Of a stretch of DNA of 45,522 nt, positions 1 to 45,522 are shown piece after piece. The stretch comes from a virus. The first letter of the stretch is position 1; each line of letters opens with the position of its first letter. The notes beneath the pieces were generated by a model that worked only from the letters and a program-made list of their open reading frames with translations, was not told the origin of the DNA and ran no database searches. The position numbers were made by a program, and so were the translations under genes. The stretch covers positions 1 to 45,522 of the IMG/VR virus record IMGVR_UViG_3300044641_009149; one strand, 5' to 3'.

Positions 1-2
1 TG

Positions 3-143
3 ATGGATATGTGTGATAGGATTGATCGTGGTGAAGAAAAGGTCTATCCACTTGATGAAGACTTTATGAATAGACTTAAAGACCTTACTGGCGATGAGGA
101 CACTTTGGAAACTGGTACACCAGAAGACACCGAAGAGTCTTGA
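3..143 (+). CDS. Hypothetical protein, possibly N-terminally cut by window edge
   Basis: The frame is open from the left edge to a TGA at 141-143. An ATG at 3 gives 46 residues, but the true start may lie outside the window. The product is acidic with no motif I recognise. The TGATG at the very start suggests stop/start overlap with an upstream gene, which is the usual arrangement in this region. Function unknown. Confidence 0.5.
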   Translation: MDMCDRIDRGEEKVYPLDEDFMNRLKDLTGDEDTLETGTPEDTEES

Positions 144-148
144 TGCCT

Positions 149-154
149 TATAAT
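149..154 (+). promoter_or_regulatory. TATAAT -10 element before the 176 gene
   Basis: A perfect TATAAT sits 21 nt before the ATG at 176, in the context TGATGCCTTATAATA. The same TGCCTTATA core recurs at 7061-7071 and 16879-16888, so this is probably one of the phage's early/middle promoters. I see no convincing -35 hexamer. Confidence 0.5.
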
Positions 155-175
155 ATCTTTATCTGAAACACCCCG

Positions 176-433
176 ATGACTCTCAAAGAGAAAAAGGCAC
201 TACTCAAACGACTTGAACAGACAGGCACAACCTGTATGGATTGTGGGCAAAAGTATGGTGTCTATTCAGTTGGTTGTTCATCTGTCTGGAATGGTAAGTG
301 TGGTGTGTGTGGGGAAGAGAAACAGGTGACTGAATCCCGTGATTTTGCTTACTTTATTACTGGTATTCGCAAACTGAAACTGGAGATTCAAAATGAGAAG
401 AGTAACAGTCAGACCCAAAAGCAAGAAGGCTAA
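176..433 (+). CDS. Small zinc-ribbon-like protein
   Basis: An 85-residue protein with two CxxC pairs, CMDCG near residue 20 and CGVCG near residue 42, separated by a Gly/Tyr/Ser/Trp-rich stretch. This spacing is typical of a zinc ribbon, so it probably binds one zinc ion. I recall similar small proteins as conserved hypotheticals in phages. The C-terminal third is basic and polar. It follows the TATAAT at 149 and overlaps the next gene by 41 nt. A nucleic-acid or protein binding role is inference only. Confidence 0.75.
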   Translation: MTLKEKKALLKRLEQTGTTCMDCGQKYGVYSVGCSSVWNGKCGVCGEEKQVTESRDFAYFITGIRKLKLEIQNEKSNSQTQKQEG

Positions 434-587
434 GAACCGCCTTGCGAATATGATGGACAACAACCCTATCTGTATTGTGGAGCAGGATAAGGGTGATGGT
501 ATGCTGTTTCTCGCATCAGAGAACCAGAAATACTTCTTCTGGGTGAATATCAACGACTTCTGGGAATGTGATTGGGAGGTGCTCTAA
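393..587 (+). CDS. Conserved phage hypothetical protein
   Basis: 64 residues: a Lys/Arg-rich N-terminus (residues 1-18) followed by a compact segment reading CIVEQDKGDGMLFLASEN. The pattern resembles a family I recall from cyanophages. The function is unknown; the basic N-terminus could contact nucleic acid. The ATG at 393 lies inside the previous gene, and the stop overlaps the next ATG as TAATG, so translation is probably coupled. Confidence 0.75.
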   Translation: MRRVTVRPKSKKAKNRLANMMDNNPICIVEQDKGDGMLFLASENQKYFFWVNINDFWECDWEVL

Positions 588-763
588 TGAACTACCTATG
601 CTTTGTTGATGGTCTTTTAGAATACGCCAGCACTTCTGAAAGTAGCTTTGCTCACTATCAACTAATGTATGCTGAAGAACACCGTGATGCTGATGTTCAG
701 TATCTCACACTGACTGATGAAGAGTATGCTAACCTATTTCCTGTGGAGGAGGATGCCTTATGA
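587..763 (+). CDS. Small acidic hypothetical protein
   Basis: 58 residues, acidic, with no recognised domain. I chose the ATG at 587 because it overlaps the previous stop (TAATG) and follows a GGGAGGT ribosome site at 574-580. A TTG start 15 nt upstream would bury that site. The stop overlaps the next ATG (ATGA). Confidence 0.65.
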   Translation: MNYLCFVDGLLEYASTSESSFAHYQLMYAEEHRDADVQYLTLTDEEYANLFPVEEDAL

Positions 764-1218
764 TTGAAGATTTCAAAGTAAAATTGATTGGTAATTATTC
801 TAACCAACAGCAAGCATTTAACAGTCCACCACTTTGGGCACATATTCATATTAAATTTGAAGAACTTCCTGACGGAATGTTATACTCAAAGAGTTGGTAT
901 GATATTGATGGGGAAGAAAAACCTTATCGGGCAACAACATTGGAATTATCCGTGTCTGGTGAGAATGTTATTATGACACCTTATAATAATCTTACAAATA
1001 CCAAATCTTGTGAGATTGTTTTTGAGTATGTAAATAACTCTTGGATTGGTATAAATGATAATTGTATCATACCCAAGAGAAATGCTTATGTCTCCACATT
1101 TTTGAAGTTTGATGGTATTAATTACTATTCCAGAGATGCTGGATATGATATAGATTCAAATGAATTTCTCTGGGGTAAAACAAAACAAGATGGTGAATTT
1201 CACTTTATAAAACTATGA
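760..1218 (+). CDS. cpeT: CpeT/CpcT-like phycobiliprotein lyase (phage type)
   Basis: 152 residues. CpeT/CpcT proteins are lipocalin-like beta barrels that help attach bilin chromophores to phycobiliproteins, and marine cyanophages often carry a copy. Matching features are GNYSNQQQAF near the N-terminus, WAHIHIKF (residues 26-33), the YSKSWYD and PYRATTLEL strands, and the C-terminal GYDIDSNEFLWG followed by an EFHF strand. It is shorter than host CpeT (about 200 residues). A GGAGGA site precedes the ATG. In infection it would act on host phycoerythrin, altering light harvesting. The assignment is by motif memory, so a distant or altered activity is possible. Confidence 0.72.
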   Translation: MIEDFKVKLIGNYSNQQQAFNSPPLWAHIHIKFEELPDGMLYSKSWYDIDGEEKPYRATTLELSVSGENVIMTPYNNLTNTKSCEIVFEYVNNSWIGINDNCIIPKRNAYVSTFLKFDGINYYSRDAGYDIDSNEFLWGKTKQDGEFHFIKL

Positions 1219-1352
1219 TTTACGAAATAAAAAAACAAGCAATTGATGAGTATCGTATAGATACGATTGAGGAACGACTTACTCGTATTGAAGATAAAGT
1301 TGATTTACTCATTACTCAACTTAAAATAGAGTTTTATAAGAAGAATGACTGA
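1215..1352 (+). CDS. Small coiled-coil hypothetical protein
   Basis: 45 residues, too short for usual ORF cut-offs. It is almost entirely a charged amphipathic helix with heptad-like spacing (IEERLTRIEDKVDLLITQL), suggesting a coiled-coil dimer. It starts in an ATGA overlap with cpeT and ends overlapping the next gene. Function unknown. Confidence 0.55.
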   Translation: MIYEIKKQAIDEYRIDTIEERLTRIEDKVDLLITQLKIEFYKKND

Positions 1353-1848
1353 ACACAATCTACCAGAACCTGATGATGCTCCGTGGTTAAATCTCACACC
1401 AGAAGAAGTAGAAGAACTCCGCAACAAAAAACACGAACTTACTGAATACGGCAAACAGAGGTTGAGAGAACTTATGAATAAGGACTTAATCTTTTATACA
1501 AACGGTAAAGAAACATCCCGTATGCCTCCTCCAACTCTTGAAACTCTTACTCTTGGAACCAAAGCACCTGAAATTAAACTTGAAATAGAAAAAACAATGG
1601 ATTGCGAACCATACCCAGATGAGATGTTTGAAGAAGCAGAGCGTCGTGAGAAACTAAATGCTGGTTTCAAACAAGATGCTGATGGTAATTGGTATCGTCC
1701 TACACTACAAGAACTCACCAGAAATGAGAGAATTGAACTTGCCGAAAAAGAGATTGCTTATATTGTAATGGGTGGGCAAGATGGGCGAGAGTATGCTAAC
1801 TCTATTGCTTTTATTCTTCAAGTGTTGGATAGTTTGAGAGATGAGTAG
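1345..1848 (+). CDS. Hypothetical acidic protein
   Basis: 167 residues, rich in Glu and Pro. The N-terminus carries LTPEEVEELRNKKHELTEYG, predicted helical; a proline-rich linker spans about residues 60-75; and residues 110-167 form a more compact domain containing DGNWYRPTLQEL. No catalytic motif is visible. It overlaps both neighbours, as in a translationally coupled chain. I do not recognise the family. Confidence 0.65.
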   Translation: MTEHNLPEPDDAPWLNLTPEEVEELRNKKHELTEYGKQRLRELMNKDLIFYTNGKETSRMPPPTLETLTLGTKAPEIKLEIEKTMDCEPYPDEMFEEAERREKLNAGFKQDADGNWYRPTLQELTRNERIELAEKEIAYIVMGGQDGREYANSIAFILQVLDSLRDE

Positions 1849-2026
1849 ATTTACTGAAAACCCAGATGAAATCGTGCTGAAAGATGTGGATTTGTTTCAC
1901 CTGGAAAGTATGAATGAACGCACTCTATGGGTGGGAGTTTATACCAAAGATGGTAAAATCTACCACTTGAATATTTCTGCTTATGGTGATAAACTGAGTT
2001 ATTGGTGGAGTGATGAAACGTCGTGA
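1841..2026 (+). CDS. Hypothetical protein
   Basis: 61 residues, predicted mainly beta: ERTLWVGVYTKDGKIYHLNISAYGDKL reads as three strands with turns. No known motif. It overlaps the previous gene by 8 nt and shares its stop with the GTG start of the next gene (GTGA). Confidence 0.55.
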   Translation: MSRFTENPDEIVLKDVDLFHLESMNERTLWVGVYTKDGKIYHLNISAYGDKLSYWWSDETS

Positions 2027-2376
2027 GATTTGAAAACCCAACAAAATGGGAACTCTTCCTTGATGGATTTCGTAATGTCCTGTATATTCTTGACTGTTAT
2101 AATGACGGTGATGAATGGGGATATGGTGAGTTCTGGGAGAGTTTGAGTATTGGTTGGTTTCAGGAATACATCTATCCTTATGATGACCCCTACAATATAA
2201 CTATCAGTCCAGAACGTAGGTTGAGATTAGGACAAGAACCAGAGAAGATTATTCTTTCGGCAGAATCTTATGATGAACTTGTGCGACGAATCAATGAACC
2301 ACAAGATCCTGCTGTGGTGGAAAGAATTAAAGAACTTATGAATCGTAAAGCACCTTGGGATGATAATGATGAATAA
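2023..2376 (+). CDS. Hypothetical protein with helical C-terminus
   Basis: 117 residues from a GTG start overlapping the preceding stop. Residues 1-75 are rich in Trp, Tyr, Asp and Gly. The last 40 residues (SYDELVRRINEPQDPAVVERIKELMNR) form two helices that loosely recall antitoxin C-termini, but no partner toxin is adjacent. I see no catalytic motif. Function unknown. Confidence 0.55.
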   Translation: MRFENPTKWELFLDGFRNVLYILDCYNDGDEWGYGEFWESLSIGWFQEYIYPYDDPYNITISPERRLRLGQEPEKIILSAESYDELVRRINEPQDPAVVERIKELMNRKAPWDDNDE

Positions 2377-2524
2377 GTATGCGGTGATCTTATCATCTCT
2401 TGTGGATGGTGCAACTGTAAAAATACAGTTTCTTGCAAATAGTGAGATGACTGCTCAGCAACTCACAACTTATTATAAATGTAAAAGTGCCACGATTAGT
2501 GATGTGGAGGTATTCCCATTATGA
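2369..2524 (+). CDS. Small hypothetical protein
   Basis: 51 residues from the ATG at 2369 (an in-frame ATG also lies at 2366). The start is nested in the end of the previous gene, and the stop overlaps the next ATG. The product looks like a small alpha/beta fold (AVILSSLVDGATVKIQFLA, then QQLTTYYK). No function recognised. Confidence 0.5.
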   Translation: MNKYAVILSSLVDGATVKIQFLANSEMTAQQLTTYYKCKSATISDVEVFPL

Positions 2525-2700
2525 CTGAAAAAGACAAGATATTCTATAACGTCTGGTGCTGTGCCTATCGTCGTAGGTATGCTGCGAAACTCAAACAAGA
2601 CTGGGAATTGTATAACCGTGAACACCAAACTTTGCTGATGTGCCTTAAAATAGCAAAGTGGGTAACATTTGAATCTGAAAAACCTCATTATCTGAAATGA
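2521..2700 (+). CDS. Small basic hypothetical protein
   Basis: 59 residues, rich in Lys, Arg, Tyr and Cys (WCCAYRRRYAAKLKQDWELY). Coupled to its neighbours by ATGA overlaps at both ends, which supports it as a real gene. Function unknown; the helix with an RRR cluster could bind nucleic acid or membrane. Confidence 0.5.
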   Translation: MTEKDKIFYNVWCCAYRRRYAAKLKQDWELYNREHQTLLMCLKIAKWVTFESEKPHYLK

Positions 2701-2912
2701 CTCAACTTATTGACTCCTCATCACCAGAATACTTTAAACAAACATCTGATAAACCTTATGATCGCCACGATTATAAGTTAGTTTATGAAGATGGTAAAGA
2801 GGTCATCTTTGATAACTATGAGGATGTTCAACTCACCTGGTTTCAAAATGGTGGGCACTTTTTGAGTCACGTTGAAGTATTAGACAAAAAGAAAAGTAAG
2901 GGATTTGGATAG
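2697..2912 (+). CDS. Hypothetical protein, YKLVYxDG family copy 1
   Basis: 71 residues. The core DYKLVYEDGKEVIFDNYEDVQLTWFQ has a counterpart in the next gene (YKLVYKDGNETRKCYFQSED), so the two look like tandem paralogues. The fold is probably a small beta sheet. Start by ATGA overlap. Function unknown. Confidence 0.6.
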   Translation: MTQLIDSSSPEYFKQTSDKPYDRHDYKLVYEDGKEVIFDNYEDVQLTWFQNGGHFLSHVEVLDKKKSKGFG

Positions 2913-2913
2913 G

Positions 2914-2942
2914 TTGACAAATCACTTGAATTGATGTAAACT
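2914..2942 (+). promoter_or_regulatory. Sigma70-like promoter TTGACA-N17-TAAACT
   Basis: A perfect -35 TTGACA (2914-2919) lies 17 nt before TAAACT (2937-2942), in the short gap between two paralogous small genes. It would drive the gene at 2955. The -10 is imperfect, so strength is uncertain. Confidence 0.5.
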
Positions 2943-2954
2943 CAAAATGTTGAA

Positions 2955-3146
2955 ATGACTAATCTGATGGATTATACAGAAGAATTTCCGTTTGACCAGT
3001 TTCCTTACAAATTAGTTTATAAAGACGGAAATGAAACCCGTAAGTGCTATTTTCAATCTGAAGACCATCGTAAAAAGCATATCGATCGATATAGTTTGAA
3101 AAAGAAAGACATCAAATTGAGTTACAAATATGAAGATACTCATTAA
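2955..3146 (+). CDS. Hypothetical protein, YKLVYxDG family copy 2
   Basis: 63 residues, paralogous to the gene at 2697 through the shared YKLVYxDG core. The C-terminal half is strongly basic (HRKKHIDRYSLKKKDIKLSYK). It has its own predicted promoter and overlaps the following oxygenase gene by 17 nt. Function unknown. Confidence 0.6.
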   Translation: MTNLMDYTEEFPFDQFPYKLVYKDGNETRKCYFQSEDHRKKHIDRYSLKKKDIKLSYKYEDTH

Positions 3147-3717
3147 AGATAATTATTTCAAAGACCCAGATTCAATTAGAGAATTGGCACTTTCTTTGAA
3201 TGAGTATCGAGTCGATAATGAATTAATTATTCCTCCAATTGGTTGGAAAGGTCAAAGAACTTATCCTCTTCGCAATCTTAAAAATCAAACACTTGATGAG
3301 TGTGCCGAGGGCATTTACAAAATCTGTTATGATTACTTTGATTTTGAAAATTATATTGTTCCATATCTGAACAAAAAAATTGAAGAGTTGATGATTACAA
3401 CTTACTTTCATATCACTACCGAAAAAACCAGAGGCGCTTTTCCAGATTTTTGGCAAGATAGATTTCATAAAGATTTCGAAACTGCTGTTGCTGGCGTAGT
3501 TTATTTAACTCCTAATGCCCCTCTCAAAGCAGGAACTTCAATTCTAAATGGACCAGAAAATCAATTTGTAAATGTGGAGAATGTTTATAATCGGTTAGTT
3601 GCTTATGAGGGTACTAGAATTCATGCACTGTCTGATGTTTTTGGTGATTCAAAAGAAACTGGTCGAATGACATTTACTTTTTTTATACACGATTTAAATT
3701 TCCCCCCTGATGTCTAA
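3130..3717 (+). CDS. 2-oxoglutarate/Fe(II)-dependent oxygenase-like protein
   Basis: 195 residues. The Fe(II) triad and co-substrate Arg are visible in order: H113-x-D115 (FHKDFE), H165 (IHALSD) and R179 (GRMTFTFFI). They sit in the strand context expected of a double-stranded beta helix (AGVVYLTPNAPLKAGTSI between them). Members of this superfamily hydroxylate proteins, nucleic acids or small molecules using 2-oxoglutarate and O2. Cyanophages commonly carry several, with unknown substrates. The N-terminus MKILIKDNYFKDPDSIRELAL is typical of the phage subgroup. It overlaps the previous gene. Confidence 0.8.
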   Translation: MKILIKDNYFKDPDSIRELALSLNEYRVDNELIIPPIGWKGQRTYPLRNLKNQTLDECAEGIYKICYDYFDFENYIVPYLNKKIEELMITTYFHITTEKTRGAFPDFWQDRFHKDFETAVAGVVYLTPNAPLKAGTSILNGPENQFVNVENVYNRLVAYEGTRIHALSDVFGDSKETGRMTFTFFIHDLNFPPDV

Positions 3718-3877
3718 AAACTCTGATTATCCATATCACGTATTAGATCCTACCACACCTTGGTATGAGTGGTTGTGTTATTGTGAAATCTGCTATCAAT
3801 TAAATGTCCAGGGGCAACCAAACTGGAATCGTTTTATGCGATATAGAAACTATTTGAAAGAGGTTGGTGTATTATGA
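3710..3877 (+). CDS. Small hypothetical protein, Cys/Trp/Tyr-rich
   Basis: 55 residues. It starts within the end of the oxygenase gene and ends ATGA-coupled to the next. It contains WLCYCEICYQ (three Cys in six residues) plus Trp/Arg-rich flanks; the Cys cluster could bind metal, but there is no second CxxC pair. Function unknown. Confidence 0.5.
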   Translation: MSKNSDYPYHVLDPTTPWYEWLCYCEICYQLNVQGQPNWNRFMRYRNYLKEVGVL

Positions 3878-4089
3878 GTGATTCATATTGGTTTCATAAG
3901 AAGTGGGGACTTAAACCAGAAGTTCCTATGGATGAAGTATATGAAAGACTTGCTGCTCTTGAGGATAAAGTCAGCAAACTAGAGGAAGAAAACGTAGAAC
4001 TAACAAATGAAATTTATCGTCTTGAGAATTCTCTTGACGCCCGTATAGATATTCTTGCCGAACACTGTAGGATTAATTACGATGTATGA
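3874..4089 (+). CDS. Coiled-coil hypothetical protein
   Basis: 71 residues. About residues 22-60 form a clear heptad coiled coil (VYERLAALEDKVSKLEEENV and onward), probably giving a dimer or trimer. No enzymatic motif. Coupled by ATGA to its upstream neighbour; role unknown. Confidence 0.6.
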   Translation: MSDSYWFHKKWGLKPEVPMDEVYERLAALEDKVSKLEEENVELTNEIYRLENSLDARIDILAEHCRINYDV

Positions 4090-4267
4090 TTTAGACTGTT
4101 TTGAAAAAGCACTCGCACACTTTGGAACAAGAATGGAAATTATTATTGGTCTAGAAATAGGTGGTAAATTTGATGCAGATAGTGCCTACAAAATGATCAA
4201 GGAAGAACTGAAACAACTTAAAAAAATTCGTAAGAAACACAAGGATACTGACTGCGATGAATGCTGA
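4082..4267 (+). CDS. Small helical hypothetical protein
   Basis: 61 residues from the ATG at 4082, chosen over an upstream TTG because it overlaps the preceding stop closely. The C-terminus is strongly basic then acidic (LKQLKKIRKKHKDTDCDEC), with two Cys three residues apart. Function unknown. Confidence 0.55.
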   Translation: MYDLDCFEKALAHFGTRMEIIIGLEIGGKFDADSAYKMIKEELKQLKKIRKKHKDTDCDEC

Positions 4268-4418
4268 TAGTCTTAAGATAACACAAAATGAAGATGGGTC
4301 TTATACAATGGGATGGGACAAGGAAGACCCAAATTGGTCTTGGTTGAATGGGTTGACTTCCAAGGAGATTCAGGTTATTATGGAACAAGCAATCAAGGAT
4401 TATCTCAATGACCTCTGA
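4257..4418 (+). CDS. Small hypothetical protein
   Basis: 53 residues, missed by length cut-offs but overlapping both neighbours in the style of this operon. The segment DGSYTMGWDKEDPNW followed by a terminal helix (SKEIQVIMEQAIKDYL) resembles small proteins I recall from other phages. Function unknown. Confidence 0.6.
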   Translation: MNADSLKITQNEDGSYTMGWDKEDPNWSWLNGLTSKEIQVIMEQAIKDYLNDL

Positions 4419-4992
4419 TTACAAAAAGTATTCGCTTGAAAAACTTCAAGAGTGGGTTCACGATGCGATGAATAGTGATGCTTCACCGCACGAAATTTAT
4501 TCTGCGATCCGTGAAGCAGTTCGTGAAGATTATTATTATCATAAAGATTGTATTAGTCGTGCTTCTGGACTTCTGGAACTTTTGAGTGGTCATCGTCCCG
4601 TAGAAGATATTTCAATTCTTCAATGTGATAAAGACGATAAATCTCCAGAGTGTCAAAAATCCTGGAATGATTTCTGGGAAGAGAATTATTACCCAGAAGA
4701 ATATCAAAAACATACCACAAATAATATCAATCTTCAAAAAGAAGTTGAAGAAGTTCGTAAAGCGGGTGGATATGAATGGACCCCAGAAGTAAAAAAAGAT
4801 AAAGTAAAAAAGTGGGTTCTTCCTGTTGAAGAGGTCAGAGATGAAGACACTGATGAAGATATTTACTGCGTAACATTCCCCGATGATCTTCTAGAAGCAG
4901 CAAATCTGAAAGAAGGTGATATTGTTGAGTGGGTGAATCAGGGTGATGATTCTTATCTTTTGCAAAAACACACTGAAAGGTTTAGATTTTAA
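4408..4992 (+). CDS. Conserved cyanophage protein with AbrB-like C-terminus
   Basis: 194 residues in two parts. Residues 1-100 are helical and contain SPHEIYSAIREAV and CDKDDKSPECQKSWNDFWEE, a pattern I recall from conserved cyanophage hypotheticals. Residues 145-190 (EDIYCVTFPDDLLEAANLKE, then GDIVEWV) fit the swapped-hairpin AbrB/MazE DNA-binding fold: strand, helix-like turn, GD turn, strand. A regulatory, DNA-binding role is inferred from that segment only. A second AbrB-like protein is at 19211. Confidence 0.7.
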   Translation: MTSDYKKYSLEKLQEWVHDAMNSDASPHEIYSAIREAVREDYYYHKDCISRASGLLELLSGHRPVEDISILQCDKDDKSPECQKSWNDFWEENYYPEEYQKHTTNNINLQKEVEEVRKAGGYEWTPEVKKDKVKKWVLPVEEVRDEDTDEDIYCVTFPDDLLEAANLKEGDIVEWVNQGDDSYLLQKHTERFRF

Positions 4993-4995
4993 GTG

Positions 4996-5232
4996 ATGTA
5001 TGGTCTTGAATTTATCGCTCCATTTATTGCTGGGCTTTGTTTTGATAATTTTATGAAAATGCAGGGAGAACTCTGCAACTTTAGAGATTCACAACCACAA
5101 GCAATGAAATACTATCAACCAAGTCCAGAAGATGCCTGCTATCGTGATGGTATCTTCTATCCACGATGTAAAGACCTTGAAAATCCAGAGGTATTACGTT
5201 ATCATAATTTATTGAAAGGAGAAATTAAGTAA
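4996..5232 (+). CDS. Conserved hypothetical protein with hydrophobic N-terminus
   Basis: 78 residues. The N-terminal segment GLEFIAPFIAGLCF is hydrophobic enough for a signal anchor, though short. The rest is polar with an ACYRDGIFYPRC motif holding two Cys. It starts directly after the preceding stop; an in-frame GTG at 4993 is the alternative start. It ends TAATG-coupled to the next gene. Role unknown, possibly membrane-associated. Confidence 0.65.
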   Translation: MYGLEFIAPFIAGLCFDNFMKMQGELCNFRDSQPQAMKYYQPSPEDACYRDGIFYPRCKDLENPEVLRYHNLLKGEIK

Positions 5233-5462
5233 TGGCACTATCACAATCAGTAGAAGAATCTTTGAAGGAAGCGGAACAATCTCTGCGTAATGCTCTTTCA
5301 TATGCTGCGCGTCAAGAACGTCCAATGGTTTGTAGTGTGATTGCAGATCTTATTCATCGTATTGAAACACTTCAAACAACTGATTCTCTTCTTGATAAAT
5401 TAGAAAACCGTAAACCAGGTGACTCTGGATTCTTTGGAACATTTTTTGGGAAAGATGACTGA
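5232..5462 (+). CDS. Conserved hypothetical protein, helical
   Basis: 76 residues: a helix pair (SLKEAEQSLRNALSYAAR, then VCSVIADLIHRIETL) and a Gly/Phe-rich tail. It resembles small proteins I recall from cyanophages, of unknown function. An AAAGGAG site at 5216-5222 and a TAATG overlap support the start. Confidence 0.65.
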   Translation: MALSQSVEESLKEAEQSLRNALSYAARQERPMVCSVIADLIHRIETLQTTDSLLDKLENRKPGDSGFFGTFFGKDD

Positions 5463-5802
5463 AAGAAAAAACTCTTGGCAAGAATGGTGGGATTCTGATG
5501 CTTGTAAGCAACTTCAAAAAGCAAATGAAGAGGCAAAGCAACGAGCAGTAGGAAAGTATTTTATGCTTTCTGAATCGGATAAGCTTGATATGCTCCAAGC
5601 AATCTGCTATATTATGTGTAAGGCAGAAAGTGAAGGAACGAGCCATCGTGGTCTTCAAGATGCTCTAGGTGTTTATCCTGCTGGTTTCTGGATTGATCAC
5701 CTGATGGATGTACATAATGCTCTCTGGGGATATTATCACGATAAGAAGAGGGAGAAGGATTTGCAAGATGATCTTGATGCACTTGACGACTTCATTAAGT
5801 AA
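5455..5802 (+). CDS. Hypothetical protein
   Basis: 115 residues from the ATG at 5455, which overlaps the previous stop; an upstream TTG would extend far into that gene. Mostly helical and charged, with Trp-rich segments (WQEWWDSDAC) and a central hydrophobic helix containing MLQAICYIMCKAESEG. No known motif. It closes the first packed cluster; an 84-nt gap follows. Confidence 0.65.
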   Translation: MTERKNSWQEWWDSDACKQLQKANEEAKQRAVGKYFMLSESDKLDMLQAICYIMCKAESEGTSHRGLQDALGVYPAGFWIDHLMDVHNALWGYYHDKKREKDLQDDLDALDDFIK

Positions 5803-5886
5803 TGTAACCCAATCCCGAAGAAAATATTAAACTTCTAGATAGTAATGTATTGAAATGCTAATATTGGGACACACCGCAAAAAACCT

Positions 5887-6063
5887 ATGACTCTAGCAAA
5901 AACTGGACCTGAAATTCTTACAAAAGAAGAATGGAGCGAACTTATAGCACTGAAAGATGCAATTACATATGCTCCGCAGACAGTTTCTGCCGAAAAAATG
6001 GAAAAATTCACTGAATTGATGGTTCGTTCTCTTGAAGGTAAAGAGGATAACTCACCAAAATAA
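5887..6063 (+). CDS. Small hypothetical protein
   Basis: 58 residues, below the usual length cut-off. The sequence (GPEILTKEEWSELIALKDAI) looks like a helical protein with normal codon use. The 84-nt gap before it contains TAATAT at 5859-5864, a possible -10, but no clear -35. Function unknown. Confidence 0.5.
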   Translation: MTLAKTGPEILTKEEWSELIALKDAITYAPQTVSAEKMEKFTELMVRSLEGKEDNSPK

Positions 6064-6066
6064 ATA
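6059..6066 (+). promoter_or_regulatory. T4-like late-promoter motif (AATAAATA) before CP12
   Basis: AATAAATA overlaps the stop of the previous gene, 21 nt before the CP12 ATG. It matches the T4-type late promoter core (TATAAATA) seen before the structural genes here, with one change. It may be chance in AT-rich DNA. Confidence 0.4.
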
Positions 6067-6086
6067 TATCATCACGTTACAAAACT

Positions 6087-6299
6087 ATGGATAACATCGA
6101 TCAACATATTCAGAAGGACGAGGACCTTTTGAGTGACCCAACTATTTCTCCACAATCAAGGAGACATACTGAAGAAGAACTAGAAGCACTTAAAACATAT
6201 AAAGAACACCATCCTGAAGACTCTCACGATCCTACACCACTGGAACTTTATTGTGATGCCAATCCTGATGCATTAGAGTGTAGAGTGTATGATGACTGA
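6087..6299 (+). CDS. cp12: CP12 Calvin-cycle regulator, phage type
   Basis: 70 residues. CP12 is an intrinsically disordered protein that, when its Cys pair is oxidised, ties GAPDH and phosphoribulokinase into an inactive complex and so slows the Calvin cycle. Many cyanophages carry it. The diagnostic C-terminal loop is intact: DPTPLELYC56 and EC65RVYDD, a C-x8-C pair followed by the acidic VYDD tail that inserts into GAPDH. The middle helix (HTEEELEALKTYKEHHPED) replaces the host core. I do not see the N-terminal Cys pair of plant CP12. Its role would be to divert host flux toward NADPH and nucleotide precursors. Confidence 0.85.
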   Translation: MDNIDQHIQKDEDLLSDPTISPQSRRHTEEELEALKTYKEHHPEDSHDPTPLELYCDANPDALECRVYDD

Positions 6300-6323
6300 G
6301 GACAGTTAGAAAACTGGCACACT

Positions 6324-6357
6324 GGGTCTCCTGGTTCGCTGGGAGACCCATTATAAT
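6324..6357 (+). promoter_or_regulatory. Hairpin plus TATAAT promoter cassette
   Basis: A perfect 8-bp stem GGGTCTCC / GGAGACCC (6324-6349) lies immediately before TATAAT (6352-6357). ACTGGCACA just upstream matches the right arm of the hairpin module repeated at 14.8-16.9 kb. The hairpin may end upstream transcripts while the promoter starts the 6383 gene. Confidence 0.55.
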
Positions 6358-6382
6358 ATGTGGGTAATCAACAAACGCCCCC

Positions 6383-6793
6383 ATGGCAACCCGCTCCCGC
6401 ATTGGTATCGAACTTCGTGATGGTTCCATCCTGTCTGCTTATCACCACTGGGATGGTTATCCCGAATGGTTGGGTCGTATTCTGACCACACATTACAACG
6501 CTCGCTCTCTTGCCGCCGAACTGATTGACGGTGGTGATATGAGTTCCTGCTGGACTGATGAGCGTTGGGATGATACTGGTGTGAAGGGTGTTTATGGTCC
6601 TCAATACTACTCTCAGCGTGGTGAGTTTATTGCTCCTCGCCATGATAAAGATCTCAATGAGTATCTGTGTAATGGGGAAGAGTATGCTTATCTCTTCACC
6701 AATGGTGAGTGGGTGTGCTACAGTCTCTATAATAACATTCATCCTGAAATTGTAAAGGAAGTTGAGATTCCTTCTGGTGCTCTTGCTGTGTGA
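6383..6793 (+). CDS. Conserved phage hypothetical protein (MATRSRIGIE family)
   Basis: 136 residues. The N-terminus MATRSRIGIELRDGSILSAY, then HHWDGYPEWLG and a GGDMS motif, matches a family I recall from many phages of diverse hosts. It looks like a small beta-rich single domain with conserved His, Trp and Asp. Function unknown. It has its own TATAAT promoter and lacks a Shine-Dalgarno site; GC content is higher than upstream. Confidence 0.8.
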   Translation: MATRSRIGIELRDGSILSAYHHWDGYPEWLGRILTTHYNARSLAAELIDGGDMSSCWTDERWDDTGVKGVYGPQYYSQRGEFIAPRHDKDLNEYLCNGEEYAYLFTNGEWVCYSLYNNIHPEIVKEVEIPSGALAV

Positions 6794-6856
6794 AAATATG
6801 AATTTGTATAGATACCTTTGGTATCGTTGAACTGGAAGTTATAAGGATTCTTTAAG

Positions 6857-6879
6857 ACCCGCCCCACCAGGCGGGTTTT
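6857..6879 (+). terminator. Rho-independent terminator
   Basis: A 7-bp GC-rich stem ACCCGCC / GGCGGGT with loop CCACCA, followed by TTTT. It ends transcription from the 6383 gene and is immediately followed by the extended -10 promoter at 6881. Confidence 0.8.
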
Positions 6880-6880
6880 A

Positions 6881-6889
6881 TGCTATAAT
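6881..6889 (+). promoter_or_regulatory. Extended -10 promoter TGCTATAAT
   Basis: TGC + TATAAT gives a TGn-extended -10, which needs no strong -35. It sits 25 nt before the ATG of the 6915 gene and directly follows the terminator. Confidence 0.65.
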
Positions 6890-6914
6890 ACTGAGGTAGT
6901 TGAACGCCAATCCA

Positions 6915-7040
6915 ATGGACCTGTCTGAACTGATTGATGAACTGCGGGAGATCGCTCTGTATGAGTCTGATCCACAAGATTGGATGGGTTATTTGGAGAA
7001 TGACGACTACTGGGTGCCAGATCCTGAACTGGCATACTGA
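6915..7040 (+). CDS. Small acidic hypothetical protein
   Basis: 41 residues (MDLSELIDELREIALYESDP start), very acidic with Trp/Tyr near the C-terminus. It has its own extended -10 promoter and sits between terminator and promoter as a single-gene unit. Function unknown. Confidence 0.55.
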   Translation: MDLSELIDELREIALYESDPQDWMGYLENDDYWVPDPELAY

Positions 7041-7065
7041 CGCTCTGAGAGGCGCCTAGGTGCCT

Positions 7066-7071
7066 TATAAT
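7066..7071 (+). promoter_or_regulatory. TATAAT -10 element before the 7093 gene
   Basis: TATAAT in the context GGTGCCTTATAATA, with an AGGCGCCT palindrome just upstream (7050-7057). The downstream leader CGCAACCAACCA resembles the leaders in the GC-rich island at 17.6-18.7 kb. Confidence 0.55.
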
Positions 7072-7092
7072 AAGCACATACGCAACCAACCA

Positions 7093-7524
7093 ATGACTAC
7101 CACCTTCGCTGACTATGCCGCTGCTGCTGAGGCACGGAAAGACATCGCTGCTGCTGTTCTGGGGCACACCTATGCCCTCTGTGAGGCACTGCGTCAGAAC
7201 TACATTGATTACTCTATTCGGAGTCATCAACTTCGTACATCTGATGTAGAGTATCACGATGCTTGCATTGAGAATCTGAAGCAGGGCACTTGTGACTATG
7301 ACTTCTACCCTGAGACTGGTCGTAAGTATCACAAAATCATTATGAATGCGAATGGTTCGCGTTCTGTTCACGCTTTTGTGGACAAGAAGACTGGTCAAGT
7401 TTACAAGTCTGCCAGTTGGAAAGCACCTGCTAAAGGTGTTCGCTACGATCTTCGTATCATTGAGCAGCGTGAATGGTTGCTTCAACATGCCGACTGGGCG
7501 GGTTCCTACCTTTATGCTCGCTGA
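7093..7524 (+). CDS. Conserved hypothetical protein
   Basis: 143 residues from the ATG at 7093, 22 nt after TATAAT; longer in-frame starts would overlap the promoter. Residues 1-60 are helical and Ala-rich. Residues 80-125 (GRKYHKIIMNANGSRSVHAF, then DKKTGQVYKSASW) form a beta-rich segment that I recall from other phage proteins of unknown function. No catalytic residues are evident. Confidence 0.7.
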   Translation: MTTTFADYAAAAEARKDIAAAVLGHTYALCEALRQNYIDYSIRSHQLRTSDVEYHDACIENLKQGTCDYDFYPETGRKYHKIIMNANGSRSVHAFVDKKTGQVYKSASWKAPAKGVRYDLRIIEQREWLLQHADWAGSYLYAR

Positions 7525-7553
7525 TGTTTATCCCAACTCAACAATTCTTCAAA

Positions 7554-7787
7554 ATGACTTACGCTAACGAAATCCGTGAATTAACCATCACCAAGTCCCT
7601 GCGACTGCTGCGTGATGGTTTCAAGAGTGAGTTTGCCACATCTGTATTTTCTGATGAGCGGACAATTGAACTCTTTGGACAACTTGCTTCCGAATTTGTT
7701 GATGATAACATTCCTGTGGTTGATGAAGACAATCGTATGGATCTTGCGATGATGCTGTTGGAATCTTTGGATGTGATCGCCCGATGA
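7554..7787 (+). CDS. Small conserved hypothetical protein
   Basis: 77 residues from the ATG at 7554. Helical, with a C-terminal segment RMDLAMMLLESLDVIAR that I recall from other cyanophage small proteins. The stop overlaps the start of the following membrane peptide (ATGA). Function unknown. Confidence 0.65.
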   Translation: MTYANEIRELTITKSLRLLRDGFKSEFATSVFSDERTIELFGQLASEFVDDNIPVVDEDNRMDLAMMLLESLDVIAR

Positions 7788-7870
7788 CTTGGATACTTTT
7801 ATGGATTTTACTTTCTGTTCCTGTTGCAGTAATCGTTGGAAAGTTAATTGAAACTCCCGATGACTTCTAA
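7784..7870 (+). CDS. 28-residue single-pass membrane peptide
   Basis: MTWILLWILLSVPVAVIVGK is one hydrophobic transmembrane helix, followed by the short polar tail LIETPDDF. It starts in an ATGA overlap with the upstream gene. Very short, but its composition is far from random and similar mini-proteins occur in cyanophages. It could be a holin-like or host-membrane modifier, but that is inference. Confidence 0.55.
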   Translation: MTWILLWILLSVPVAVIVGKLIETPDDF

Positions 7871-7921
7871 AGAAAAACTGCTTTTTGTTTCATCTTTCGT
7901 TTGGTTTCTACACTGGGGTCA

Positions 7922-8395
7922 ATGTCTTACATCACGTATTCTGGATACGGTTATTCTAAACTCCTCTGTGAGGACGTTACCACTTGGTTTCTGAATAAGT
8001 TTCTGCCCCGTCATAAGATTGAGGTGGAGATTCTTCATCGTGGTCTGAAACGTGAGGAAGTTTATGGATACTGTGACTATGTGGGAGAATCCTATCGTCC
8101 CCGTGAGTTTCTGATTGAACTTCAGACCCATATGGAGGAGGAGTTGTATATAAAAACTCTTTTACACGAACTGGTCCACCTGCGACAATGGGTAGTCGGT
8201 TCGCTGCGGTCCAAGCGTGGAAAAATGTATTATGGTAAAGAACCCGTTGAAAATTACGACTATTGGCATCAACCACACGAAATTGAGGCACGGGAGCAAG
8301 AAGAAACCCTATATCTTGAGTACCTATTTGAGAAGAATGGGTGGACTAATTCGCAAGTGGCACAGTTATTCCCCAACCGCCTACTGGTGGCATAA
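7922..8395 (+). CDS. HExxH zinc metallopeptidase-like protein
   Basis: 157 residues. H82-E83-L-V-H86 (LLHELVHLRQW) is the zincin catalytic helix. A candidate third ligand lies in HEIEAREQEE (E122 region), on a second helix about 36 residues later, as in SprT/WLM-like and phage peptidase families. No signal peptide, so it is predicted to act in the host cytoplasm. Substrate unknown. I chose the ATG at 7922; the upstream alternative extends into a hydrophobic stretch without a ribosome site. Confidence 0.75.
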   Translation: MSYITYSGYGYSKLLCEDVTTWFLNKFLPRHKIEVEILHRGLKREEVYGYCDYVGESYRPREFLIELQTHMEEELYIKTLLHELVHLRQWVVGSLRSKRGKMYYGKEPVENYDYWHQPHEIEAREQEETLYLEYLFEKNGWTNSQVAQLFPNRLLVA

Positions 8396-8419
8396 TTACT
8401 CTTATTACACATCAGATTC

Positions 8420-8809
8420 ATGAAGTATCTTCTTTCTGCCCTTTTGTTTCTTCCCGCACCTGTTTTTGCTCAGCAGGTAAATCAATTTGCAGTTTGCACT
8501 CAAAATCAAGAGGTTTATCGCCCTGGTGGATACGATCGCTTTGGCAACTATGTTGCTGGCGGTGTGAGTGTGCAAACTTATAATGTGCCCTGTAACAATG
8601 TCAATCAAGGTTGGAGACCTACCAATCAGTATTATGGTGGGGGTGGATATGGCAGAGCAACAAATCCAAATTGCAATCCTACAAGAACTTTGTTAGGAAC
8701 TGTTTTGGGTGGGGCGATTGGTCGTGCTGCTGCAAGTGCATATCCTGATAATTATGGTTGGGCAACTGCTGCAGGTGCTGCAATCGGAGGTCTTTCTTTT
8801 GCCTGTTGA
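8420..8809 (+). CDS. Secreted glycine-zipper protein
   Basis: 129 residues. It has a clear Sec signal peptide (MKYLLSALLFLPAPVFA, cleavage before QQ), a Tyr/Asn/Gly-rich middle with four Cys, and a C-terminal glycine zipper (LLGTVLGGAIGRAAAS, then ATAAGAAIGGLS). That two-helix pattern is typical of outer-membrane or 17-kDa-antigen-like glycine-zipper proteins. It should reach the periplasm or outer membrane of the host. Possible roles are envelope modification, superinfection exclusion or lysis. No lipobox Cys follows the cleavage site. Confidence 0.75.
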   Translation: MKYLLSALLFLPAPVFAQQVNQFAVCTQNQEVYRPGGYDRFGNYVAGGVSVQTYNVPCNNVNQGWRPTNQYYGGGGYGRATNPNCNPTRTLLGTVLGGAIGRAAASAYPDNYGWATAAGAAIGGLSFAC

Positions 8810-8813
8810 TAAG

Positions 8814-8843
8814 TTGCATTTCATGCTTACATTCTGCTATAAT
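8814..8843 (+). promoter_or_regulatory. Sigma70-like promoter TTGCAT-N18-TATAAT with extended -10
   Basis: TTGCAT (8814-8819), an 18-nt spacer and TATAAT (8838-8843) preceded by TGC. It starts 18 nt before the methyltransferase ATG, so the 5' leader is very short. Confidence 0.7.
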
Positions 8844-8860
8844 AGTAGTTTCAATCTTAG

Positions 8861-9694
8861 ATGACTATGGAGACAAACCGAGTTTATAATGATAGCTGTG
8901 TTGATGGCATGAATGCCATGAATGCAGAATCTGTGGATTTGTGTGTAACCTCTCCTCCATATGATGATTTAAGAACGTATAACGATTCCTCCAAGTGGGA
9001 TTTTAATGTCTTTAAAGATGTTGCACAAGCACTTGCCAGAGTGTTGAAACCTGGTGGTGTTATCATGTGGAATGTTGGGGACGCAACAATTGATGGTGGC
9101 GAAACTGGAAGTAGTTTTCGCCAGGCACTTTACTTTATGGATGAGTGTGGATTGCGTCTGCATGATACCATGATTTACGAAAAGACAGGAATTGCTTTTG
9201 CTGCTGGTGAAAAGTCGCTGCGCTATTCGCAGGCATTTGAGTATTGTTTTATTCTGAGCAAAGGCAAACCCAAGACGGTGAATATTATCATGGACAAACC
9301 AAATGCCTGGGCAGGGCATAAGTCCTGGGGAAATGCACGTGCTCGGAAGAAAGATGGAAGTCTGGAGATTACGGACGAAAAGACAAAAGAAATCAAGGAG
9401 TTTGGTGCTCGTACGAATATCTGGAAAATCAAGAATAGTGGTGGATTCGGGCAATCCAATAAAAGAGCATATGAGCATCCTGCTACCATGCCAGAGCAAC
9501 TTGCCTACGATCACATTATCACTTGGACCAATCCTGGTGACCTTGTTTTAGATCCATTTATGGGCAGTGGCACAACGGCAAGAATGGCAATCAAAGCAGA
9601 TCGTAAGTATATTGGATTTGAGATTGACCAAACCTACTGGGAGTTGTGTCAGGACATTACACCACAGAGCACTGTCTTTGATGCCCTGGATTGA
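8861..9694 (+). CDS. Beta-class DNA methyltransferase (N4-cytosine or N6-adenine)
   Basis: 277 residues. The catalytic motif TSPPYDD (residues 30-36) is near the N-terminus and the AdoMet-binding DPFMGSGTT (231-239) near the C-terminus: the beta-class order, with IV before I. SPPY is most often N4-cytosine specific but also occurs in N6-adenine enzymes. A WxxxNPGDLVLDPF strand and a C-terminal RKYIGFEID helix complete the Rossmann fold. The target-recognition part is probably residues 100-200. No restriction enzyme is adjacent, so this probably protects phage DNA or alters gene control. Confidence 0.88.
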   Translation: MTMETNRVYNDSCVDGMNAMNAESVDLCVTSPPYDDLRTYNDSSKWDFNVFKDVAQALARVLKPGGVIMWNVGDATIDGGETGSSFRQALYFMDECGLRLHDTMIYEKTGIAFAAGEKSLRYSQAFEYCFILSKGKPKTVNIIMDKPNAWAGHKSWGNARARKKDGSLEITDEKTKEIKEFGARTNIWKIKNSGGFGQSNKRAYEHPATMPEQLAYDHIITWTNPGDLVLDPFMGSGTTARMAIKADRKYIGFEIDQTYWELCQDITPQSTVFDALD

Positions 9695-9719
9695 CAACCA
9701 CCACCAAATGCCCTACAAT
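9691..9719 (+). promoter_or_regulatory. Strong sigma70-like promoter TTGACA-N17-TACAAT
   Basis: A consensus -35 TTGACA (9691-9696) overlaps the methyltransferase stop codon. With exact 17-nt spacing, TACAAT is at 9714-9719. It drives the ParB-like gene at 9773, leaving a leader of about 45 nt. Confidence 0.75.
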
Positions 9720-9772
9720 TCACACAAGATTCGATATTAACGAGTCTGTCAAACCAACTGAGGTATTAACTC

Positions 9773-10714
9773 ATGAAAATTAAAGATGCCCTGGGCAATT
9801 ATGTTCTAAAGATGCCCAGAAATTTTGATGGTCATCTGCTCCATTATAGGGAGATGAACGTCAGTGATTTTAAGATTGATAAACAATATCAAAGGCACAT
9901 TTCACCTGCCTACATCAAGAGAGGTGGACACCTTGATTTGGCAAAACTGACGCCAATCGTTGCCTGTAAGAGACCCGATCTTCTTGGTGAAGATAGTGGA
10001 TATTATGTTGTGGATGGTCAACACCGCACGCTGCGTGTGATTCATAGTGATTATGAAGGACCCGTTCCTGTTTGTGTTTATGAGCATCCAAAGCACAGCA
10101 CTTTGGAAGAGTGTGTCAAAGTTGAAGCAAGATTGTTTCATGACTTGAATAGTCTGAGCAAAAAGCCGACAAAAATTGATGAAGTACGTGCTGGAATCTA
10201 CAGTGGAGATAAAGACTCTCTGTTTATTCTGGATGTGATGAAGTCGCTGAATGTGACTTGTGATAATTTTGGATCCGAAGAACCTGATGCCCGTGAAGTT
10301 GAAGTCTTCACTCACTTTTACCTCATGTGTTTGAGTGATTATAAGCATGAGACTTCCAAGATTTTGGATGGATTCAAGTTGTTGAATGAAATGTATCCAA
10401 AAGAAAAGACTGTGAATGGATATATGCTCCGTGCATGTTGTTTGATGTCAGAGTTTGAGAGGGCATTGTCTAATGGAAAGAAAGATTCTTTTGATTCTTA
10501 CATTCGGGAAGTGCTTCCACGAATTGCATCAGTCAAGTCAATTGTAAGAGGTAGAACTTCTGCTCAATCGCCACAATTTATTCTTCATGATATTATCACG
10601 AGGCACAATGATGCACCAAACACTCTTAACATTGGCAAAGAAGCGATTCTGAAACTTGCGAATAAAGATTTAGGTGGTAATCCACGATTCCTCAACCCTC
10701 ATTGGGACAAATAA
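9773..10714 (+). CDS. ParB/DGQHR-domain protein
   Basis: 313 residues. YYVVDGQHRTLRV (D81-G-Q-H-R85) is the signature of the ParB/Srx-like DGQHR fold, with KIDKQYQRHISPAYIKRG upstream as in DUF6551-type phage proteins. The family includes nucleases and NTP-binding ParB-like proteins. The C-terminal half is helical with no recognised domain. In other phages ParB-like domains are fused or adjacent to methyltransferases, as here (previous gene). A DNA-binding or nicking partner for the methylase is plausible but not shown. Confidence 0.78.
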   Translation: MKIKDALGNYVLKMPRNFDGHLLHYREMNVSDFKIDKQYQRHISPAYIKRGGHLDLAKLTPIVACKRPDLLGEDSGYYVVDGQHRTLRVIHSDYEGPVPVCVYEHPKHSTLEECVKVEARLFHDLNSLSKKPTKIDEVRAGIYSGDKDSLFILDVMKSLNVTCDNFGSEEPDAREVEVFTHFYLMCLSDYKHETSKILDGFKLLNEMYPKEKTVNGYMLRACCLMSEFERALSNGKKDSFDSYIREVLPRIASVKSIVRGRTSAQSPQFILHDIITRHNDAPNTLNIGKEAILKLANKDLGGNPRFLNPHWDK

Positions 10715-10722
10715 TAAACTGG

Positions 10723-10762
10723 CACAGGGGGCACTGCGCTGTCCCCTGTGTTGCCCTATAAT
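10723..10762 (+). promoter_or_regulatory. Hairpin plus TATAAT promoter cassette
   Basis: An 8-bp perfect stem CACAGGGG / CCCCTGTG (10723-10750) is followed by TATAAT (10757-10762). A degenerate -35 (CTGCGC, 10734-10739) with 17-nt spacing lies in the hairpin loop. Upstream ACTGGCACA again matches the repeated module. Probable overlapping terminator and promoter. Confidence 0.6.
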
Positions 10763-10803
10763 ACAAGGGTAGTCATAGAATATAACAAAACCGGAGGAAA
10801 TCA

Positions 10804-10962
10804 ATGAGTTATTATTGGACCACAAAAATGAATGAGGCGACTGCCCGCCGACTGAATAAACTGTCTGATCAAGGTGTGGAAATTGATACTTCCACTCATG
10901 CAGGAAGACAAGTGATTGGTTATAATTATTTGGAACTTGCACTTGACGAATCTGAAGAATGA
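10804..10962 (+). CDS. Small hypothetical protein
   Basis: 52 residues, preceded by a strong CCGGAGGAAA ribosome site, unusual among the leader-poor genes here. Helical N-terminus (MNEATARRLNKLSDQG). It ends in an ATGA overlap with the secreted protein that follows. Function unknown. Confidence 0.6.
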   Translation: MSYYWTTKMNEATARRLNKLSDQGVEIDTSTHAGRQVIGYNYLELALDESEE

Positions 10963-11339
10963 AAAAACTTCTATTGCTGACTGCTCTTCTGTTTGCCTCT
11001 CCTGCATTGGCACAGACTGCACCGAAACCGAAAGTTTATCGCTCGTTTGTGTATGAAACTCCTTGTGCATTGGATTCAGGTCTGCAGGCTCAATTTGATA
11101 CCTGTAAAGTGGTTGAAACCCGCGAAACTGGTGGAGCACTGCGAACCCGCAACATTTTCTCCAATAAGTTTAGTCTGACCATTAAATCTTGGTTTGATAA
11201 GGAGAAGGGGTTTATGACTTGGGATAGTCATAATAAGTTTGCCTACAAGTGGGACTATAAAGTTGCTGGTTCTGGTGAGCAAGGTAGTTGGTCTTATGTG
11301 ATGCCAGGTTTTCTTCTGCAAAATGTATCTTGGGACTGA
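10959..11339 (+). CDS. Secreted protein of unknown function
   Basis: 126 residues. A clear Sec signal peptide (MKKLLLLTALLFASPALA, cleavage before QT) is followed by a beta-rich, aromatic-rich domain with two Cys (near residues 36 and 49) that could form a disulphide in the periplasm. It does not resemble an endolysin or spanin. It is the second secreted protein in this region (see 8420) and is coupled to the upstream small gene. Confidence 0.7.
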   Translation: MKKLLLLTALLFASPALAQTAPKPKVYRSFVYETPCALDSGLQAQFDTCKVVETRETGGALRTRNIFSNKFSLTIKSWFDKEKGFMTWDSHNKFAYKWDYKVAGSGEQGSWSYVMPGFLLQNVSWD

Positions 11340-11548
11340 TGACAATGACTGAAGCAACTGTACAACTGAATGTTCATGAAATTGGTGTGATTTTATCTGC
11401 ACTGCAGGAACTCAACCTGCGTGAGGAAAATAGAATTGCACGGGAATATGGAAGTGTGCCAGCACTGTATAACAAACTTTACTCGCTCTGGGAGCGAATG
11501 GACACTTCGCAAACTGGTCTACGCAACGACGTGGTGCCGTCCTTCTGA
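11339..11548 (+). CDS. Conserved small hypothetical protein
   Basis: 69 residues from the ATG at 11339, which overlaps the preceding stop; the ATG at 11345 is an alternative. The pattern LNVHEIGVILSALQELNLREENRIAREYGS resembles a helical family I recall from other cyanophages. Function unknown. The stop is only 2 nt before the -10 of the next promoter. Confidence 0.65.
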   Translation: MTMTEATVQLNVHEIGVILSALQELNLREENRIAREYGSVPALYNKLYSLWERMDTSQTGLRNDVVPSF

Positions 11549-11550
11549 CC

Positions 11551-11556
11551 TATAAT
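11551..11556 (+). promoter_or_regulatory. TATAAT -10 right after a stop codon
   Basis: TGACC then TATAAT: the upstream stop codon (11546-11548) lies 2 nt before the -10. This layout recurs at 17855, 18035 and 18231. It would drive the 11581 gene; no good -35 is visible. Confidence 0.5.
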
Positions 11557-11580
11557 ACAGAGGTAATCGGGAGACACTCC

Positions 11581-11844
11581 ATGACCACCTTCCCCACTCT
11601 CCAGTCTGCAGACGGCACGATGCTGGTCGGATACTACCCTGTGAAGACCCCCTACGGTGACATCAGCCAAGAATGGTGTCTGCAGGTTCTGTCTTGGAAA
11701 GGTGTGGATCAAATCTCCAAGAAGTTTCTGAATCGTGTTGAGAAGACTCTTGCGATTCGTGAGCGTCTGGCACTGGGTTATACCGAAACTGGTGACAACT
11801 CCGATCTGCCTCAACTGGGTAATCCTTTCTATGGTGCTTGCTGA
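11581..11844 (+). CDS. Hypothetical protein
   Basis: 87 residues, mixed alpha/beta, with two Cys and a GNPFYGAC C-terminus. A GGGAGA site precedes the ATG. The stop overlaps the next ATG. No family recognised. Confidence 0.65.
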   Translation: MTTFPTLQSADGTMLVGYYPVKTPYGDISQEWCLQVLSWKGVDQISKKFLNRVEKTLAIRERLALGYTETGDNSDLPQLGNPFYGAC

Positions 11845-12008
11845 TGGCATTATCAACAACTGAATTGAGCGCAATGTTGAATGTGTTCACTTACTATCAG
11901 GATTGGGATGACTTGTCCGAACTGATTGAGTATGATGTTCACAAACTTCGGTCAAAACTAATGTCTGAGATGATGTCTGCTGTTTTCTACGATCTTGAAT
12001 GCGAATGA
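11844..12008 (+). CDS. Small acidic helical hypothetical protein
   Basis: 54 residues, helical and acidic (DWDDLSELIEYDVHKLRSKL). The start overlaps the previous stop (TGATG) and the end overlaps the following membrane-protein gene by 10 nt. Function unknown. Confidence 0.55.
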   Translation: MALSTTELSAMLNVFTYYQDWDDLSELIEYDVHKLRSKLMSEMMSAVFYDLECE

Positions 12009-12148
12009 ATCTTTCACCCAAATATGTTTTTGTTGGTGTTGTGTTTCTGATTGTTTTCTTCGGATACAATGCCTTTCTGATACAGCGTGACCAGAAGTTG
12101 TATGAGTCCTATTATTGCCAAACGATTGGATGTACCAATGAACGATGA
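11999..12148 (+). CDS. Small single-pass membrane protein
   Basis: 49 residues with one strong transmembrane helix, YVFVGVVFLIVFFGYNAFLI (about residues 9-28), then a polar tail with two Cys. It overlaps genes at both ends. Likely inserted in the host inner membrane; role unknown. Confidence 0.5.
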   Translation: MRMNLSPKYVFVGVVFLIVFFGYNAFLIQRDQKLYESYYCQTIGCTNER

Positions 12149-12320
12149 AGATATTCGACAATTTATGTCTGCATTTGAGGACTTTATGAAACACGCTGAG
12201 GTTGAAGAGTTTAATCACGATGCCTGGGTTGTTGCTAAACAATACACTGACAACTTCTATGAGCAAAAAGCAGCAGAACTGGAAGTCACCGTAGACTACT
12301 ACATTTCGGAGTTTGTGTAA
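12138..12320 (+). CDS. Small hypothetical protein, KAAELE..DYYxxEFV family copy 1
   Basis: 60 residues from the ATG at 12138, nested in the end of the previous gene; ATG 12102 is an alternative start. The C-terminus KAAELEVTVDYYISEFV is closely matched by the gene at 14673 (KAAELELPLDYYLAEFV), so the two are paralogues. Acidic, helical, function unknown. TAATG coupling to the next gene. Confidence 0.6.
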   Translation: MNDEDIRQFMSAFEDFMKHAEVEEFNHDAWVVAKQYTDNFYEQKAAELEVTVDYYISEFV

Positions 12321-12499
12321 TGGATGAAAAGACAAAATTGATTCTGGCACAGATGCAGGTTGAGAACATTTACAATCTTCTCAAAGATGGGCAGTATGCT
12401 GGATTCTTCTCATCACATTTGTTTCCCATCAGGTTTGAGATTGAGCGACAACTTTGTAACTTGACAGGATACAACAAATACACTAAAATAGAGGAGTAA
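12320..12499 (+). CDS. Small hypothetical protein
   Basis: 59 residues (AQMQVENIYNLLKDGQYAGF then an ERQL helix), resembling small helical proteins I recall from cyanophages. Its last codons carry the -35/-10 of the next promoter (12461-12489). Function unknown. Confidence 0.6.
   Translation: MDEKTKLILAQMQVENIYNLLKDGQYAGFFSSHLFPIRFEIERQLCNLTGYNKYTKIEE
12461..12489 (+). promoter_or_regulatory. Sigma70-like promoter TTGACA-N17-TAAAAT
   Basis: A perfect -35 with 17-nt spacing to TAAAAT, wholly inside the 3' end of the upstream coding sequence, 23 nt before the ATG at 12513. Confidence 0.7.
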
Positions 12500-12512
12500 T
12501 TTACACATAACA

Positions 12513-12743
12513 ATGAAATCTCTTTATATTGTCGATTACTGGGTTCCTTTTCCTTCCAGTGAGTATGGCGGTCTGATTAACTTGATTGCCGAATCTGATA
12601 CGGAAGCATTTGAGATTCTTGCGAATGAAGAATCCTTCGACGATCGCTATACGGACCGAATTATGGAAAGAGTTGTGAATGCTCAAAAATTCATACTTCA
12701 AGATGATTATGAATCTGGTATTCTGGAGGCATTTACGACGTGA
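12513..12743 (+). CDS. Small acidic hypothetical protein
   Basis: 76 residues. The beta-strand start MKSLYIVDYWVPFPSSEYGG and following DTEAFEILANEE helix suggest a compact alpha/beta fold. It has its own promoter. Ends in a GTGA overlap with the next gene. Function unknown. Confidence 0.65.
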   Translation: MKSLYIVDYWVPFPSSEYGGLINLIAESDTEAFEILANEESFDDRYTDRIMERVVNAQKFILQDDYESGILEAFTT

Positions 12744-12904
12744 CACAACTTTATCGCATTTTAGAATTGACAACCACCGGATGGGAATTGATTGAAGAGG
12801 ATGCAAAGCAATTAACAAAGGAGCAGTGTGACCTACTCCTTAACAATTATTTGTCTGCAGGTTATCCCCCCAATCGTCTTCGTGCTGTTTATGACAACGA
12901 TTGA
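12740..12904 (+). CDS. Conserved small hypothetical protein
   Basis: 54 residues from a GTG start overlapping the previous stop. The pattern YRILELTTTGWELIEEDAKQ, LTKEQC and NRLRAVYD matches a small family I recall from cyanophages. Function unknown. Overlaps the next gene by 14 nt. Confidence 0.65.
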   Translation: MTQLYRILELTTTGWELIEEDAKQLTKEQCDLLLNNYLSAGYPPNRLRAVYDND

Positions 12905-13175
12905 ATTTCCACACCAAGCACCAAAAGGTTATAGTTATGAGTTTGAACAATTTAAAAGGAATACTGTTGCCATCTGGATTCGGAACTCTGCTACTTTTGA
13001 TTATAACCTTGGTAAGTCTGTGCGATCAATTTGGGGATTCTATGACACCAAGAAAAGAGTATATTCCGCCCCCATCAACTCAAGTACAGTTGGGAACGTT
13101 GTTAGTATAGAACAAACATCACCTTACTCTGCGATGATACCAAAGCAAACTCCACTTGAATCTGCATTTGTATGA
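12891..13175 (+). CDS. Conserved hypothetical protein
   Basis: 94 residues from the ATG at 12891; a longer in-frame version would add a hydrophobic stretch translated from the previous gene's region. The core AIWIRNSATFDYNLGKSVRSIWGFYDTKK looks like a beta-rich domain; I recall similar proteins in cyanophages. Function unknown. ATGA coupling downstream. Confidence 0.7.
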   Translation: MTTIEFPHQAPKGYSYEFEQFKRNTVAIWIRNSATFDYNLGKSVRSIWGFYDTKKRVYSAPINSSTVGNVVSIEQTSPYSAMIPKQTPLESAFV

Positions 13176-13459
13176 GTTATCAACCACAGGTCAATGATTA
13201 TGTTAGATGGAAACCTCATATTGAAGGTTGGGTGTACTTTACGGATAAGGAATATATTACGATTGAGATAGGCGTCAAACCAAAGAATGAAGAGAATTAC
13301 GAAGCGTGTTCAATTCATCGCAATGATCGCTTGATGGTTTTATGTTACAATAATCAGTGGAAAGAACTCACTTATATCAAATCAAGAGATTCAAAGTATG
13401 AAGAAGAAAAAAACACTGTGGAGATTGTGGGCGAAATCACTTGGGGAGAAAGCAAGTAA
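13172..13459 (+). CDS. Hypothetical protein, beta-rich
   Basis: 95 residues. VNDYVRWKPHIEGWVYFTDKEYITIEIG and LVLCYNNQW-like strands suggest a small beta barrel (SH3/KOW-like). No catalytic residues. The last 62 nt overlap the next gene's start. Function unknown. Confidence 0.7.
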   Translation: MSYQPQVNDYVRWKPHIEGWVYFTDKEYITIEIGVKPKNEENYEACSIHRNDRLMVLCYNNQWKELTYIKSRDSKYEEEKNTVEIVGEITWGESK

Positions 13460-13670
13460 AAATGACAGAGAATCAGACCACGTTGCTCATATACGGACTG
13501 TTATATTCGGTACTTATCTCATTACTAATCTATTCATTATCGCAGGGGTCATAAGACATTGGAACGACGGACCAACTATTAATTTGTATTATTATGAAGT
13601 ATCAAGTCATCTACCTGAAACCCAAAAAGAAAGCATTCTCAAAGCAAACCGCAGTTTTCTATACGATTGA
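13398..13670 (+). CDS. Small membrane protein
   Basis: 90 residues: a basic N-terminus (KKKKTLWRLWAKSLGEKAS), then one transmembrane helix (about residues 34-51, VIFGTYLITNLFIIAGVI) and a polar tail. I recall cyanophage proteins with this helix that end soon after it. Here the frame continues and overlaps the next gene by 77 nt, so the tail may be variable or recently extended. Positive-inside suggests a cytoplasmic N-terminus. Confidence 0.55.
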   Translation: MKKKKTLWRLWAKSLGEKASKNDRESDHVAHIRTVIFGTYLITNLFIIAGVIRHWNDGPTINLYYYEVSSHLPETQKESILKANRSFLYD

Positions 13671-13743
13671 AGATGCTACTCATTGGGAGAAGTATGTAAA
13701 GACTCAAGGATGCCAAAATACTGAGATTATGCCAGTTTTATAG
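13594..13743 (+). CDS. Conserved small hypothetical protein
   Basis: 49 residues (YQVIYLKPKKKAFSKQTAVF, then DATHWEKYV), matching a small family I recall from cyanophages: strand, basic turn, strand, helix. It overlaps the 13398 gene by 77 nt in another frame; conservation of both proteins suggests both are real. It is the last gene before the repeat-rich region. Confidence 0.6.
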   Translation: MKYQVIYLKPKKKAFSKQTAVFYTIEDATHWEKYVKTQGCQNTEIMPVL

Positions 13744-13803
13744 TGTTTTAACTTAAATTTAATTAAAAAAGGTATTAAAAAATATAAATGTGTTTGTTGT
13801 AAC

Positions 13804-13833
13804 ATTCTCAATAAGATGAATATTATTGAGAAT
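13804..13833 (+). repeat. Inverted repeat ATTCTCAATAA / TTATTGAGAAT (left)
   Basis: A perfect 11-bp inverted repeat with an 8-nt spacer. A third half-site with one mismatch (TTGTTGAGAAT) lies 3' at about 13847-13857. The same arms recur at 14557-14588. It could be a hairpin or a protein-binding palindrome. Confidence 0.85.
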
Positions 13834-13890
13834 CAATTGAGTATTATTGTTGAGAATAGAATAAATGTAGAGGATTATAAGTCTTATAAA

Positions 13891-13966
13891 TGCCTTTGAG
13901 TCTTGTTTAATGCCTTTGAGTCTTGTTTAATGCCTTTGAGTCTTGTTTAATGCCTCCAGGACTTGT
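13891..13966 (+). repeat. 20-bp tandem direct repeats (3 perfect + 1 degenerate)
   Basis: The unit TGCCTTTGAGTCTTGTTTAA starts at 13891, 13911 and 13931 without change. A fourth, diverged partial copy (TGCCTCCAGGACTTGT) begins at 13951. The length and head-to-tail order are iteron-like. Confidence 0.92.
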
Positions 13967-14043
13967 GACCTTAGCGAGCGTATCATAAGAAGAGCAGTTT
14001 GTCAACCCCCGCCCCCATAAAAATTCCCAGACCCTCACAAGAA

Positions 14044-14093
14044 CTCGACGAGACTTGACATTCTTCTAGAAGCATGATAGAATCTCGTCGAGA
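14044..14093 (+). promoter_or_regulatory. Promoter TTGACA-N17-TAGAAT flanked by two palindromic operators
   Basis: -35 TTGACA (14055-14060), 17-nt spacer, -10 TAGAAT (14078-14083). CTCGACGAG lies just upstream (14044-14052) and TCTCGTCGAGA just downstream (14083-14093). The spacer itself holds a CTTCTAGAAG palindrome (14063-14072). This is the classic layout of a repressed promoter. Confidence 0.7.
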
Positions 14094-14120
14094 CATTCTG
14101 TTACGAGATCCACATCAGAA

Positions 14121-14129
14121 CTCGTCTAG
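14121..14129 (+). promoter_or_regulatory. Degenerate operator CTCGTCTAG
   Basis: One base away from CTCGTCGAG, in the same array. Confidence 0.45.
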
Positions 14130-14162
14130 AACGCTCTAGATTCATATATATTATCGTATGAA

Positions 14163-14247
14163 TCTCGTCGAGATCTGCACACACCTATTGCAATCTCGAC
14201 GAGCCTTATGCTACAATATACAAGTCACATCACACAATCTCGACGAG
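14163..14247 (+). promoter_or_regulatory. Second operator-flanked promoter (TTGCAA-N18-TACAAT)
   Basis: -35 TTGCAA (14188-14193) and extended -10 TGC-TACAAT (14212-14217). Operators: TCTCGTCGAGA at 14163-14173 upstream, CTCGACGAG at 14195-14203 inside the spacer, and CTCGACGAG at 14239-14247 ending 3 nt before the ATG at 14251. A protein bound at the spacer site would block RNA polymerase. Confidence 0.68.
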
Positions 14248-14250
14248 CTC

Positions 14251-14391
14251 ATGTACGACGATTACGATTTCGACTATACGTATACGAATGATTATGTAGA
14301 TCTAGATGAGAACTATACACTAGATCTAGATGATGATTATGCACGAGATTCGCATGATTATCAAGATCTAGCATATCGTCATTATGCATAA
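14251..14391 (+). CDS. Tiny Asp/Tyr-rich protein
   Basis: 46 residues, of which 14 are Asp and 10 Tyr (for example MYDDYDFDYTYTNDYVDLDE). Highly acidic low-complexity sequence encoded with repeated AGATCTAGATGA blocks. I chose the ATG at 14251 because the promoter at 14188-14217 lies between it and an earlier in-frame ATG. It could be a DNA-mimic or disordered protein; no homologue is recognised. CTAG density and codon use differ from neighbouring genes, suggesting separate origin. Confidence 0.5.
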   Translation: MYDDYDFDYTYTNDYVDLDENYTLDLDDDYARDSHDYQDLAYRHYA

Positions 14392-14533
14392 TAAGCAACG
14401 CGTTCGTATCATTCTAGATGTAGAGTGTTATGATGATCTAGACCTAGATGTATATGAATGGGCAGAAATATTGCAGCTCGAAGGTGATGAGAATGTGCAT
14501 TCTACCATCATGCATCTCGATCCATTCAAGTAA
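14384..14533 (+). CDS. Small acidic hypothetical protein
   Basis: 49 residues, starting 8 nt inside the end of the Asp/Tyr-rich gene, so probably co-translated. It has the motif ILDVECYDDLDLDVYEWAEI and continues the CTAG-rich composition. The stop precedes the large nested hairpin. Function unknown. Confidence 0.5.
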   Translation: MHNKQRVRIILDVECYDDLDLDVYEWAEILQLEGDENVHSTIMHLDPFK

Positions 14534-14611
14534 TGTGCCAGTTTAAAGATTGGACCTATTCTCAATAAGGTCCTCGTTATTGAGAATAAGGACAGTTGAG
14601 AATCTGGCACA
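14534..14611 (+). repeat. Nested inverted repeat: TGTGCCAG/CTGGCACA around TATTCTCAATAA palindrome
   Basis: The outer arms TGTGCCAG (14534-14541) and CTGGCACA (14604-14611) match the intergenic hairpin module found elsewhere. Inside is a perfect 12-bp inverted repeat TATTCTCAATAA / TTATTGAGAATA (14557-14588), related to the one at 13804. It looks like the standard module with an insertion. Confidence 0.8.
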
Positions 14612-14618
14612 GTAGGGG

Positions 14619-14647
14619 TTGATATCTGCCACGTGATGGTTTACATT
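14619..14647 (+). promoter_or_regulatory. Promoter TTGATA-N17-TACATT
   Basis: -35 TTGATA (14619-14624), 17-nt spacer, -10 TACATT (14642-14647), immediately after the nested inverted repeat. It drives the gene at 14673. Confidence 0.6.
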
Positions 14648-14672
14648 ACCTTCGTTGTCGCAATTGATTCGA

Positions 14673-14807
14673 ATGTGTGGTCCTGTTTTTGAATATTCTC
14701 GTGAGGATTTCTTCAATGATGCTTCTCAGGAAGAATGGGATGAATGGGAATCTAAAGCAGCAGAACTTGAGTTGCCTTTAGATTACTATCTCGCGGAGTT
14801 TGTATAA
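14673..14807 (+). CDS. Small hypothetical protein, KAAELE..DYYxxEFV family copy 2
   Basis: 44 residues. The C-terminal KAAELELPLDYYLAEFV mirrors the gene at 12138; the N-terminus (MCGPVFEYSREDFF) differs. Acidic and helical. Transcribed from its own cassette promoter. Function unknown. Confidence 0.58.
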   Translation: MCGPVFEYSREDFFNDASQEEWDEWESKAAELELPLDYYLAEFV

Positions 14808-14814
14808 GAAACCT

Positions 14815-14874
14815 TGTGCCAGTTGAGAGAGTGGCACACAGGGGGTTGTGGTGCGCCAGAATCCCTGATACATT
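14815..14874 (+). promoter_or_regulatory. Hairpin/promoter cassette (TTGTGG-N17-TACATT)
   Basis: Stem TGTGCCA / TGGCACA (14815-14838), a GGGGG tract, -35 TTGTGG (14846-14851), 17-nt spacer, -10 TACATT (14869-14874). A second possible stem CAGGG / CCCTG encloses the -35. Drives 14899. Confidence 0.65.
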
Positions 14875-14898
14875 ACATTCGTCCCTGAGAGACAAACC

Positions 14899-15024
14899 AT
14901 GTTTGACGAACTCTGGTCTGAGATTCAAGATGCTCCTGGTGAAATCTTTGACCTTGACATTCCCGAACTTCGTGATGAAAAGTTCGATGTGAATGAGTAT
15001 CTCAACGCAAACTACGATTACTGA
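14899..15024 (+). CDS. Tiny acidic hypothetical protein
   Basis: 41 residues, strongly acidic (FDELWSEIQDAPGEIFDLDI). First gene of a three-gene unit with 15026 and 15193. Function unknown. Confidence 0.55.
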   Translation: MFDELWSEIQDAPGEIFDLDIPELRDEKFDVNEYLNANYDY

Positions 15025-15025
15025 A

Positions 15026-15193
15026 ATGACTGAAGTTCTCAAAGAGTATCATTTCGATGATGAGCAAATTGACTTTCTGATGCGTATTGTGCGGGACAAT
15101 GCACAATACGAAGATGATGAAGTTCGTGAGTGGATGGAAGAACTTGCGAATCAAATCGAAGACCAAATTGTAAATCACCCCACCAACGACTGA
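15026..15193 (+). CDS. Small acidic helical protein
   Basis: 55 residues from the ATG at 15026, 1 nt after the previous stop. Nearly all charged helix (DDEQIDFLMRIVRDNAQYED). The stop overlaps the next ATG. Function unknown. Confidence 0.6.
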   Translation: MTEVLKEYHFDDEQIDFLMRIVRDNAQYEDDEVREWMEELANQIEDQIVNHPTND

Positions 15194-15408
15194 TGACTCT
15201 TACTTCCCAACAACTTGACCAACTCGTTGAAAACTACGCTGAGCGTATTGTTGATGAGATGGACACCAAATGTTTGATGCAATTTGTGTACGATACGCTT
15301 GTTGAGAGTTTGGCAGGTAAATCTGAAGAAGATGTGCTCGGTGAGATTGCCTATGTGTATGATGAGGATGTTGTCGAAGAATTGATTGAGAGTGTGACAG
15401 TTCAGTAA
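15193..15408 (+). CDS. Small acidic helical protein
   Basis: 71 residues, acidic helices (TSQQLDQLVENYAERIVDEM, then LMQFVYDTLVESLAG). The last codons (SVTVQ-stop) are formed by the left arm of the following hairpin cassette. Function unknown. Confidence 0.65.
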   Translation: MTLTSQQLDQLVENYAERIVDEMDTKCLMQFVYDTLVESLAGKSEEDVLGEIAYVYDEDVVEELIESVTVQ

Positions 15409-15452
15409 GTGGCACAAGGGGGGTTGCGATTCCCCCCGATCTGGTCCATACT
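15393..15452 (+). promoter_or_regulatory. Hairpin/promoter cassette (TTGCGA-N17-CATACT)
   Basis: Imperfect stem TGTGACA / TGGCACA overlaps the preceding stop. Next is a GGGGGG / CCCCCC stem with -35 TTGCGA (15424-15429) in its loop, then -10 CATACT (15447-15452). Drives 15479. Confidence 0.6.
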
Positions 15453-15478
15453 ACATTTGTTGAGAGGGAAACCCCCAA

Positions 15479-15826
15479 ATGCGTAAGATTGAATCCCAGA
15501 TGAATGCTGCCATTCGTGACTCCCGCAATTGGAAGTCTGGCAACACTGAGGTTACCTTTGACGCTGAAACTAACGAGTCGAAAGTGTTTCTTTTCGGCAA
15601 TCACATTGCTACCATTGGTGACAACTTCGTGCAAATCTTTGACGGTGGATGGCAGTCTGTGACCACCAAATCGCGTCTGAATGCGATTCTTCAAGAGCAT
15701 GGAATCAAGGGTGAATGTGTGTTTCAAAAAAACTTTAAGTGGTTCGTCCACAAGTTCATCGGGCAGGCAGGAACTTCTCCTGTCTACAATGAATACGATT
15801 TCAGCAATGGTTTCATGTTTGCATAA
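15479..15826 (+). CDS. Conserved phage hypothetical protein
   Basis: 115 residues. The segment HIATIGDNFVQIFDGGWQSV, followed by TTKSRLNAILQEHG and VFQKNFKWFV, matches a family I recall from diverse phages. A small alpha/beta domain of unknown function. It stands alone between a cassette promoter and a strong terminator. Confidence 0.75.
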   Translation: MRKIESQMNAAIRDSRNWKSGNTEVTFDAETNESKVFLFGNHIATIGDNFVQIFDGGWQSVTTKSRLNAILQEHGIKGECVFQKNFKWFVHKFIGQAGTSPVYNEYDFSNGFMFA

Positions 15827-15832
15827 AGAATC

Positions 15833-15858
15833 GGGGGGCAATATGCTCCCCTTTTTTT
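15833..15858 (+). terminator. Rho-independent terminator
   Basis: A GGGG / CCCC stem closing on GCAATATGC, followed by seven T. Ends the 15479 transcript 7 nt after its stop codon. Confidence 0.85.
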
Positions 15859-15877
15859 ATACTCAAGTCGGCTGCCC

Positions 15878-15938
15878 GTGTGCCAGTTGAGAGAGTGGCA
15901 CACACCCCCTTGCAATCGGCACCAATCCCTGCAATACT
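15878..15938 (+). promoter_or_regulatory. Hairpin/promoter cassette (TTGCAA-N17-AATACT)
   Basis: A perfect 8-bp stem GTGTGCCA / TGGCACAC (15878-15903), CCCCC tract, -35 TTGCAA (15910-15915), -10 AATACT (15933-15938). The loop GTTGAGAGAG is identical to that of the 14815 cassette. Drives the nucleotidyltransferase gene. Confidence 0.65.
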
Positions 15939-15944
15939 AAAAGC

Positions 15945-16841
15945 ATGAAAAACACCCACCTTGAGCACCCCGAAGATTCTATTCTCACGGGTGACCTTTC
16001 TGCCCTGGATTGGTTCGTGAATCCTGGCAACTTGAGCGTCAAGATTGATGGCGCCCCTGCGATTGTCTGGGGTGTGAATCCTGCTAACGGTGAGTTCTTT
16101 GTAGGAACCAAAGCAGTCTTTAACAAGAAAAAGATTCGTATTGCTCACAATCATGAAGAAATTGATTCATTCTATCAGGGTGAAGTTGCGCGTATTCTTC
16201 ACGCTTGCTTTGATTATCTGCCTCGCTTCGATACTATCTACCAAGGTGATTTTATTGGGTTTGGTGGTGATTGTGAGTATACTCCCAACACGATCACTTA
16301 CAAGTTTCCTGAGGTAGTTTCTCAGCAAATTATCATTGCACCGCACACTTGCTATTATGCTGAGAGTGATCTTCGTGACGCTCAAGCATTCCCCGATCGT
16401 AGCATCTGGAATGATACTGAGACGGTGAAGTTCGTGCAACCTCAAGCATACATTCAGCACGGTCAAACGTCCTTCGCTGATGTAGAGGAAGTCTGCAAGT
16501 TTGCCCGTCAAATGGCAACTGTTGTGACCTTTGCAACTGATAAGGAAGCAGCAAAGATTAAGCAGCAACTGAATGCTTGCATCCGTGAGAATCGTCCTGT
16601 TGTGAATAGTGAATTCGACTGCGATCCTAACCTGCTGGGATTGTGGGCACTGGTGAAATCGATCAAGGCAGATTGTCTCTATCTGTGCCGCAATGATGGT
16701 CCTGCCGCTTACATCGGGCAGGAGAGGATTGATGCTGAAGGTTACGTACTCACCAATGAGTTTGGTATGTTTAAGTTGGTGAATCGTGAGGCATTCTCCT
16801 ATCATAATTTCAACAGCGGGCGCTTTCAGTGTGCCAGTTGA
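15945..16841 (+). CDS. DUF6267-like covalent nucleotidyltransferase (ligase fold)
   Basis: 298 residues. The N-terminus KNTHLEHPEDSI and SVKIDGAPAIVWG carry the KxDG active site of DNA/RNA ligases and capping enzymes; K33 would form the lysyl-NMP adduct and D35-G36 complete motif I. Downstream, NGEFFVGTKAVFNKKK, YQGDFIGFGGD and TPNTITYKF occupy the places of later nucleotidyltransferase motifs. I recall this pattern in DUF6267 proteins of cyanophages. The substrate (RNA, DNA or protein) is unknown. It is well short of replicative ligases with OB domains. It starts 7 nt after the -10, so a leaderless transcript is possible. Confidence 0.7.
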   Translation: MKNTHLEHPEDSILTGDLSALDWFVNPGNLSVKIDGAPAIVWGVNPANGEFFVGTKAVFNKKKIRIAHNHEEIDSFYQGEVARILHACFDYLPRFDTIYQGDFIGFGGDCEYTPNTITYKFPEVVSQQIIIAPHTCYYAESDLRDAQAFPDRSIWNDTETVKFVQPQAYIQHGQTSFADVEEVCKFARQMATVVTFATDKEAAKIKQQLNACIRENRPVVNSEFDCDPNLLGLWALVKSIKADCLYLCRNDGPAAYIGQERIDAEGYVLTNEFGMFKLVNREAFSYHNFNSGRFQCAS

Positions 16842-16888
16842 ATAGGTGGCACAGACCCCCTTGTGGGGTCCGCCTGATGCCTTATAGT
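16830..16888 (+). promoter_or_regulatory. Hairpin/promoter cassette (TTGTGG-N16-TATAGT)
   Basis: Stem TGTGCCA / TGGCACA (16830-16853), whose left arm encodes the last codons of the upstream gene. Then a GACCCC / GGGGTC hairpin (16854-16870) with the -35 TTGTGG (16861-16866) at its loop, and -10 TATAGT (16883-16888). Drives 16933. Confidence 0.65.
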
Positions 16889-16932
16889 AGTTTCAACGGG
16901 GGGCAAAACCTCCGACACAACAATCAATTCCC

Positions 16933-17583
16933 ATGACCGTAGCATCTCCTCTTCCTACCACTCAACAGCAAGCAGATGTGCTGAAAAAGATTCTTCCTGG
17001 TGCAATCAAGCGCACGGCCGATAAACTTGATAATGCATTGCTCATTCTTACTGAGGGAGAAGATAGTAACTTGGATGATTTCTTTGGCATTGGTGGCAAT
17101 ACTACTGTAGATAAAACTAAGTTTCTTGCCCATATCTTCAATCCTTCGCTTGCCAGTCAAGCAAAGGATATGGGTCTTGATTATATTAAAGAGGAGGCAG
17201 TTGGTTACGATGCCAAGTGCCTGAATGATGAGATTGAGAATAAACTTTCTTTGGGCAAAGATCCCGCTCAGTTTGCTACTGGAAACAACCATTCTAAGTC
17301 TAAGGTTGATAAGATTTTCTGTGTGAAACTTGAGCAGGTTGGCAATATCTTCCCCAGTGGATTTGCTTGCATTGTCGATCTGAGCAAGGCACAACATCCT
17401 GACACTGGGTTTAATGATACTGTCACCAAGACTGGTAAGAACAATAATGGATTTGCTTCTCTGAAAGTACATGTTTCGGATGCTGATTGCATCACTGTGA
17501 TTCACGGCGAAATTCGTACTCATGTTAAGGGGCGCCCCAATTCTCCTACTGATTATGTGCAGATTGATTATGCCGATTTCTGA
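16933..17583 (+). CDS. Hypothetical protein, possible PD-(D/E)XK nuclease-like
   Basis: 216 residues. The segment GYDAKCLNDEIENKLSLGKD has an Asp followed by E-x-K (E102-N-K104) in the spacing of a PD-(D/E)XK core. It is followed by NNHSKSKVDKIFCVKLEQ and beta strands (FACIVDL, ADCITVIHGEIRTHV). This could be a restriction-type endonuclease, but no family is certain and the first acidic residue is not secure. It has its own cassette promoter and lies next to the ligase-fold gene, so a nucleic-acid cut/join pair is conceivable. Confidence 0.55.
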   Translation: MTVASPLPTTQQQADVLKKILPGAIKRTADKLDNALLILTEGEDSNLDDFFGIGGNTTVDKTKFLAHIFNPSLASQAKDMGLDYIKEEAVGYDAKCLNDEIENKLSLGKDPAQFATGNNHSKSKVDKIFCVKLEQVGNIFPSGFACIVDLSKAQHPDTGFNDTVTKTGKNNNGFASLKVHVSDADCITVIHGEIRTHVKGRPNSPTDYVQIDYADF

Positions 17584-17642
17584 TAGGATGTGACAATCCA
17601 CCAGGTGGCACACCCTGCCCCCTGAGACCCCACCCGACCCCT

Positions 17643-17648
17643 TACACT
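17643..17648 (+). promoter_or_regulatory. -10 like TACACT, start of GC-rich island
   Basis: TACACT 25 nt before the 17673 ATG, with the leader AACCGCAAACGACCC shared by island genes. GTGGCACA at 17605-17612 is a remnant of the hairpin cassette. Confidence 0.4.
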
Positions 17649-17672
17649 TAACAAGTCAACCGCAAACGACCC

Positions 17673-17849
17673 ATGCGCTACAACCCCGCCACCGACCGCG
17701 CTCTCTATACCATCGATGAGATTGCCGCCCAGTGCCGCGCCGCTATCCTGAAGGCAGAGCGCCAGCACGTTGAGCAGGTTGCCGATCGCATCTATGATGA
17801 GGTGCTGAGCTTTGCCCGTTGGGAGAACGACGTTTTGGTTGCCGCCTGA
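17673..17849 (+). CDS. Small hypothetical protein (GC-rich island 1)
   Basis: 58 residues, GC-rich codons. Helical (ALYTIDEIAAQCRAAILKAE, then QHVEQVADRIYDEV) with no recognised domain. The leader CAACCGCAAACGACCC lacks a Shine-Dalgarno site. Codon use differs sharply from the AT-rich structural genes. Function unknown. Confidence 0.6.
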   Translation: MRYNPATDRALYTIDEIAAQCRAAILKAERQHVEQVADRIYDEVLSFARWENDVLVAA

Positions 17850-17854
17850 CCTGC

Positions 17855-17860
17855 TACAAT
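17855..17860 (+). promoter_or_regulatory. Extended -10 (TGC-TACAAT) after stop codon
   Basis: TGA-CCTGC-TACAAT-ACTCTCA: the upstream stop is 5 nt before the -10. This string is identical at 18223-18242. Confidence 0.6.
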
Positions 17861-17882
17861 ACTCTCACCCATCCGAGTCACG

Positions 17883-18029
17883 ATGTCCCGCCAGCAACGC
17901 CACACTCACAGTCTCCGTTGCAACAGTCACCAGATCCGCGCGGTGCTCATGCATGGACCCCGCTACTCCCCGGTAGAATATGTGCCACTCGTGAAGGTGA
18001 CCCACGGCAACGCTGACCCTGACCGCTGA
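17883..18029 (+). CDS. Small basic hypothetical protein (GC-rich island 2)
   Basis: 48 residues, rich in Arg and His (SRQQRHTHSLRCNSHQIRAV). A basic peptide that could bind nucleic acid; no family recognised. It lies between two promoter/leader copies. Function unknown. Confidence 0.5.
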   Translation: MSRQQRHTHSLRCNSHQIRAVLMHGPRYSPVEYVPLVKVTHGNADPDR

Positions 18030-18034
18030 CCCTG

Positions 18035-18040
18035 TAGAAT
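18035..18040 (+). promoter_or_regulatory. -10 like TAGAAT after stop codon
   Basis: TGA-CCCTG-TAGAAT-TCTCTCA, followed by CAACCGCAACCGACCC before the ATG at 18064. Same architecture as its neighbours. Confidence 0.5.
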
Positions 18041-18063
18041 TCTCTCACAACCGCAACCGACCC

Positions 18064-18225
18064 ATGAGAATCGAAGTCCGTTACCAGACCCCCTACAACC
18101 ACACCGAATGGCGTTCGCAGTGGTTTCCCACCCTGCAGGAGGCAGAGCGTATGGTAGACTTCTACCGCTCCTGTGGGTCGCCTGCTCACGTTGCCCCCAG
18201 CAGTCTGGCACAATTCGCCCGCTGA
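18064..18225 (+). CDS. Small hypothetical protein (GC-rich island 3)
   Basis: 53 residues: a strand start MRIEVRYQTPYNHTEWRSQW followed by the helix LQEAERMVDFYRS. Looks like a compact ferredoxin-like or small alpha/beta element. Its last codons hold the AGTCTGGCACA remnant of the hairpin module. Function unknown. Confidence 0.55.
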   Translation: MRIEVRYQTPYNHTEWRSQWFPTLQEAERMVDFYRSCGSPAHVAPSSLAQFAR

Positions 18226-18230
18226 CCTGC

Positions 18231-18236
18231 TACAAT
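18231..18236 (+). promoter_or_regulatory. Extended -10 (TGC-TACAAT) after stop codon
   Basis: Same TGA-CCTGC-TACAAT-ACTCTCA string as at 17847-17867, 27 nt before the ATG at 18263. Confidence 0.6.
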
Positions 18237-18262
18237 ACTCTCACCCCACACCCCCCGACATC

Positions 18263-18415
18263 ATGACCGCTGACCTTGCCATCTCCCTGCTCCGCCGTGG
18301 CGCCAACGGCACCCAGATCCTGGAGATTCTGGAGACCCTGACCGCTGAGGTCGAACAGGAGAACATCGCAGACTTTCTTGCCCATGCTGCCACGCTGCAG
18401 GAAATCCAGTTCTGA
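18263..18415 (+). CDS. Small conserved hypothetical protein (GC-rich island 4)
   Basis: 50 residues (TADLAISLLRRGANGTQILE, then ILETLTAEVEQENIADF). The helical pattern resembles a small family I recall in cyanophages. Translated from a leader without a Shine-Dalgarno site. Function unknown. Confidence 0.6.
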   Translation: MTADLAISLLRRGANGTQILEILETLTAEVEQENIADFLAHAATLQEIQF

Positions 18416-18455
18416 AATCGCACACCCCCTGCCTGCTGACGCGGGTGGGGGGTCT

Positions 18456-18461
18456 TACAAT
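18456..18461 (+). promoter_or_regulatory. -10 TACAAT before the 18486 gene
   Basis: TACAAT follows a GGTGGGGGGTC G-tract, 24 nt before the ATG at 18486. CACACCCCCTGCCTGC upstream (18420-18435) resembles the C-tract part of the hairpin cassette. Confidence 0.5.
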
Positions 18462-18485
18462 ATCAAAGCAACCGACAGACGACCG

Positions 18486-18674
18486 ATGCGTTTCCCCCTT
18501 GCCATGTGCTCTGACCTGGAGACCCGCCAAATCAAATGGATCTCCCGCGCTGACCAGTTGAAGAACGGTTCCCGCCCTTCCCCCTACATTCACTGGGGAG
18601 TGCCCGCTGCCACCATCGCTGCCCAGTATGCTGAGGCACACCGTAACGACGTTCGTCAGGCGCAGTGGGGGTGA
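18486..18674 (+). CDS. Small hypothetical protein (GC-rich island 5)
   Basis: 62 residues from the ATG at 18486, following the promoter. Contains DLETRQIKWISRADQLKNGS and a terminal Ala-rich helix. No recognised motif. Function unknown. Confidence 0.55.
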   Translation: MRFPLAMCSDLETRQIKWISRADQLKNGSRPSPYIHWGVPAATIAAQYAEAHRNDVRQAQWG

Positions 18675-18685
18675 CCCCGATCTGC

Positions 18686-18691
18686 TACAAT
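18686..18691 (+). promoter_or_regulatory. Extended -10 (TGC-TACAAT)
   Basis: ATCTGC-TACAAT-ACTCTCA followed by ACCGCAACCAACCCCC before the ATG at 18715; fourth close copy of the island leader. Confidence 0.6.
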
Positions 18692-18714
18692 ACTCTCAAC
18701 CGCAACCAACCCCC

Positions 18715-18981
18715 ATGCTTCGCCCCAACGCCCGCCAGACCAAAGGACAAATCGCCAAAGGTGATGGCGCACTGAAAGGCACGTGCCCCGTGAATGGCAG
18801 TGCTGGTTCGGGTCGTGCCTTCACCATTACCCCCGTCGTTGGGTTGGGGCGTCAATGGGTCGGTGATAAGGACGCCAACGCCCGCCGCTTTGCAGAGCAG
18901 GCACGTGCTGACCGTATCGCTGCTGCCCGTGACCGCCTGCTGAATCGGGTGGGTCATTCGCCGCTCGCTGCCCGCTTCTGA
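18715..18981 (+). CDS. Hypothetical protein (GC-rich island 6)
   Basis: 88 residues, basic. A Lys/Gly-rich start (RQTKGQIAKGDGALKG), the central TITPVVGLGRQWVGD and the helix RRFAEQARADRIAAARDRLL. No known domain; basic charge suggests nucleic-acid contact. Ends at the direct repeat described at 18981. Confidence 0.6.
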   Translation: MLRPNARQTKGQIAKGDGALKGTCPVNGSAGSGRAFTITPVVGLGRQWVGDKDANARRFAEQARADRIAAARDRLLNRVGHSPLAARF

Positions 18982-19012
18982 GTCATTCGTGCGTCGGCAG
19001 TCATTCGTGCGT
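18981..19012 (+). repeat. 14-bp direct repeat AGTCATTCGTGCGT (x2)
   Basis: Identical copies at 18981-18994 and 18999-19012, right after the last GC-rich gene; a partial copy (GTCATTCG) lies at 18952-18959. They mark the 3' edge of the GC-rich island. Confidence 0.85.
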
Positions 19013-19038
19013 GTTTGGCAGGGGTCCGGGATTTATGC

Positions 19039-19065
19039 CCGCCCCGCCGGGCGGCGTGTTATAAT
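19039..19065 (+). promoter_or_regulatory. GC hairpin plus extended -10 promoter TGT-TATAAT
   Basis: CCGCCC / GGGCGG stem (19039-19054) directly before TG-T-TATAAT (19057-19065). The next ATG is about 145 nt away (19211), leaving a long leader with a GTAAC/GTTAC hairpin (19111-19129). A small RNA or a regulated 5' UTR is possible. Confidence 0.5.
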
Positions 19066-19210
19066 ATTATAAAGGTTAAACCCCCCGTATATAAAATCGA
19101 TGGGTCCCTGTAACCTACAAAGTGTTACGGAAGCAAGCTAATTATTACATTGAAGATTAAAAATTTTTTTGCCATATATAAAAACGAAAAAGGTTGTTTG
19201 TTTTACACAT

Positions 19211-19387
19211 ATGAAAAAAAATTCCGGGGAAATTTTTGAGACCATAGAGGTTGATCCAGTTAGCGGTGATTATTACATCAAAATTCCAGGTGAGATTATG
19301 AATGAACTTTCTTGGTATGAAGATACTGAGATTTCTTTTACTTTAGATGGTAATGATATTATTCTATCTGAAAGAAAGGAAGATTGA
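19211..19387 (+). CDS. AbrB/MazE-like small DNA-binding protein
   Basis: 58 residues from the ATG at 19211; an upstream TTG frame would add an unlikely 14 residues. SGDYYIKIPGEIMNELSWYE and DTEISFTLDGNDIILSER fit the swapped-hairpin fold: strand, P-x-E-I-M helix, D-x-E-I-x-F strand, final strand. Such proteins act as transition-state regulators or antitoxins; no toxin partner is adjacent. It could regulate nearby promoters. It lies at the change from GC-rich to AT-rich DNA. Confidence 0.65.
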   Translation: MKKNSGEIFETIEVDPVSGDYYIKIPGEIMNELSWYEDTEISFTLDGNDIILSERKED

Positions 19388-19412
19388 CATTGAATACATA
19401 ATGTTGTATGAT
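19384..19412 (+). promoter_or_regulatory. Strong sigma70-like promoter TTGACA-N17-TATGAT
   Basis: Consensus -35 (19384-19389) and a near-consensus -10 (19407-19412) with 17-nt spacing, starting inside the stop of the AbrB-like gene and 22 nt before the glycosyltransferase ATG. Confidence 0.8.
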
Positions 19413-19434
19413 ACTGAAGTAACTACTTTCTATT

Positions 19435-20193
19435 ATGGCTAAAGGATTTACGGTAAAAGCAAAATCGCCCGTCACTCAAACAGTAACAGAGGAATGGGAT
19501 TATAATCTCGCGCGAGAAATGGTAAGAGGGAAATCCATTGTCTTTTGTCTTCCTGGGCGGGGTGTTTCATATACCTATCTGAAAAACTTTGTGCAACTCT
19601 GTTTTGATTTGGTGCAGAGCGGGGCAAGCATTCAAATCTCACAGGACTACTCTTCAATGGTCAACTTTGCCCGTTGCAAGTGTCTTGGTGCAAACGTATT
19701 ACGTGGACCAGATCAGGTACCATGGGATGGTAAACTGAATTATGATTGGCAGTTGTGGATTGATTCTGACATTGTATTCAACACTGAAAAATTCTGGCAA
19801 CTGGTGCTAATGGACAAAGATATTGCTTCTGGTTGGTATGCAACAGAAGATGGTCACACAACTTCGGTTGCTCATTGGATGGAAGAAGATGACTTTAGAA
19901 ACAATGGTGGTGTGATGAATCATGAAACCGTTGAAAGCATCTCAAAGCGTCGTAAACCATTCACTGTGGATTATGCAGGTTTTGGTTGGTTGCTGATTAA
20001 GCACGGTGTCTTTGAGCACTCTGAAATGAAGTATCCTTGGTTCGCACCAAAGATGCAGGTTTTCGAATCAGGAGAAGTGCAGGATATGTGCGGTGAGGAC
20101 GTATCTTTCTGTCTGGATGCAAAGGAGGCAGGATTTGAAATCTGGTGCGATCCACGCATTCGTGTTGGGCATGAAAAAACAAGAATCATCTGA
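19435..20193 (+). CDS. GT-A type glycosyltransferase-like protein
   Basis: 252 residues. W-I-D110-S-D112-IVF is the DxD metal/nucleotide-sugar motif of GT-A enzymes, preceded by a Rossmann-like start (KSIVFCLPGRGVSYTYLKNF) and followed by DYAGFGWLLIKHGVF and CGEDVSFCLDAKEAG, typical of family 2-like acceptor-side motifs. No membrane segment. Cyanophages often carry such enzymes; targets could be phage DNA, virion proteins or host surface glycans. It has the strongest promoter in the window. Confidence 0.8.
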   Translation: MAKGFTVKAKSPVTQTVTEEWDYNLAREMVRGKSIVFCLPGRGVSYTYLKNFVQLCFDLVQSGASIQISQDYSSMVNFARCKCLGANVLRGPDQVPWDGKLNYDWQLWIDSDIVFNTEKFWQLVLMDKDIASGWYATEDGHTTSVAHWMEEDDFRNNGGVMNHETVESISKRRKPFTVDYAGFGWLLIKHGVFEHSEMKYPWFAPKMQVFESGEVQDMCGEDVSFCLDAKEAGFEIWCDPRIRVGHEKTRII

Positions 20194-20197
20194 GAAA

Positions 20198-20365
20198 ATG
20201 GCAGAGGAAACGTATAACATCATCTGCAAGGGAAGAAAGATTTATTCCTCACTCACTGAAGAAGAATATTTCAATGTAATGGAGGATCTGTCGATTGAAT
20301 ATTATCAGACAGGTTCTCCACGCCCTGAAGATATTGAAACAGAAATTATTGGAGAATTAGATTAA
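20198..20365 (+). CDS. Conserved cyanophage hypothetical protein
   Basis: 55 residues: AEETYNIICKGRKIYSSLTE, then EEYFNVMEDLSIEYYQTGSP and an acidic tail, a pattern I recall from cyanophages. The ATG at 20198 is preferred because it starts the conserved part; the ATG at 20171, inside the previous gene, is an alternative. TAATG coupling to the next gene. Function unknown. Confidence 0.72.
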   Translation: MAEETYNIICKGRKIYSSLTEEEYFNVMEDLSIEYYQTGSPRPEDIETEIIGELD

Positions 20366-20511
20366 TGGCAATTAAAAAATCACTCAGCGGCAATAAAATC
20401 ATCGAGTCTCATCCAAAGAATACTCGGCAAGGATGTGGGTCTAATACCAAGTATGCAGCGTCTTCTCGCAATAAAGCTCGTAAAAAATACAGAGGGCAAG
20501 GGAAAGGATAA
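20365..20511 (+). CDS. Conserved basic cyanophage protein
   Basis: 48 residues, very basic (MAIKKSLSGNKIIESHPKNT, then SRNKARKKYRGQGKG). I recall near-identical small proteins at this place in other T4-like cyanophages. Probably nucleic-acid binding, by charge only. Below common length cut-offs. Confidence 0.75.
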   Translation: MAIKKSLSGNKIIESHPKNTRQGCGSNTKYAASSRNKARKKYRGQGKG

Positions 20512-20520
20512 TCAACCAAG

Positions 20521-21111
20521 ATGTATCATTTAGATGGAAATGATGAATGGAATACTATAAATTCATCAGATCTTTGGGTATACAATAAATTATTTTTAAG
20601 TCGGATGTTGGGGTATACATGTGGTCCTGTTGGGACTACAGTTCCCAAACCCGACTTTTATATTGTTCGACCTTCTTTTAATTTACTTGGAATGGGGCGT
20701 TTTGCTCGTAAAGAATGGATTGAAAAACACACCGATAATATTCATCCTGCAGAATTTTGGTGTGAAATTTTTGAAGGCGAGCACATTAGTGTTGATTTTT
20801 ATCATAAAAAAGCAGAATTAGTCGTAATTGGAACTCGGGATGATCATGAACCTCTTTATAAGTGGAAAAAGTGGCAAAAAATAGATAAAGATATTTCTTT
20901 TCCGGATATTTTAAACAATTTAGTAGGCAATTACGAATGGATTAATTGTGAATTTATCGGGGAAAATCTAATAGAAGTTCATTTTCGTAGAAATCCTGAT
21001 TTTCGTTATGGAAATTCTGTTGCGATTCCCGTTTGGGATGATAAAAAAATCAAAAATATGAAATTCATTGAAGACAATGACTATCATCGTAAAGGTTTTT
21101 ATATAAAATAA
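20521..21111 (+). CDS. Conserved cyanophage protein of unknown function
   Basis: 196 residues. The start MYHLDGNDEWNTINSSDLWV, then KLFLSRMLGYTCGPVGTTVP, FYIVRPSFNLLGMGR and FWCEIFEGEHISVDF match a protein I recall as conserved in T4-like cyanophages. The late segment INCEFIGENLIEVHFR suggests an ATP-grasp-like or carboxylate-binding fold, but that is inference. It sits between the basic small protein and speD. Confidence 0.75.
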   Translation: MYHLDGNDEWNTINSSDLWVYNKLFLSRMLGYTCGPVGTTVPKPDFYIVRPSFNLLGMGRFARKEWIEKHTDNIHPAEFWCEIFEGEHISVDFYHKKAELVVIGTRDDHEPLYKWKKWQKIDKDISFPDILNNLVGNYEWINCEFIGENLIEVHFRRNPDFRYGNSVAIPVWDDKKIKNMKFIEDNDYHRKGFYIK

Positions 21112-21114
21112 ATA
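21106..21114 (+). promoter_or_regulatory. T4-like late-promoter motif before speD
   Basis: AAATAAATA overlapping the previous stop (21109-21111), 36 nt before the preferred speD ATG. Matches the core of the late promoters at 21787, 35875 and 45129 with one change. Confidence 0.45.
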
Positions 21115-21149
21115 AATTTTTACCGCAAAATGAATTGAAACAGTTTTCG

Positions 21150-21476
21150 ATGGGCAGACACCTACTTTTAGAGGTGTATGATGTAAAATTTGATATCATT
21201 AATGATGTAACTTCTCTCCAAGAAGCAATGGTGAAAGGTATAAAACGTGCCAATATGACGATTTTAAATATTTTTTCACATTGTTTCATTCCACAGGGAT
21301 GCACAGTGGTCATTGCCCTTGCGGAAAGTCATGTTTCCTGCCATACTTGGCCAGAGGAAGGTTGTATTGCGGTAGATGTTTATACTTGTGGGGAAGGAAA
21401 TCCTAAATTAATCGCTCTAGAAATGTTAAAATACCTCAATTCTGACAATTATTTTCTACGTGAAGTCGATCGTTAA
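21150..21476 (+). CDS. speD: S-adenosylmethionine decarboxylase, short prokaryotic type
   Basis: 108 residues from the ATG at 21150. Class 1B enzymes start MGRH, as this one does; a TTG at 21135 adds five residues. AdoMet decarboxylase makes decarboxylated AdoMet for spermidine synthesis. The self-processing site is intact: E59-S60-H61 within AESHVSCHTWPEEG, where S60 becomes the pyruvoyl group, and C80 in VYTCGE is the expected acid/base residue. It is slightly shorter than bacterial homologues (about 125). Common in cyanophages; polyamines may help DNA packing or host photosystem function. Confidence 0.92.
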   Translation: MGRHLLLEVYDVKFDIINDVTSLQEAMVKGIKRANMTILNIFSHCFIPQGCTVVIALAESHVSCHTWPEEGCIAVDVYTCGEGNPKLIALEMLKYLNSDNYFLREVDR

Positions 21477-21484
21477 ATAGAAAT

Positions 21485-21534
21485 AAGGAGATAGCAACCT
21501 CCTTTATAAAAGTTCTGTTTTATTTTTAAAACAG
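21485..21534 (+). promoter_or_regulatory. Two hairpins upstream of the 21543 gene
   Basis: Stem 1: AAGGAG / CTCCTT (21485-21504). Stem 2: CTGTTTTA-TTTT-TAAAACAG (21515-21534), 8 bp, whose 3' arm touches the AGGAG ribosome site (21533-21537). Stem 1 contains a second AAGGAG. They could end the speD transcript or limit translation of the next gene. Confidence 0.6.
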
Positions 21535-21542
21535 GAGCTAAA

Positions 21543-21785
21543 ATGTCAAATTTACCAGTCGATCGTGATTCAAATTATATGAGAGAAATGTGGGGCACTA
21601 CCCGCCTGATTACAGATTATGATACCGTATCACCAAAAAGAGTCATTCAAGAGGTTATGCACGATTTAGCACCCAAGCATGACTTAAAAAAACAACAAGA
21701 ATTGCATGAAAAAATTCGCAATGATGAAGATTATGATGATTGGGAATATGGCACTGAACCTGGATATGGTTCTTCCTGGAAATAA
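21543..21785 (+). CDS. Hypothetical protein before baseplate genes
   Basis: 80 residues, acidic with a Gly/Tyr tail (DDWEYGTEPGYGSSW). Good AGGAG site 5 nt before the ATG. Its C-terminus recalls small structural-cluster proteins in cyanophages, but the function is unknown. Confidence 0.7.
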   Translation: MSNLPVDRDSNYMREMWGTTRLITDYDTVSPKRVIQEVMHDLAPKHDLKKQQELHEKIRNDEDYDDWEYGTEPGYGSSWK

Positions 21786-21786
21786 A

Positions 21787-21794
21787 CATAAATA
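21787..21794 (+). promoter_or_regulatory. T4-like late promoter CATAAATA before gp25
   Basis: CATAAATA 22 nt upstream of the gp25 start, in an intergenic gap. This fits the gp55-type sigma recognition sequence of T4-like late genes. Confidence 0.65.
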
Positions 21795-21815
21795 ATCCAA
21801 GAAATTTCATATCCA

Positions 21816-22217
21816 ATGGCAGTCACACGAATATCTAGATCATTTAAGGATATTAGTCTGTCTTTTGATCCACATCCAGTGACAAAAGACCTGCCAATTT
21901 TGAAAAATCAAAATGCGATTACTCGCTCTATTCGCAACCTTGTAGAAACAATTCCAAACGAAAGATTTTTTAATCCAAATTTGGGATCTGATGTTCGTTC
22001 TAGCTTGTTTGATTTTGTTGATTTTGCAACAGCATCTGTAATTAGAGAGCAAATTATCAATACAATTTCCAATTATGAGCCTAGAGTTGATAATGTGGAT
22101 ATTGAAGTCAATCCAAGTCCAGATACAAATGAATTTGAAGTGACTGTAATTTTTGATATTATTGGGCAAGAAGTACCAACACAACAGTTTTCATTCATAT
22201 TAGAGGCAACAAGATAA
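21816..22217 (+). CDS. gp25: gp25-like baseplate wedge protein
   Basis: 133 residues, as in T4 gp25 (132). ISRSFKDISLSFDPHPVTKD and NAITRSIRNLVETIPNERFF carry the expected pattern, and NPNLGSDVRSSLFDF is the GPW/gp25 family signature near the middle. gp25 sits with gp6 and gp53 in the wedge and helps start sheath assembly. It is followed 2 nt later by gp6, as in other cyanomyoviruses, and has a late promoter. Confidence 0.93.
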   Translation: MAVTRISRSFKDISLSFDPHPVTKDLPILKNQNAITRSIRNLVETIPNERFFNPNLGSDVRSSLFDFVDFATASVIREQIINTISNYEPRVDNVDIEVNPSPDTNEFEVTVIFDIIGQEVPTQQFSFILEATR

Positions 22218-22218
22218 A

Positions 22219-24186
22219 ATGCCTTTTACTCAATTTACAAATCTAGATTTCGATCAGATAAAAACTTCAATCAAAGATTATCTCCGTGCTAACTCTACAT
22301 TTACGGACTTTGATTTTGAAGGATCTAATTTTTCTGTTTTAATTGATACGTTAGCGTATAATACCTACATTACGGCATTTAACTCTAACATGATTGTCAA
22401 CGAATCCTTTTTGGATTCTGCAACTGTAAGAGAAAATGTCGTTTCTTTGTCTAGGAATATTGGATACGTTCCTTATTCAAGAAATGCTGCGAGTGCAATC
22501 GTTTCATTTAGTATTACCGTAGAACCAGACCAACTGTTGCAGGATGGAACTCCTGTCTATACCCCATCAATCACCCTTCAAGCAGGTCTTGTATGCACGG
22601 GTCTTGTGAGAGGGTCTTCATATGTATTTTCGATTCCAGAAAGCGTTACAGTGCCCGTGGTGAATGGTGTAGCATCTTTTGACAACATCACAATTCGAGA
22701 AGGAACATTCTTAACAAAGAAATTTACTGTAAACGCATCATTAGACCAAAAATTTGTATTAGATAATTCTTATATTGATACATCGACAATCAGAGTTTAT
22801 GTAAAAGGTGTAAGTGATAGTGGTCTTGGATCTTTATATTCTTTGGTTGATAATATTTTTGATGTAAACTCAAACTCAGAAATCTTTCTAATTCAAGAAG
22901 TCCAAGATGAAAAATATCAACTTCTGTTTGGAGATGGTATTTTTGGTAAAAAACTTGAAAACGCTTCAGTTATTACTGCAAATTATATTGTAACCAGCGG
23001 TAAAGATGGAAATGGTGCTGACACATTTGCATTTGCAGGATCTTTTAAAGATGCCGATGACCAAAACGTAATTGTAACAAACACAATTACGGTTACTACA
23101 AATCAAAGTGCTCAGAATGGATCTGATATCGAAACCATTGATTCAATTCGCTACTTTGCTCCACGATTGTATTCATCGCAATACAGAGCAGTCACTGCAA
23201 GTGATTATGAATCGATTATTAAATCTAAAATTTATAGAAATGCAGAATCAGTTTCTGTCATTGGAGGAGAAGAATTAGACCCTCCAGAGTATGGTTCAGT
23301 TTCGATTAGTATTAAACCAAAAAATGGTACTTTTGTTTCAGATTTCGATAAAGAGCAAATTCTCTCCAAGCTAACACAATATAGTGTTTCTGGTATACGC
23401 CCCAAAATTATAGATCTTAAGATACTGTATGTTGAAGTTGAATCTTATGTTTATTACAATTATAATCAGATTGGAAGTGTTTCTGATTTAAAAACAAGAG
23501 TAACCAATTCTCTTAACAAATATTCTCAATCTGTTGATTTGAATAAGTTTGGGGGTAGATTTAAATATAGTAAGTTACTTCAGGTAATTGATAACACAGA
23601 TACTGCAATTACTTCAAACATCACTAGAGTAAGAATTAGAAGGGATTTAAAAGCACTCATAGACCGTCCAGCACAATATGAAATATGTTTTGGTAATCAA
23701 TTTCATGTTAACGAAACGGTCAATAAAATTGGATACAATATCAAATCAACAGGATTCAATATCAAAGACGAACCGGACACAGTATATTTGACAGATACCC
23801 CAAATTCGGATGGAATTACAGGAGTAATTTCGATAGTAAAACCGATTGAGTCCTCTACTGTAGGAGTTGCCACTACAACGTCTTTATCCCCATTTATTGT
23901 AGTTCAATCTGCCGGTGTTGTAAATTACAAAAACGGAGAAATAACTCTCAATACAGTTACAATTACAAATACTGATTTATCAAATGATTTAATACGAATT
24001 CAAGCATATCCCGAATCAAATGATGTAATTGGTCTTAAAGACCTTTATATATCATTTGATTTTTCGGAAAGTGAAATAAATATGGTAAAAGATACAATTG
24101 CATCTGGAGAAGATATATCCGGTGTTGTTTTTACAAAAAATTCTTATCGTTCAAGCTATTCAAACGGGAAATTAATGAGGTCATAA
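22219..24186 (+). CDS. gp6: gp6-like baseplate wedge protein
   Basis: 655 residues, close to T4 gp6 (660). The N-terminal DFDFEGSNFSVLIDTLAYNT, then NMIVNESFLDSATVRENVVSL and IGYVPYSRNAASA are typical of gp6/baseplate J-like proteins. The middle has the LLFGDGIFGKKLENAS beta segment, and ITRVRIRRDL lies toward the C-terminus. gp6 rings join the six wedges of the baseplate. Encoded just after gp25 and 2 nt before the giant virion gene, so they form one late operon. Confidence 0.93.
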   Translation: MPFTQFTNLDFDQIKTSIKDYLRANSTFTDFDFEGSNFSVLIDTLAYNTYITAFNSNMIVNESFLDSATVRENVVSLSRNIGYVPYSRNAASAIVSFSITVEPDQLLQDGTPVYTPSITLQAGLVCTGLVRGSSYVFSIPESVTVPVVNGVASFDNITIREGTFLTKKFTVNASLDQKFVLDNSYIDTSTIRVYVKGVSDSGLGSLYSLVDNIFDVNSNSEIFLIQEVQDEKYQLLFGDGIFGKKLENASVITANYIVTSGKDGNGADTFAFAGSFKDADDQNVIVTNTITVTTNQSAQNGSDIETIDSIRYFAPRLYSSQYRAVTASDYESIIKSKIYRNAESVSVIGGEELDPPEYGSVSISIKPKNGTFVSDFDKEQILSKLTQYSVSGIRPKIIDLKILYVEVESYVYYNYNQIGSVSDLKTRVTNSLNKYSQSVDLNKFGGRFKYSKLLQVIDNTDTAITSNITRVRIRRDLKALIDRPAQYEICFGNQFHVNETVNKIGYNIKSTGFNIKDEPDTVYLTDTPNSDGITGVISIVKPIESSTVGVATTTSLSPFIVVQSAGVVNYKNGEITLNTVTITNTDLSNDLIRIQAYPESNDVIGLKDLYISFDFSESEINMVKDTIASGEDISGVVFTKNSYRSSYSNGKLMRS

Positions 24187-24187
24187 T

Positions 24188-27100
24188 ATGATACAGACGG
24201 GTTTTGAATCTAGGGTAAAAATACAGCAAATAATCGACAGTCAACTTCCAGAATTTATCTTAGACGAAAGTCCAAAGGCTGCAGAGTTTTTAAAGCAGTA
24301 TTATATTTCTCAAGAGTATCAAGGTGGTCCAGTAGATATTGCTGAGAATCTAGACCAGTATATTAATATCGATAATCTCATTCCAGAGGTAGTTTCAGGA
24401 TACACGACTCTTGTAGGAGATATAAGCGCATCATCAACAAGTATTACTGTATCAAATACTAAAGGGTTTCCTCAAAAGTATGGATTGTTAAAAATTAATG
24501 ATGAAATCATTACATACACGGATTTATCTGAAAATACTTTTACTGGTTGTGTAAGAGGATTTAGTGGAGTTACAAACTACCATAAAGATTTAAAATATGG
24601 GGAATTGGTTTTTAGTGAATCCTCTGCAAGTTCTCACACTTCTGGGACTTCTGTAGAAAATTTAAGTTCTTTATTTTTACAAGAATTTTATAAAAAAATA
24701 AAGTTTAGTTTAACTCCTGGATTAGAAGGTCTTAGTTTTACAGAAAACTTAAATGTTGGAAATTTTATAAAAGAAGCGAGAACTTTATATGAATCTAAGG
24801 GAACTGCAGAATCCTTTAGAATTTTATTTAATGTTTTGTATGGAGAAACTCCAAGTGTAATTGATTTAGAGCAGTTTTTAATCAAACCTTCTGATGCTGG
24901 ATATATTAGAAGAGATGTTGCAATCATAAGCAATATTTCAGGAAATCCGACTAAGTTGGTTGGGCAGACAATTTATAAGTCAACAGATGAAACAGGAACT
25001 AGTGCTGCAGTATCTGAAGTAGAAACTATTACTCGAAATGGAATAACATACTATAAACTTAACTTTTTTGTTGGATATGATGACACATATCCTAATGTTA
25101 CAGGAACGTTTGTAATTACACCAAATACAAAAGTCGTTGAGGAAGTAACGGTTTCTCCATTAGAATCTGGAGAAGCAGTTATCAGTGTTGATTCTACAAT
25201 TGGATTTAAAGATTCGGGAAGTATTTTTTTCGGGTCTAATGAAATTTTTTATTCTGATAAAAGTGTCAATCAATTTTTGGGTTGTTATGTTAAATCCGAA
25301 GATTCTGTAACTATACCAAAAACATCATTTTTAATTTCAAATGAAACTTACTTTGGATATGAAGATGGTGATACCTCTAAAAAAGTAGAATTTAGAATTA
25401 CTGGAGTATTGTCCAATCTCAATATTGAAAGTGAAGATTATCAATTATTGGATAATGATATTATCTTCCCAAAAAATCTTGGAGAGGTAATAGAACGAGG
25501 TGATACAACAAAAGAAATATTTGCAAATTCTTGGATTTATAATACAAGTTCCAGATATCAGATTGATTCCTTCATAGGAAATACCATAACAACAAAATCT
25601 AATATTGATGTATCCAGTTTAAAAGTAGGTGATACTGTTGAAATTTTAAGAAGAAACACGGAAATTGTTGTTACCGGATTTGATAACGTAAATATCAATT
25701 CAATTTCTGAAAATACTGTTACGATTAATGTAAGCACTTCTTCATTAAATTCTTTAGATGAATATGATGTTAGAAGAATTCTTAATAAAGCATCATCTTC
25801 AATAGTTCCAATTGATTTTGGAAATAATAAAATAGTGTCTGATGTACAAAATGTTTATGTTGAAAGACCAGATAATTTATACGTTGCGTCTAATTCTTTG
25901 CCATCATATCAGATAGAAGTTGATGTTTTTGGATATAATGTTTTCGAGTTGACTGGATATGATACAAATACAGAAGCATATTCAATAATTGATTTTGATA
26001 CAGAAATTTCTTTTATAACTGGAGACAGGGTTTTTTACTCTGCAGATGCCCCCATTGATGGATTGGAAGAGGGTAGTTATTTTGTTGAGGTATTGAGTAA
26101 TAAAAGACAGGTTAAATTATATTTAAGTGGTCCTGTAGTTGGAAGCGACGATTTTGTTTACTTTGGCGCTGGTCAATCATCAACTCCAACCGGAACTCAT
26201 AAATTCACTCTCTATTCTCAGAAATCAAATAAAATTTCTGGTCAAAAAATACTCAAAAAGTTTAAACTAAATCCAGAATTAGGAAGTAATGAATCTCACA
26301 GCACACTTCCTGGAGCTACTGGAATTTTAAAAAATGGAGTTGAGATATACAATTTTAAAACAAATGATAAAATTTATTATGGTCCAATTGAAAATGTAGA
26401 TGTTTTAAATGGTGGCAGTGAATTTGATGTAATTAATCCCCCTCTCTTAGAATTGTCTTATGGATCCGGATTAATTCAACCAGTAGTAATTGGATCTGTT
26501 GAAAAAATATTTGTAGATCCCCAAGATTTTGATATCGATGTTATTGTTTCAATTGCCCTTACGGGTGGAAATGGATCTGGGGCAAGTTTCCAGCCAATCG
26601 TTGAAAAATACGTAAGAGAATTAGAATTTGATGCAAGGTCTACATCTATCGGTGGAGGACTGGATGTTACTAATGATAGAATTTCTTTTGCATCGACACA
26701 CAATTTATCCAATGGTCAACCTATTGTATATGATAGAAACTTTAATTCTGCAATTGGAGTTGGTACCTTTAATGGATCCAATTTAGACCAATCAAAAACT
26801 TTAATAACTGGAGCAACATATTACACTAAAGTTGTAAACGATAAAACTATTGAAATATATCAGTCATTCTCAGATTACAGCGTAGGTGTTAACACAGTAG
26901 GATTTACCACAATAGGGAATTCAGGAATTCAAAAGTTTAAAACCGAACCAAAAAATAGACTTACTGGAATTTCCGTAATTAACAAGGGATCGGGATATGC
27001 AAATAGAACTCTGAGAGTATCGCAAACAGGAATATCCACGTATAATAATACAGTTACTTTTAAAAATCACGGATTTGGTGATGGTGAAATTGTTTCTTAT

Positions 27101-30100
27101 GATTACGAAACGTCTTCTATTTCTGGGCTATCAACATCCAATAATTATATTGTTTTAAAAGTTGACTCAGATACATTTAGACTTTGTAATGCAGGAATAG
27201 GTGGCACAGATATTTCAAACTATCAAAGAAAAAAATATGTAAAGTTTGCTTCAACTGGAAGTGGTTATCAGATATTTAAGTATCCAAATATTTCACTATC
27301 TGTTGAATACTCTTCTGTTGGATTAGGAAGTACTCAAGTTAGAGGAGTTATCAATGCCATTCCGGTTATTAGAGGAAAAATTTCTGAAGTTTATGTTTAC
27401 GATAAAGGCAGCGATTATGGAACAACAACATTAAACGTTCATAAAAGACCTCAAGTTATTATTAAGAATGGAAAAAATGCCCAACTCAGACCTACAATTA
27501 CAAATGGAAGAATAACTGATGTACAAGTATTGTATGGAGGATTAGAATATTATTCTACTCCAGACTTAGTTATCAATGGTAGTGGAGTAGGTGCTATCGT
27601 TAGACCGGTAATTTCTGATAATAGAATAACAGATGTAATTGTTGTAAATCCCGGCACAGGATATACAGCAACAAACACCACAATTAAAGTTGTTCCTGCA
27701 GGAAAAAATGAGGTGTTAAGAGTAAATGTTAGATCACTTACTCTCAATAATTCCTATAAGTATGGAATTCAAAATGAATTTTATAGAAATCCATCGAGCG
27801 AAGTATTGGTTGAAGATGGTGATGGGTTGCAATATGCAGTTCTCGGATATTCACAAAATATAAAAACAAATCTTAATGATAGTGGAGACCTATCTGGACA
27901 ACATTCTGACATTATTGGTTGGGCATATGATGGAAATCCAATCTATGGATCTTTCGGATATACTGATCCAAATAATATTAACTCTACTATAAAACAACTA
28001 CAACCAGGATATTCTTTAATAGATGTAGAAAATAGACCGTCAACCGCCGATTTTCCATATGGTTATTTTGTTGAGGATTACAAATACACTGGAAGCGGAG
28101 ATTTAGACCAATACAATGGTAGATTTGGAAAAACTAAAGATTTCCCCGAAGGTGTCTATGCTTATTTTGCTACTACAGAAAGTAACATTGATGGAGAAAT
28201 TGTAAGTAAATTTCCTTACTTTATTGGAAATGAATATAGATCTGCATATCTAGAAGAAAATATTAATTTAGACCAATCATTTGACTTCAATAATTCCAAA
28301 CTATTAAGAAATACTCTACCTTACAAAGTAAATGACCAATATGCAGACAATGATTTTATTACAGAATCAAATGAGATAATAGAACAAAAGACTTTAGTAG
28401 AATCTGTGTCTTCGGGAAGTGTATCTGGACTCGAAGTTATCAAATCTGGATCAGACTATGCCGTGGGAGATTCAATAATTTTTGATGATACCAAGAGTGG
28501 TGGTGGTGGCATTAGTGCAGAGGTATCCAGAATAACTGGAAGAGATATTGTTAATATTAATACCACAATTGACTCCTACAATGATTCTCTTATCGAATGG
28601 CAAGGGGGAAGTCAGGTAAAAGTTTATATTTCTCCATATCACATTTTTAAAAATCAAGATAATATTAATATATCTGGATTATCTACTCAGGTTTCCAATT
28701 TAAATGGTTCTTACCAAATAGGTCTAACCACATATACGTCAATTGTTGACAAGGATATACCAAACTTTGCTGCAACCGGAATTGTTACCGATATCTATTT
28801 AACGTCTATTCCCGAAAACATTTCAATCGGAAGCAGTATTCAAATAGAGAATGAAATTTTTTCCATCCTAAACGTCTATTCAAATTTTGGTATTGTAAGA
28901 GTAGACAGATCTAGTGCTGGTGTTGCTCACACCCAAACAACACCGGTATATTTTCTTCCCGACTCGTTTACAGTAAATAGACAAACAAATTATTTTGACT
29001 CTCAAAATAATTCAAAAATATACTTTAATCCAACGGAGTCTGTCGGTGTTGGAACTACTCCAGGATCTGGAAAAAATGTAAATTATAGAATTGGAATCAC
29101 CACATATAGTGCTTTTATTCCTACGCAAAGTATATTTTTACCCAATCATCCATTTAAGACTAATCAACAAATTATTTTAAGAAAACCTTCTGGTGGCAGT
29201 GCTCTGGCAGTTTCAAATACGTCCGGGGGGACTTCATTTAATATATTGAGTGGAACTTCTGAGATTTTTTATGCCATTAACAAATCAAAAGATTACATTG
29301 GAATTGTAACATCTGTTGGACTTACGACTACGGGTGGATTATTTTTCCTCTCCCCTGGCACAAATGATTATCATTATTCCGTAGAATCAAATTTACCACA
29401 AGTTAGAGCAAAAATTGACAGAATAACTTCAGTTGTTTCAGTATCAACATCTCACCAATTGCAAATTGGAGACGAAGTGTCTCTGGAAGTTAAACCTGAT
29501 ATATCGGTTGGTATTGGCACTTCTACTTCAATACACGTTAGATTAGATCCATTAACTCAAAAAATAGTAATAAATCCACTAATTTTTAATTCAACTGGAA
29601 TCAATACTTTAACAAATTCTATTTCAATAAATTCTCATAACTTAAGCACTGGAGATAAAATTTTATATGAATCTTTGGGAACATTACCAACGGGATTAAC
29701 CACCGGAAATTATTTTGCATATAGAGTCGATGAAAATAACATAAAGTTATGTGACACATTATCAGATTCTTTTAATTCTCCACCAACCACAGTTTCAATT
29801 GGTGGAACTGGTGCCGGAAATCAAAAGATTAGTCTTGTCAACCCCCAAATCAAAGTTATTAAAAACAATAACTTAGTTTTTAATCTTTCAGACTCTTCAC
29901 TACTGGGATATGATTTTAAAATTTATTATGACCAAGACTTTGAAAAGGAATTTGTTTCTATAGCAAACACCAGTTCTCTCTCCGTAATTGGGGTTGGAAC
30001 TATTGGATTGTCTTCAACATCCACACTAACTTTAAATTATTCTGATGGTGTTCCAGAAAAACTCTATTATAATCTGGAAAAATCTGGTTACATTAGCACT

Positions 30101-33100
30101 GCCGATACAGATGTTACAAATTATTCCGAAATAGTATTTGAAGGTAGTTTGTATGATGGAAGTTACAATATTATCAGTGTTGGAAGCACAACTTTTACAG
30201 TATCTCTAAAACAAATTCCAGAGAATACTTATTATAGCAGAGAGGATTGTGAGATTCTTGAATATTCAACATCTTCTTTAACAGAAGTTGGAGGTATCCA
30301 CCGAGTGAATCTTTTGTCGGGAGGATATTCATACACATCTCTTCCAATATTCAATGAAGTTGAATCTGATAATGGAACAGGTGCCTTTATCGTTCCCGTC
30401 TCAACAACAATTGGAAAAATTAAACAAAGTAGAATTATTAATGAGGGATTTGAATATGCATCAGATAAAACTCTTAGACCATCCGCTTCTATACCAAAGT
30501 TTGCTTATATATCGGCTTCTAATACAATTGAAAGCGTAAACGTATTAAATGGAGGACAAAATTACACCTCGGCTCCAGATTTAATTTGTGTTAATACAGA
30601 TAATGGAGATTTAATTGATTCTGGTTTACTTAGAGCAAATCTGTCTGGGTCTTCGATTGCATCCGTAACGGTTGAAAATGATCCAAAAGGTCTTCCGATT
30701 AAACCAGTTACAATTAGAGCGATAAACAACTCTAATGGCATTTCAATTGATACGATTCAATCATCCTCTGGCATAGTTACTTGCATCTTAACAACACCAT
30801 TAGCTGGATTTACCTCTGCTCCATTTTCTTCGGGAGACAAAATTTTCGTTGAGGGGATTCAAAAAAGTGGATCTGATGGAGATGGATTTAATTCATCTGA
30901 TTATGGATATCAATTCTTTACAATTACTAACTTCCAAAATATTAATCCTGCTAAGTTAACATTTAGCCTCTCCGGATTAACTACAAATCCCGGAATTGCT
31001 AAAACAATTCAAGAATCTTATGCAACAATCATTAATTTTAATAGTTATCCAGAATTCGAAGTTATACAAAGATTCTCACCCTTCCAAATTGGAGAAGGAT
31101 TATCATCGGATAGTGGAAATGGATTTGCAATCAGAGATTTAATTGTAGTTAGTTGTGATGAAAATTTTGTAAGAGTATCTGGCAATTACAATCTTTCTTC
31201 TGGAGAAAAAATTAGAGGATTGGAATCTTCTAACGAAGCAACTATTGACTCTGTTAAAGTTGTTGATGGATATTATGATGTTGATTATTTTAACTTACAA
31301 AAGTTTGGATGGAAGTCTGAAACAGGAAAACTCAGTGAGAATTATCAAGTAACACCAGACAACGATTACTATCAAAATCTATCTTATTCCGTAAAGAGTA
31401 GTAAAACCTGGGAAGATATTGTAACTCCGGTCAATAATCTATTACATATCAGCGGAATGAAAAATTTTGCTGATACTCAAATTCTACAAAGTGTTCAATC
31501 TGGAATAGGAACTACCGAATCTCCATTGACATTATTGAATATCTTTGAAAGTGATAATAGGGTAGACACCATTAATAACTTAGATTTAGTTATTGATGTG
31601 GACACACTGGATAGTAAATCAAAATTTATCAAATTTAATAATATTTCTCTTACCGACTATATTCTATGTAAAACAAACAGAGTTTTGAAAATTGACGACA
31701 TAAGTTCTCAATTCTCAAGCGAAAATGACGAACCATCTGAGGTTTCTAATATATTTCAAATTAATTCTGGAAATAATTACAATAGATTTTTAGTTCAAAC
31801 TCGTAACATTTTTACCAATGAAGTGCAATTTAATGAAATCATAACAATTAATGATGACCAAAATATTTTTACACTACAAAAAGCGGAGTTAAATACTCTT
31901 AATGATGAAGATGTAATCGTCGATATTGAAGGATATGCAGATATCACATCAAATTTCTACTTAAAATTTAATCCAGAGGATACTATTAATTCAGATTTTG
32001 ATATTAAAATCTTACAAGATACTTTTATTTCTAAAGCTGGCATCGGAACTACTCAGTCTGTTGGATTTGTAGATTTAATAGCAGCAAATAAAATTGTCTC
32101 CAGCGGAATAACAACGTCTATTTTTAGTTTAGACTCTTCCAAATATTCTGCAATTTATTCCAATATTCATGTTTTAAATAGTGATAGATCTGACATGAAT
32201 TATGTTGAAGTATATTTAACTCATGACGGAAGCAATACTTATATTAGTGAATATTATTTTGATGATAACTTAACCGAAACTAGCTCAGGATTTATTGGAT
32301 CGTTTGGAGCATCTATTAGTGGTGGAATTTTATCATTAAACTATACAAATACTTCAGCAGAAAATATAACAGTTAGAACAAAAAATGTTGGGTTTGGTAC
32401 CACTGCTGTTGGTGTAGGAACTTATAGATTTAAACTTGCTGGGCAATCTGATGGAGCGGAAAGAACGGTAATTTTCCAATCACAATTCAATAACATTTCC
32501 TCAGGATCTACCAGTATTTTGGTCTTAGATAGATCTTTGTTTACATCATCAAAATCCACAATTAAAGTTGGATTTGGTCAAACAAGTTCACTACACCAAA
32601 TAATGGCAATCAATGATGGAAGTGATGCATACTCAGTCCAATATCCATTCTTATCAATCGGAAGTACTTCCGGAATAGGAACATTTGGAGCAGAAATTTC
32701 TGGAAATAACTTTATAGTTAAATTCTATGCAGATCCCTCAATTTCTGGTAACTTAGAAATACTTTCGTTTAGCGAAAATTTCTATACGGATTTAGACACC
32801 GTTAATATTCCACCCGCTCTCACTTATAGTCCAGTTGAGCAAACTGTCACATCTGTAAAATATTACGGAGCAAATTCACCAAATATAAACAAATATGACT
32901 TTGAAGCAGAATATGAGGGCACGCCAATCTTTATGAAAACATTTAATCCATCAGATACTGATGTTTTAAATTTGGCAACAGGCATATTTACAATTCCAAA
33001 TCACTTTTTTAACACCGGCGAACAATTGATTTATACTCCAAAATCCACTTTTATTGGAATTGGGACTTCCGCAATGGGAATTGGGGCAACAACGAATTAT

Positions 33101-35869
33101 GTCGGTGTCGTTACAACAATATTACCCACTGTTGTATATGCGATAAAAGATAGTAATGATTCATTTAGAATTTCTACAAGAAAAGAGTATGCAACTCAAG
33201 GAATTGGAGTGACATTTACATCTGTTGGTTTAGGAAATGCTCACCAACTAGAAATGTATAAAAAGAATGAAAAATCAATAATTTCAATCAATGATGTTGT
33301 ACAAAGTCCCTTAGCATATTCTTCTATAACTCATACGTTGTCCGGGAATGGCGGGCAAATCGGAACGGCATCTACAATTTTTGCTTTGAGTGGAATTAGT
33401 TCTATTACCCCAACCGATATATTAAAAATTGATGAAGAATACATGAGAATAGAAAATGTTGGATTGGGCACAACAAATACTGGTCCTATCACATTTAGTG
33501 GGGGAATTTCTCTTGTAGAAGTTACCCGTGGATTTGTTGGATCTACAGCAGGTTTACACACAGATACTTCTATTGCCAGAATTTATAGAGGATCTTACAA
33601 TATTTCGGAGAATAAAATTTTCTTTACGGAGGCTCCCAGAGGAAACTCTCTTGATTTGCTCGGTCCTAGCGAATCTAACTTGCCTAGAGAAAGAGCATCT
33701 TTTAGTGGAAGAGTATTTTTAAGAGAAGATTATAGCACCAATCAAATTTATGATGATATTTCAAGTCAGTTTACTGGAATTGGTCAGACTTTTATACTAA
33801 CTTCTCAAGGAATAAACACAGTTGGATTGGGCACTTCTGGTGGAAATGGAATTGTTTTCATTAACAATATTTTCCAATCCCCCACAACACTCAATAATTC
33901 TTCAAATAATTATATTATAACAGAGAATTTGGGAATTACTAGTATTACCTTTACGGGAATAACATCCTCTAATAACAGCATATTTACATCAGAATATGAC
34001 ATCAATCAAAATCAACTTCCTCGTGGAGGTGTAATTGTATCTCTTGGATCTACTGGAGGATTGGGAATAGCACCTCTTGTAGGAGCTTCCGTTACTGCAG
34101 TTGTTGGTGCTGGAGGAACTATAGTTGCAATTGGAATTGGAACTATGGATATTATTGGATCTGGATATCGATATCCTGTTTCTGTAGCGGTCACTGAAAG
34201 TGGTCATATAGGCACAGGAGCCGTTATAACCGCAAACGTTGGCGCCGGAGGAACTTTATCATTTAATGTTGTTAGTGCTGGCACAGGATACACCAATCCA
34301 ACAATAAATGTTTCTTCTCCATCCTATGAAAATTTACCCGTAACTGGAGTTTCTAGACTTGGAGTGGGTGCTACAACAGACACTGGAATTGGGTTACTTT
34401 TAAATATCGAGGTTGGATCTAGCTCTACTACCGGAATTGGATCTACCTTATTTGAAGTCAAAACTTTTAAAGTCACTAGAAATGGATACTCCTTTAGAAT
34501 TGGAGATGTATTTAAACCTGTAGGATTAGTAACTGCTAAGGGTCTTCCTTCTCCAATCAGTGAATTTGAATTAACTGTTTTGGATGTTTTTACAGACTCA
34601 TTCTCTTCTTGGCAGTTTGGGGAATTGGATTACATAGATTCTGTTAGTGTATACCAAGATGGAATTAGAACAAGATTCCCACTTTTCTATAATTCTGAAT
34701 TACTTAGTTTTGAAATTGATGAAAATGACCCAGATTCTCAGTTAATTGATTTGGACTCTGTTTTACTTATTTTTATAAATGGTGTCTTGCAAGAACCAGG
34801 AGTTTCATATCAGTTTAGTGGAGGAACTTCATTTACATTCTCAGTAGCCCCAGAACCAGAAGATAACATAGCAATATTCTTCTACCGTGGAACTAGAGGT
34901 GAGGATACTCTTCAAGTTAATACAGTAGAAACGATTAAGGTTGGAGATACGGTGCAAATTTTTAGCAATAATTCAAATATTGAAAATACAACCACGCAGG
35001 AAAAAAGAGTAATTTACGATATTTCTGGATCTGATAAGGTTGAAACAAATCTTTATGTCAATCAAGGAATCGATGAAGTTAACAATAAACCCCTATATTG
35101 GACTAAACAAAAAACCGATTTAATACTTAATGGCGAAAAAATTTCTAAGTCAAGAGATTCCTTAGAATCTCAAATTTATCCAACGGCAAATATTATAGGA
35201 AATTTAAATGCTGCAGCAAGTGAAGTATTTGTTGATGATAGCAGTTTATTTAATTATGAAAATGCATCACCAATTAACTTTGATGCAATTATTTTTTCAA
35301 ATGATTCTGCAGAAGAATATGAAATAATTACTGACATTTCTGATGTAGAAGGATATTCTGTGTCCATTATTGGAATTGCAACAACAAATGGAGTTGGAAC
35401 CTCACTGGCACTTGAGTTTACTTTAGATAGAGACCCATTCTCTTTCCCAGATTTACAATCCGGATATCCCATTTACATTTCCGAAACTTTTGTTGGGCAA
35501 GGAGTTACATCAATTAATACAAATGATACGGACATTGTTGCTATAAGCACATCATTCTTAAATAACGTTTATAAAATTCATGCAATTAACTCTGCAATAG
35601 GAATTATAACTTGCAACATTGCATCGAATACATCTGTGGTCGGAATAGCAACCACCGGCACCTTAGACTATCCTGTTGGAAGATTAACCTGGGGAAGACT
35701 ATCTGGATTTTCTAGATCAACTTCTCCAATTTCGATAGGAGTTAGTGGATATACTTCAAGTGTTGGAATAACCACTCTTGGATACAATGCTGGGCTCTCC
35801 ACATATCCAATCATTCAGAGAAGAGGATATGGGTTAAGAAGCAATGGATCTTTGAAAAAGGATCTCTAA
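24188..35869 (+). CDS. Giant (3893-residue) YHYH-containing virion structural protein
   Basis: The largest gene in the window. Residues 1-245 (AEFLKQYYISQEYQGGPVDI, VRGFSGVTNYHKDL, KGTAESFRILFNVLYGETPS) match the start of structural proteins I recall after gp6 in cyanomyoviruses. Around 1241-1330, IIGWAYDGNPIYGSFGYTDP and PYGYFVEDYKY are a YHYH-type domain. Recurrent modules are GGSxY/GTGY beta repeats (about 740, 930, 1070-1160, 1415, 2115, 3315-3380) and HNLSTGD-type repeats (about 830, 955, 1805, 2935). It probably forms a fibre-like baseplate or tail appendage; T4 gp7 occupies this slot but the similarity is not secure. No signal peptide or protease. One uninterrupted frame. Confidence 0.82.
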   Translation: MIQTGFESRVKIQQIIDSQLPEFILDESPKAAEFLKQYYISQEYQGGPVDIAENLDQYINIDNLIPEVVSGYTTLVGDISASSTSITVSNTKGFPQKYGLLKINDEIITYTDLSENTFTGCVRGFSGVTNYHKDLKYGELVFSESSASSHTSGTSVENLSSLFLQEFYKKIKFSLTPGLEGLSFTENLNVGNFIKEARTLYESKGTAESFRILFNVLYGETPSVIDLEQFLIKPSDAGYIRRDVAIISNISGNPTKLVGQTIYKSTDETGTSAAVSEVETITRNGITYYKLNFFVGYDDTYPNVTGTFVITPNTKVVEEVTVSPLESGEAVISVDSTIGFKDSGSIFFGSNEIFYSDKSVNQFLGCYVKSEDSVTIPKTSFLISNETYFGYEDGDTSKKVEFRITGVLSNLNIESEDYQLLDNDIIFPKNLGEVIERGDTTKEIFANSWIYNTSSRYQIDSFIGNTITTKSNIDVSSLKVGDTVEILRRNTEIVVTGFDNVNINSISENTVTINVSTSSLNSLDEYDVRRILNKASSSIVPIDFGNNKIVSDVQNVYVERPDNLYVASNSLPSYQIEVDVFGYNVFELTGYDTNTEAYSIIDFDTEISFITGDRVFYSADAPIDGLEEGSYFVEVLSNKRQVKLYLSGPVVGSDDFVYFGAGQSSTPTGTHKFTLYSQKSNKISGQKILKKFKLNPELGSNESHSTLPGATGILKNGVEIYNFKTNDKIYYGPIENVDVLNGGSEFDVINPPLLELSYGSGLIQPVVIGSVEKIFVDPQDFDIDVIVSIALTGGNGSGASFQPIVEKYVRELEFDARSTSIGGGLDVTNDRISFASTHNLSNGQPIVYDRNFNSAIGVGTFNGSNLDQSKTLITGATYYTKVVNDKTIEIYQSFSDYSVGVNTVGFTTIGNSGIQKFKTEPKNRLTGISVINKGSGYANRTLRVSQTGISTYNNTVTFKNHGFGDGEIVSYDYETSSISGLSTSNNYIVLKVDSDTFRLCNAGIGGTDISNYQRKKYVKFASTGSGYQIFKYPNISLSVEYSSVGLGSTQVRGVINAIPVIRGKISEVYVYDKGSDYGTTTLNVHKRPQVIIKNGKNAQLRPTITNGRITDVQVLYGGLEYYSTPDLVINGSGVGAIVRPVISDNRITDVIVVNPGTGYTATNTTIKVVPAGKNEVLRVNVRSLTLNNSYKYGIQNEFYRNPSSEVLVEDGDGLQYAVLGYSQNIKTNLNDSGDLSGQHSDIIGWAYDGNPIYGSFGYTDPNNINSTIKQLQPGYSLIDVENRPSTADFPYGYFVEDYKYTGSGDLDQYNGRFGKTKDFPEGVYAYFATTESNIDGEIVSKFPYFIGNEYRSAYLEENINLDQSFDFNNSKLLRNTLPYKVNDQYADNDFITESNEIIEQKTLVESVSSGSVSGLEVIKSGSDYAVGDSIIFDDTKSGGGGISAEVSRITGRDIVNINTTIDSYNDSLIEWQGGSQVKVYISPYHIFKNQDNINISGLSTQVSNLNGSYQIGLTTYTSIVDKDIPNFAATGIVTDIYLTSIPENISIGSSIQIENEIFSILNVYSNFGIVRVDRSSAGVAHTQTTPVYFLPDSFTVNRQTNYFDSQNNSKIYFNPTESVGVGTTPGSGKNVNYRIGITTYSAFIPTQSIFLPNHPFKTNQQIILRKPSGGSALAVSNTSGGTSFNILSGTSEIFYAINKSKDYIGIVTSVGLTTTGGLFFLSPGTNDYHYSVESNLPQVRAKIDRITSVVSVSTSHQLQIGDEVSLEVKPDISVGIGTSTSIHVRLDPLTQKIVINPLIFNSTGINTLTNSISINSHNLSTGDKILYESLGTLPTGLTTGNYFAYRVDENNIKLCDTLSDSFNSPPTTVSIGGTGAGNQKISLVNPQIKVIKNNNLVFNLSDSSLLGYDFKIYYDQDFEKEFVSIANTSSLSVIGVGTIGLSSTSTLTLNYSDGVPEKLYYNLEKSGYISTADTDVTNYSEIVFEGSLYDGSYNIISVGSTTFTVSLKQIPENTYYSREDCEILEYSTSSLTEVGGIHRVNLLSGGYSYTSLPIFNEVESDNGTGAFIVPVSTTIGKIKQSRIINEGFEYASDKTLRPSASIPKFAYISASNTIESVNVLNGGQNYTSAPDLICVNTDNGDLIDSGLLRANLSGSSIASVTVENDPKGLPIKPVTIRAINNSNGISIDTIQSSSGIVTCILTTPLAGFTSAPFSSGDKIFVEGIQKSGSDGDGFNSSDYGYQFFTITNFQNINPAKLTFSLSGLTTNPGIAKTIQESYATIINFNSYPEFEVIQRFSPFQIGEGLSSDSGNGFAIRDLIVVSCDENFVRVSGNYNLSSGEKIRGLESSNEATIDSVKVVDGYYDVDYFNLQKFGWKSETGKLSENYQVTPDNDYYQNLSYSVKSSKTWEDIVTPVNNLLHISGMKNFADTQILQSVQSGIGTTESPLTLLNIFESDNRVDTINNLDLVIDVDTLDSKSKFIKFNNISLTDYILCKTNRVLKIDDISSQFSSENDEPSEVSNIFQINSGNNYNRFLVQTRNIFTNEVQFNEIITINDDQNIFTLQKAELNTLNDEDVIVDIEGYADITSNFYLKFNPEDTINSDFDIKILQDTFISKAGIGTTQSVGFVDLIAANKIVSSGITTSIFSLDSSKYSAIYSNIHVLNSDRSDMNYVEVYLTHDGSNTYISEYYFDDNLTETSSGFIGSFGASISGGILSLNYTNTSAENITVRTKNVGFGTTAVGVGTYRFKLAGQSDGAERTVIFQSQFNNISSGSTSILVLDRSLFTSSKSTIKVGFGQTSSLHQIMAINDGSDAYSVQYPFLSIGSTSGIGTFGAEISGNNFIVKFYADPSISGNLEILSFSENFYTDLDTVNIPPALTYSPVEQTVTSVKYYGANSPNINKYDFEAEYEGTPIFMKTFNPSDTDVLNLATGIFTIPNHFFNTGEQLIYTPKSTFIGIGTSAMGIGATTNYVGVVTTILPTVVYAIKDSNDSFRISTRKEYATQGIGVTFTSVGLGNAHQLEMYKKNEKSIISINDVVQSPLAYSSITHTLSGNGGQIGTASTIFALSGISSITPTDILKIDEEYMRIENVGLGTTNTGPITFSGGISLVEVTRGFVGSTAGLHTDTSIARIYRGSYNISENKIFFTEAPRGNSLDLLGPSESNLPRERASFSGRVFLREDYSTNQIYDDISSQFTGIGQTFILTSQGINTVGLGTSGGNGIVFINNIFQSPTTLNNSSNNYIITENLGITSITFTGITSSNNSIFTSEYDINQNQLPRGGVIVSLGSTGGLGIAPLVGASVTAVVGAGGTIVAIGIGTMDIIGSGYRYPVSVAVTESGHIGTGAVITANVGAGGTLSFNVVSAGTGYTNPTINVSSPSYENLPVTGVSRLGVGATTDTGIGLLLNIEVGSSSTTGIGSTLFEVKTFKVTRNGYSFRIGDVFKPVGLVTAKGLPSPISEFELTVLDVFTDSFSSWQFGELDYIDSVSVYQDGIRTRFPLFYNSELLSFEIDENDPDSQLIDLDSVLLIFINGVLQEPGVSYQFSGGTSFTFSVAPEPEDNIAIFFYRGTRGEDTLQVNTVETIKVGDTVQIFSNNSNIENTTTQEKRVIYDISGSDKVETNLYVNQGIDEVNNKPLYWTKQKTDLILNGEKISKSRDSLESQIYPTANIIGNLNAAASEVFVDDSSLFNYENASPINFDAIIFSNDSAEEYEIITDISDVEGYSVSIIGIATTNGVGTSLALEFTLDRDPFSFPDLQSGYPIYISETFVGQGVTSINTNDTDIVAISTSFLNNVYKIHAINSAIGIITCNIASNTSVVGIATTGTLDYPVGRLTWGRLSGFSRSTSPISIGVSGYTSSVGITTLGYNAGLSTYPIIQRRGYGLRSNGSLKKDL

Positions 35870-35874
35870 CTCAA

Positions 35875-35882
35875 TATAAATA
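35875..35882 (+). promoter_or_regulatory. T4-like late promoter TATAAATA before gp8
   Basis: Perfect TATAAATA, 20 nt before the gp8 ATG in the gap after the giant gene. Confidence 0.8.
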
Positions 35883-35902
35883 TAAAAAAAAGAATTATAT
35901 AG

Positions 35903-37471
35903 ATGTCTGCACTTGTAACAGATCAATTCAGAATTTTAAATGCTAGTAATTTTATAGAATCGATTGATGATTCTTCTAATTCTTATTATGTTTGGGTTGG
36001 TCTTACTAACCCAAACATTTATACTGGATTTGGTAGAAATGTGAATTGGGATGGACCAGGAATAACAAATGGTGTAATTCCAAATCCTACAGATAATTTA
36101 GACTATTTGACTCAATATGAAGATACTCTTCTTTTTGGGAAAAAAGTTACTTCTTCAAATATAAGAAGAGTAGTTAAAAGAGTTGACTGGGAGAGAGGTA
36201 AAAAATATGACATGTATAGGCATGATTATAGCGTAGACAATCTTTCTCCGGTGTCAAGAAGAGCTAGACTTTATGACTCAGAATATTATGTGTTGAATAG
36301 TGATTACAATGTTTATATTTGTATAGAAAATGGGTCAAGTGGAATTAATACGACTGGTAATCAATCACAATATGAGCCAACAACTACAGATTTAGAGCCA
36401 ACAATAGCAGGAACTGGAGAAGATGGGTATGTTTGGAAATACTTATTTACAGTTTCTCCAGCAGATATTGTAAAATTCGATTCTACAGAATATGTAACTT
36501 TGCCAAATAATTGGGAAACGTCTACAGATTCTCAAATTGTTGCGGTGAGAGAAAATGGCGATTCATCAATAAACAATAATCAGATTAAGACTGTTTATAT
36601 TGATAATACTGGTTCAAATTACACATCTGGAGAAGTTGATATTCTGGGAAATGGAACTGGTGGAAGAGTATTTGTGGAGACAAATGCTAATGGAGAAATC
36701 ATAGATACGACAGTAACATCTGGAGGCACAGGATACACATATGGAATCGTCGATCTGGGTCCTCTACAACCAGGAGGCACTATCAGTAACCCAGCAAAAT
36801 TAATCCCCATTATACCGCCATCTAGAGGGCATGGATTTGATTTATATAAAGAATTGGGTGCTGATAGGGTAATGATATACGCAAGATTTGATGATTCTAC
36901 TAGAGACTTCCCAACAAATACAAAATTTTGTCAGATTGGAATTTTAAAAAATCCAACAAAATTTATATCCACAGAAACTTTTAGTAGTGGTGAGTTTTCT
37001 GGATTATATGCAATTAAATTTGATTCTGTCAATTCATTTTTACCTGAAGTTGGTGAAAAAATTAATCAAACAGTTTCTACCGGAATTGCCGTAGGATATG
37101 TTGCATCATATGATTCAGACACTAAGGTTCTAAAATATTTTAGAGACAGGTCTTTATACTATGGTTCTACACACGATCAAACCGATTATGTGGGAGTTTC
37201 TACATCGGCAAATGCAAATATTAATTTTAGTTATACCGGTGGAAATGTGGTTGGTGAGACAAGTGGATTTTCTGGACAAGTTTCTTCCTTCTCTGGAATT
37301 ACAACCACAGTAAACAATTCAATCATAAATCTTGGAGTAACATTTACAAATGGTCTTGCAAATCCAGAAATAAATAAAAAAACAGGAGACATAATTTATA
37401 TTGACAATAGACCTCTTGTAACTCGTAATGTTAGACAAAAAGAAGACATTAAAATTATCCTGGAATTCTAA
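35903..37471 (+). CDS. gp8: gp8-like baseplate wedge protein, enlarged
   Basis: 522 residues against 334 in T4 gp8. Shared features are the N-terminal VTDQFRILNASNFIESI, VDWERGKKYDMYRHD, GEDGYVWKYLFTVSPAD near the middle, and the C-terminus IYIDNRPLVTRNVRQKED. gp8 forms part of the wedge that holds gp7, gp10 and the fibres. The extra length includes an inserted GSNYTSG/GTGYTYG beta repeat (about residues 230-285) like those of the neighbouring giant protein, and further beta-rich sequence from about 390 to 490. Late promoter TATAAATA upstream. Confidence 0.85.
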   Translation: MSALVTDQFRILNASNFIESIDDSSNSYYVWVGLTNPNIYTGFGRNVNWDGPGITNGVIPNPTDNLDYLTQYEDTLLFGKKVTSSNIRRVVKRVDWERGKKYDMYRHDYSVDNLSPVSRRARLYDSEYYVLNSDYNVYICIENGSSGINTTGNQSQYEPTTTDLEPTIAGTGEDGYVWKYLFTVSPADIVKFDSTEYVTLPNNWETSTDSQIVAVRENGDSSINNNQIKTVYIDNTGSNYTSGEVDILGNGTGGRVFVETNANGEIIDTTVTSGGTGYTYGIVDLGPLQPGGTISNPAKLIPIIPPSRGHGFDLYKELGADRVMIYARFDDSTRDFPTNTKFCQIGILKNPTKFISTETFSSGEFSGLYAIKFDSVNSFLPEVGEKINQTVSTGIAVGYVASYDSDTKVLKYFRDRSLYYGSTHDQTDYVGVSTSANANINFSYTGGNVVGETSGFSGQVSSFSGITTTVNNSIINLGVTFTNGLANPEINKKTGDIIYIDNRPLVTRNVRQKEDIKIILEF

Positions 37472-37474
37472 CCA

Positions 37475-40400
37475 ATGGCACAAAAAACAAATTTAAATGT
37501 AAGCCCATACTTTGACGATTTTGACGCCGAAAAGAACTTTTACAAAGTTCTTTTTAATCCAGGAAGACCCGTCCAAGCAAGAGAATTAAATAATATTCAA
37601 TCTATTCTACAAAATCAGATTGAATCGTTTGGTAGTCATATTTTTAAAGAAGGATCTGTAGTAATTCCTGGAAACTTAACATATGATTCACAGTTCAATG
37701 CTGTTAAATTAAACCCATCAAACTTTGGTGTCAATATTTCACTATACATCAATAAATTTTTAGGCAAGAAAGTTACTGGGCAAATTTCTGGTGTAACTGG
37801 AACAATTCAAAAAATTGAAATACCAGACTCAATTAATAATTTACAGTATGTTACATTATACGTAAAATATCTTGATTCTGGTAATAATTTTGATATTACA
37901 CCATTTCAAAATGGAGAATCACTGTTTGCAAGTGAAAATGTAGTATATGGAAATACAACCATTGTAGCTGGAAACCCATTTGCATCTTTAATTTCTTCCG
38001 ATGCTACCGCCGTTGGGTCTGCAGTTTCTATTGACACTGGAATTTATTTTGTAAGAGGAACTTTTGTAAATATTTCTAAGCAAACGATTATTTTAGATTA
38101 CTATACAAACACACCATCATATCGAGTTGGTCTTAAAGTATCTGAAGAAATCATAACAGCAAAAGAAGATGACTCTCTTTATGATAATGCAAAAGGATTT
38201 ACAAACTATGCTGCTCCTGGAGCGGATAGATTTAAAATAGGTCTATCTTTAACCAAAAAAACAATTGATAGTGTTGATACTGACGTAGATTTTATTGAAC
38301 TTCTTAGATTAGACGCAGGGCAAGTCAAAAAATTAAATACAAATACGCAATACTCTTTGATTAAAGATTATTTGGCACAAAGAACTTTTGACGAATCGGG
38401 AAACTATTCAGTAACTCCTTTTAAAATTTCCTTACATGATTCTTTAAATAACAGACTTGGAAATAATGGTTTATTTTTTGAAAATCAAAAAACAGAAAAT
38501 GGAAATACACCATCAGATGATTTAATGTGTGTTAAATTGTCTCCCGGCAAAGCATACGTCAGAGGATATGACATTGAAAAGGTTTCTACTACCATTTTAG
38601 ATGTACCAAAACCTAGAGAAACTCAAAGTGTTGAAAATGTAAGTATTCCATTTGAAATGGGAAACTTGTTGAGAATTAATAATATAACAGGATCACCGAA
38701 ACAAAATCAATCATTAGAATTACATTCTGTCAGAAGAAGCTCATCGGGAAATCCAAGTTCTACAACAAAAATTGGAGATGCCAAGGTTTATAATTTTAGA
38801 CTGACGGATTCTGCATATTCTTCTGCTTCTACAAACTGGGATTTATATCTTTATGATATTCAAACTTATACAACATTAATTCTAAATCAAGCATTATCTA
38901 TATCTCAGTTGCCAGCAACATCTTTTATTAAAGGAAAGAGTAGTGGTGCAAGTGGATATGCAGTCTCTGCTGGAGATGGCACAACTACTGTCAATTTACG
39001 CCAAACTTCTGGAAGTTTTGTAAAGGGTGAGCAGATTATTATTAACGGGTTAGAATTGTATCCCAGATCAATTGCGAATATCACCGTATATGACAGTCAA
39101 GATATCAAGCAAGTGTATCAATCCACGGCAGTATCTGGATTTACTACTGCCTTTATGGGAGATTCTGTTTTAGGAAAGCAATTACCAATTGGTTTTAATG
39201 CTGCCGATACGGTTAATATAACTGCTGGTGGAGTTATAACTTCCCCAGGTAAATTCTTTAATTCAATCAAACCCGGAAGTATTATCAGATATCAAACACC
39301 AACAGGATCTTTAGAAAATTTTAATAGAGTAACTAGTGTTAGTTTAACTGGATCTTCGATGACGGTTGCAAGTGTTGCAAGTGTCAGTGGTGTTTGTGAT
39401 GGATCGATTGGTGTTTCTACAAATATATCTTTCAGTGTTGGGACTCCTTCAATCAATAATCTTGAAAAAGGATTCTTATATGCAGAAGTTCCAAATTCAA
39501 ATCTATCATCAATAGATTTGAATGATTCTATTTTAACTTTTAGTGCTCAATCAACGAGTGCTAAGTCATCAAGTAGTCCAATTGTTTTATCAGTATCTGA
39601 TTTTTCTCTACCATCAGGTTTAACAACCGCTTTATTCCAAGCGTTTGATGAAGAGCGTTATTCTGTGCATTACACTGATGGCACAACTCAATCGCTAACA
39701 TCAGATCAGTTTTCATTATCCAATAATCAAGTTACTTTATCAAATCTTACGTCTGGTAAAACCACTTCATCAATTAACGCAACATTTATTAAAAATGGGG
39801 TTCAAAGCAAAGAAAAGCAATATAATAGAAGTCAAACAATTAACGTAATTTATTCAAAATACCCACAATCTGGTAGTGGAATTAGCACTTCTATCAATGA
39901 TGGTCTTGAATATAATCCATATTATGGATTGAGGGTGCAAGATCAAGAAATCTCACTTAACTATCCAGATGTTGCAAACATTATAGCAGTTTATGAATCT
40001 TTAAACACATCCAATCCTTCTCTTGATTCTATATCTTTTAGTAGTGTTTTAAATATTGGGGGAAACGCTATTATTGGGGAAAATATTCTAGGATCTGAAA
40101 GCGGTTGTGTAGCCAGAGTAGTTACAAGATCTACAAATAGTGTTGGTGTTGTATATTTAAATTCAAATAGATTTTTAACTAACGAAAGTGTTACATTTGA
40201 GGAGTCAAATATTACCGGAGAAATTGATTTTATTACTATAGGGAGTTACAATGATATTACAAATAGATTTAAGTTAGACAAAGGTCAAAAGGATCAATAC
40301 TATGACTACTCCAGAATTGTAAGAAATGAAGGAGAAACAGAACCTTCTAAGAGAATTTTAGTTGTTTTTGATTATTTTAGTGTGCCCTCCACGGATAATG

Positions 40401-43400
40401 GAGATGTGTTTACTGTATTGAGCTATCAAAAAGAGCAATTTGCCAACGATGTTCCTCTGCTTGGAAACAAAAATTTAAGGGCATCGGATACTCTAGACTT
40501 TAGACCCAGAGTTTCAGTTTTTTCTGGATCTTCATCTTCTCCATTTGATTTTTCAAACAGAAACTTTAGTTCCTCGATTAAGTTAAATCTAACCCCCAAT
40601 GAAAGCACTATTATTGGATACAATTATTATATTGGACGAGTAGATAAAGTTTATCTTAACAAAAATGGAGAATTTACCTATATTCAGGGAGATTCTTCTT
40701 CAAATCCAAAATCTCCTATTAAAATTGATGATGTGATGGAGATTGCAACAATTAATCTTCCACCATATCTCTATACTCCAAAAAGTGCAACATTGTCATT
40801 AGTAGACAATAGAAGATATACAATGAGAGACATTGGTCTCATTGAAAATAGGGTTAAGAATCTTGAAAGAATAACTTCCTTATCACTTCTAGAGCTAAGT
40901 ACTCAAACATTACAGGTACAAGATTCTCAAGGATTTAACAGATTTAAAACTGGATTTTTTGTAGATGATTTTAAAAATTATGAAAGAGTTAATTTAAACT
41001 TATCACTTCTTGAGATAGATCCAGAGTTGCAAGAAATGAGACCTATTATTTCTCGCAATAGCCTTAAAAATTATCTTGCCCCAGCACTTAATACTACAGA
41101 TGAAGAAATTGATCTTTCCACCAACTATAACTTAATAGATTCAAACGTACAAAAAACGGGAGACACCGTTACTCTTAAATATACATCAGAAAAATGGATT
41201 GATCAACCTCTTGCGACTCAAGTTGAAAATATTAATCCATTTCATGTAATTTCATATAAAGGATCAATTAAACTATCTCCTGATAGGGATAACTGGGTAA
41301 GAACTGTACAACTACCAAATAAAACGATATCTGTTACTGACTTTGTTTTAGTTGAAAGAGATAATACCGTTTTAGGTGACAGGACAGTTAGAGTTGACAA
41401 TGGCGCTAATGCAAGTAGAACTGAACTTTCAACTGAATTTTCTCAAACAGTAACTGAAACTGCCAGTTCTTCTGTTAGAAGCACTAGTTCTACAAGATTA
41501 GTAGAATCTCGTGCCGAAGAATATATGAGATCTAGAAATACTGAATTTTCAATTACTAGTTTAAAACCATATACTAGATATTACCAATTTTTAGACGGTA
41601 ATGGATCAGTAGATTTTATTCCTAAACTTATTGAAATTGCAAATAGTGAATCTTTAGAAAATTATGGCGCTTCATCTGCATTTACAATTGGAGAAACTGT
41701 TATTGGATATGATAATCAAAACAATAAAATAATTTCCTTTAGGGTGGCAATGCCATCTCATAAAATTGGACCTTTTAATTCACCAACAACCAAATTTACA
41801 GTTAATCCTTATTCAAGATCTGAATCTATACCAGATGCTTATAGTGCTTCATCTAAAATTTTAAATCTTGATACATATTCAATATCAGAAGAAGCACAGG
41901 GTCTTTATTCTGGATATCTTGTAAAAGGTGCTAAGCTTGTTGGGCAGACAAGCGGAGCGATAGCATACGTAAAAGATCTCAGACTGATATCTGACAACTA
42001 TGGAGATTTAATTGGTTCTTTCTTCATTAGAGATCCTAATACTACTCCAGCTCCAGATGTAAGAATTAACACTGGCACAAAAACATATAAAATTACTTCT
42101 AGTCCCACAAATGAAGTTGCTGTGCCGGGAAGCACTACAGTTTCTACTGCCGAAACCAATTATGTTTCAGACGGAACTTTAGAATTGTATGAGACAACGA
42201 TTACAAATACAACAACAGTAACTACTACTCGTCTAACTACAACTAATATAACAAGAGTAACAACAAACTTCGAGCAAACACAATTCCCCCAACAAGATAG
42301 GGGTGGAGGAAAAGATCCTCTTGCTCAAACTTTTACGGTGGATCAAGATGGTGGATTTTTAACGGAATTAGATTTATTCTTCTATAAAAAAGATAGTGGG
42401 AATAACCCTGTTACAGTTGAAATAAGAACCGTTGAATTGGGCACGCCTACAACAACTGTAGTTGGAAATCCCGTTACTCTTAGACCTGATCAAATTCAAA
42501 TTTCAGATGATGCAACTGCAGTAACAAAAGCAACATTTGATTATCCTATTTACCTAGCCCCTGGTTTAGAATATGCTCTTGTCTTATTGGCTCCAGAAAG
42601 TATAGAATATGAAGTTTTTATTGCCGAAATGGGTAAAAAAACAATACAAACTAAAAATCTTCCAGATTCTGAAGCTGTTATATATACCCAACAATTTGCT
42701 ATGGGAAGTCTTTTTAAATCCCAAAATGGATCTATTTGGACTGCGGACCAATATCAGGACATGAAATTTACTTTATATAGAGCAAATTTTGTCACCAATA
42801 CGCCATCCACTGCATATTTCTATAATCCAACTTTAAATGAAAGTAATGGATATATCTCAAATCTACAAAATAATCCACTTACAGTATTTCCAAGAAAAGT
42901 AAACATTGGCATTACGACAACCACCAGTTCCGCTATGGTTGGAATTCTAACGACTGGAAGGAAAATTAGTGAAAGCATTAAAACATATAATTATGGTTAT
43001 ATTGTTGGTACTGGATGCTCAGTTTCTTCTGTAGGAGTTACCACAGCAGGATCAAATTACGTTTCGGACACTAGCGTTTCAACATACAATATTATTGGAA
43101 ATGGATCTGGTCTCACATTAAATATAACCGCTTCTGGCGGAGCAATTACTGCAGCATCAATTGTCAGTGCTGGAAATGGATATGCAGTTGGAGATGTAGT
43201 TGGAATCGTAACTTCATCGGTTTCAAGCAATAGTGGTAGAGACGCTAGAATTACAATTACGGGCAATAACAATGGTATTGATACCCTTTTCCTCAACAAT
43301 GTCCAAGGAGAGGCATTTACTGCAGATGGAACGGCAAATCTGGTTTACTTTGATACATCTAATAACTCAGTTTCTTTAGCATCGACAGTTATTAGAAGTT

Positions 43401-44770
43401 CTACTCCAGTAGGTTCCATCTACAGTGGAAACTTTGCTAGATTAAATCATTTTAATCATGGAATGTATGCCCCAAACAATAAAGTTTCAATTAGTGGAGT
43501 ATCTCCAAATGCAGAATTTACAACGTTATCCCAATCTATAACTGCATCTGCAACATCAATTTCTGTTGCTAGTACCGCAAACTTCTCAACGTTTGAAGGT
43601 AAGAGTGTAAATGGAACAAATCCCGGATATGCACTCATTGAAAATGAAATCATCAGATATGAAAGTATTGGATCTGGCACTTTGGAGACTATAACGAGAG
43701 GACAATCTTCAACCCTTGCTATTCCACATTCTACAAATACTTTGGTATACAAATATGAATTCAACGGAATTTCCCTGAGAAGAATTAATACAACCCATGA
43801 TATTAGTGATACTGGATTGGATATTGATAATTATTATATTGAAATTGATAGAACTTCCAACGGAGTCAATAGGAGTAGTGATAACACACCTACAGCATAT
43901 CCACAACTATCATTTTCTTCAGAAATAACTTCTGGAGGATCTAAAGTTTTTGCATCAGAAAATATACAATACGATGCAATAATTCCATTCTATGATATTG
44001 GAACTCCGGGAGCAGAAACTTCCGTTTCAGCAAAAATTAGATCGGTCAGTGGCACCAGCATTAGTGGAAATGAAGTTTCATTCCAAGATTTAGGATATGA
44101 AGACATTCAGTTAAACTCACTAAATACCCTCTCCTCGTCTAGAATAGTTGCATCAAAAGTAAATGAAGACACATTTTTAACTTCTCTACCAAGAAATAAA
44201 TCATTTACAACAGCAATTACATTGCGTACCAGTAATAAGTATGTTTCTCCACAAATATTTTTAGATACATCATTTACTGATTTCCATAGTAATAGAATCA
44301 ATTCTCCAATAACTAATTATCAGCAGGATGGTAGAGTTAACTCTATTCTAGAAGATCCTCATGCTGCAATATATGTTTCAAATACTGTGAGATTGGCTCA
44401 ACCAGCAACTTCTCTTAAAGTGATTCTTTCAGCATATAGACATTTTTCTGCGGATTTTAGAGTTCTTTACAGTTTATTAAGAGCAGATTCTAGTGAAGTT
44501 GAACAATCATTTGAATTATTCCCAGGATATAATAATTTAACAATAGACAATAATAACGATGGATATCTTGATATTATAGATCCTGCAAATAATAGTGGAT
44601 TACCAGATATTTTTGTTCCTGCAAGTAATCAAAATCAATTTTTAGAATATGAGTTTTCTGCCAATAATCTTGGTCAATTTAGTGGATTTACAATCAAAAT
44701 CGTAATGTCTTCTACAAATCAGGCTTATCCTCCTCGTTTTAAAGATTTGAGGTGTATTGCAATCCGATGA
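37475..44770 (+). CDS. DUF4815-type giant structural protein
   Basis: 2431 residues. The start NVSPYFDDFDAEKNFYKVLF and NPGRPVQARELNNIQSILQN is the DUF4815 signature found in tail/baseplate proteins of cyanophages. The middle has repeated beta modules, including GSNYVSDT / GNGYAVGD (about 1843-1913) and a Thr-rich stretch with NTTTVTTTRLTTTNITRVTT near 1585. A C-terminal domain (SPQIFLDTSFTDFHSNRINS to PPRFKDLRCIAI) is typical of these proteins. It probably builds the outer baseplate or fibre attachment (a gp10-like place). It starts 3 nt after the gp8 stop. Confidence 0.85.
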   Translation: MAQKTNLNVSPYFDDFDAEKNFYKVLFNPGRPVQARELNNIQSILQNQIESFGSHIFKEGSVVIPGNLTYDSQFNAVKLNPSNFGVNISLYINKFLGKKVTGQISGVTGTIQKIEIPDSINNLQYVTLYVKYLDSGNNFDITPFQNGESLFASENVVYGNTTIVAGNPFASLISSDATAVGSAVSIDTGIYFVRGTFVNISKQTIILDYYTNTPSYRVGLKVSEEIITAKEDDSLYDNAKGFTNYAAPGADRFKIGLSLTKKTIDSVDTDVDFIELLRLDAGQVKKLNTNTQYSLIKDYLAQRTFDESGNYSVTPFKISLHDSLNNRLGNNGLFFENQKTENGNTPSDDLMCVKLSPGKAYVRGYDIEKVSTTILDVPKPRETQSVENVSIPFEMGNLLRINNITGSPKQNQSLELHSVRRSSSGNPSSTTKIGDAKVYNFRLTDSAYSSASTNWDLYLYDIQTYTTLILNQALSISQLPATSFIKGKSSGASGYAVSAGDGTTTVNLRQTSGSFVKGEQIIINGLELYPRSIANITVYDSQDIKQVYQSTAVSGFTTAFMGDSVLGKQLPIGFNAADTVNITAGGVITSPGKFFNSIKPGSIIRYQTPTGSLENFNRVTSVSLTGSSMTVASVASVSGVCDGSIGVSTNISFSVGTPSINNLEKGFLYAEVPNSNLSSIDLNDSILTFSAQSTSAKSSSSPIVLSVSDFSLPSGLTTALFQAFDEERYSVHYTDGTTQSLTSDQFSLSNNQVTLSNLTSGKTTSSINATFIKNGVQSKEKQYNRSQTINVIYSKYPQSGSGISTSINDGLEYNPYYGLRVQDQEISLNYPDVANIIAVYESLNTSNPSLDSISFSSVLNIGGNAIIGENILGSESGCVARVVTRSTNSVGVVYLNSNRFLTNESVTFEESNITGEIDFITIGSYNDITNRFKLDKGQKDQYYDYSRIVRNEGETEPSKRILVVFDYFSVPSTDNGDVFTVLSYQKEQFANDVPLLGNKNLRASDTLDFRPRVSVFSGSSSSPFDFSNRNFSSSIKLNLTPNESTIIGYNYYIGRVDKVYLNKNGEFTYIQGDSSSNPKSPIKIDDVMEIATINLPPYLYTPKSATLSLVDNRRYTMRDIGLIENRVKNLERITSLSLLELSTQTLQVQDSQGFNRFKTGFFVDDFKNYERVNLNLSLLEIDPELQEMRPIISRNSLKNYLAPALNTTDEEIDLSTNYNLIDSNVQKTGDTVTLKYTSEKWIDQPLATQVENINPFHVISYKGSIKLSPDRDNWVRTVQLPNKTISVTDFVLVERDNTVLGDRTVRVDNGANASRTELSTEFSQTVTETASSSVRSTSSTRLVESRAEEYMRSRNTEFSITSLKPYTRYYQFLDGNGSVDFIPKLIEIANSESLENYGASSAFTIGETVIGYDNQNNKIISFRVAMPSHKIGPFNSPTTKFTVNPYSRSESIPDAYSASSKILNLDTYSISEEAQGLYSGYLVKGAKLVGQTSGAIAYVKDLRLISDNYGDLIGSFFIRDPNTTPAPDVRINTGTKTYKITSSPTNEVAVPGSTTVSTAETNYVSDGTLELYETTITNTTTVTTTRLTTTNITRVTTNFEQTQFPQQDRGGGKDPLAQTFTVDQDGGFLTELDLFFYKKDSGNNPVTVEIRTVELGTPTTTVVGNPVTLRPDQIQISDDATAVTKATFDYPIYLAPGLEYALVLLAPESIEYEVFIAEMGKKTIQTKNLPDSEAVIYTQQFAMGSLFKSQNGSIWTADQYQDMKFTLYRANFVTNTPSTAYFYNPTLNESNGYISNLQNNPLTVFPRKVNIGITTTTSSAMVGILTTGRKISESIKTYNYGYIVGTGCSVSSVGVTTAGSNYVSDTSVSTYNIIGNGSGLTLNITASGGAITAASIVSAGNGYAVGDVVGIVTSSVSSNSGRDARITITGNNNGIDTLFLNNVQGEAFTADGTANLVYFDTSNNSVSLASTVIRSSTPVGSIYSGNFARLNHFNHGMYAPNNKVSISGVSPNAEFTTLSQSITASATSISVASTANFSTFEGKSVNGTNPGYALIENEIIRYESIGSGTLETITRGQSSTLAIPHSTNTLVYKYEFNGISLRRINTTHDISDTGLDIDNYYIEIDRTSNGVNRSSDNTPTAYPQLSFSSEITSGGSKVFASENIQYDAIIPFYDIGTPGAETSVSAKIRSVSGTSISGNEVSFQDLGYEDIQLNSLNTLSSSRIVASKVNEDTFLTSLPRNKSFTTAITLRTSNKYVSPQIFLDTSFTDFHSNRINSPITNYQQDGRVNSILEDPHAAIYVSNTVRLAQPATSLKVILSAYRHFSADFRVLYSLLRADSSEVEQSFELFPGYNNLTIDNNNDGYLDIIDPANNSGLPDIFVPASNQNQFLEYEFSANNLGQFSGFTIKIVMSSTNQAYPPRFKDLRCIAIR

Positions 44771-44970
44771 TGATACCAGTAAAAGGACATCCAAATTTAT
44801 ATCGTGATGAAAATTCCGGAGCAATTTTAAATTGCGACAGTAATGCATACAACCAATATGTAAATAGTTTAAACAATAGAGAGACACAAAAAAACGAATT
44901 AGACAAGATTAAAGAAGATATCAATGAAATTAAATCTTTATTAAAGGAGATTGTCAATGGATCCAGATGA
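44767..44970 (+). CDS. Small structural-cluster protein
   Basis: 67 residues from the ATG at 44767 (a second ATG follows at once). A start HPNLYRDENSGAILNCDS and a helical coiled-coil C-terminus (ELDKIKEDINEIKSLLKEI). I recall similar small proteins after DUF4815 genes in cyanophages. It overlaps genes at both ends. Likely a minor virion or assembly factor. Confidence 0.75.
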   Translation: MMIPVKGHPNLYRDENSGAILNCDSNAYNQYVNSLNNRETQKNELDKIKEDINEIKSLLKEIVNGSR

Positions 44971-45133
44971 TATTACACTTGATACCATTAATAAATTATT
45001 TGAATACGAAAAACATTCAAGACTCATTGATGAGATGAATTTTGATGAACTTAAAAATTTTTCAAAACTATATTGCAAATTATATTTGAAACAACAAGAA
45101 GTCATTCAATCTTTGGGAGCACTTGAAATATAA
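44957..45133 (+). CDS. Small helical protein of the structural cluster
   Basis: 58 residues from the ATG at 44957, 7 nt after an AAAGGAG site; the nearer TTG at 44951 would be too close. All helical and charged (DDITLDTINKLFEYEKHSRL). Role unknown; it shares the late operon of gp8. Confidence 0.68.
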   Translation: MDPDDITLDTINKLFEYEKHSRLIDEMNFDELKNFSKLYCKLYLKQQEVIQSLGALEI

Positions 45134-45136
45134 ATA
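45129..45136 (+). promoter_or_regulatory. T4-like late promoter TATAAATA before the 45160 gene
   Basis: Perfect TATAAATA overlapping the previous stop, 23 nt before the ATG at 45160. Confidence 0.8.
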
Positions 45137-45159
45137 AAAAGTAGAGCTTTAAAGAATAG

Positions 45160-45504
45160 ATGGCTGCAGTATATGTAAATAATCTAGTCGTAAATTCTGG
45201 AGCCGATTTCAGTCAATCATTTACTTTAGAAGGAACCGATACAAATTCTTCCTTTGATTTGACTGGTTACACAGTAGCAGCTCAGATGAGAAAATGGGCT
45301 GGAAGCACCAGCTCAACATCTTTTACCGCAACTATTGAGTCCCCACCAACAATAGGTCAAATTTTGCTGCGACTAACTGCTACACAAACGACTGCTTTAA
45401 AGGCAGGAAGATACATTTATGATGTTGTAATTACGGATGAATTTGGAGTCAAGAATAGAGTAATTGAAGGAATGGTTATCGTAACAGAAGGAGTTACTCG
45501 CTAA
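45160..45504 (+). CDS. Virion structural protein, beta-rich
   Basis: 114 residues. VNNLVVNSGADFSQSFTLEG, FDLTGYTVAAQMRK and LKAGRYIYDVVITDEFGVKN form a beta-sandwich typical of small phage baseplate/fibre proteins (BppU N-terminal-like). I recall it in cyanophages as a structural protein. A late promoter precedes it, and its stop overlaps the next start (TAATG). Confidence 0.8.
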   Translation: MAAVYVNNLVVNSGADFSQSFTLEGTDTNSSFDLTGYTVAAQMRKWAGSTSSTSFTATIESPPTIGQILLRLTATQTTALKAGRYIYDVVITDEFGVKNRVIEGMVIVTEGVTR

Positions 45505-45522
45505 TGTCCGATATCAAAGTTA
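45504..45522 (+). CDS. Start of next gene, cut by window end
   Basis: An ATG overlapping the previous stop, followed by SDIKV before the window ends. Placement in the structural cluster suggests another virion gene; nothing more can be said. Confidence 0.5.

Follow-up and report, generated by a model that had tools for sequence, protein, structure and literature searches.

An array of short palindromes in front of two small acidic genes is, as judged from its sequence and that of its relatives, a real, conserved and apparently undescribed cis-regulatory module of T4-like cyanophages. With moderate confidence, the array is read here as an operator cluster for a putative, probably dimeric protein, which would control an early σ70-type operon of small genes in these phages. 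It was noticed in a virus record of 45,522 bases, the whole of which is called the window in the following. By sequence, the source of the window is a T4-like cyanophage: 206 of the 207 phage records matching positions 13000–16000 are named Synechococcus, Prochlorococcus or cyanophages, and the genes downstream include baseplate wedge proteins. Two very long open reading frames (24188–35869 and 37475–44770, 3893 and 2431 aa) lie beside the baseplate wedge genes.

The palindrome array, its promoters and its genes

All of the five exact and one near CTCG(A/T)CGAG sites that an earlier note on this DNA had counted within about 205 bp were located, the exact ones (CTCGWCGAG) at 14044, 14084, 14164, 14195 and 14239, with a span of 204 bp. 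In 100 dinucleotide shuffles of the window, exact sites occur 0.05 times on average and at most once, compared to the five observed. The rest of the 45,522-base record contains no further exact site, i.e., the array holds all five, and the window scan found one-mismatch sites distant from the array at 34020 and 44134. None of the other W-centred 4+4 palindromes of the window occurs in more than two copies within 250 bp. The features of the region are as follows, with the strand given where one is assigned:

14044–14052: palindrome site 1, CTCGACGAG, 2 bp upstream of the P0 -35
14055–14083, plus strand: promoter P0 from the promoter scan, TTGACA-N17-TAGAAT, TG before the -10, 11/12 consensus matches
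14084–14092: palindrome site 2, TCTCGTCGAGA core, abutting the P0 -10 on its downstream side
14121–14129: near-match site, CTCGTCTAG, one CTAG half-site
14164–14172: palindrome site 4, CTCGTCGAG, 31 bp upstream of the P1 spacer site
14188–14217, plus strand: promoter P1 from the promoter scan, TTGCAA-N18-TACAAT, TG before the -10, 9/12 consensus matches
14195–14203: palindrome site 5, CTCGACGAG, within the P1 -35/-10 spacer, one base past the -35
14239–14247: palindrome site 6, CTCGACGAG, 3 nt before the gene 1 ATG, at the ribosome-binding position
14251–14391, plus strand: gene 1, a 46-aa acidic mini-protein, MYDDYD...LAYRHYA
14384–14533, plus strand: gene 2, a 49-aa acidic protein, phrog_12516, a putative protein without an assigned role
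14531–14614: long imperfect inverted repeat after gene 2, 38-nt arms, 74% complementary

Both P0 and P1 consist of TTGACA/TATAAT-like hexamers 16–18 bp apart, which is the form expected of σ70-type early promoters. The earlier note had described the sites as bracketing TTGACA-N17-TAGAAT, and indeed those at 14044 and 14084 flank the promoter at 14055–14083; its placement of one site on a spacer and another just before the ATG at 14251 is likewise borne out by the sites at 14195 and 14239–14247. The same promoter scan returned 11 promoter-like sites in 13600–14900 against 4.7 in shuffles, and therefore P1 is not outstanding by its score alone.

At the thresholds applied, searches of Pfam, PHROGs and NCBIfam gave no family for gene 1. 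Substitutions in 72 close pairs number 298, 215 and 628 by codon position, and an alignment of relatives, which are 42 to 71 aa long, has both ends conserved in frame, so that gene 1 is protein-coding. Gene 2 is present in 74 of the 82 other non-redundant listed loci (see below), where its start lies a median of 181.5 bases after that of gene 1. The predicted structure of its product (pLDDT 80.3, pTM 0.49) is nearly devoid of regular secondary structure, and a PDB sequence search gave a single match (E 0.61). The inverted repeat at 14531–14614 is a possible transcript end; a terminator scan found none. The window contains no tRNA and no known RNA family at gathering thresholds.

Recurrence of the array in related phages

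When IMG/VR was scanned for sites in pairs or triplets, at least 215 loci were obtained, an arbitrary sample, from which 83 loci with a G+C content of 50% or more were set aside, as they resemble chance coding matches. The array loci kept have at least three exact sites and a local G+C below 50%, and comprise at least 126 loci with at least 137 arrays. A strict pattern for the mini-gene, ATG-TAY-GAY-GAY-TAY, which misses the forms of S-SKS1, S-T4, Sf-CH5 and P-SSM2, found a MYDDYD...LAYRHYA gene in 104 of the 126 array loci among the matches listed, and 22 are without it. Counting also a few loci whose arrays are smaller, as well as S-SRM01 and the window, at least 109 sequences carry the mini-gene; requiring that less than half of the 9-mers are shared reduces these 109 to 83 non-redundant loci, referred to as the listed loci. 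The loci are related by descent, and counts across them are not independent.

The positions of the sites are conserved. A site ends 1–7 nt before the gene 1 ATG in 81 of the 83 listed loci (in 78 at 2–4 nt), and sites 79–91 bases before the ATG are frequent as well. Where the ATG-proximal site is exact, it is A-centred in 80 of 80 cases, and the spacer site is T-centred in 46 of 66; A- and T-centred forms are mixed at positions other than the ATG-proximal one. Upstream of the promoter zone, the sites are extended to the 11-mer TCTCGWCGAGA. Most one-mismatch sites in the listed loci (68/90) read CTAGWCGAG or CTCGWCTAG, and a CTAG half-site is, by this sequence evidence, tolerated. In relatives, sites also occur within the mini-gene and ahead of other small genes.

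An exact or one-mismatch site sits in a 17- or 18-bp promoter spacer before gene 1 in 74/83 listed loci, a positional result and not a blind test, since the promoter taken was whichever matched best within 110 bp (in 2 of the 74, a shifted hexamer pair). The nine misses include loci with a worse-matching spacer site and loci in which the scan picked another hexamer pair. Of the 83 loci, 67 have a P1 spacer of 17 bp and the other 16 one of 18 bp; the -10 boxes are mostly good, and the -35 usually matches weakly (TTGCAT or TTGCAA). In 19/83 listed loci, including the window, the -10 of a distal promoter abuts an exact or CTAG-variant site. A second promoter-like element, TTGC(A/G)T-N17-TATAAT, lies in fixed register within the LAYRHYA codons and the stop of gene 1 in 72/83 loci, with at least five matches to TATAAT as the criterion; a first test had given 42/83 at mixed positions, the fixed register was picked after viewing the sequences, and 16 other registers gave at most 5/83. 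This second promoter at the gene 1 3' end would drive gene 2. In the window it is lost (14369–14397), and gene 2 overlaps gene 1.

Beyond the gene 1 region, the listed loci contain 31 further clusters of at least two sites. In 18 of these, distributed over 14 loci, the next frame encodes either a ...K/HAKNRF... protein (13 clusters, in 7 of which a site ends 6 nt before the ATG) or an ...EWRTQSFTT... protein (5 clusters); the remaining 13 are followed by another or no clear frame. By eye, no consensus promoter is obvious at many of the further clusters, and two have runs with 24–25 bp spacing.

Recurrence was also seen when loci were sampled by gene 2 instead of the motif, with the S-SRM01 protein as query, and this sample therefore favours close relatives. 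It comprised 80 loci, of which three with fewer than 450 bases upstream were dropped and the remaining 77 reduced to 43 non-redundant ones, some contigs being common to the motif-selected set. An exact or CTAG-variant site is present in 42 of the 43, at least three within 500 bp upstream in 35, and a gene 1-like ending in 40. Site density is 9.2 per kb upstream vs. 0.04 per kb elsewhere, and a reversed control pattern gives 0 upstream and 0.03 per kb in the rest. The sequences contain multiple copies of a palindrome that overlap promoters at conserved positions, as in phage operator arrays. The earlier note had named three observations that could overturn its proposal; two of them, a background frequency of the motif and a lack of conservation in related phages, were not made, because the sites lie far above background in the window and the array recurs in related phages at conserved, promoter-like places.

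Cultured phages and named records

The 240,842 bases of S-SRM01 contain 11 exact sites, with about 0.2 expected, in three clusters that all fall within 85571–91005. Its gene 1 (L220:12341–12478) has no annotation in the record, and array and gene 2 are present. The third S-SRM01 array is followed by an opposite-strand HNH endonuclease gene with no small gene directly after the array (L220:17599–18200), an arrangement suggestive of gene replacement. The second and third arrays are separated by a stretch that includes an unannotated basic ORF of 100 aa with a MarR-like stretch (L220:17025–17327; Pfam E 0.015, below the cut-off). The S-T4 record contains the locus twice, with CTCGACTAG preceding the gene and CTCGACGAG within it. 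P-SSM2 carries one exact and three CTAG-variant sites at 66031–66168, three before and one inside PSSM2_098, the product of which ends in LAQRHHV. S-SKS1 shares the array weakly, with two exact sites 97 bp apart, and the uncultured Marine virus AG-345-L05 has six exact sites.

Exact sites are absent from S-PM2, Syn9, S-RIM8 and Sf-CH5, and S-M1 and S-H9-1 have one each. In Bellamy, DSL-LC03, S-SM2, S-SCSM1, SynMITS9220M01, S-CAM7 and S-B05, gene 2 is present, gene 1 is missing and no site lies near gene 2; scattered single sites occur elsewhere in some of these phages, with three exact ones in SynMITS9220M01. Among the six records with gene 1 that were searched for sites, five have at least two, and Sf-CH5 has kept gene 1 and gene 2 with no exact site; Sf-CH8 also carries gene 1. 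No alternative palindrome array with 4–5-base half-sites in more than two copies was found in the 500 bp upstream of gene 2 in the array-free phages.

Selection on the DNA and phasing of the sites

Inside gene 1, the site coincides with the codons of an LDE triplet. In relatives, 105 of 134 LDE triplets in gene 1 are spelled CTCGACGAG, with 6.3% expected from the other codons of the same genes, compared to 3 of 50 in other long same-strand frames of the same loci, which implies that selection acts on the DNA itself. The gene 1 copy of the window itself contains no exact site.

Distances between all pairs of sites have a period of 10.65 bp (bootstrap 10.45–10.9), with a strength of 0.32 vs. at most 0.14 after jittering, a null that leaves shared descent in place; with square-root weights the strength falls from 0.32 to 0.15. 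Adjacent spacings alone crowd at 31–33 and 40–43 bp, with no peak near 10.5 bp, and the slot means, for which bins of 10.5 bp were used, do not count as evidence of phasing. Helical phasing of the sites is therefore suggestive.

The left flank

Upstream of the array lie two further features:

13804–13966: A+T-rich origin-like stretch, TTGAGAAT/ATTCTCAA repeats and a 20-bp tandem repeat
13977–14005, minus strand: leftward promoter-like element, TTGACA-N17-TACGCT, good -35 and poor -10 match, upstream of the array

A leftward TTGACA with some hexamer 16–18 bp away was found in 67/83 listed loci, among which L140 (624 bp away) and L155 are doubtful. No evident gene follows the leftward element. 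Between -700 and -150 of the listed loci, TTGAGAAT and ATTCTCAA occur at 1.76 and 0.95 per kb, vs. 0.16 and 0.14 per kb elsewhere. TGTGGAAAA is present in 36 copies in 43 kb of flank vs. 3 in the other 757 kb; TGTGGAAAA-type boxes, found in 15/83 listed loci, resemble the cyanobacterial DnaA box. The tandem repeat of the window (13869–13966) has a AATGCCTTTGAGTCTTGTTT unit in two exact and further diverged copies, and other loci have, by eye, repeats of their own at the same place. GC skew was uninformative on the start of replication. The left flank may be a replication origin or encode a leftward small RNA. By eye, the leftward element and flank are kept in the array-free phages Bellamy, S-SM2, S-SCSM1, SynMITS9220M01 and Sf-CH5, and the element is not visible in DSL-LC03, S-CAM7 and S-B05. 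Among isolates, the array was found to go with gene 1, not with the origin-like flank.

Search for a binding protein

A temperate-phage immunity switch would have a recognisable CI-type repressor gene beside its operators. The 13 genes at 12320–15408, scanned against Pfam and PHROGs, match no known regulator or repressor family, CI-type repressors included, and most are without known function, so that a regulator of unrecognised type may be among them. Further away, at 9773–10714, the window encodes a protein of 313 aa that weakly matches a ParB-like family (phrog_1033) and the DGQHR domain and is absent from the 45 window ORFs commonest near arrays. A phyletic profile was used to select S-SRM01 ORFs with hits in at least two of the three other array-positive phages (S-T4, P-SSM2, S-SKS1) and in none of the three array-negative ones (S-PM2, Syn9, S-SM2). 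It returned numerous short ORFs that are probably spurious, along with proteins of structural appearance and one of HNH type, and none was a convincing regulator by eye.

Site pairs are absent from nine cyanobacterial genomes, six of which match the backward-read control pattern, and the 12-mer ATCTCGWCGAGA occurs near background in three host genomes; a host regulon is therefore not the first choice. The LexA box probably differs from the array site, and the MotA box consensus is absent from 14020–14260. The same stretch contains neither the NtcA (GTA-N8-TAC) nor the Pho box (CTTA-N7-CTTA) consensus, both as given in a passage of PMC3037559, in agreement with the statement of the earlier note that NtcA-type sites differ.

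A proposed early switch and alternative explanations

Under the favoured reading of the array as an operator cluster, host RNA polymerase would first use P0 and P1 after infection, leading to expression of gene 1 and gene 2. The regulator would then accumulate and bind TCTCGWCGAGA at several sites, perhaps on one helix face, thereby covering the P1 spacer, the P0 start region and the ribosome-binding region, so that transcription would stop. In bacterial operators, a bound dimer in the spacer, in the start region or just before the ATG is most easily read as a roadblock to initiation, and shut-off of P0 and P1 by a site-binding protein is proposed for this reason. We infer from sequence that a protein binds, that it is of phage origin and that it represses; repression is the most likely sign of its effect, and a phage-encoded binder appears more likely than a host one, as supported by the lack of site pairs in the nine cyanobacterial genomes. 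The phage-encoded repressor switch suggested by the earlier note is partly supported, by the placement, rarity and recurrence of the sites, and lacks a regulator-family match near the array. Several observations count against the operator reading: no binder was found among the candidates judged by eye; S-PM2, Syn9 and S-SM2 do without the array; Sf-CH5 has gene 1 without an exact site; many of the further clusters show no evident consensus promoter by eye; the P1 -35 is usually weak; and adjacent spacings lack a 10.5-bp peak.

An activator, or a MerR-type factor that distorts the spacer, could instead switch P1 on, given the site in the spacer in 74/83 listed loci and a P1 -35 that is usually weak (TTGCAT/TTGCAA). 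However, with spacers of 17 or 18 bp, mostly good -10 boxes and an 11/12 match for P0, neither promoter should need help, and at the sites over the start region and before the ATG such a protein would obstruct, which makes activation unlikely. The palindromes might also be replication-origin iterons recognised by a phage initiator, with an adjoining A+T-rich region for unwinding. The flank, with its leftward element, repeats and TGTGGAAAA-type boxes in 15/83 listed loci, fits this idea, as does the single theta origin predicted for Syn9 according to a passage of PMC2984593. Yet the flank is kept in five array-free phages, so that the array is probably not an iteron set; moreover, the leftward element is not visible in DSL-LC03, S-CAM7 and S-B05, the array occurs among isolates only with gene 1, and 18 of the 31 further clusters precede other small genes 1.8–6.8 kb away. 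The iteron reading is accordingly rated as distinctly unlikely.

The remaining alternatives are less probable still. If the motif worked in RNA, as an element of the 5' leader that affects translation or decay, its palindromic form would be incidental; the invariably A-centred exact site (80/80) at the ribosome-binding position and the many further clusters upstream of small genes without an obvious promoter would be explained. Such a role is improbable considering that a number of sites precede the predicted start or are placed in the promoter spacer, that A and T centres are mixed at other positions, and that the fold of the window's gene 1 RNA is a modest improvement on shuffled sequence (z -1.83), with 10 of 200 shuffles equally good. 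That the arrays are repeats which travelled along with small genes in mobile cassettes for regulation or recombination, with no dedicated binder, is suggested by the 31 further clusters, 18 of them before two other small-gene families, and by the promoter/stem-loop cassettes for which T4-type phages are known; it is very improbable in view of the fixed promoter positions, the codon choice that maintains sites in gene 1, and the stretches between sites, which, beyond the immediate flanks, are not repeated in the window. Titration of a host DNA-binding protein by the array, as a decoy, would account for the many sites in one place and for the lack of a binder found in phages, and is the most remote of these ideas, as the nine host genomes lack site pairs (the backward control matches six) and ATCTCGWCGAGA is near background in three.

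Relation to known systems and implications

As an operator cluster, the array would resemble those of lambda CI-type repressors and TP901-1 CI/MOR, in which several short palindromes likewise overlap promoters; it differs from them by its occurrence in T4-like cyanophages, by the lack of a recognisable adjoining repressor gene and by sites that are also in coding sequence. The T4 oriE iteron array, too, consists of short repeats in the vicinity of small genes and an early promoter, but the cyanophage array goes with gene 1 and not with the origin-like flank. T4-type phages carry mobile early promoter/stem-loop cassettes, which share with the present locus an early promoter, a small gene, an inverted repeat and a tiny-gene region; a palindromic operator array is not known to be among their features. 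Possible temporal control of early σ70-type genes is a likeness to the early and middle control of T4 (MotA, AsiA, Alt, ModA/B). However, motA, asi, alt, modA and modB are reported lacking in cyanomyoviruses in a passage of PMC2984593, and a MotA box is unmatched here.

Passages of the same 2010 review call the mechanism of early and middle transcription "still unclear" in cyanomyoviruses, which lack the T4 factors, and report a putative middle promoter for some of them, not for P-SSM2 or S-PM2 (PMC2984593). Parts of other studies describe searches for σ70, T4 late, Pho and NtcA sites (PMC3037559) or for motifs upstream of psbA (PMC5931967), and the word promoter is absent from the main text of the S-SRM01 description (PMC8557907). 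Among the matches listed, no description of the array was found in the open literature; of the listed papers, none that contains one of the two 9-mers has a title on cyanophages, and none with cyanophage terms contains a 9-mer. The earlier note's remark that no cyanophage regulator with this site has been described holds for these matches.

Tentatively, then, T4-like phages of Synechococcus and Prochlorococcus may share a phage-encoded, TCTCGWCGAG­A-specific early shut-off switch of new specificity for a set of small-gene promoters, with operators in the coding sequence of its target, replacing control by MotA, AsiA and polymerase modifiers, although we would put this slightly below even chances. 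Since P-SSM2, S-SKS1, S-T4 and S-SRM01 have named hosts, the idea is testable. The array also marks a mini-gene without annotation in S-SRM01. Extending from a reservoir Synechococcus phage to the Prochlorococcus phage P-SSM2, it would provide a DNA bait of about 200 bp for the missing early/middle regulator of these phages.
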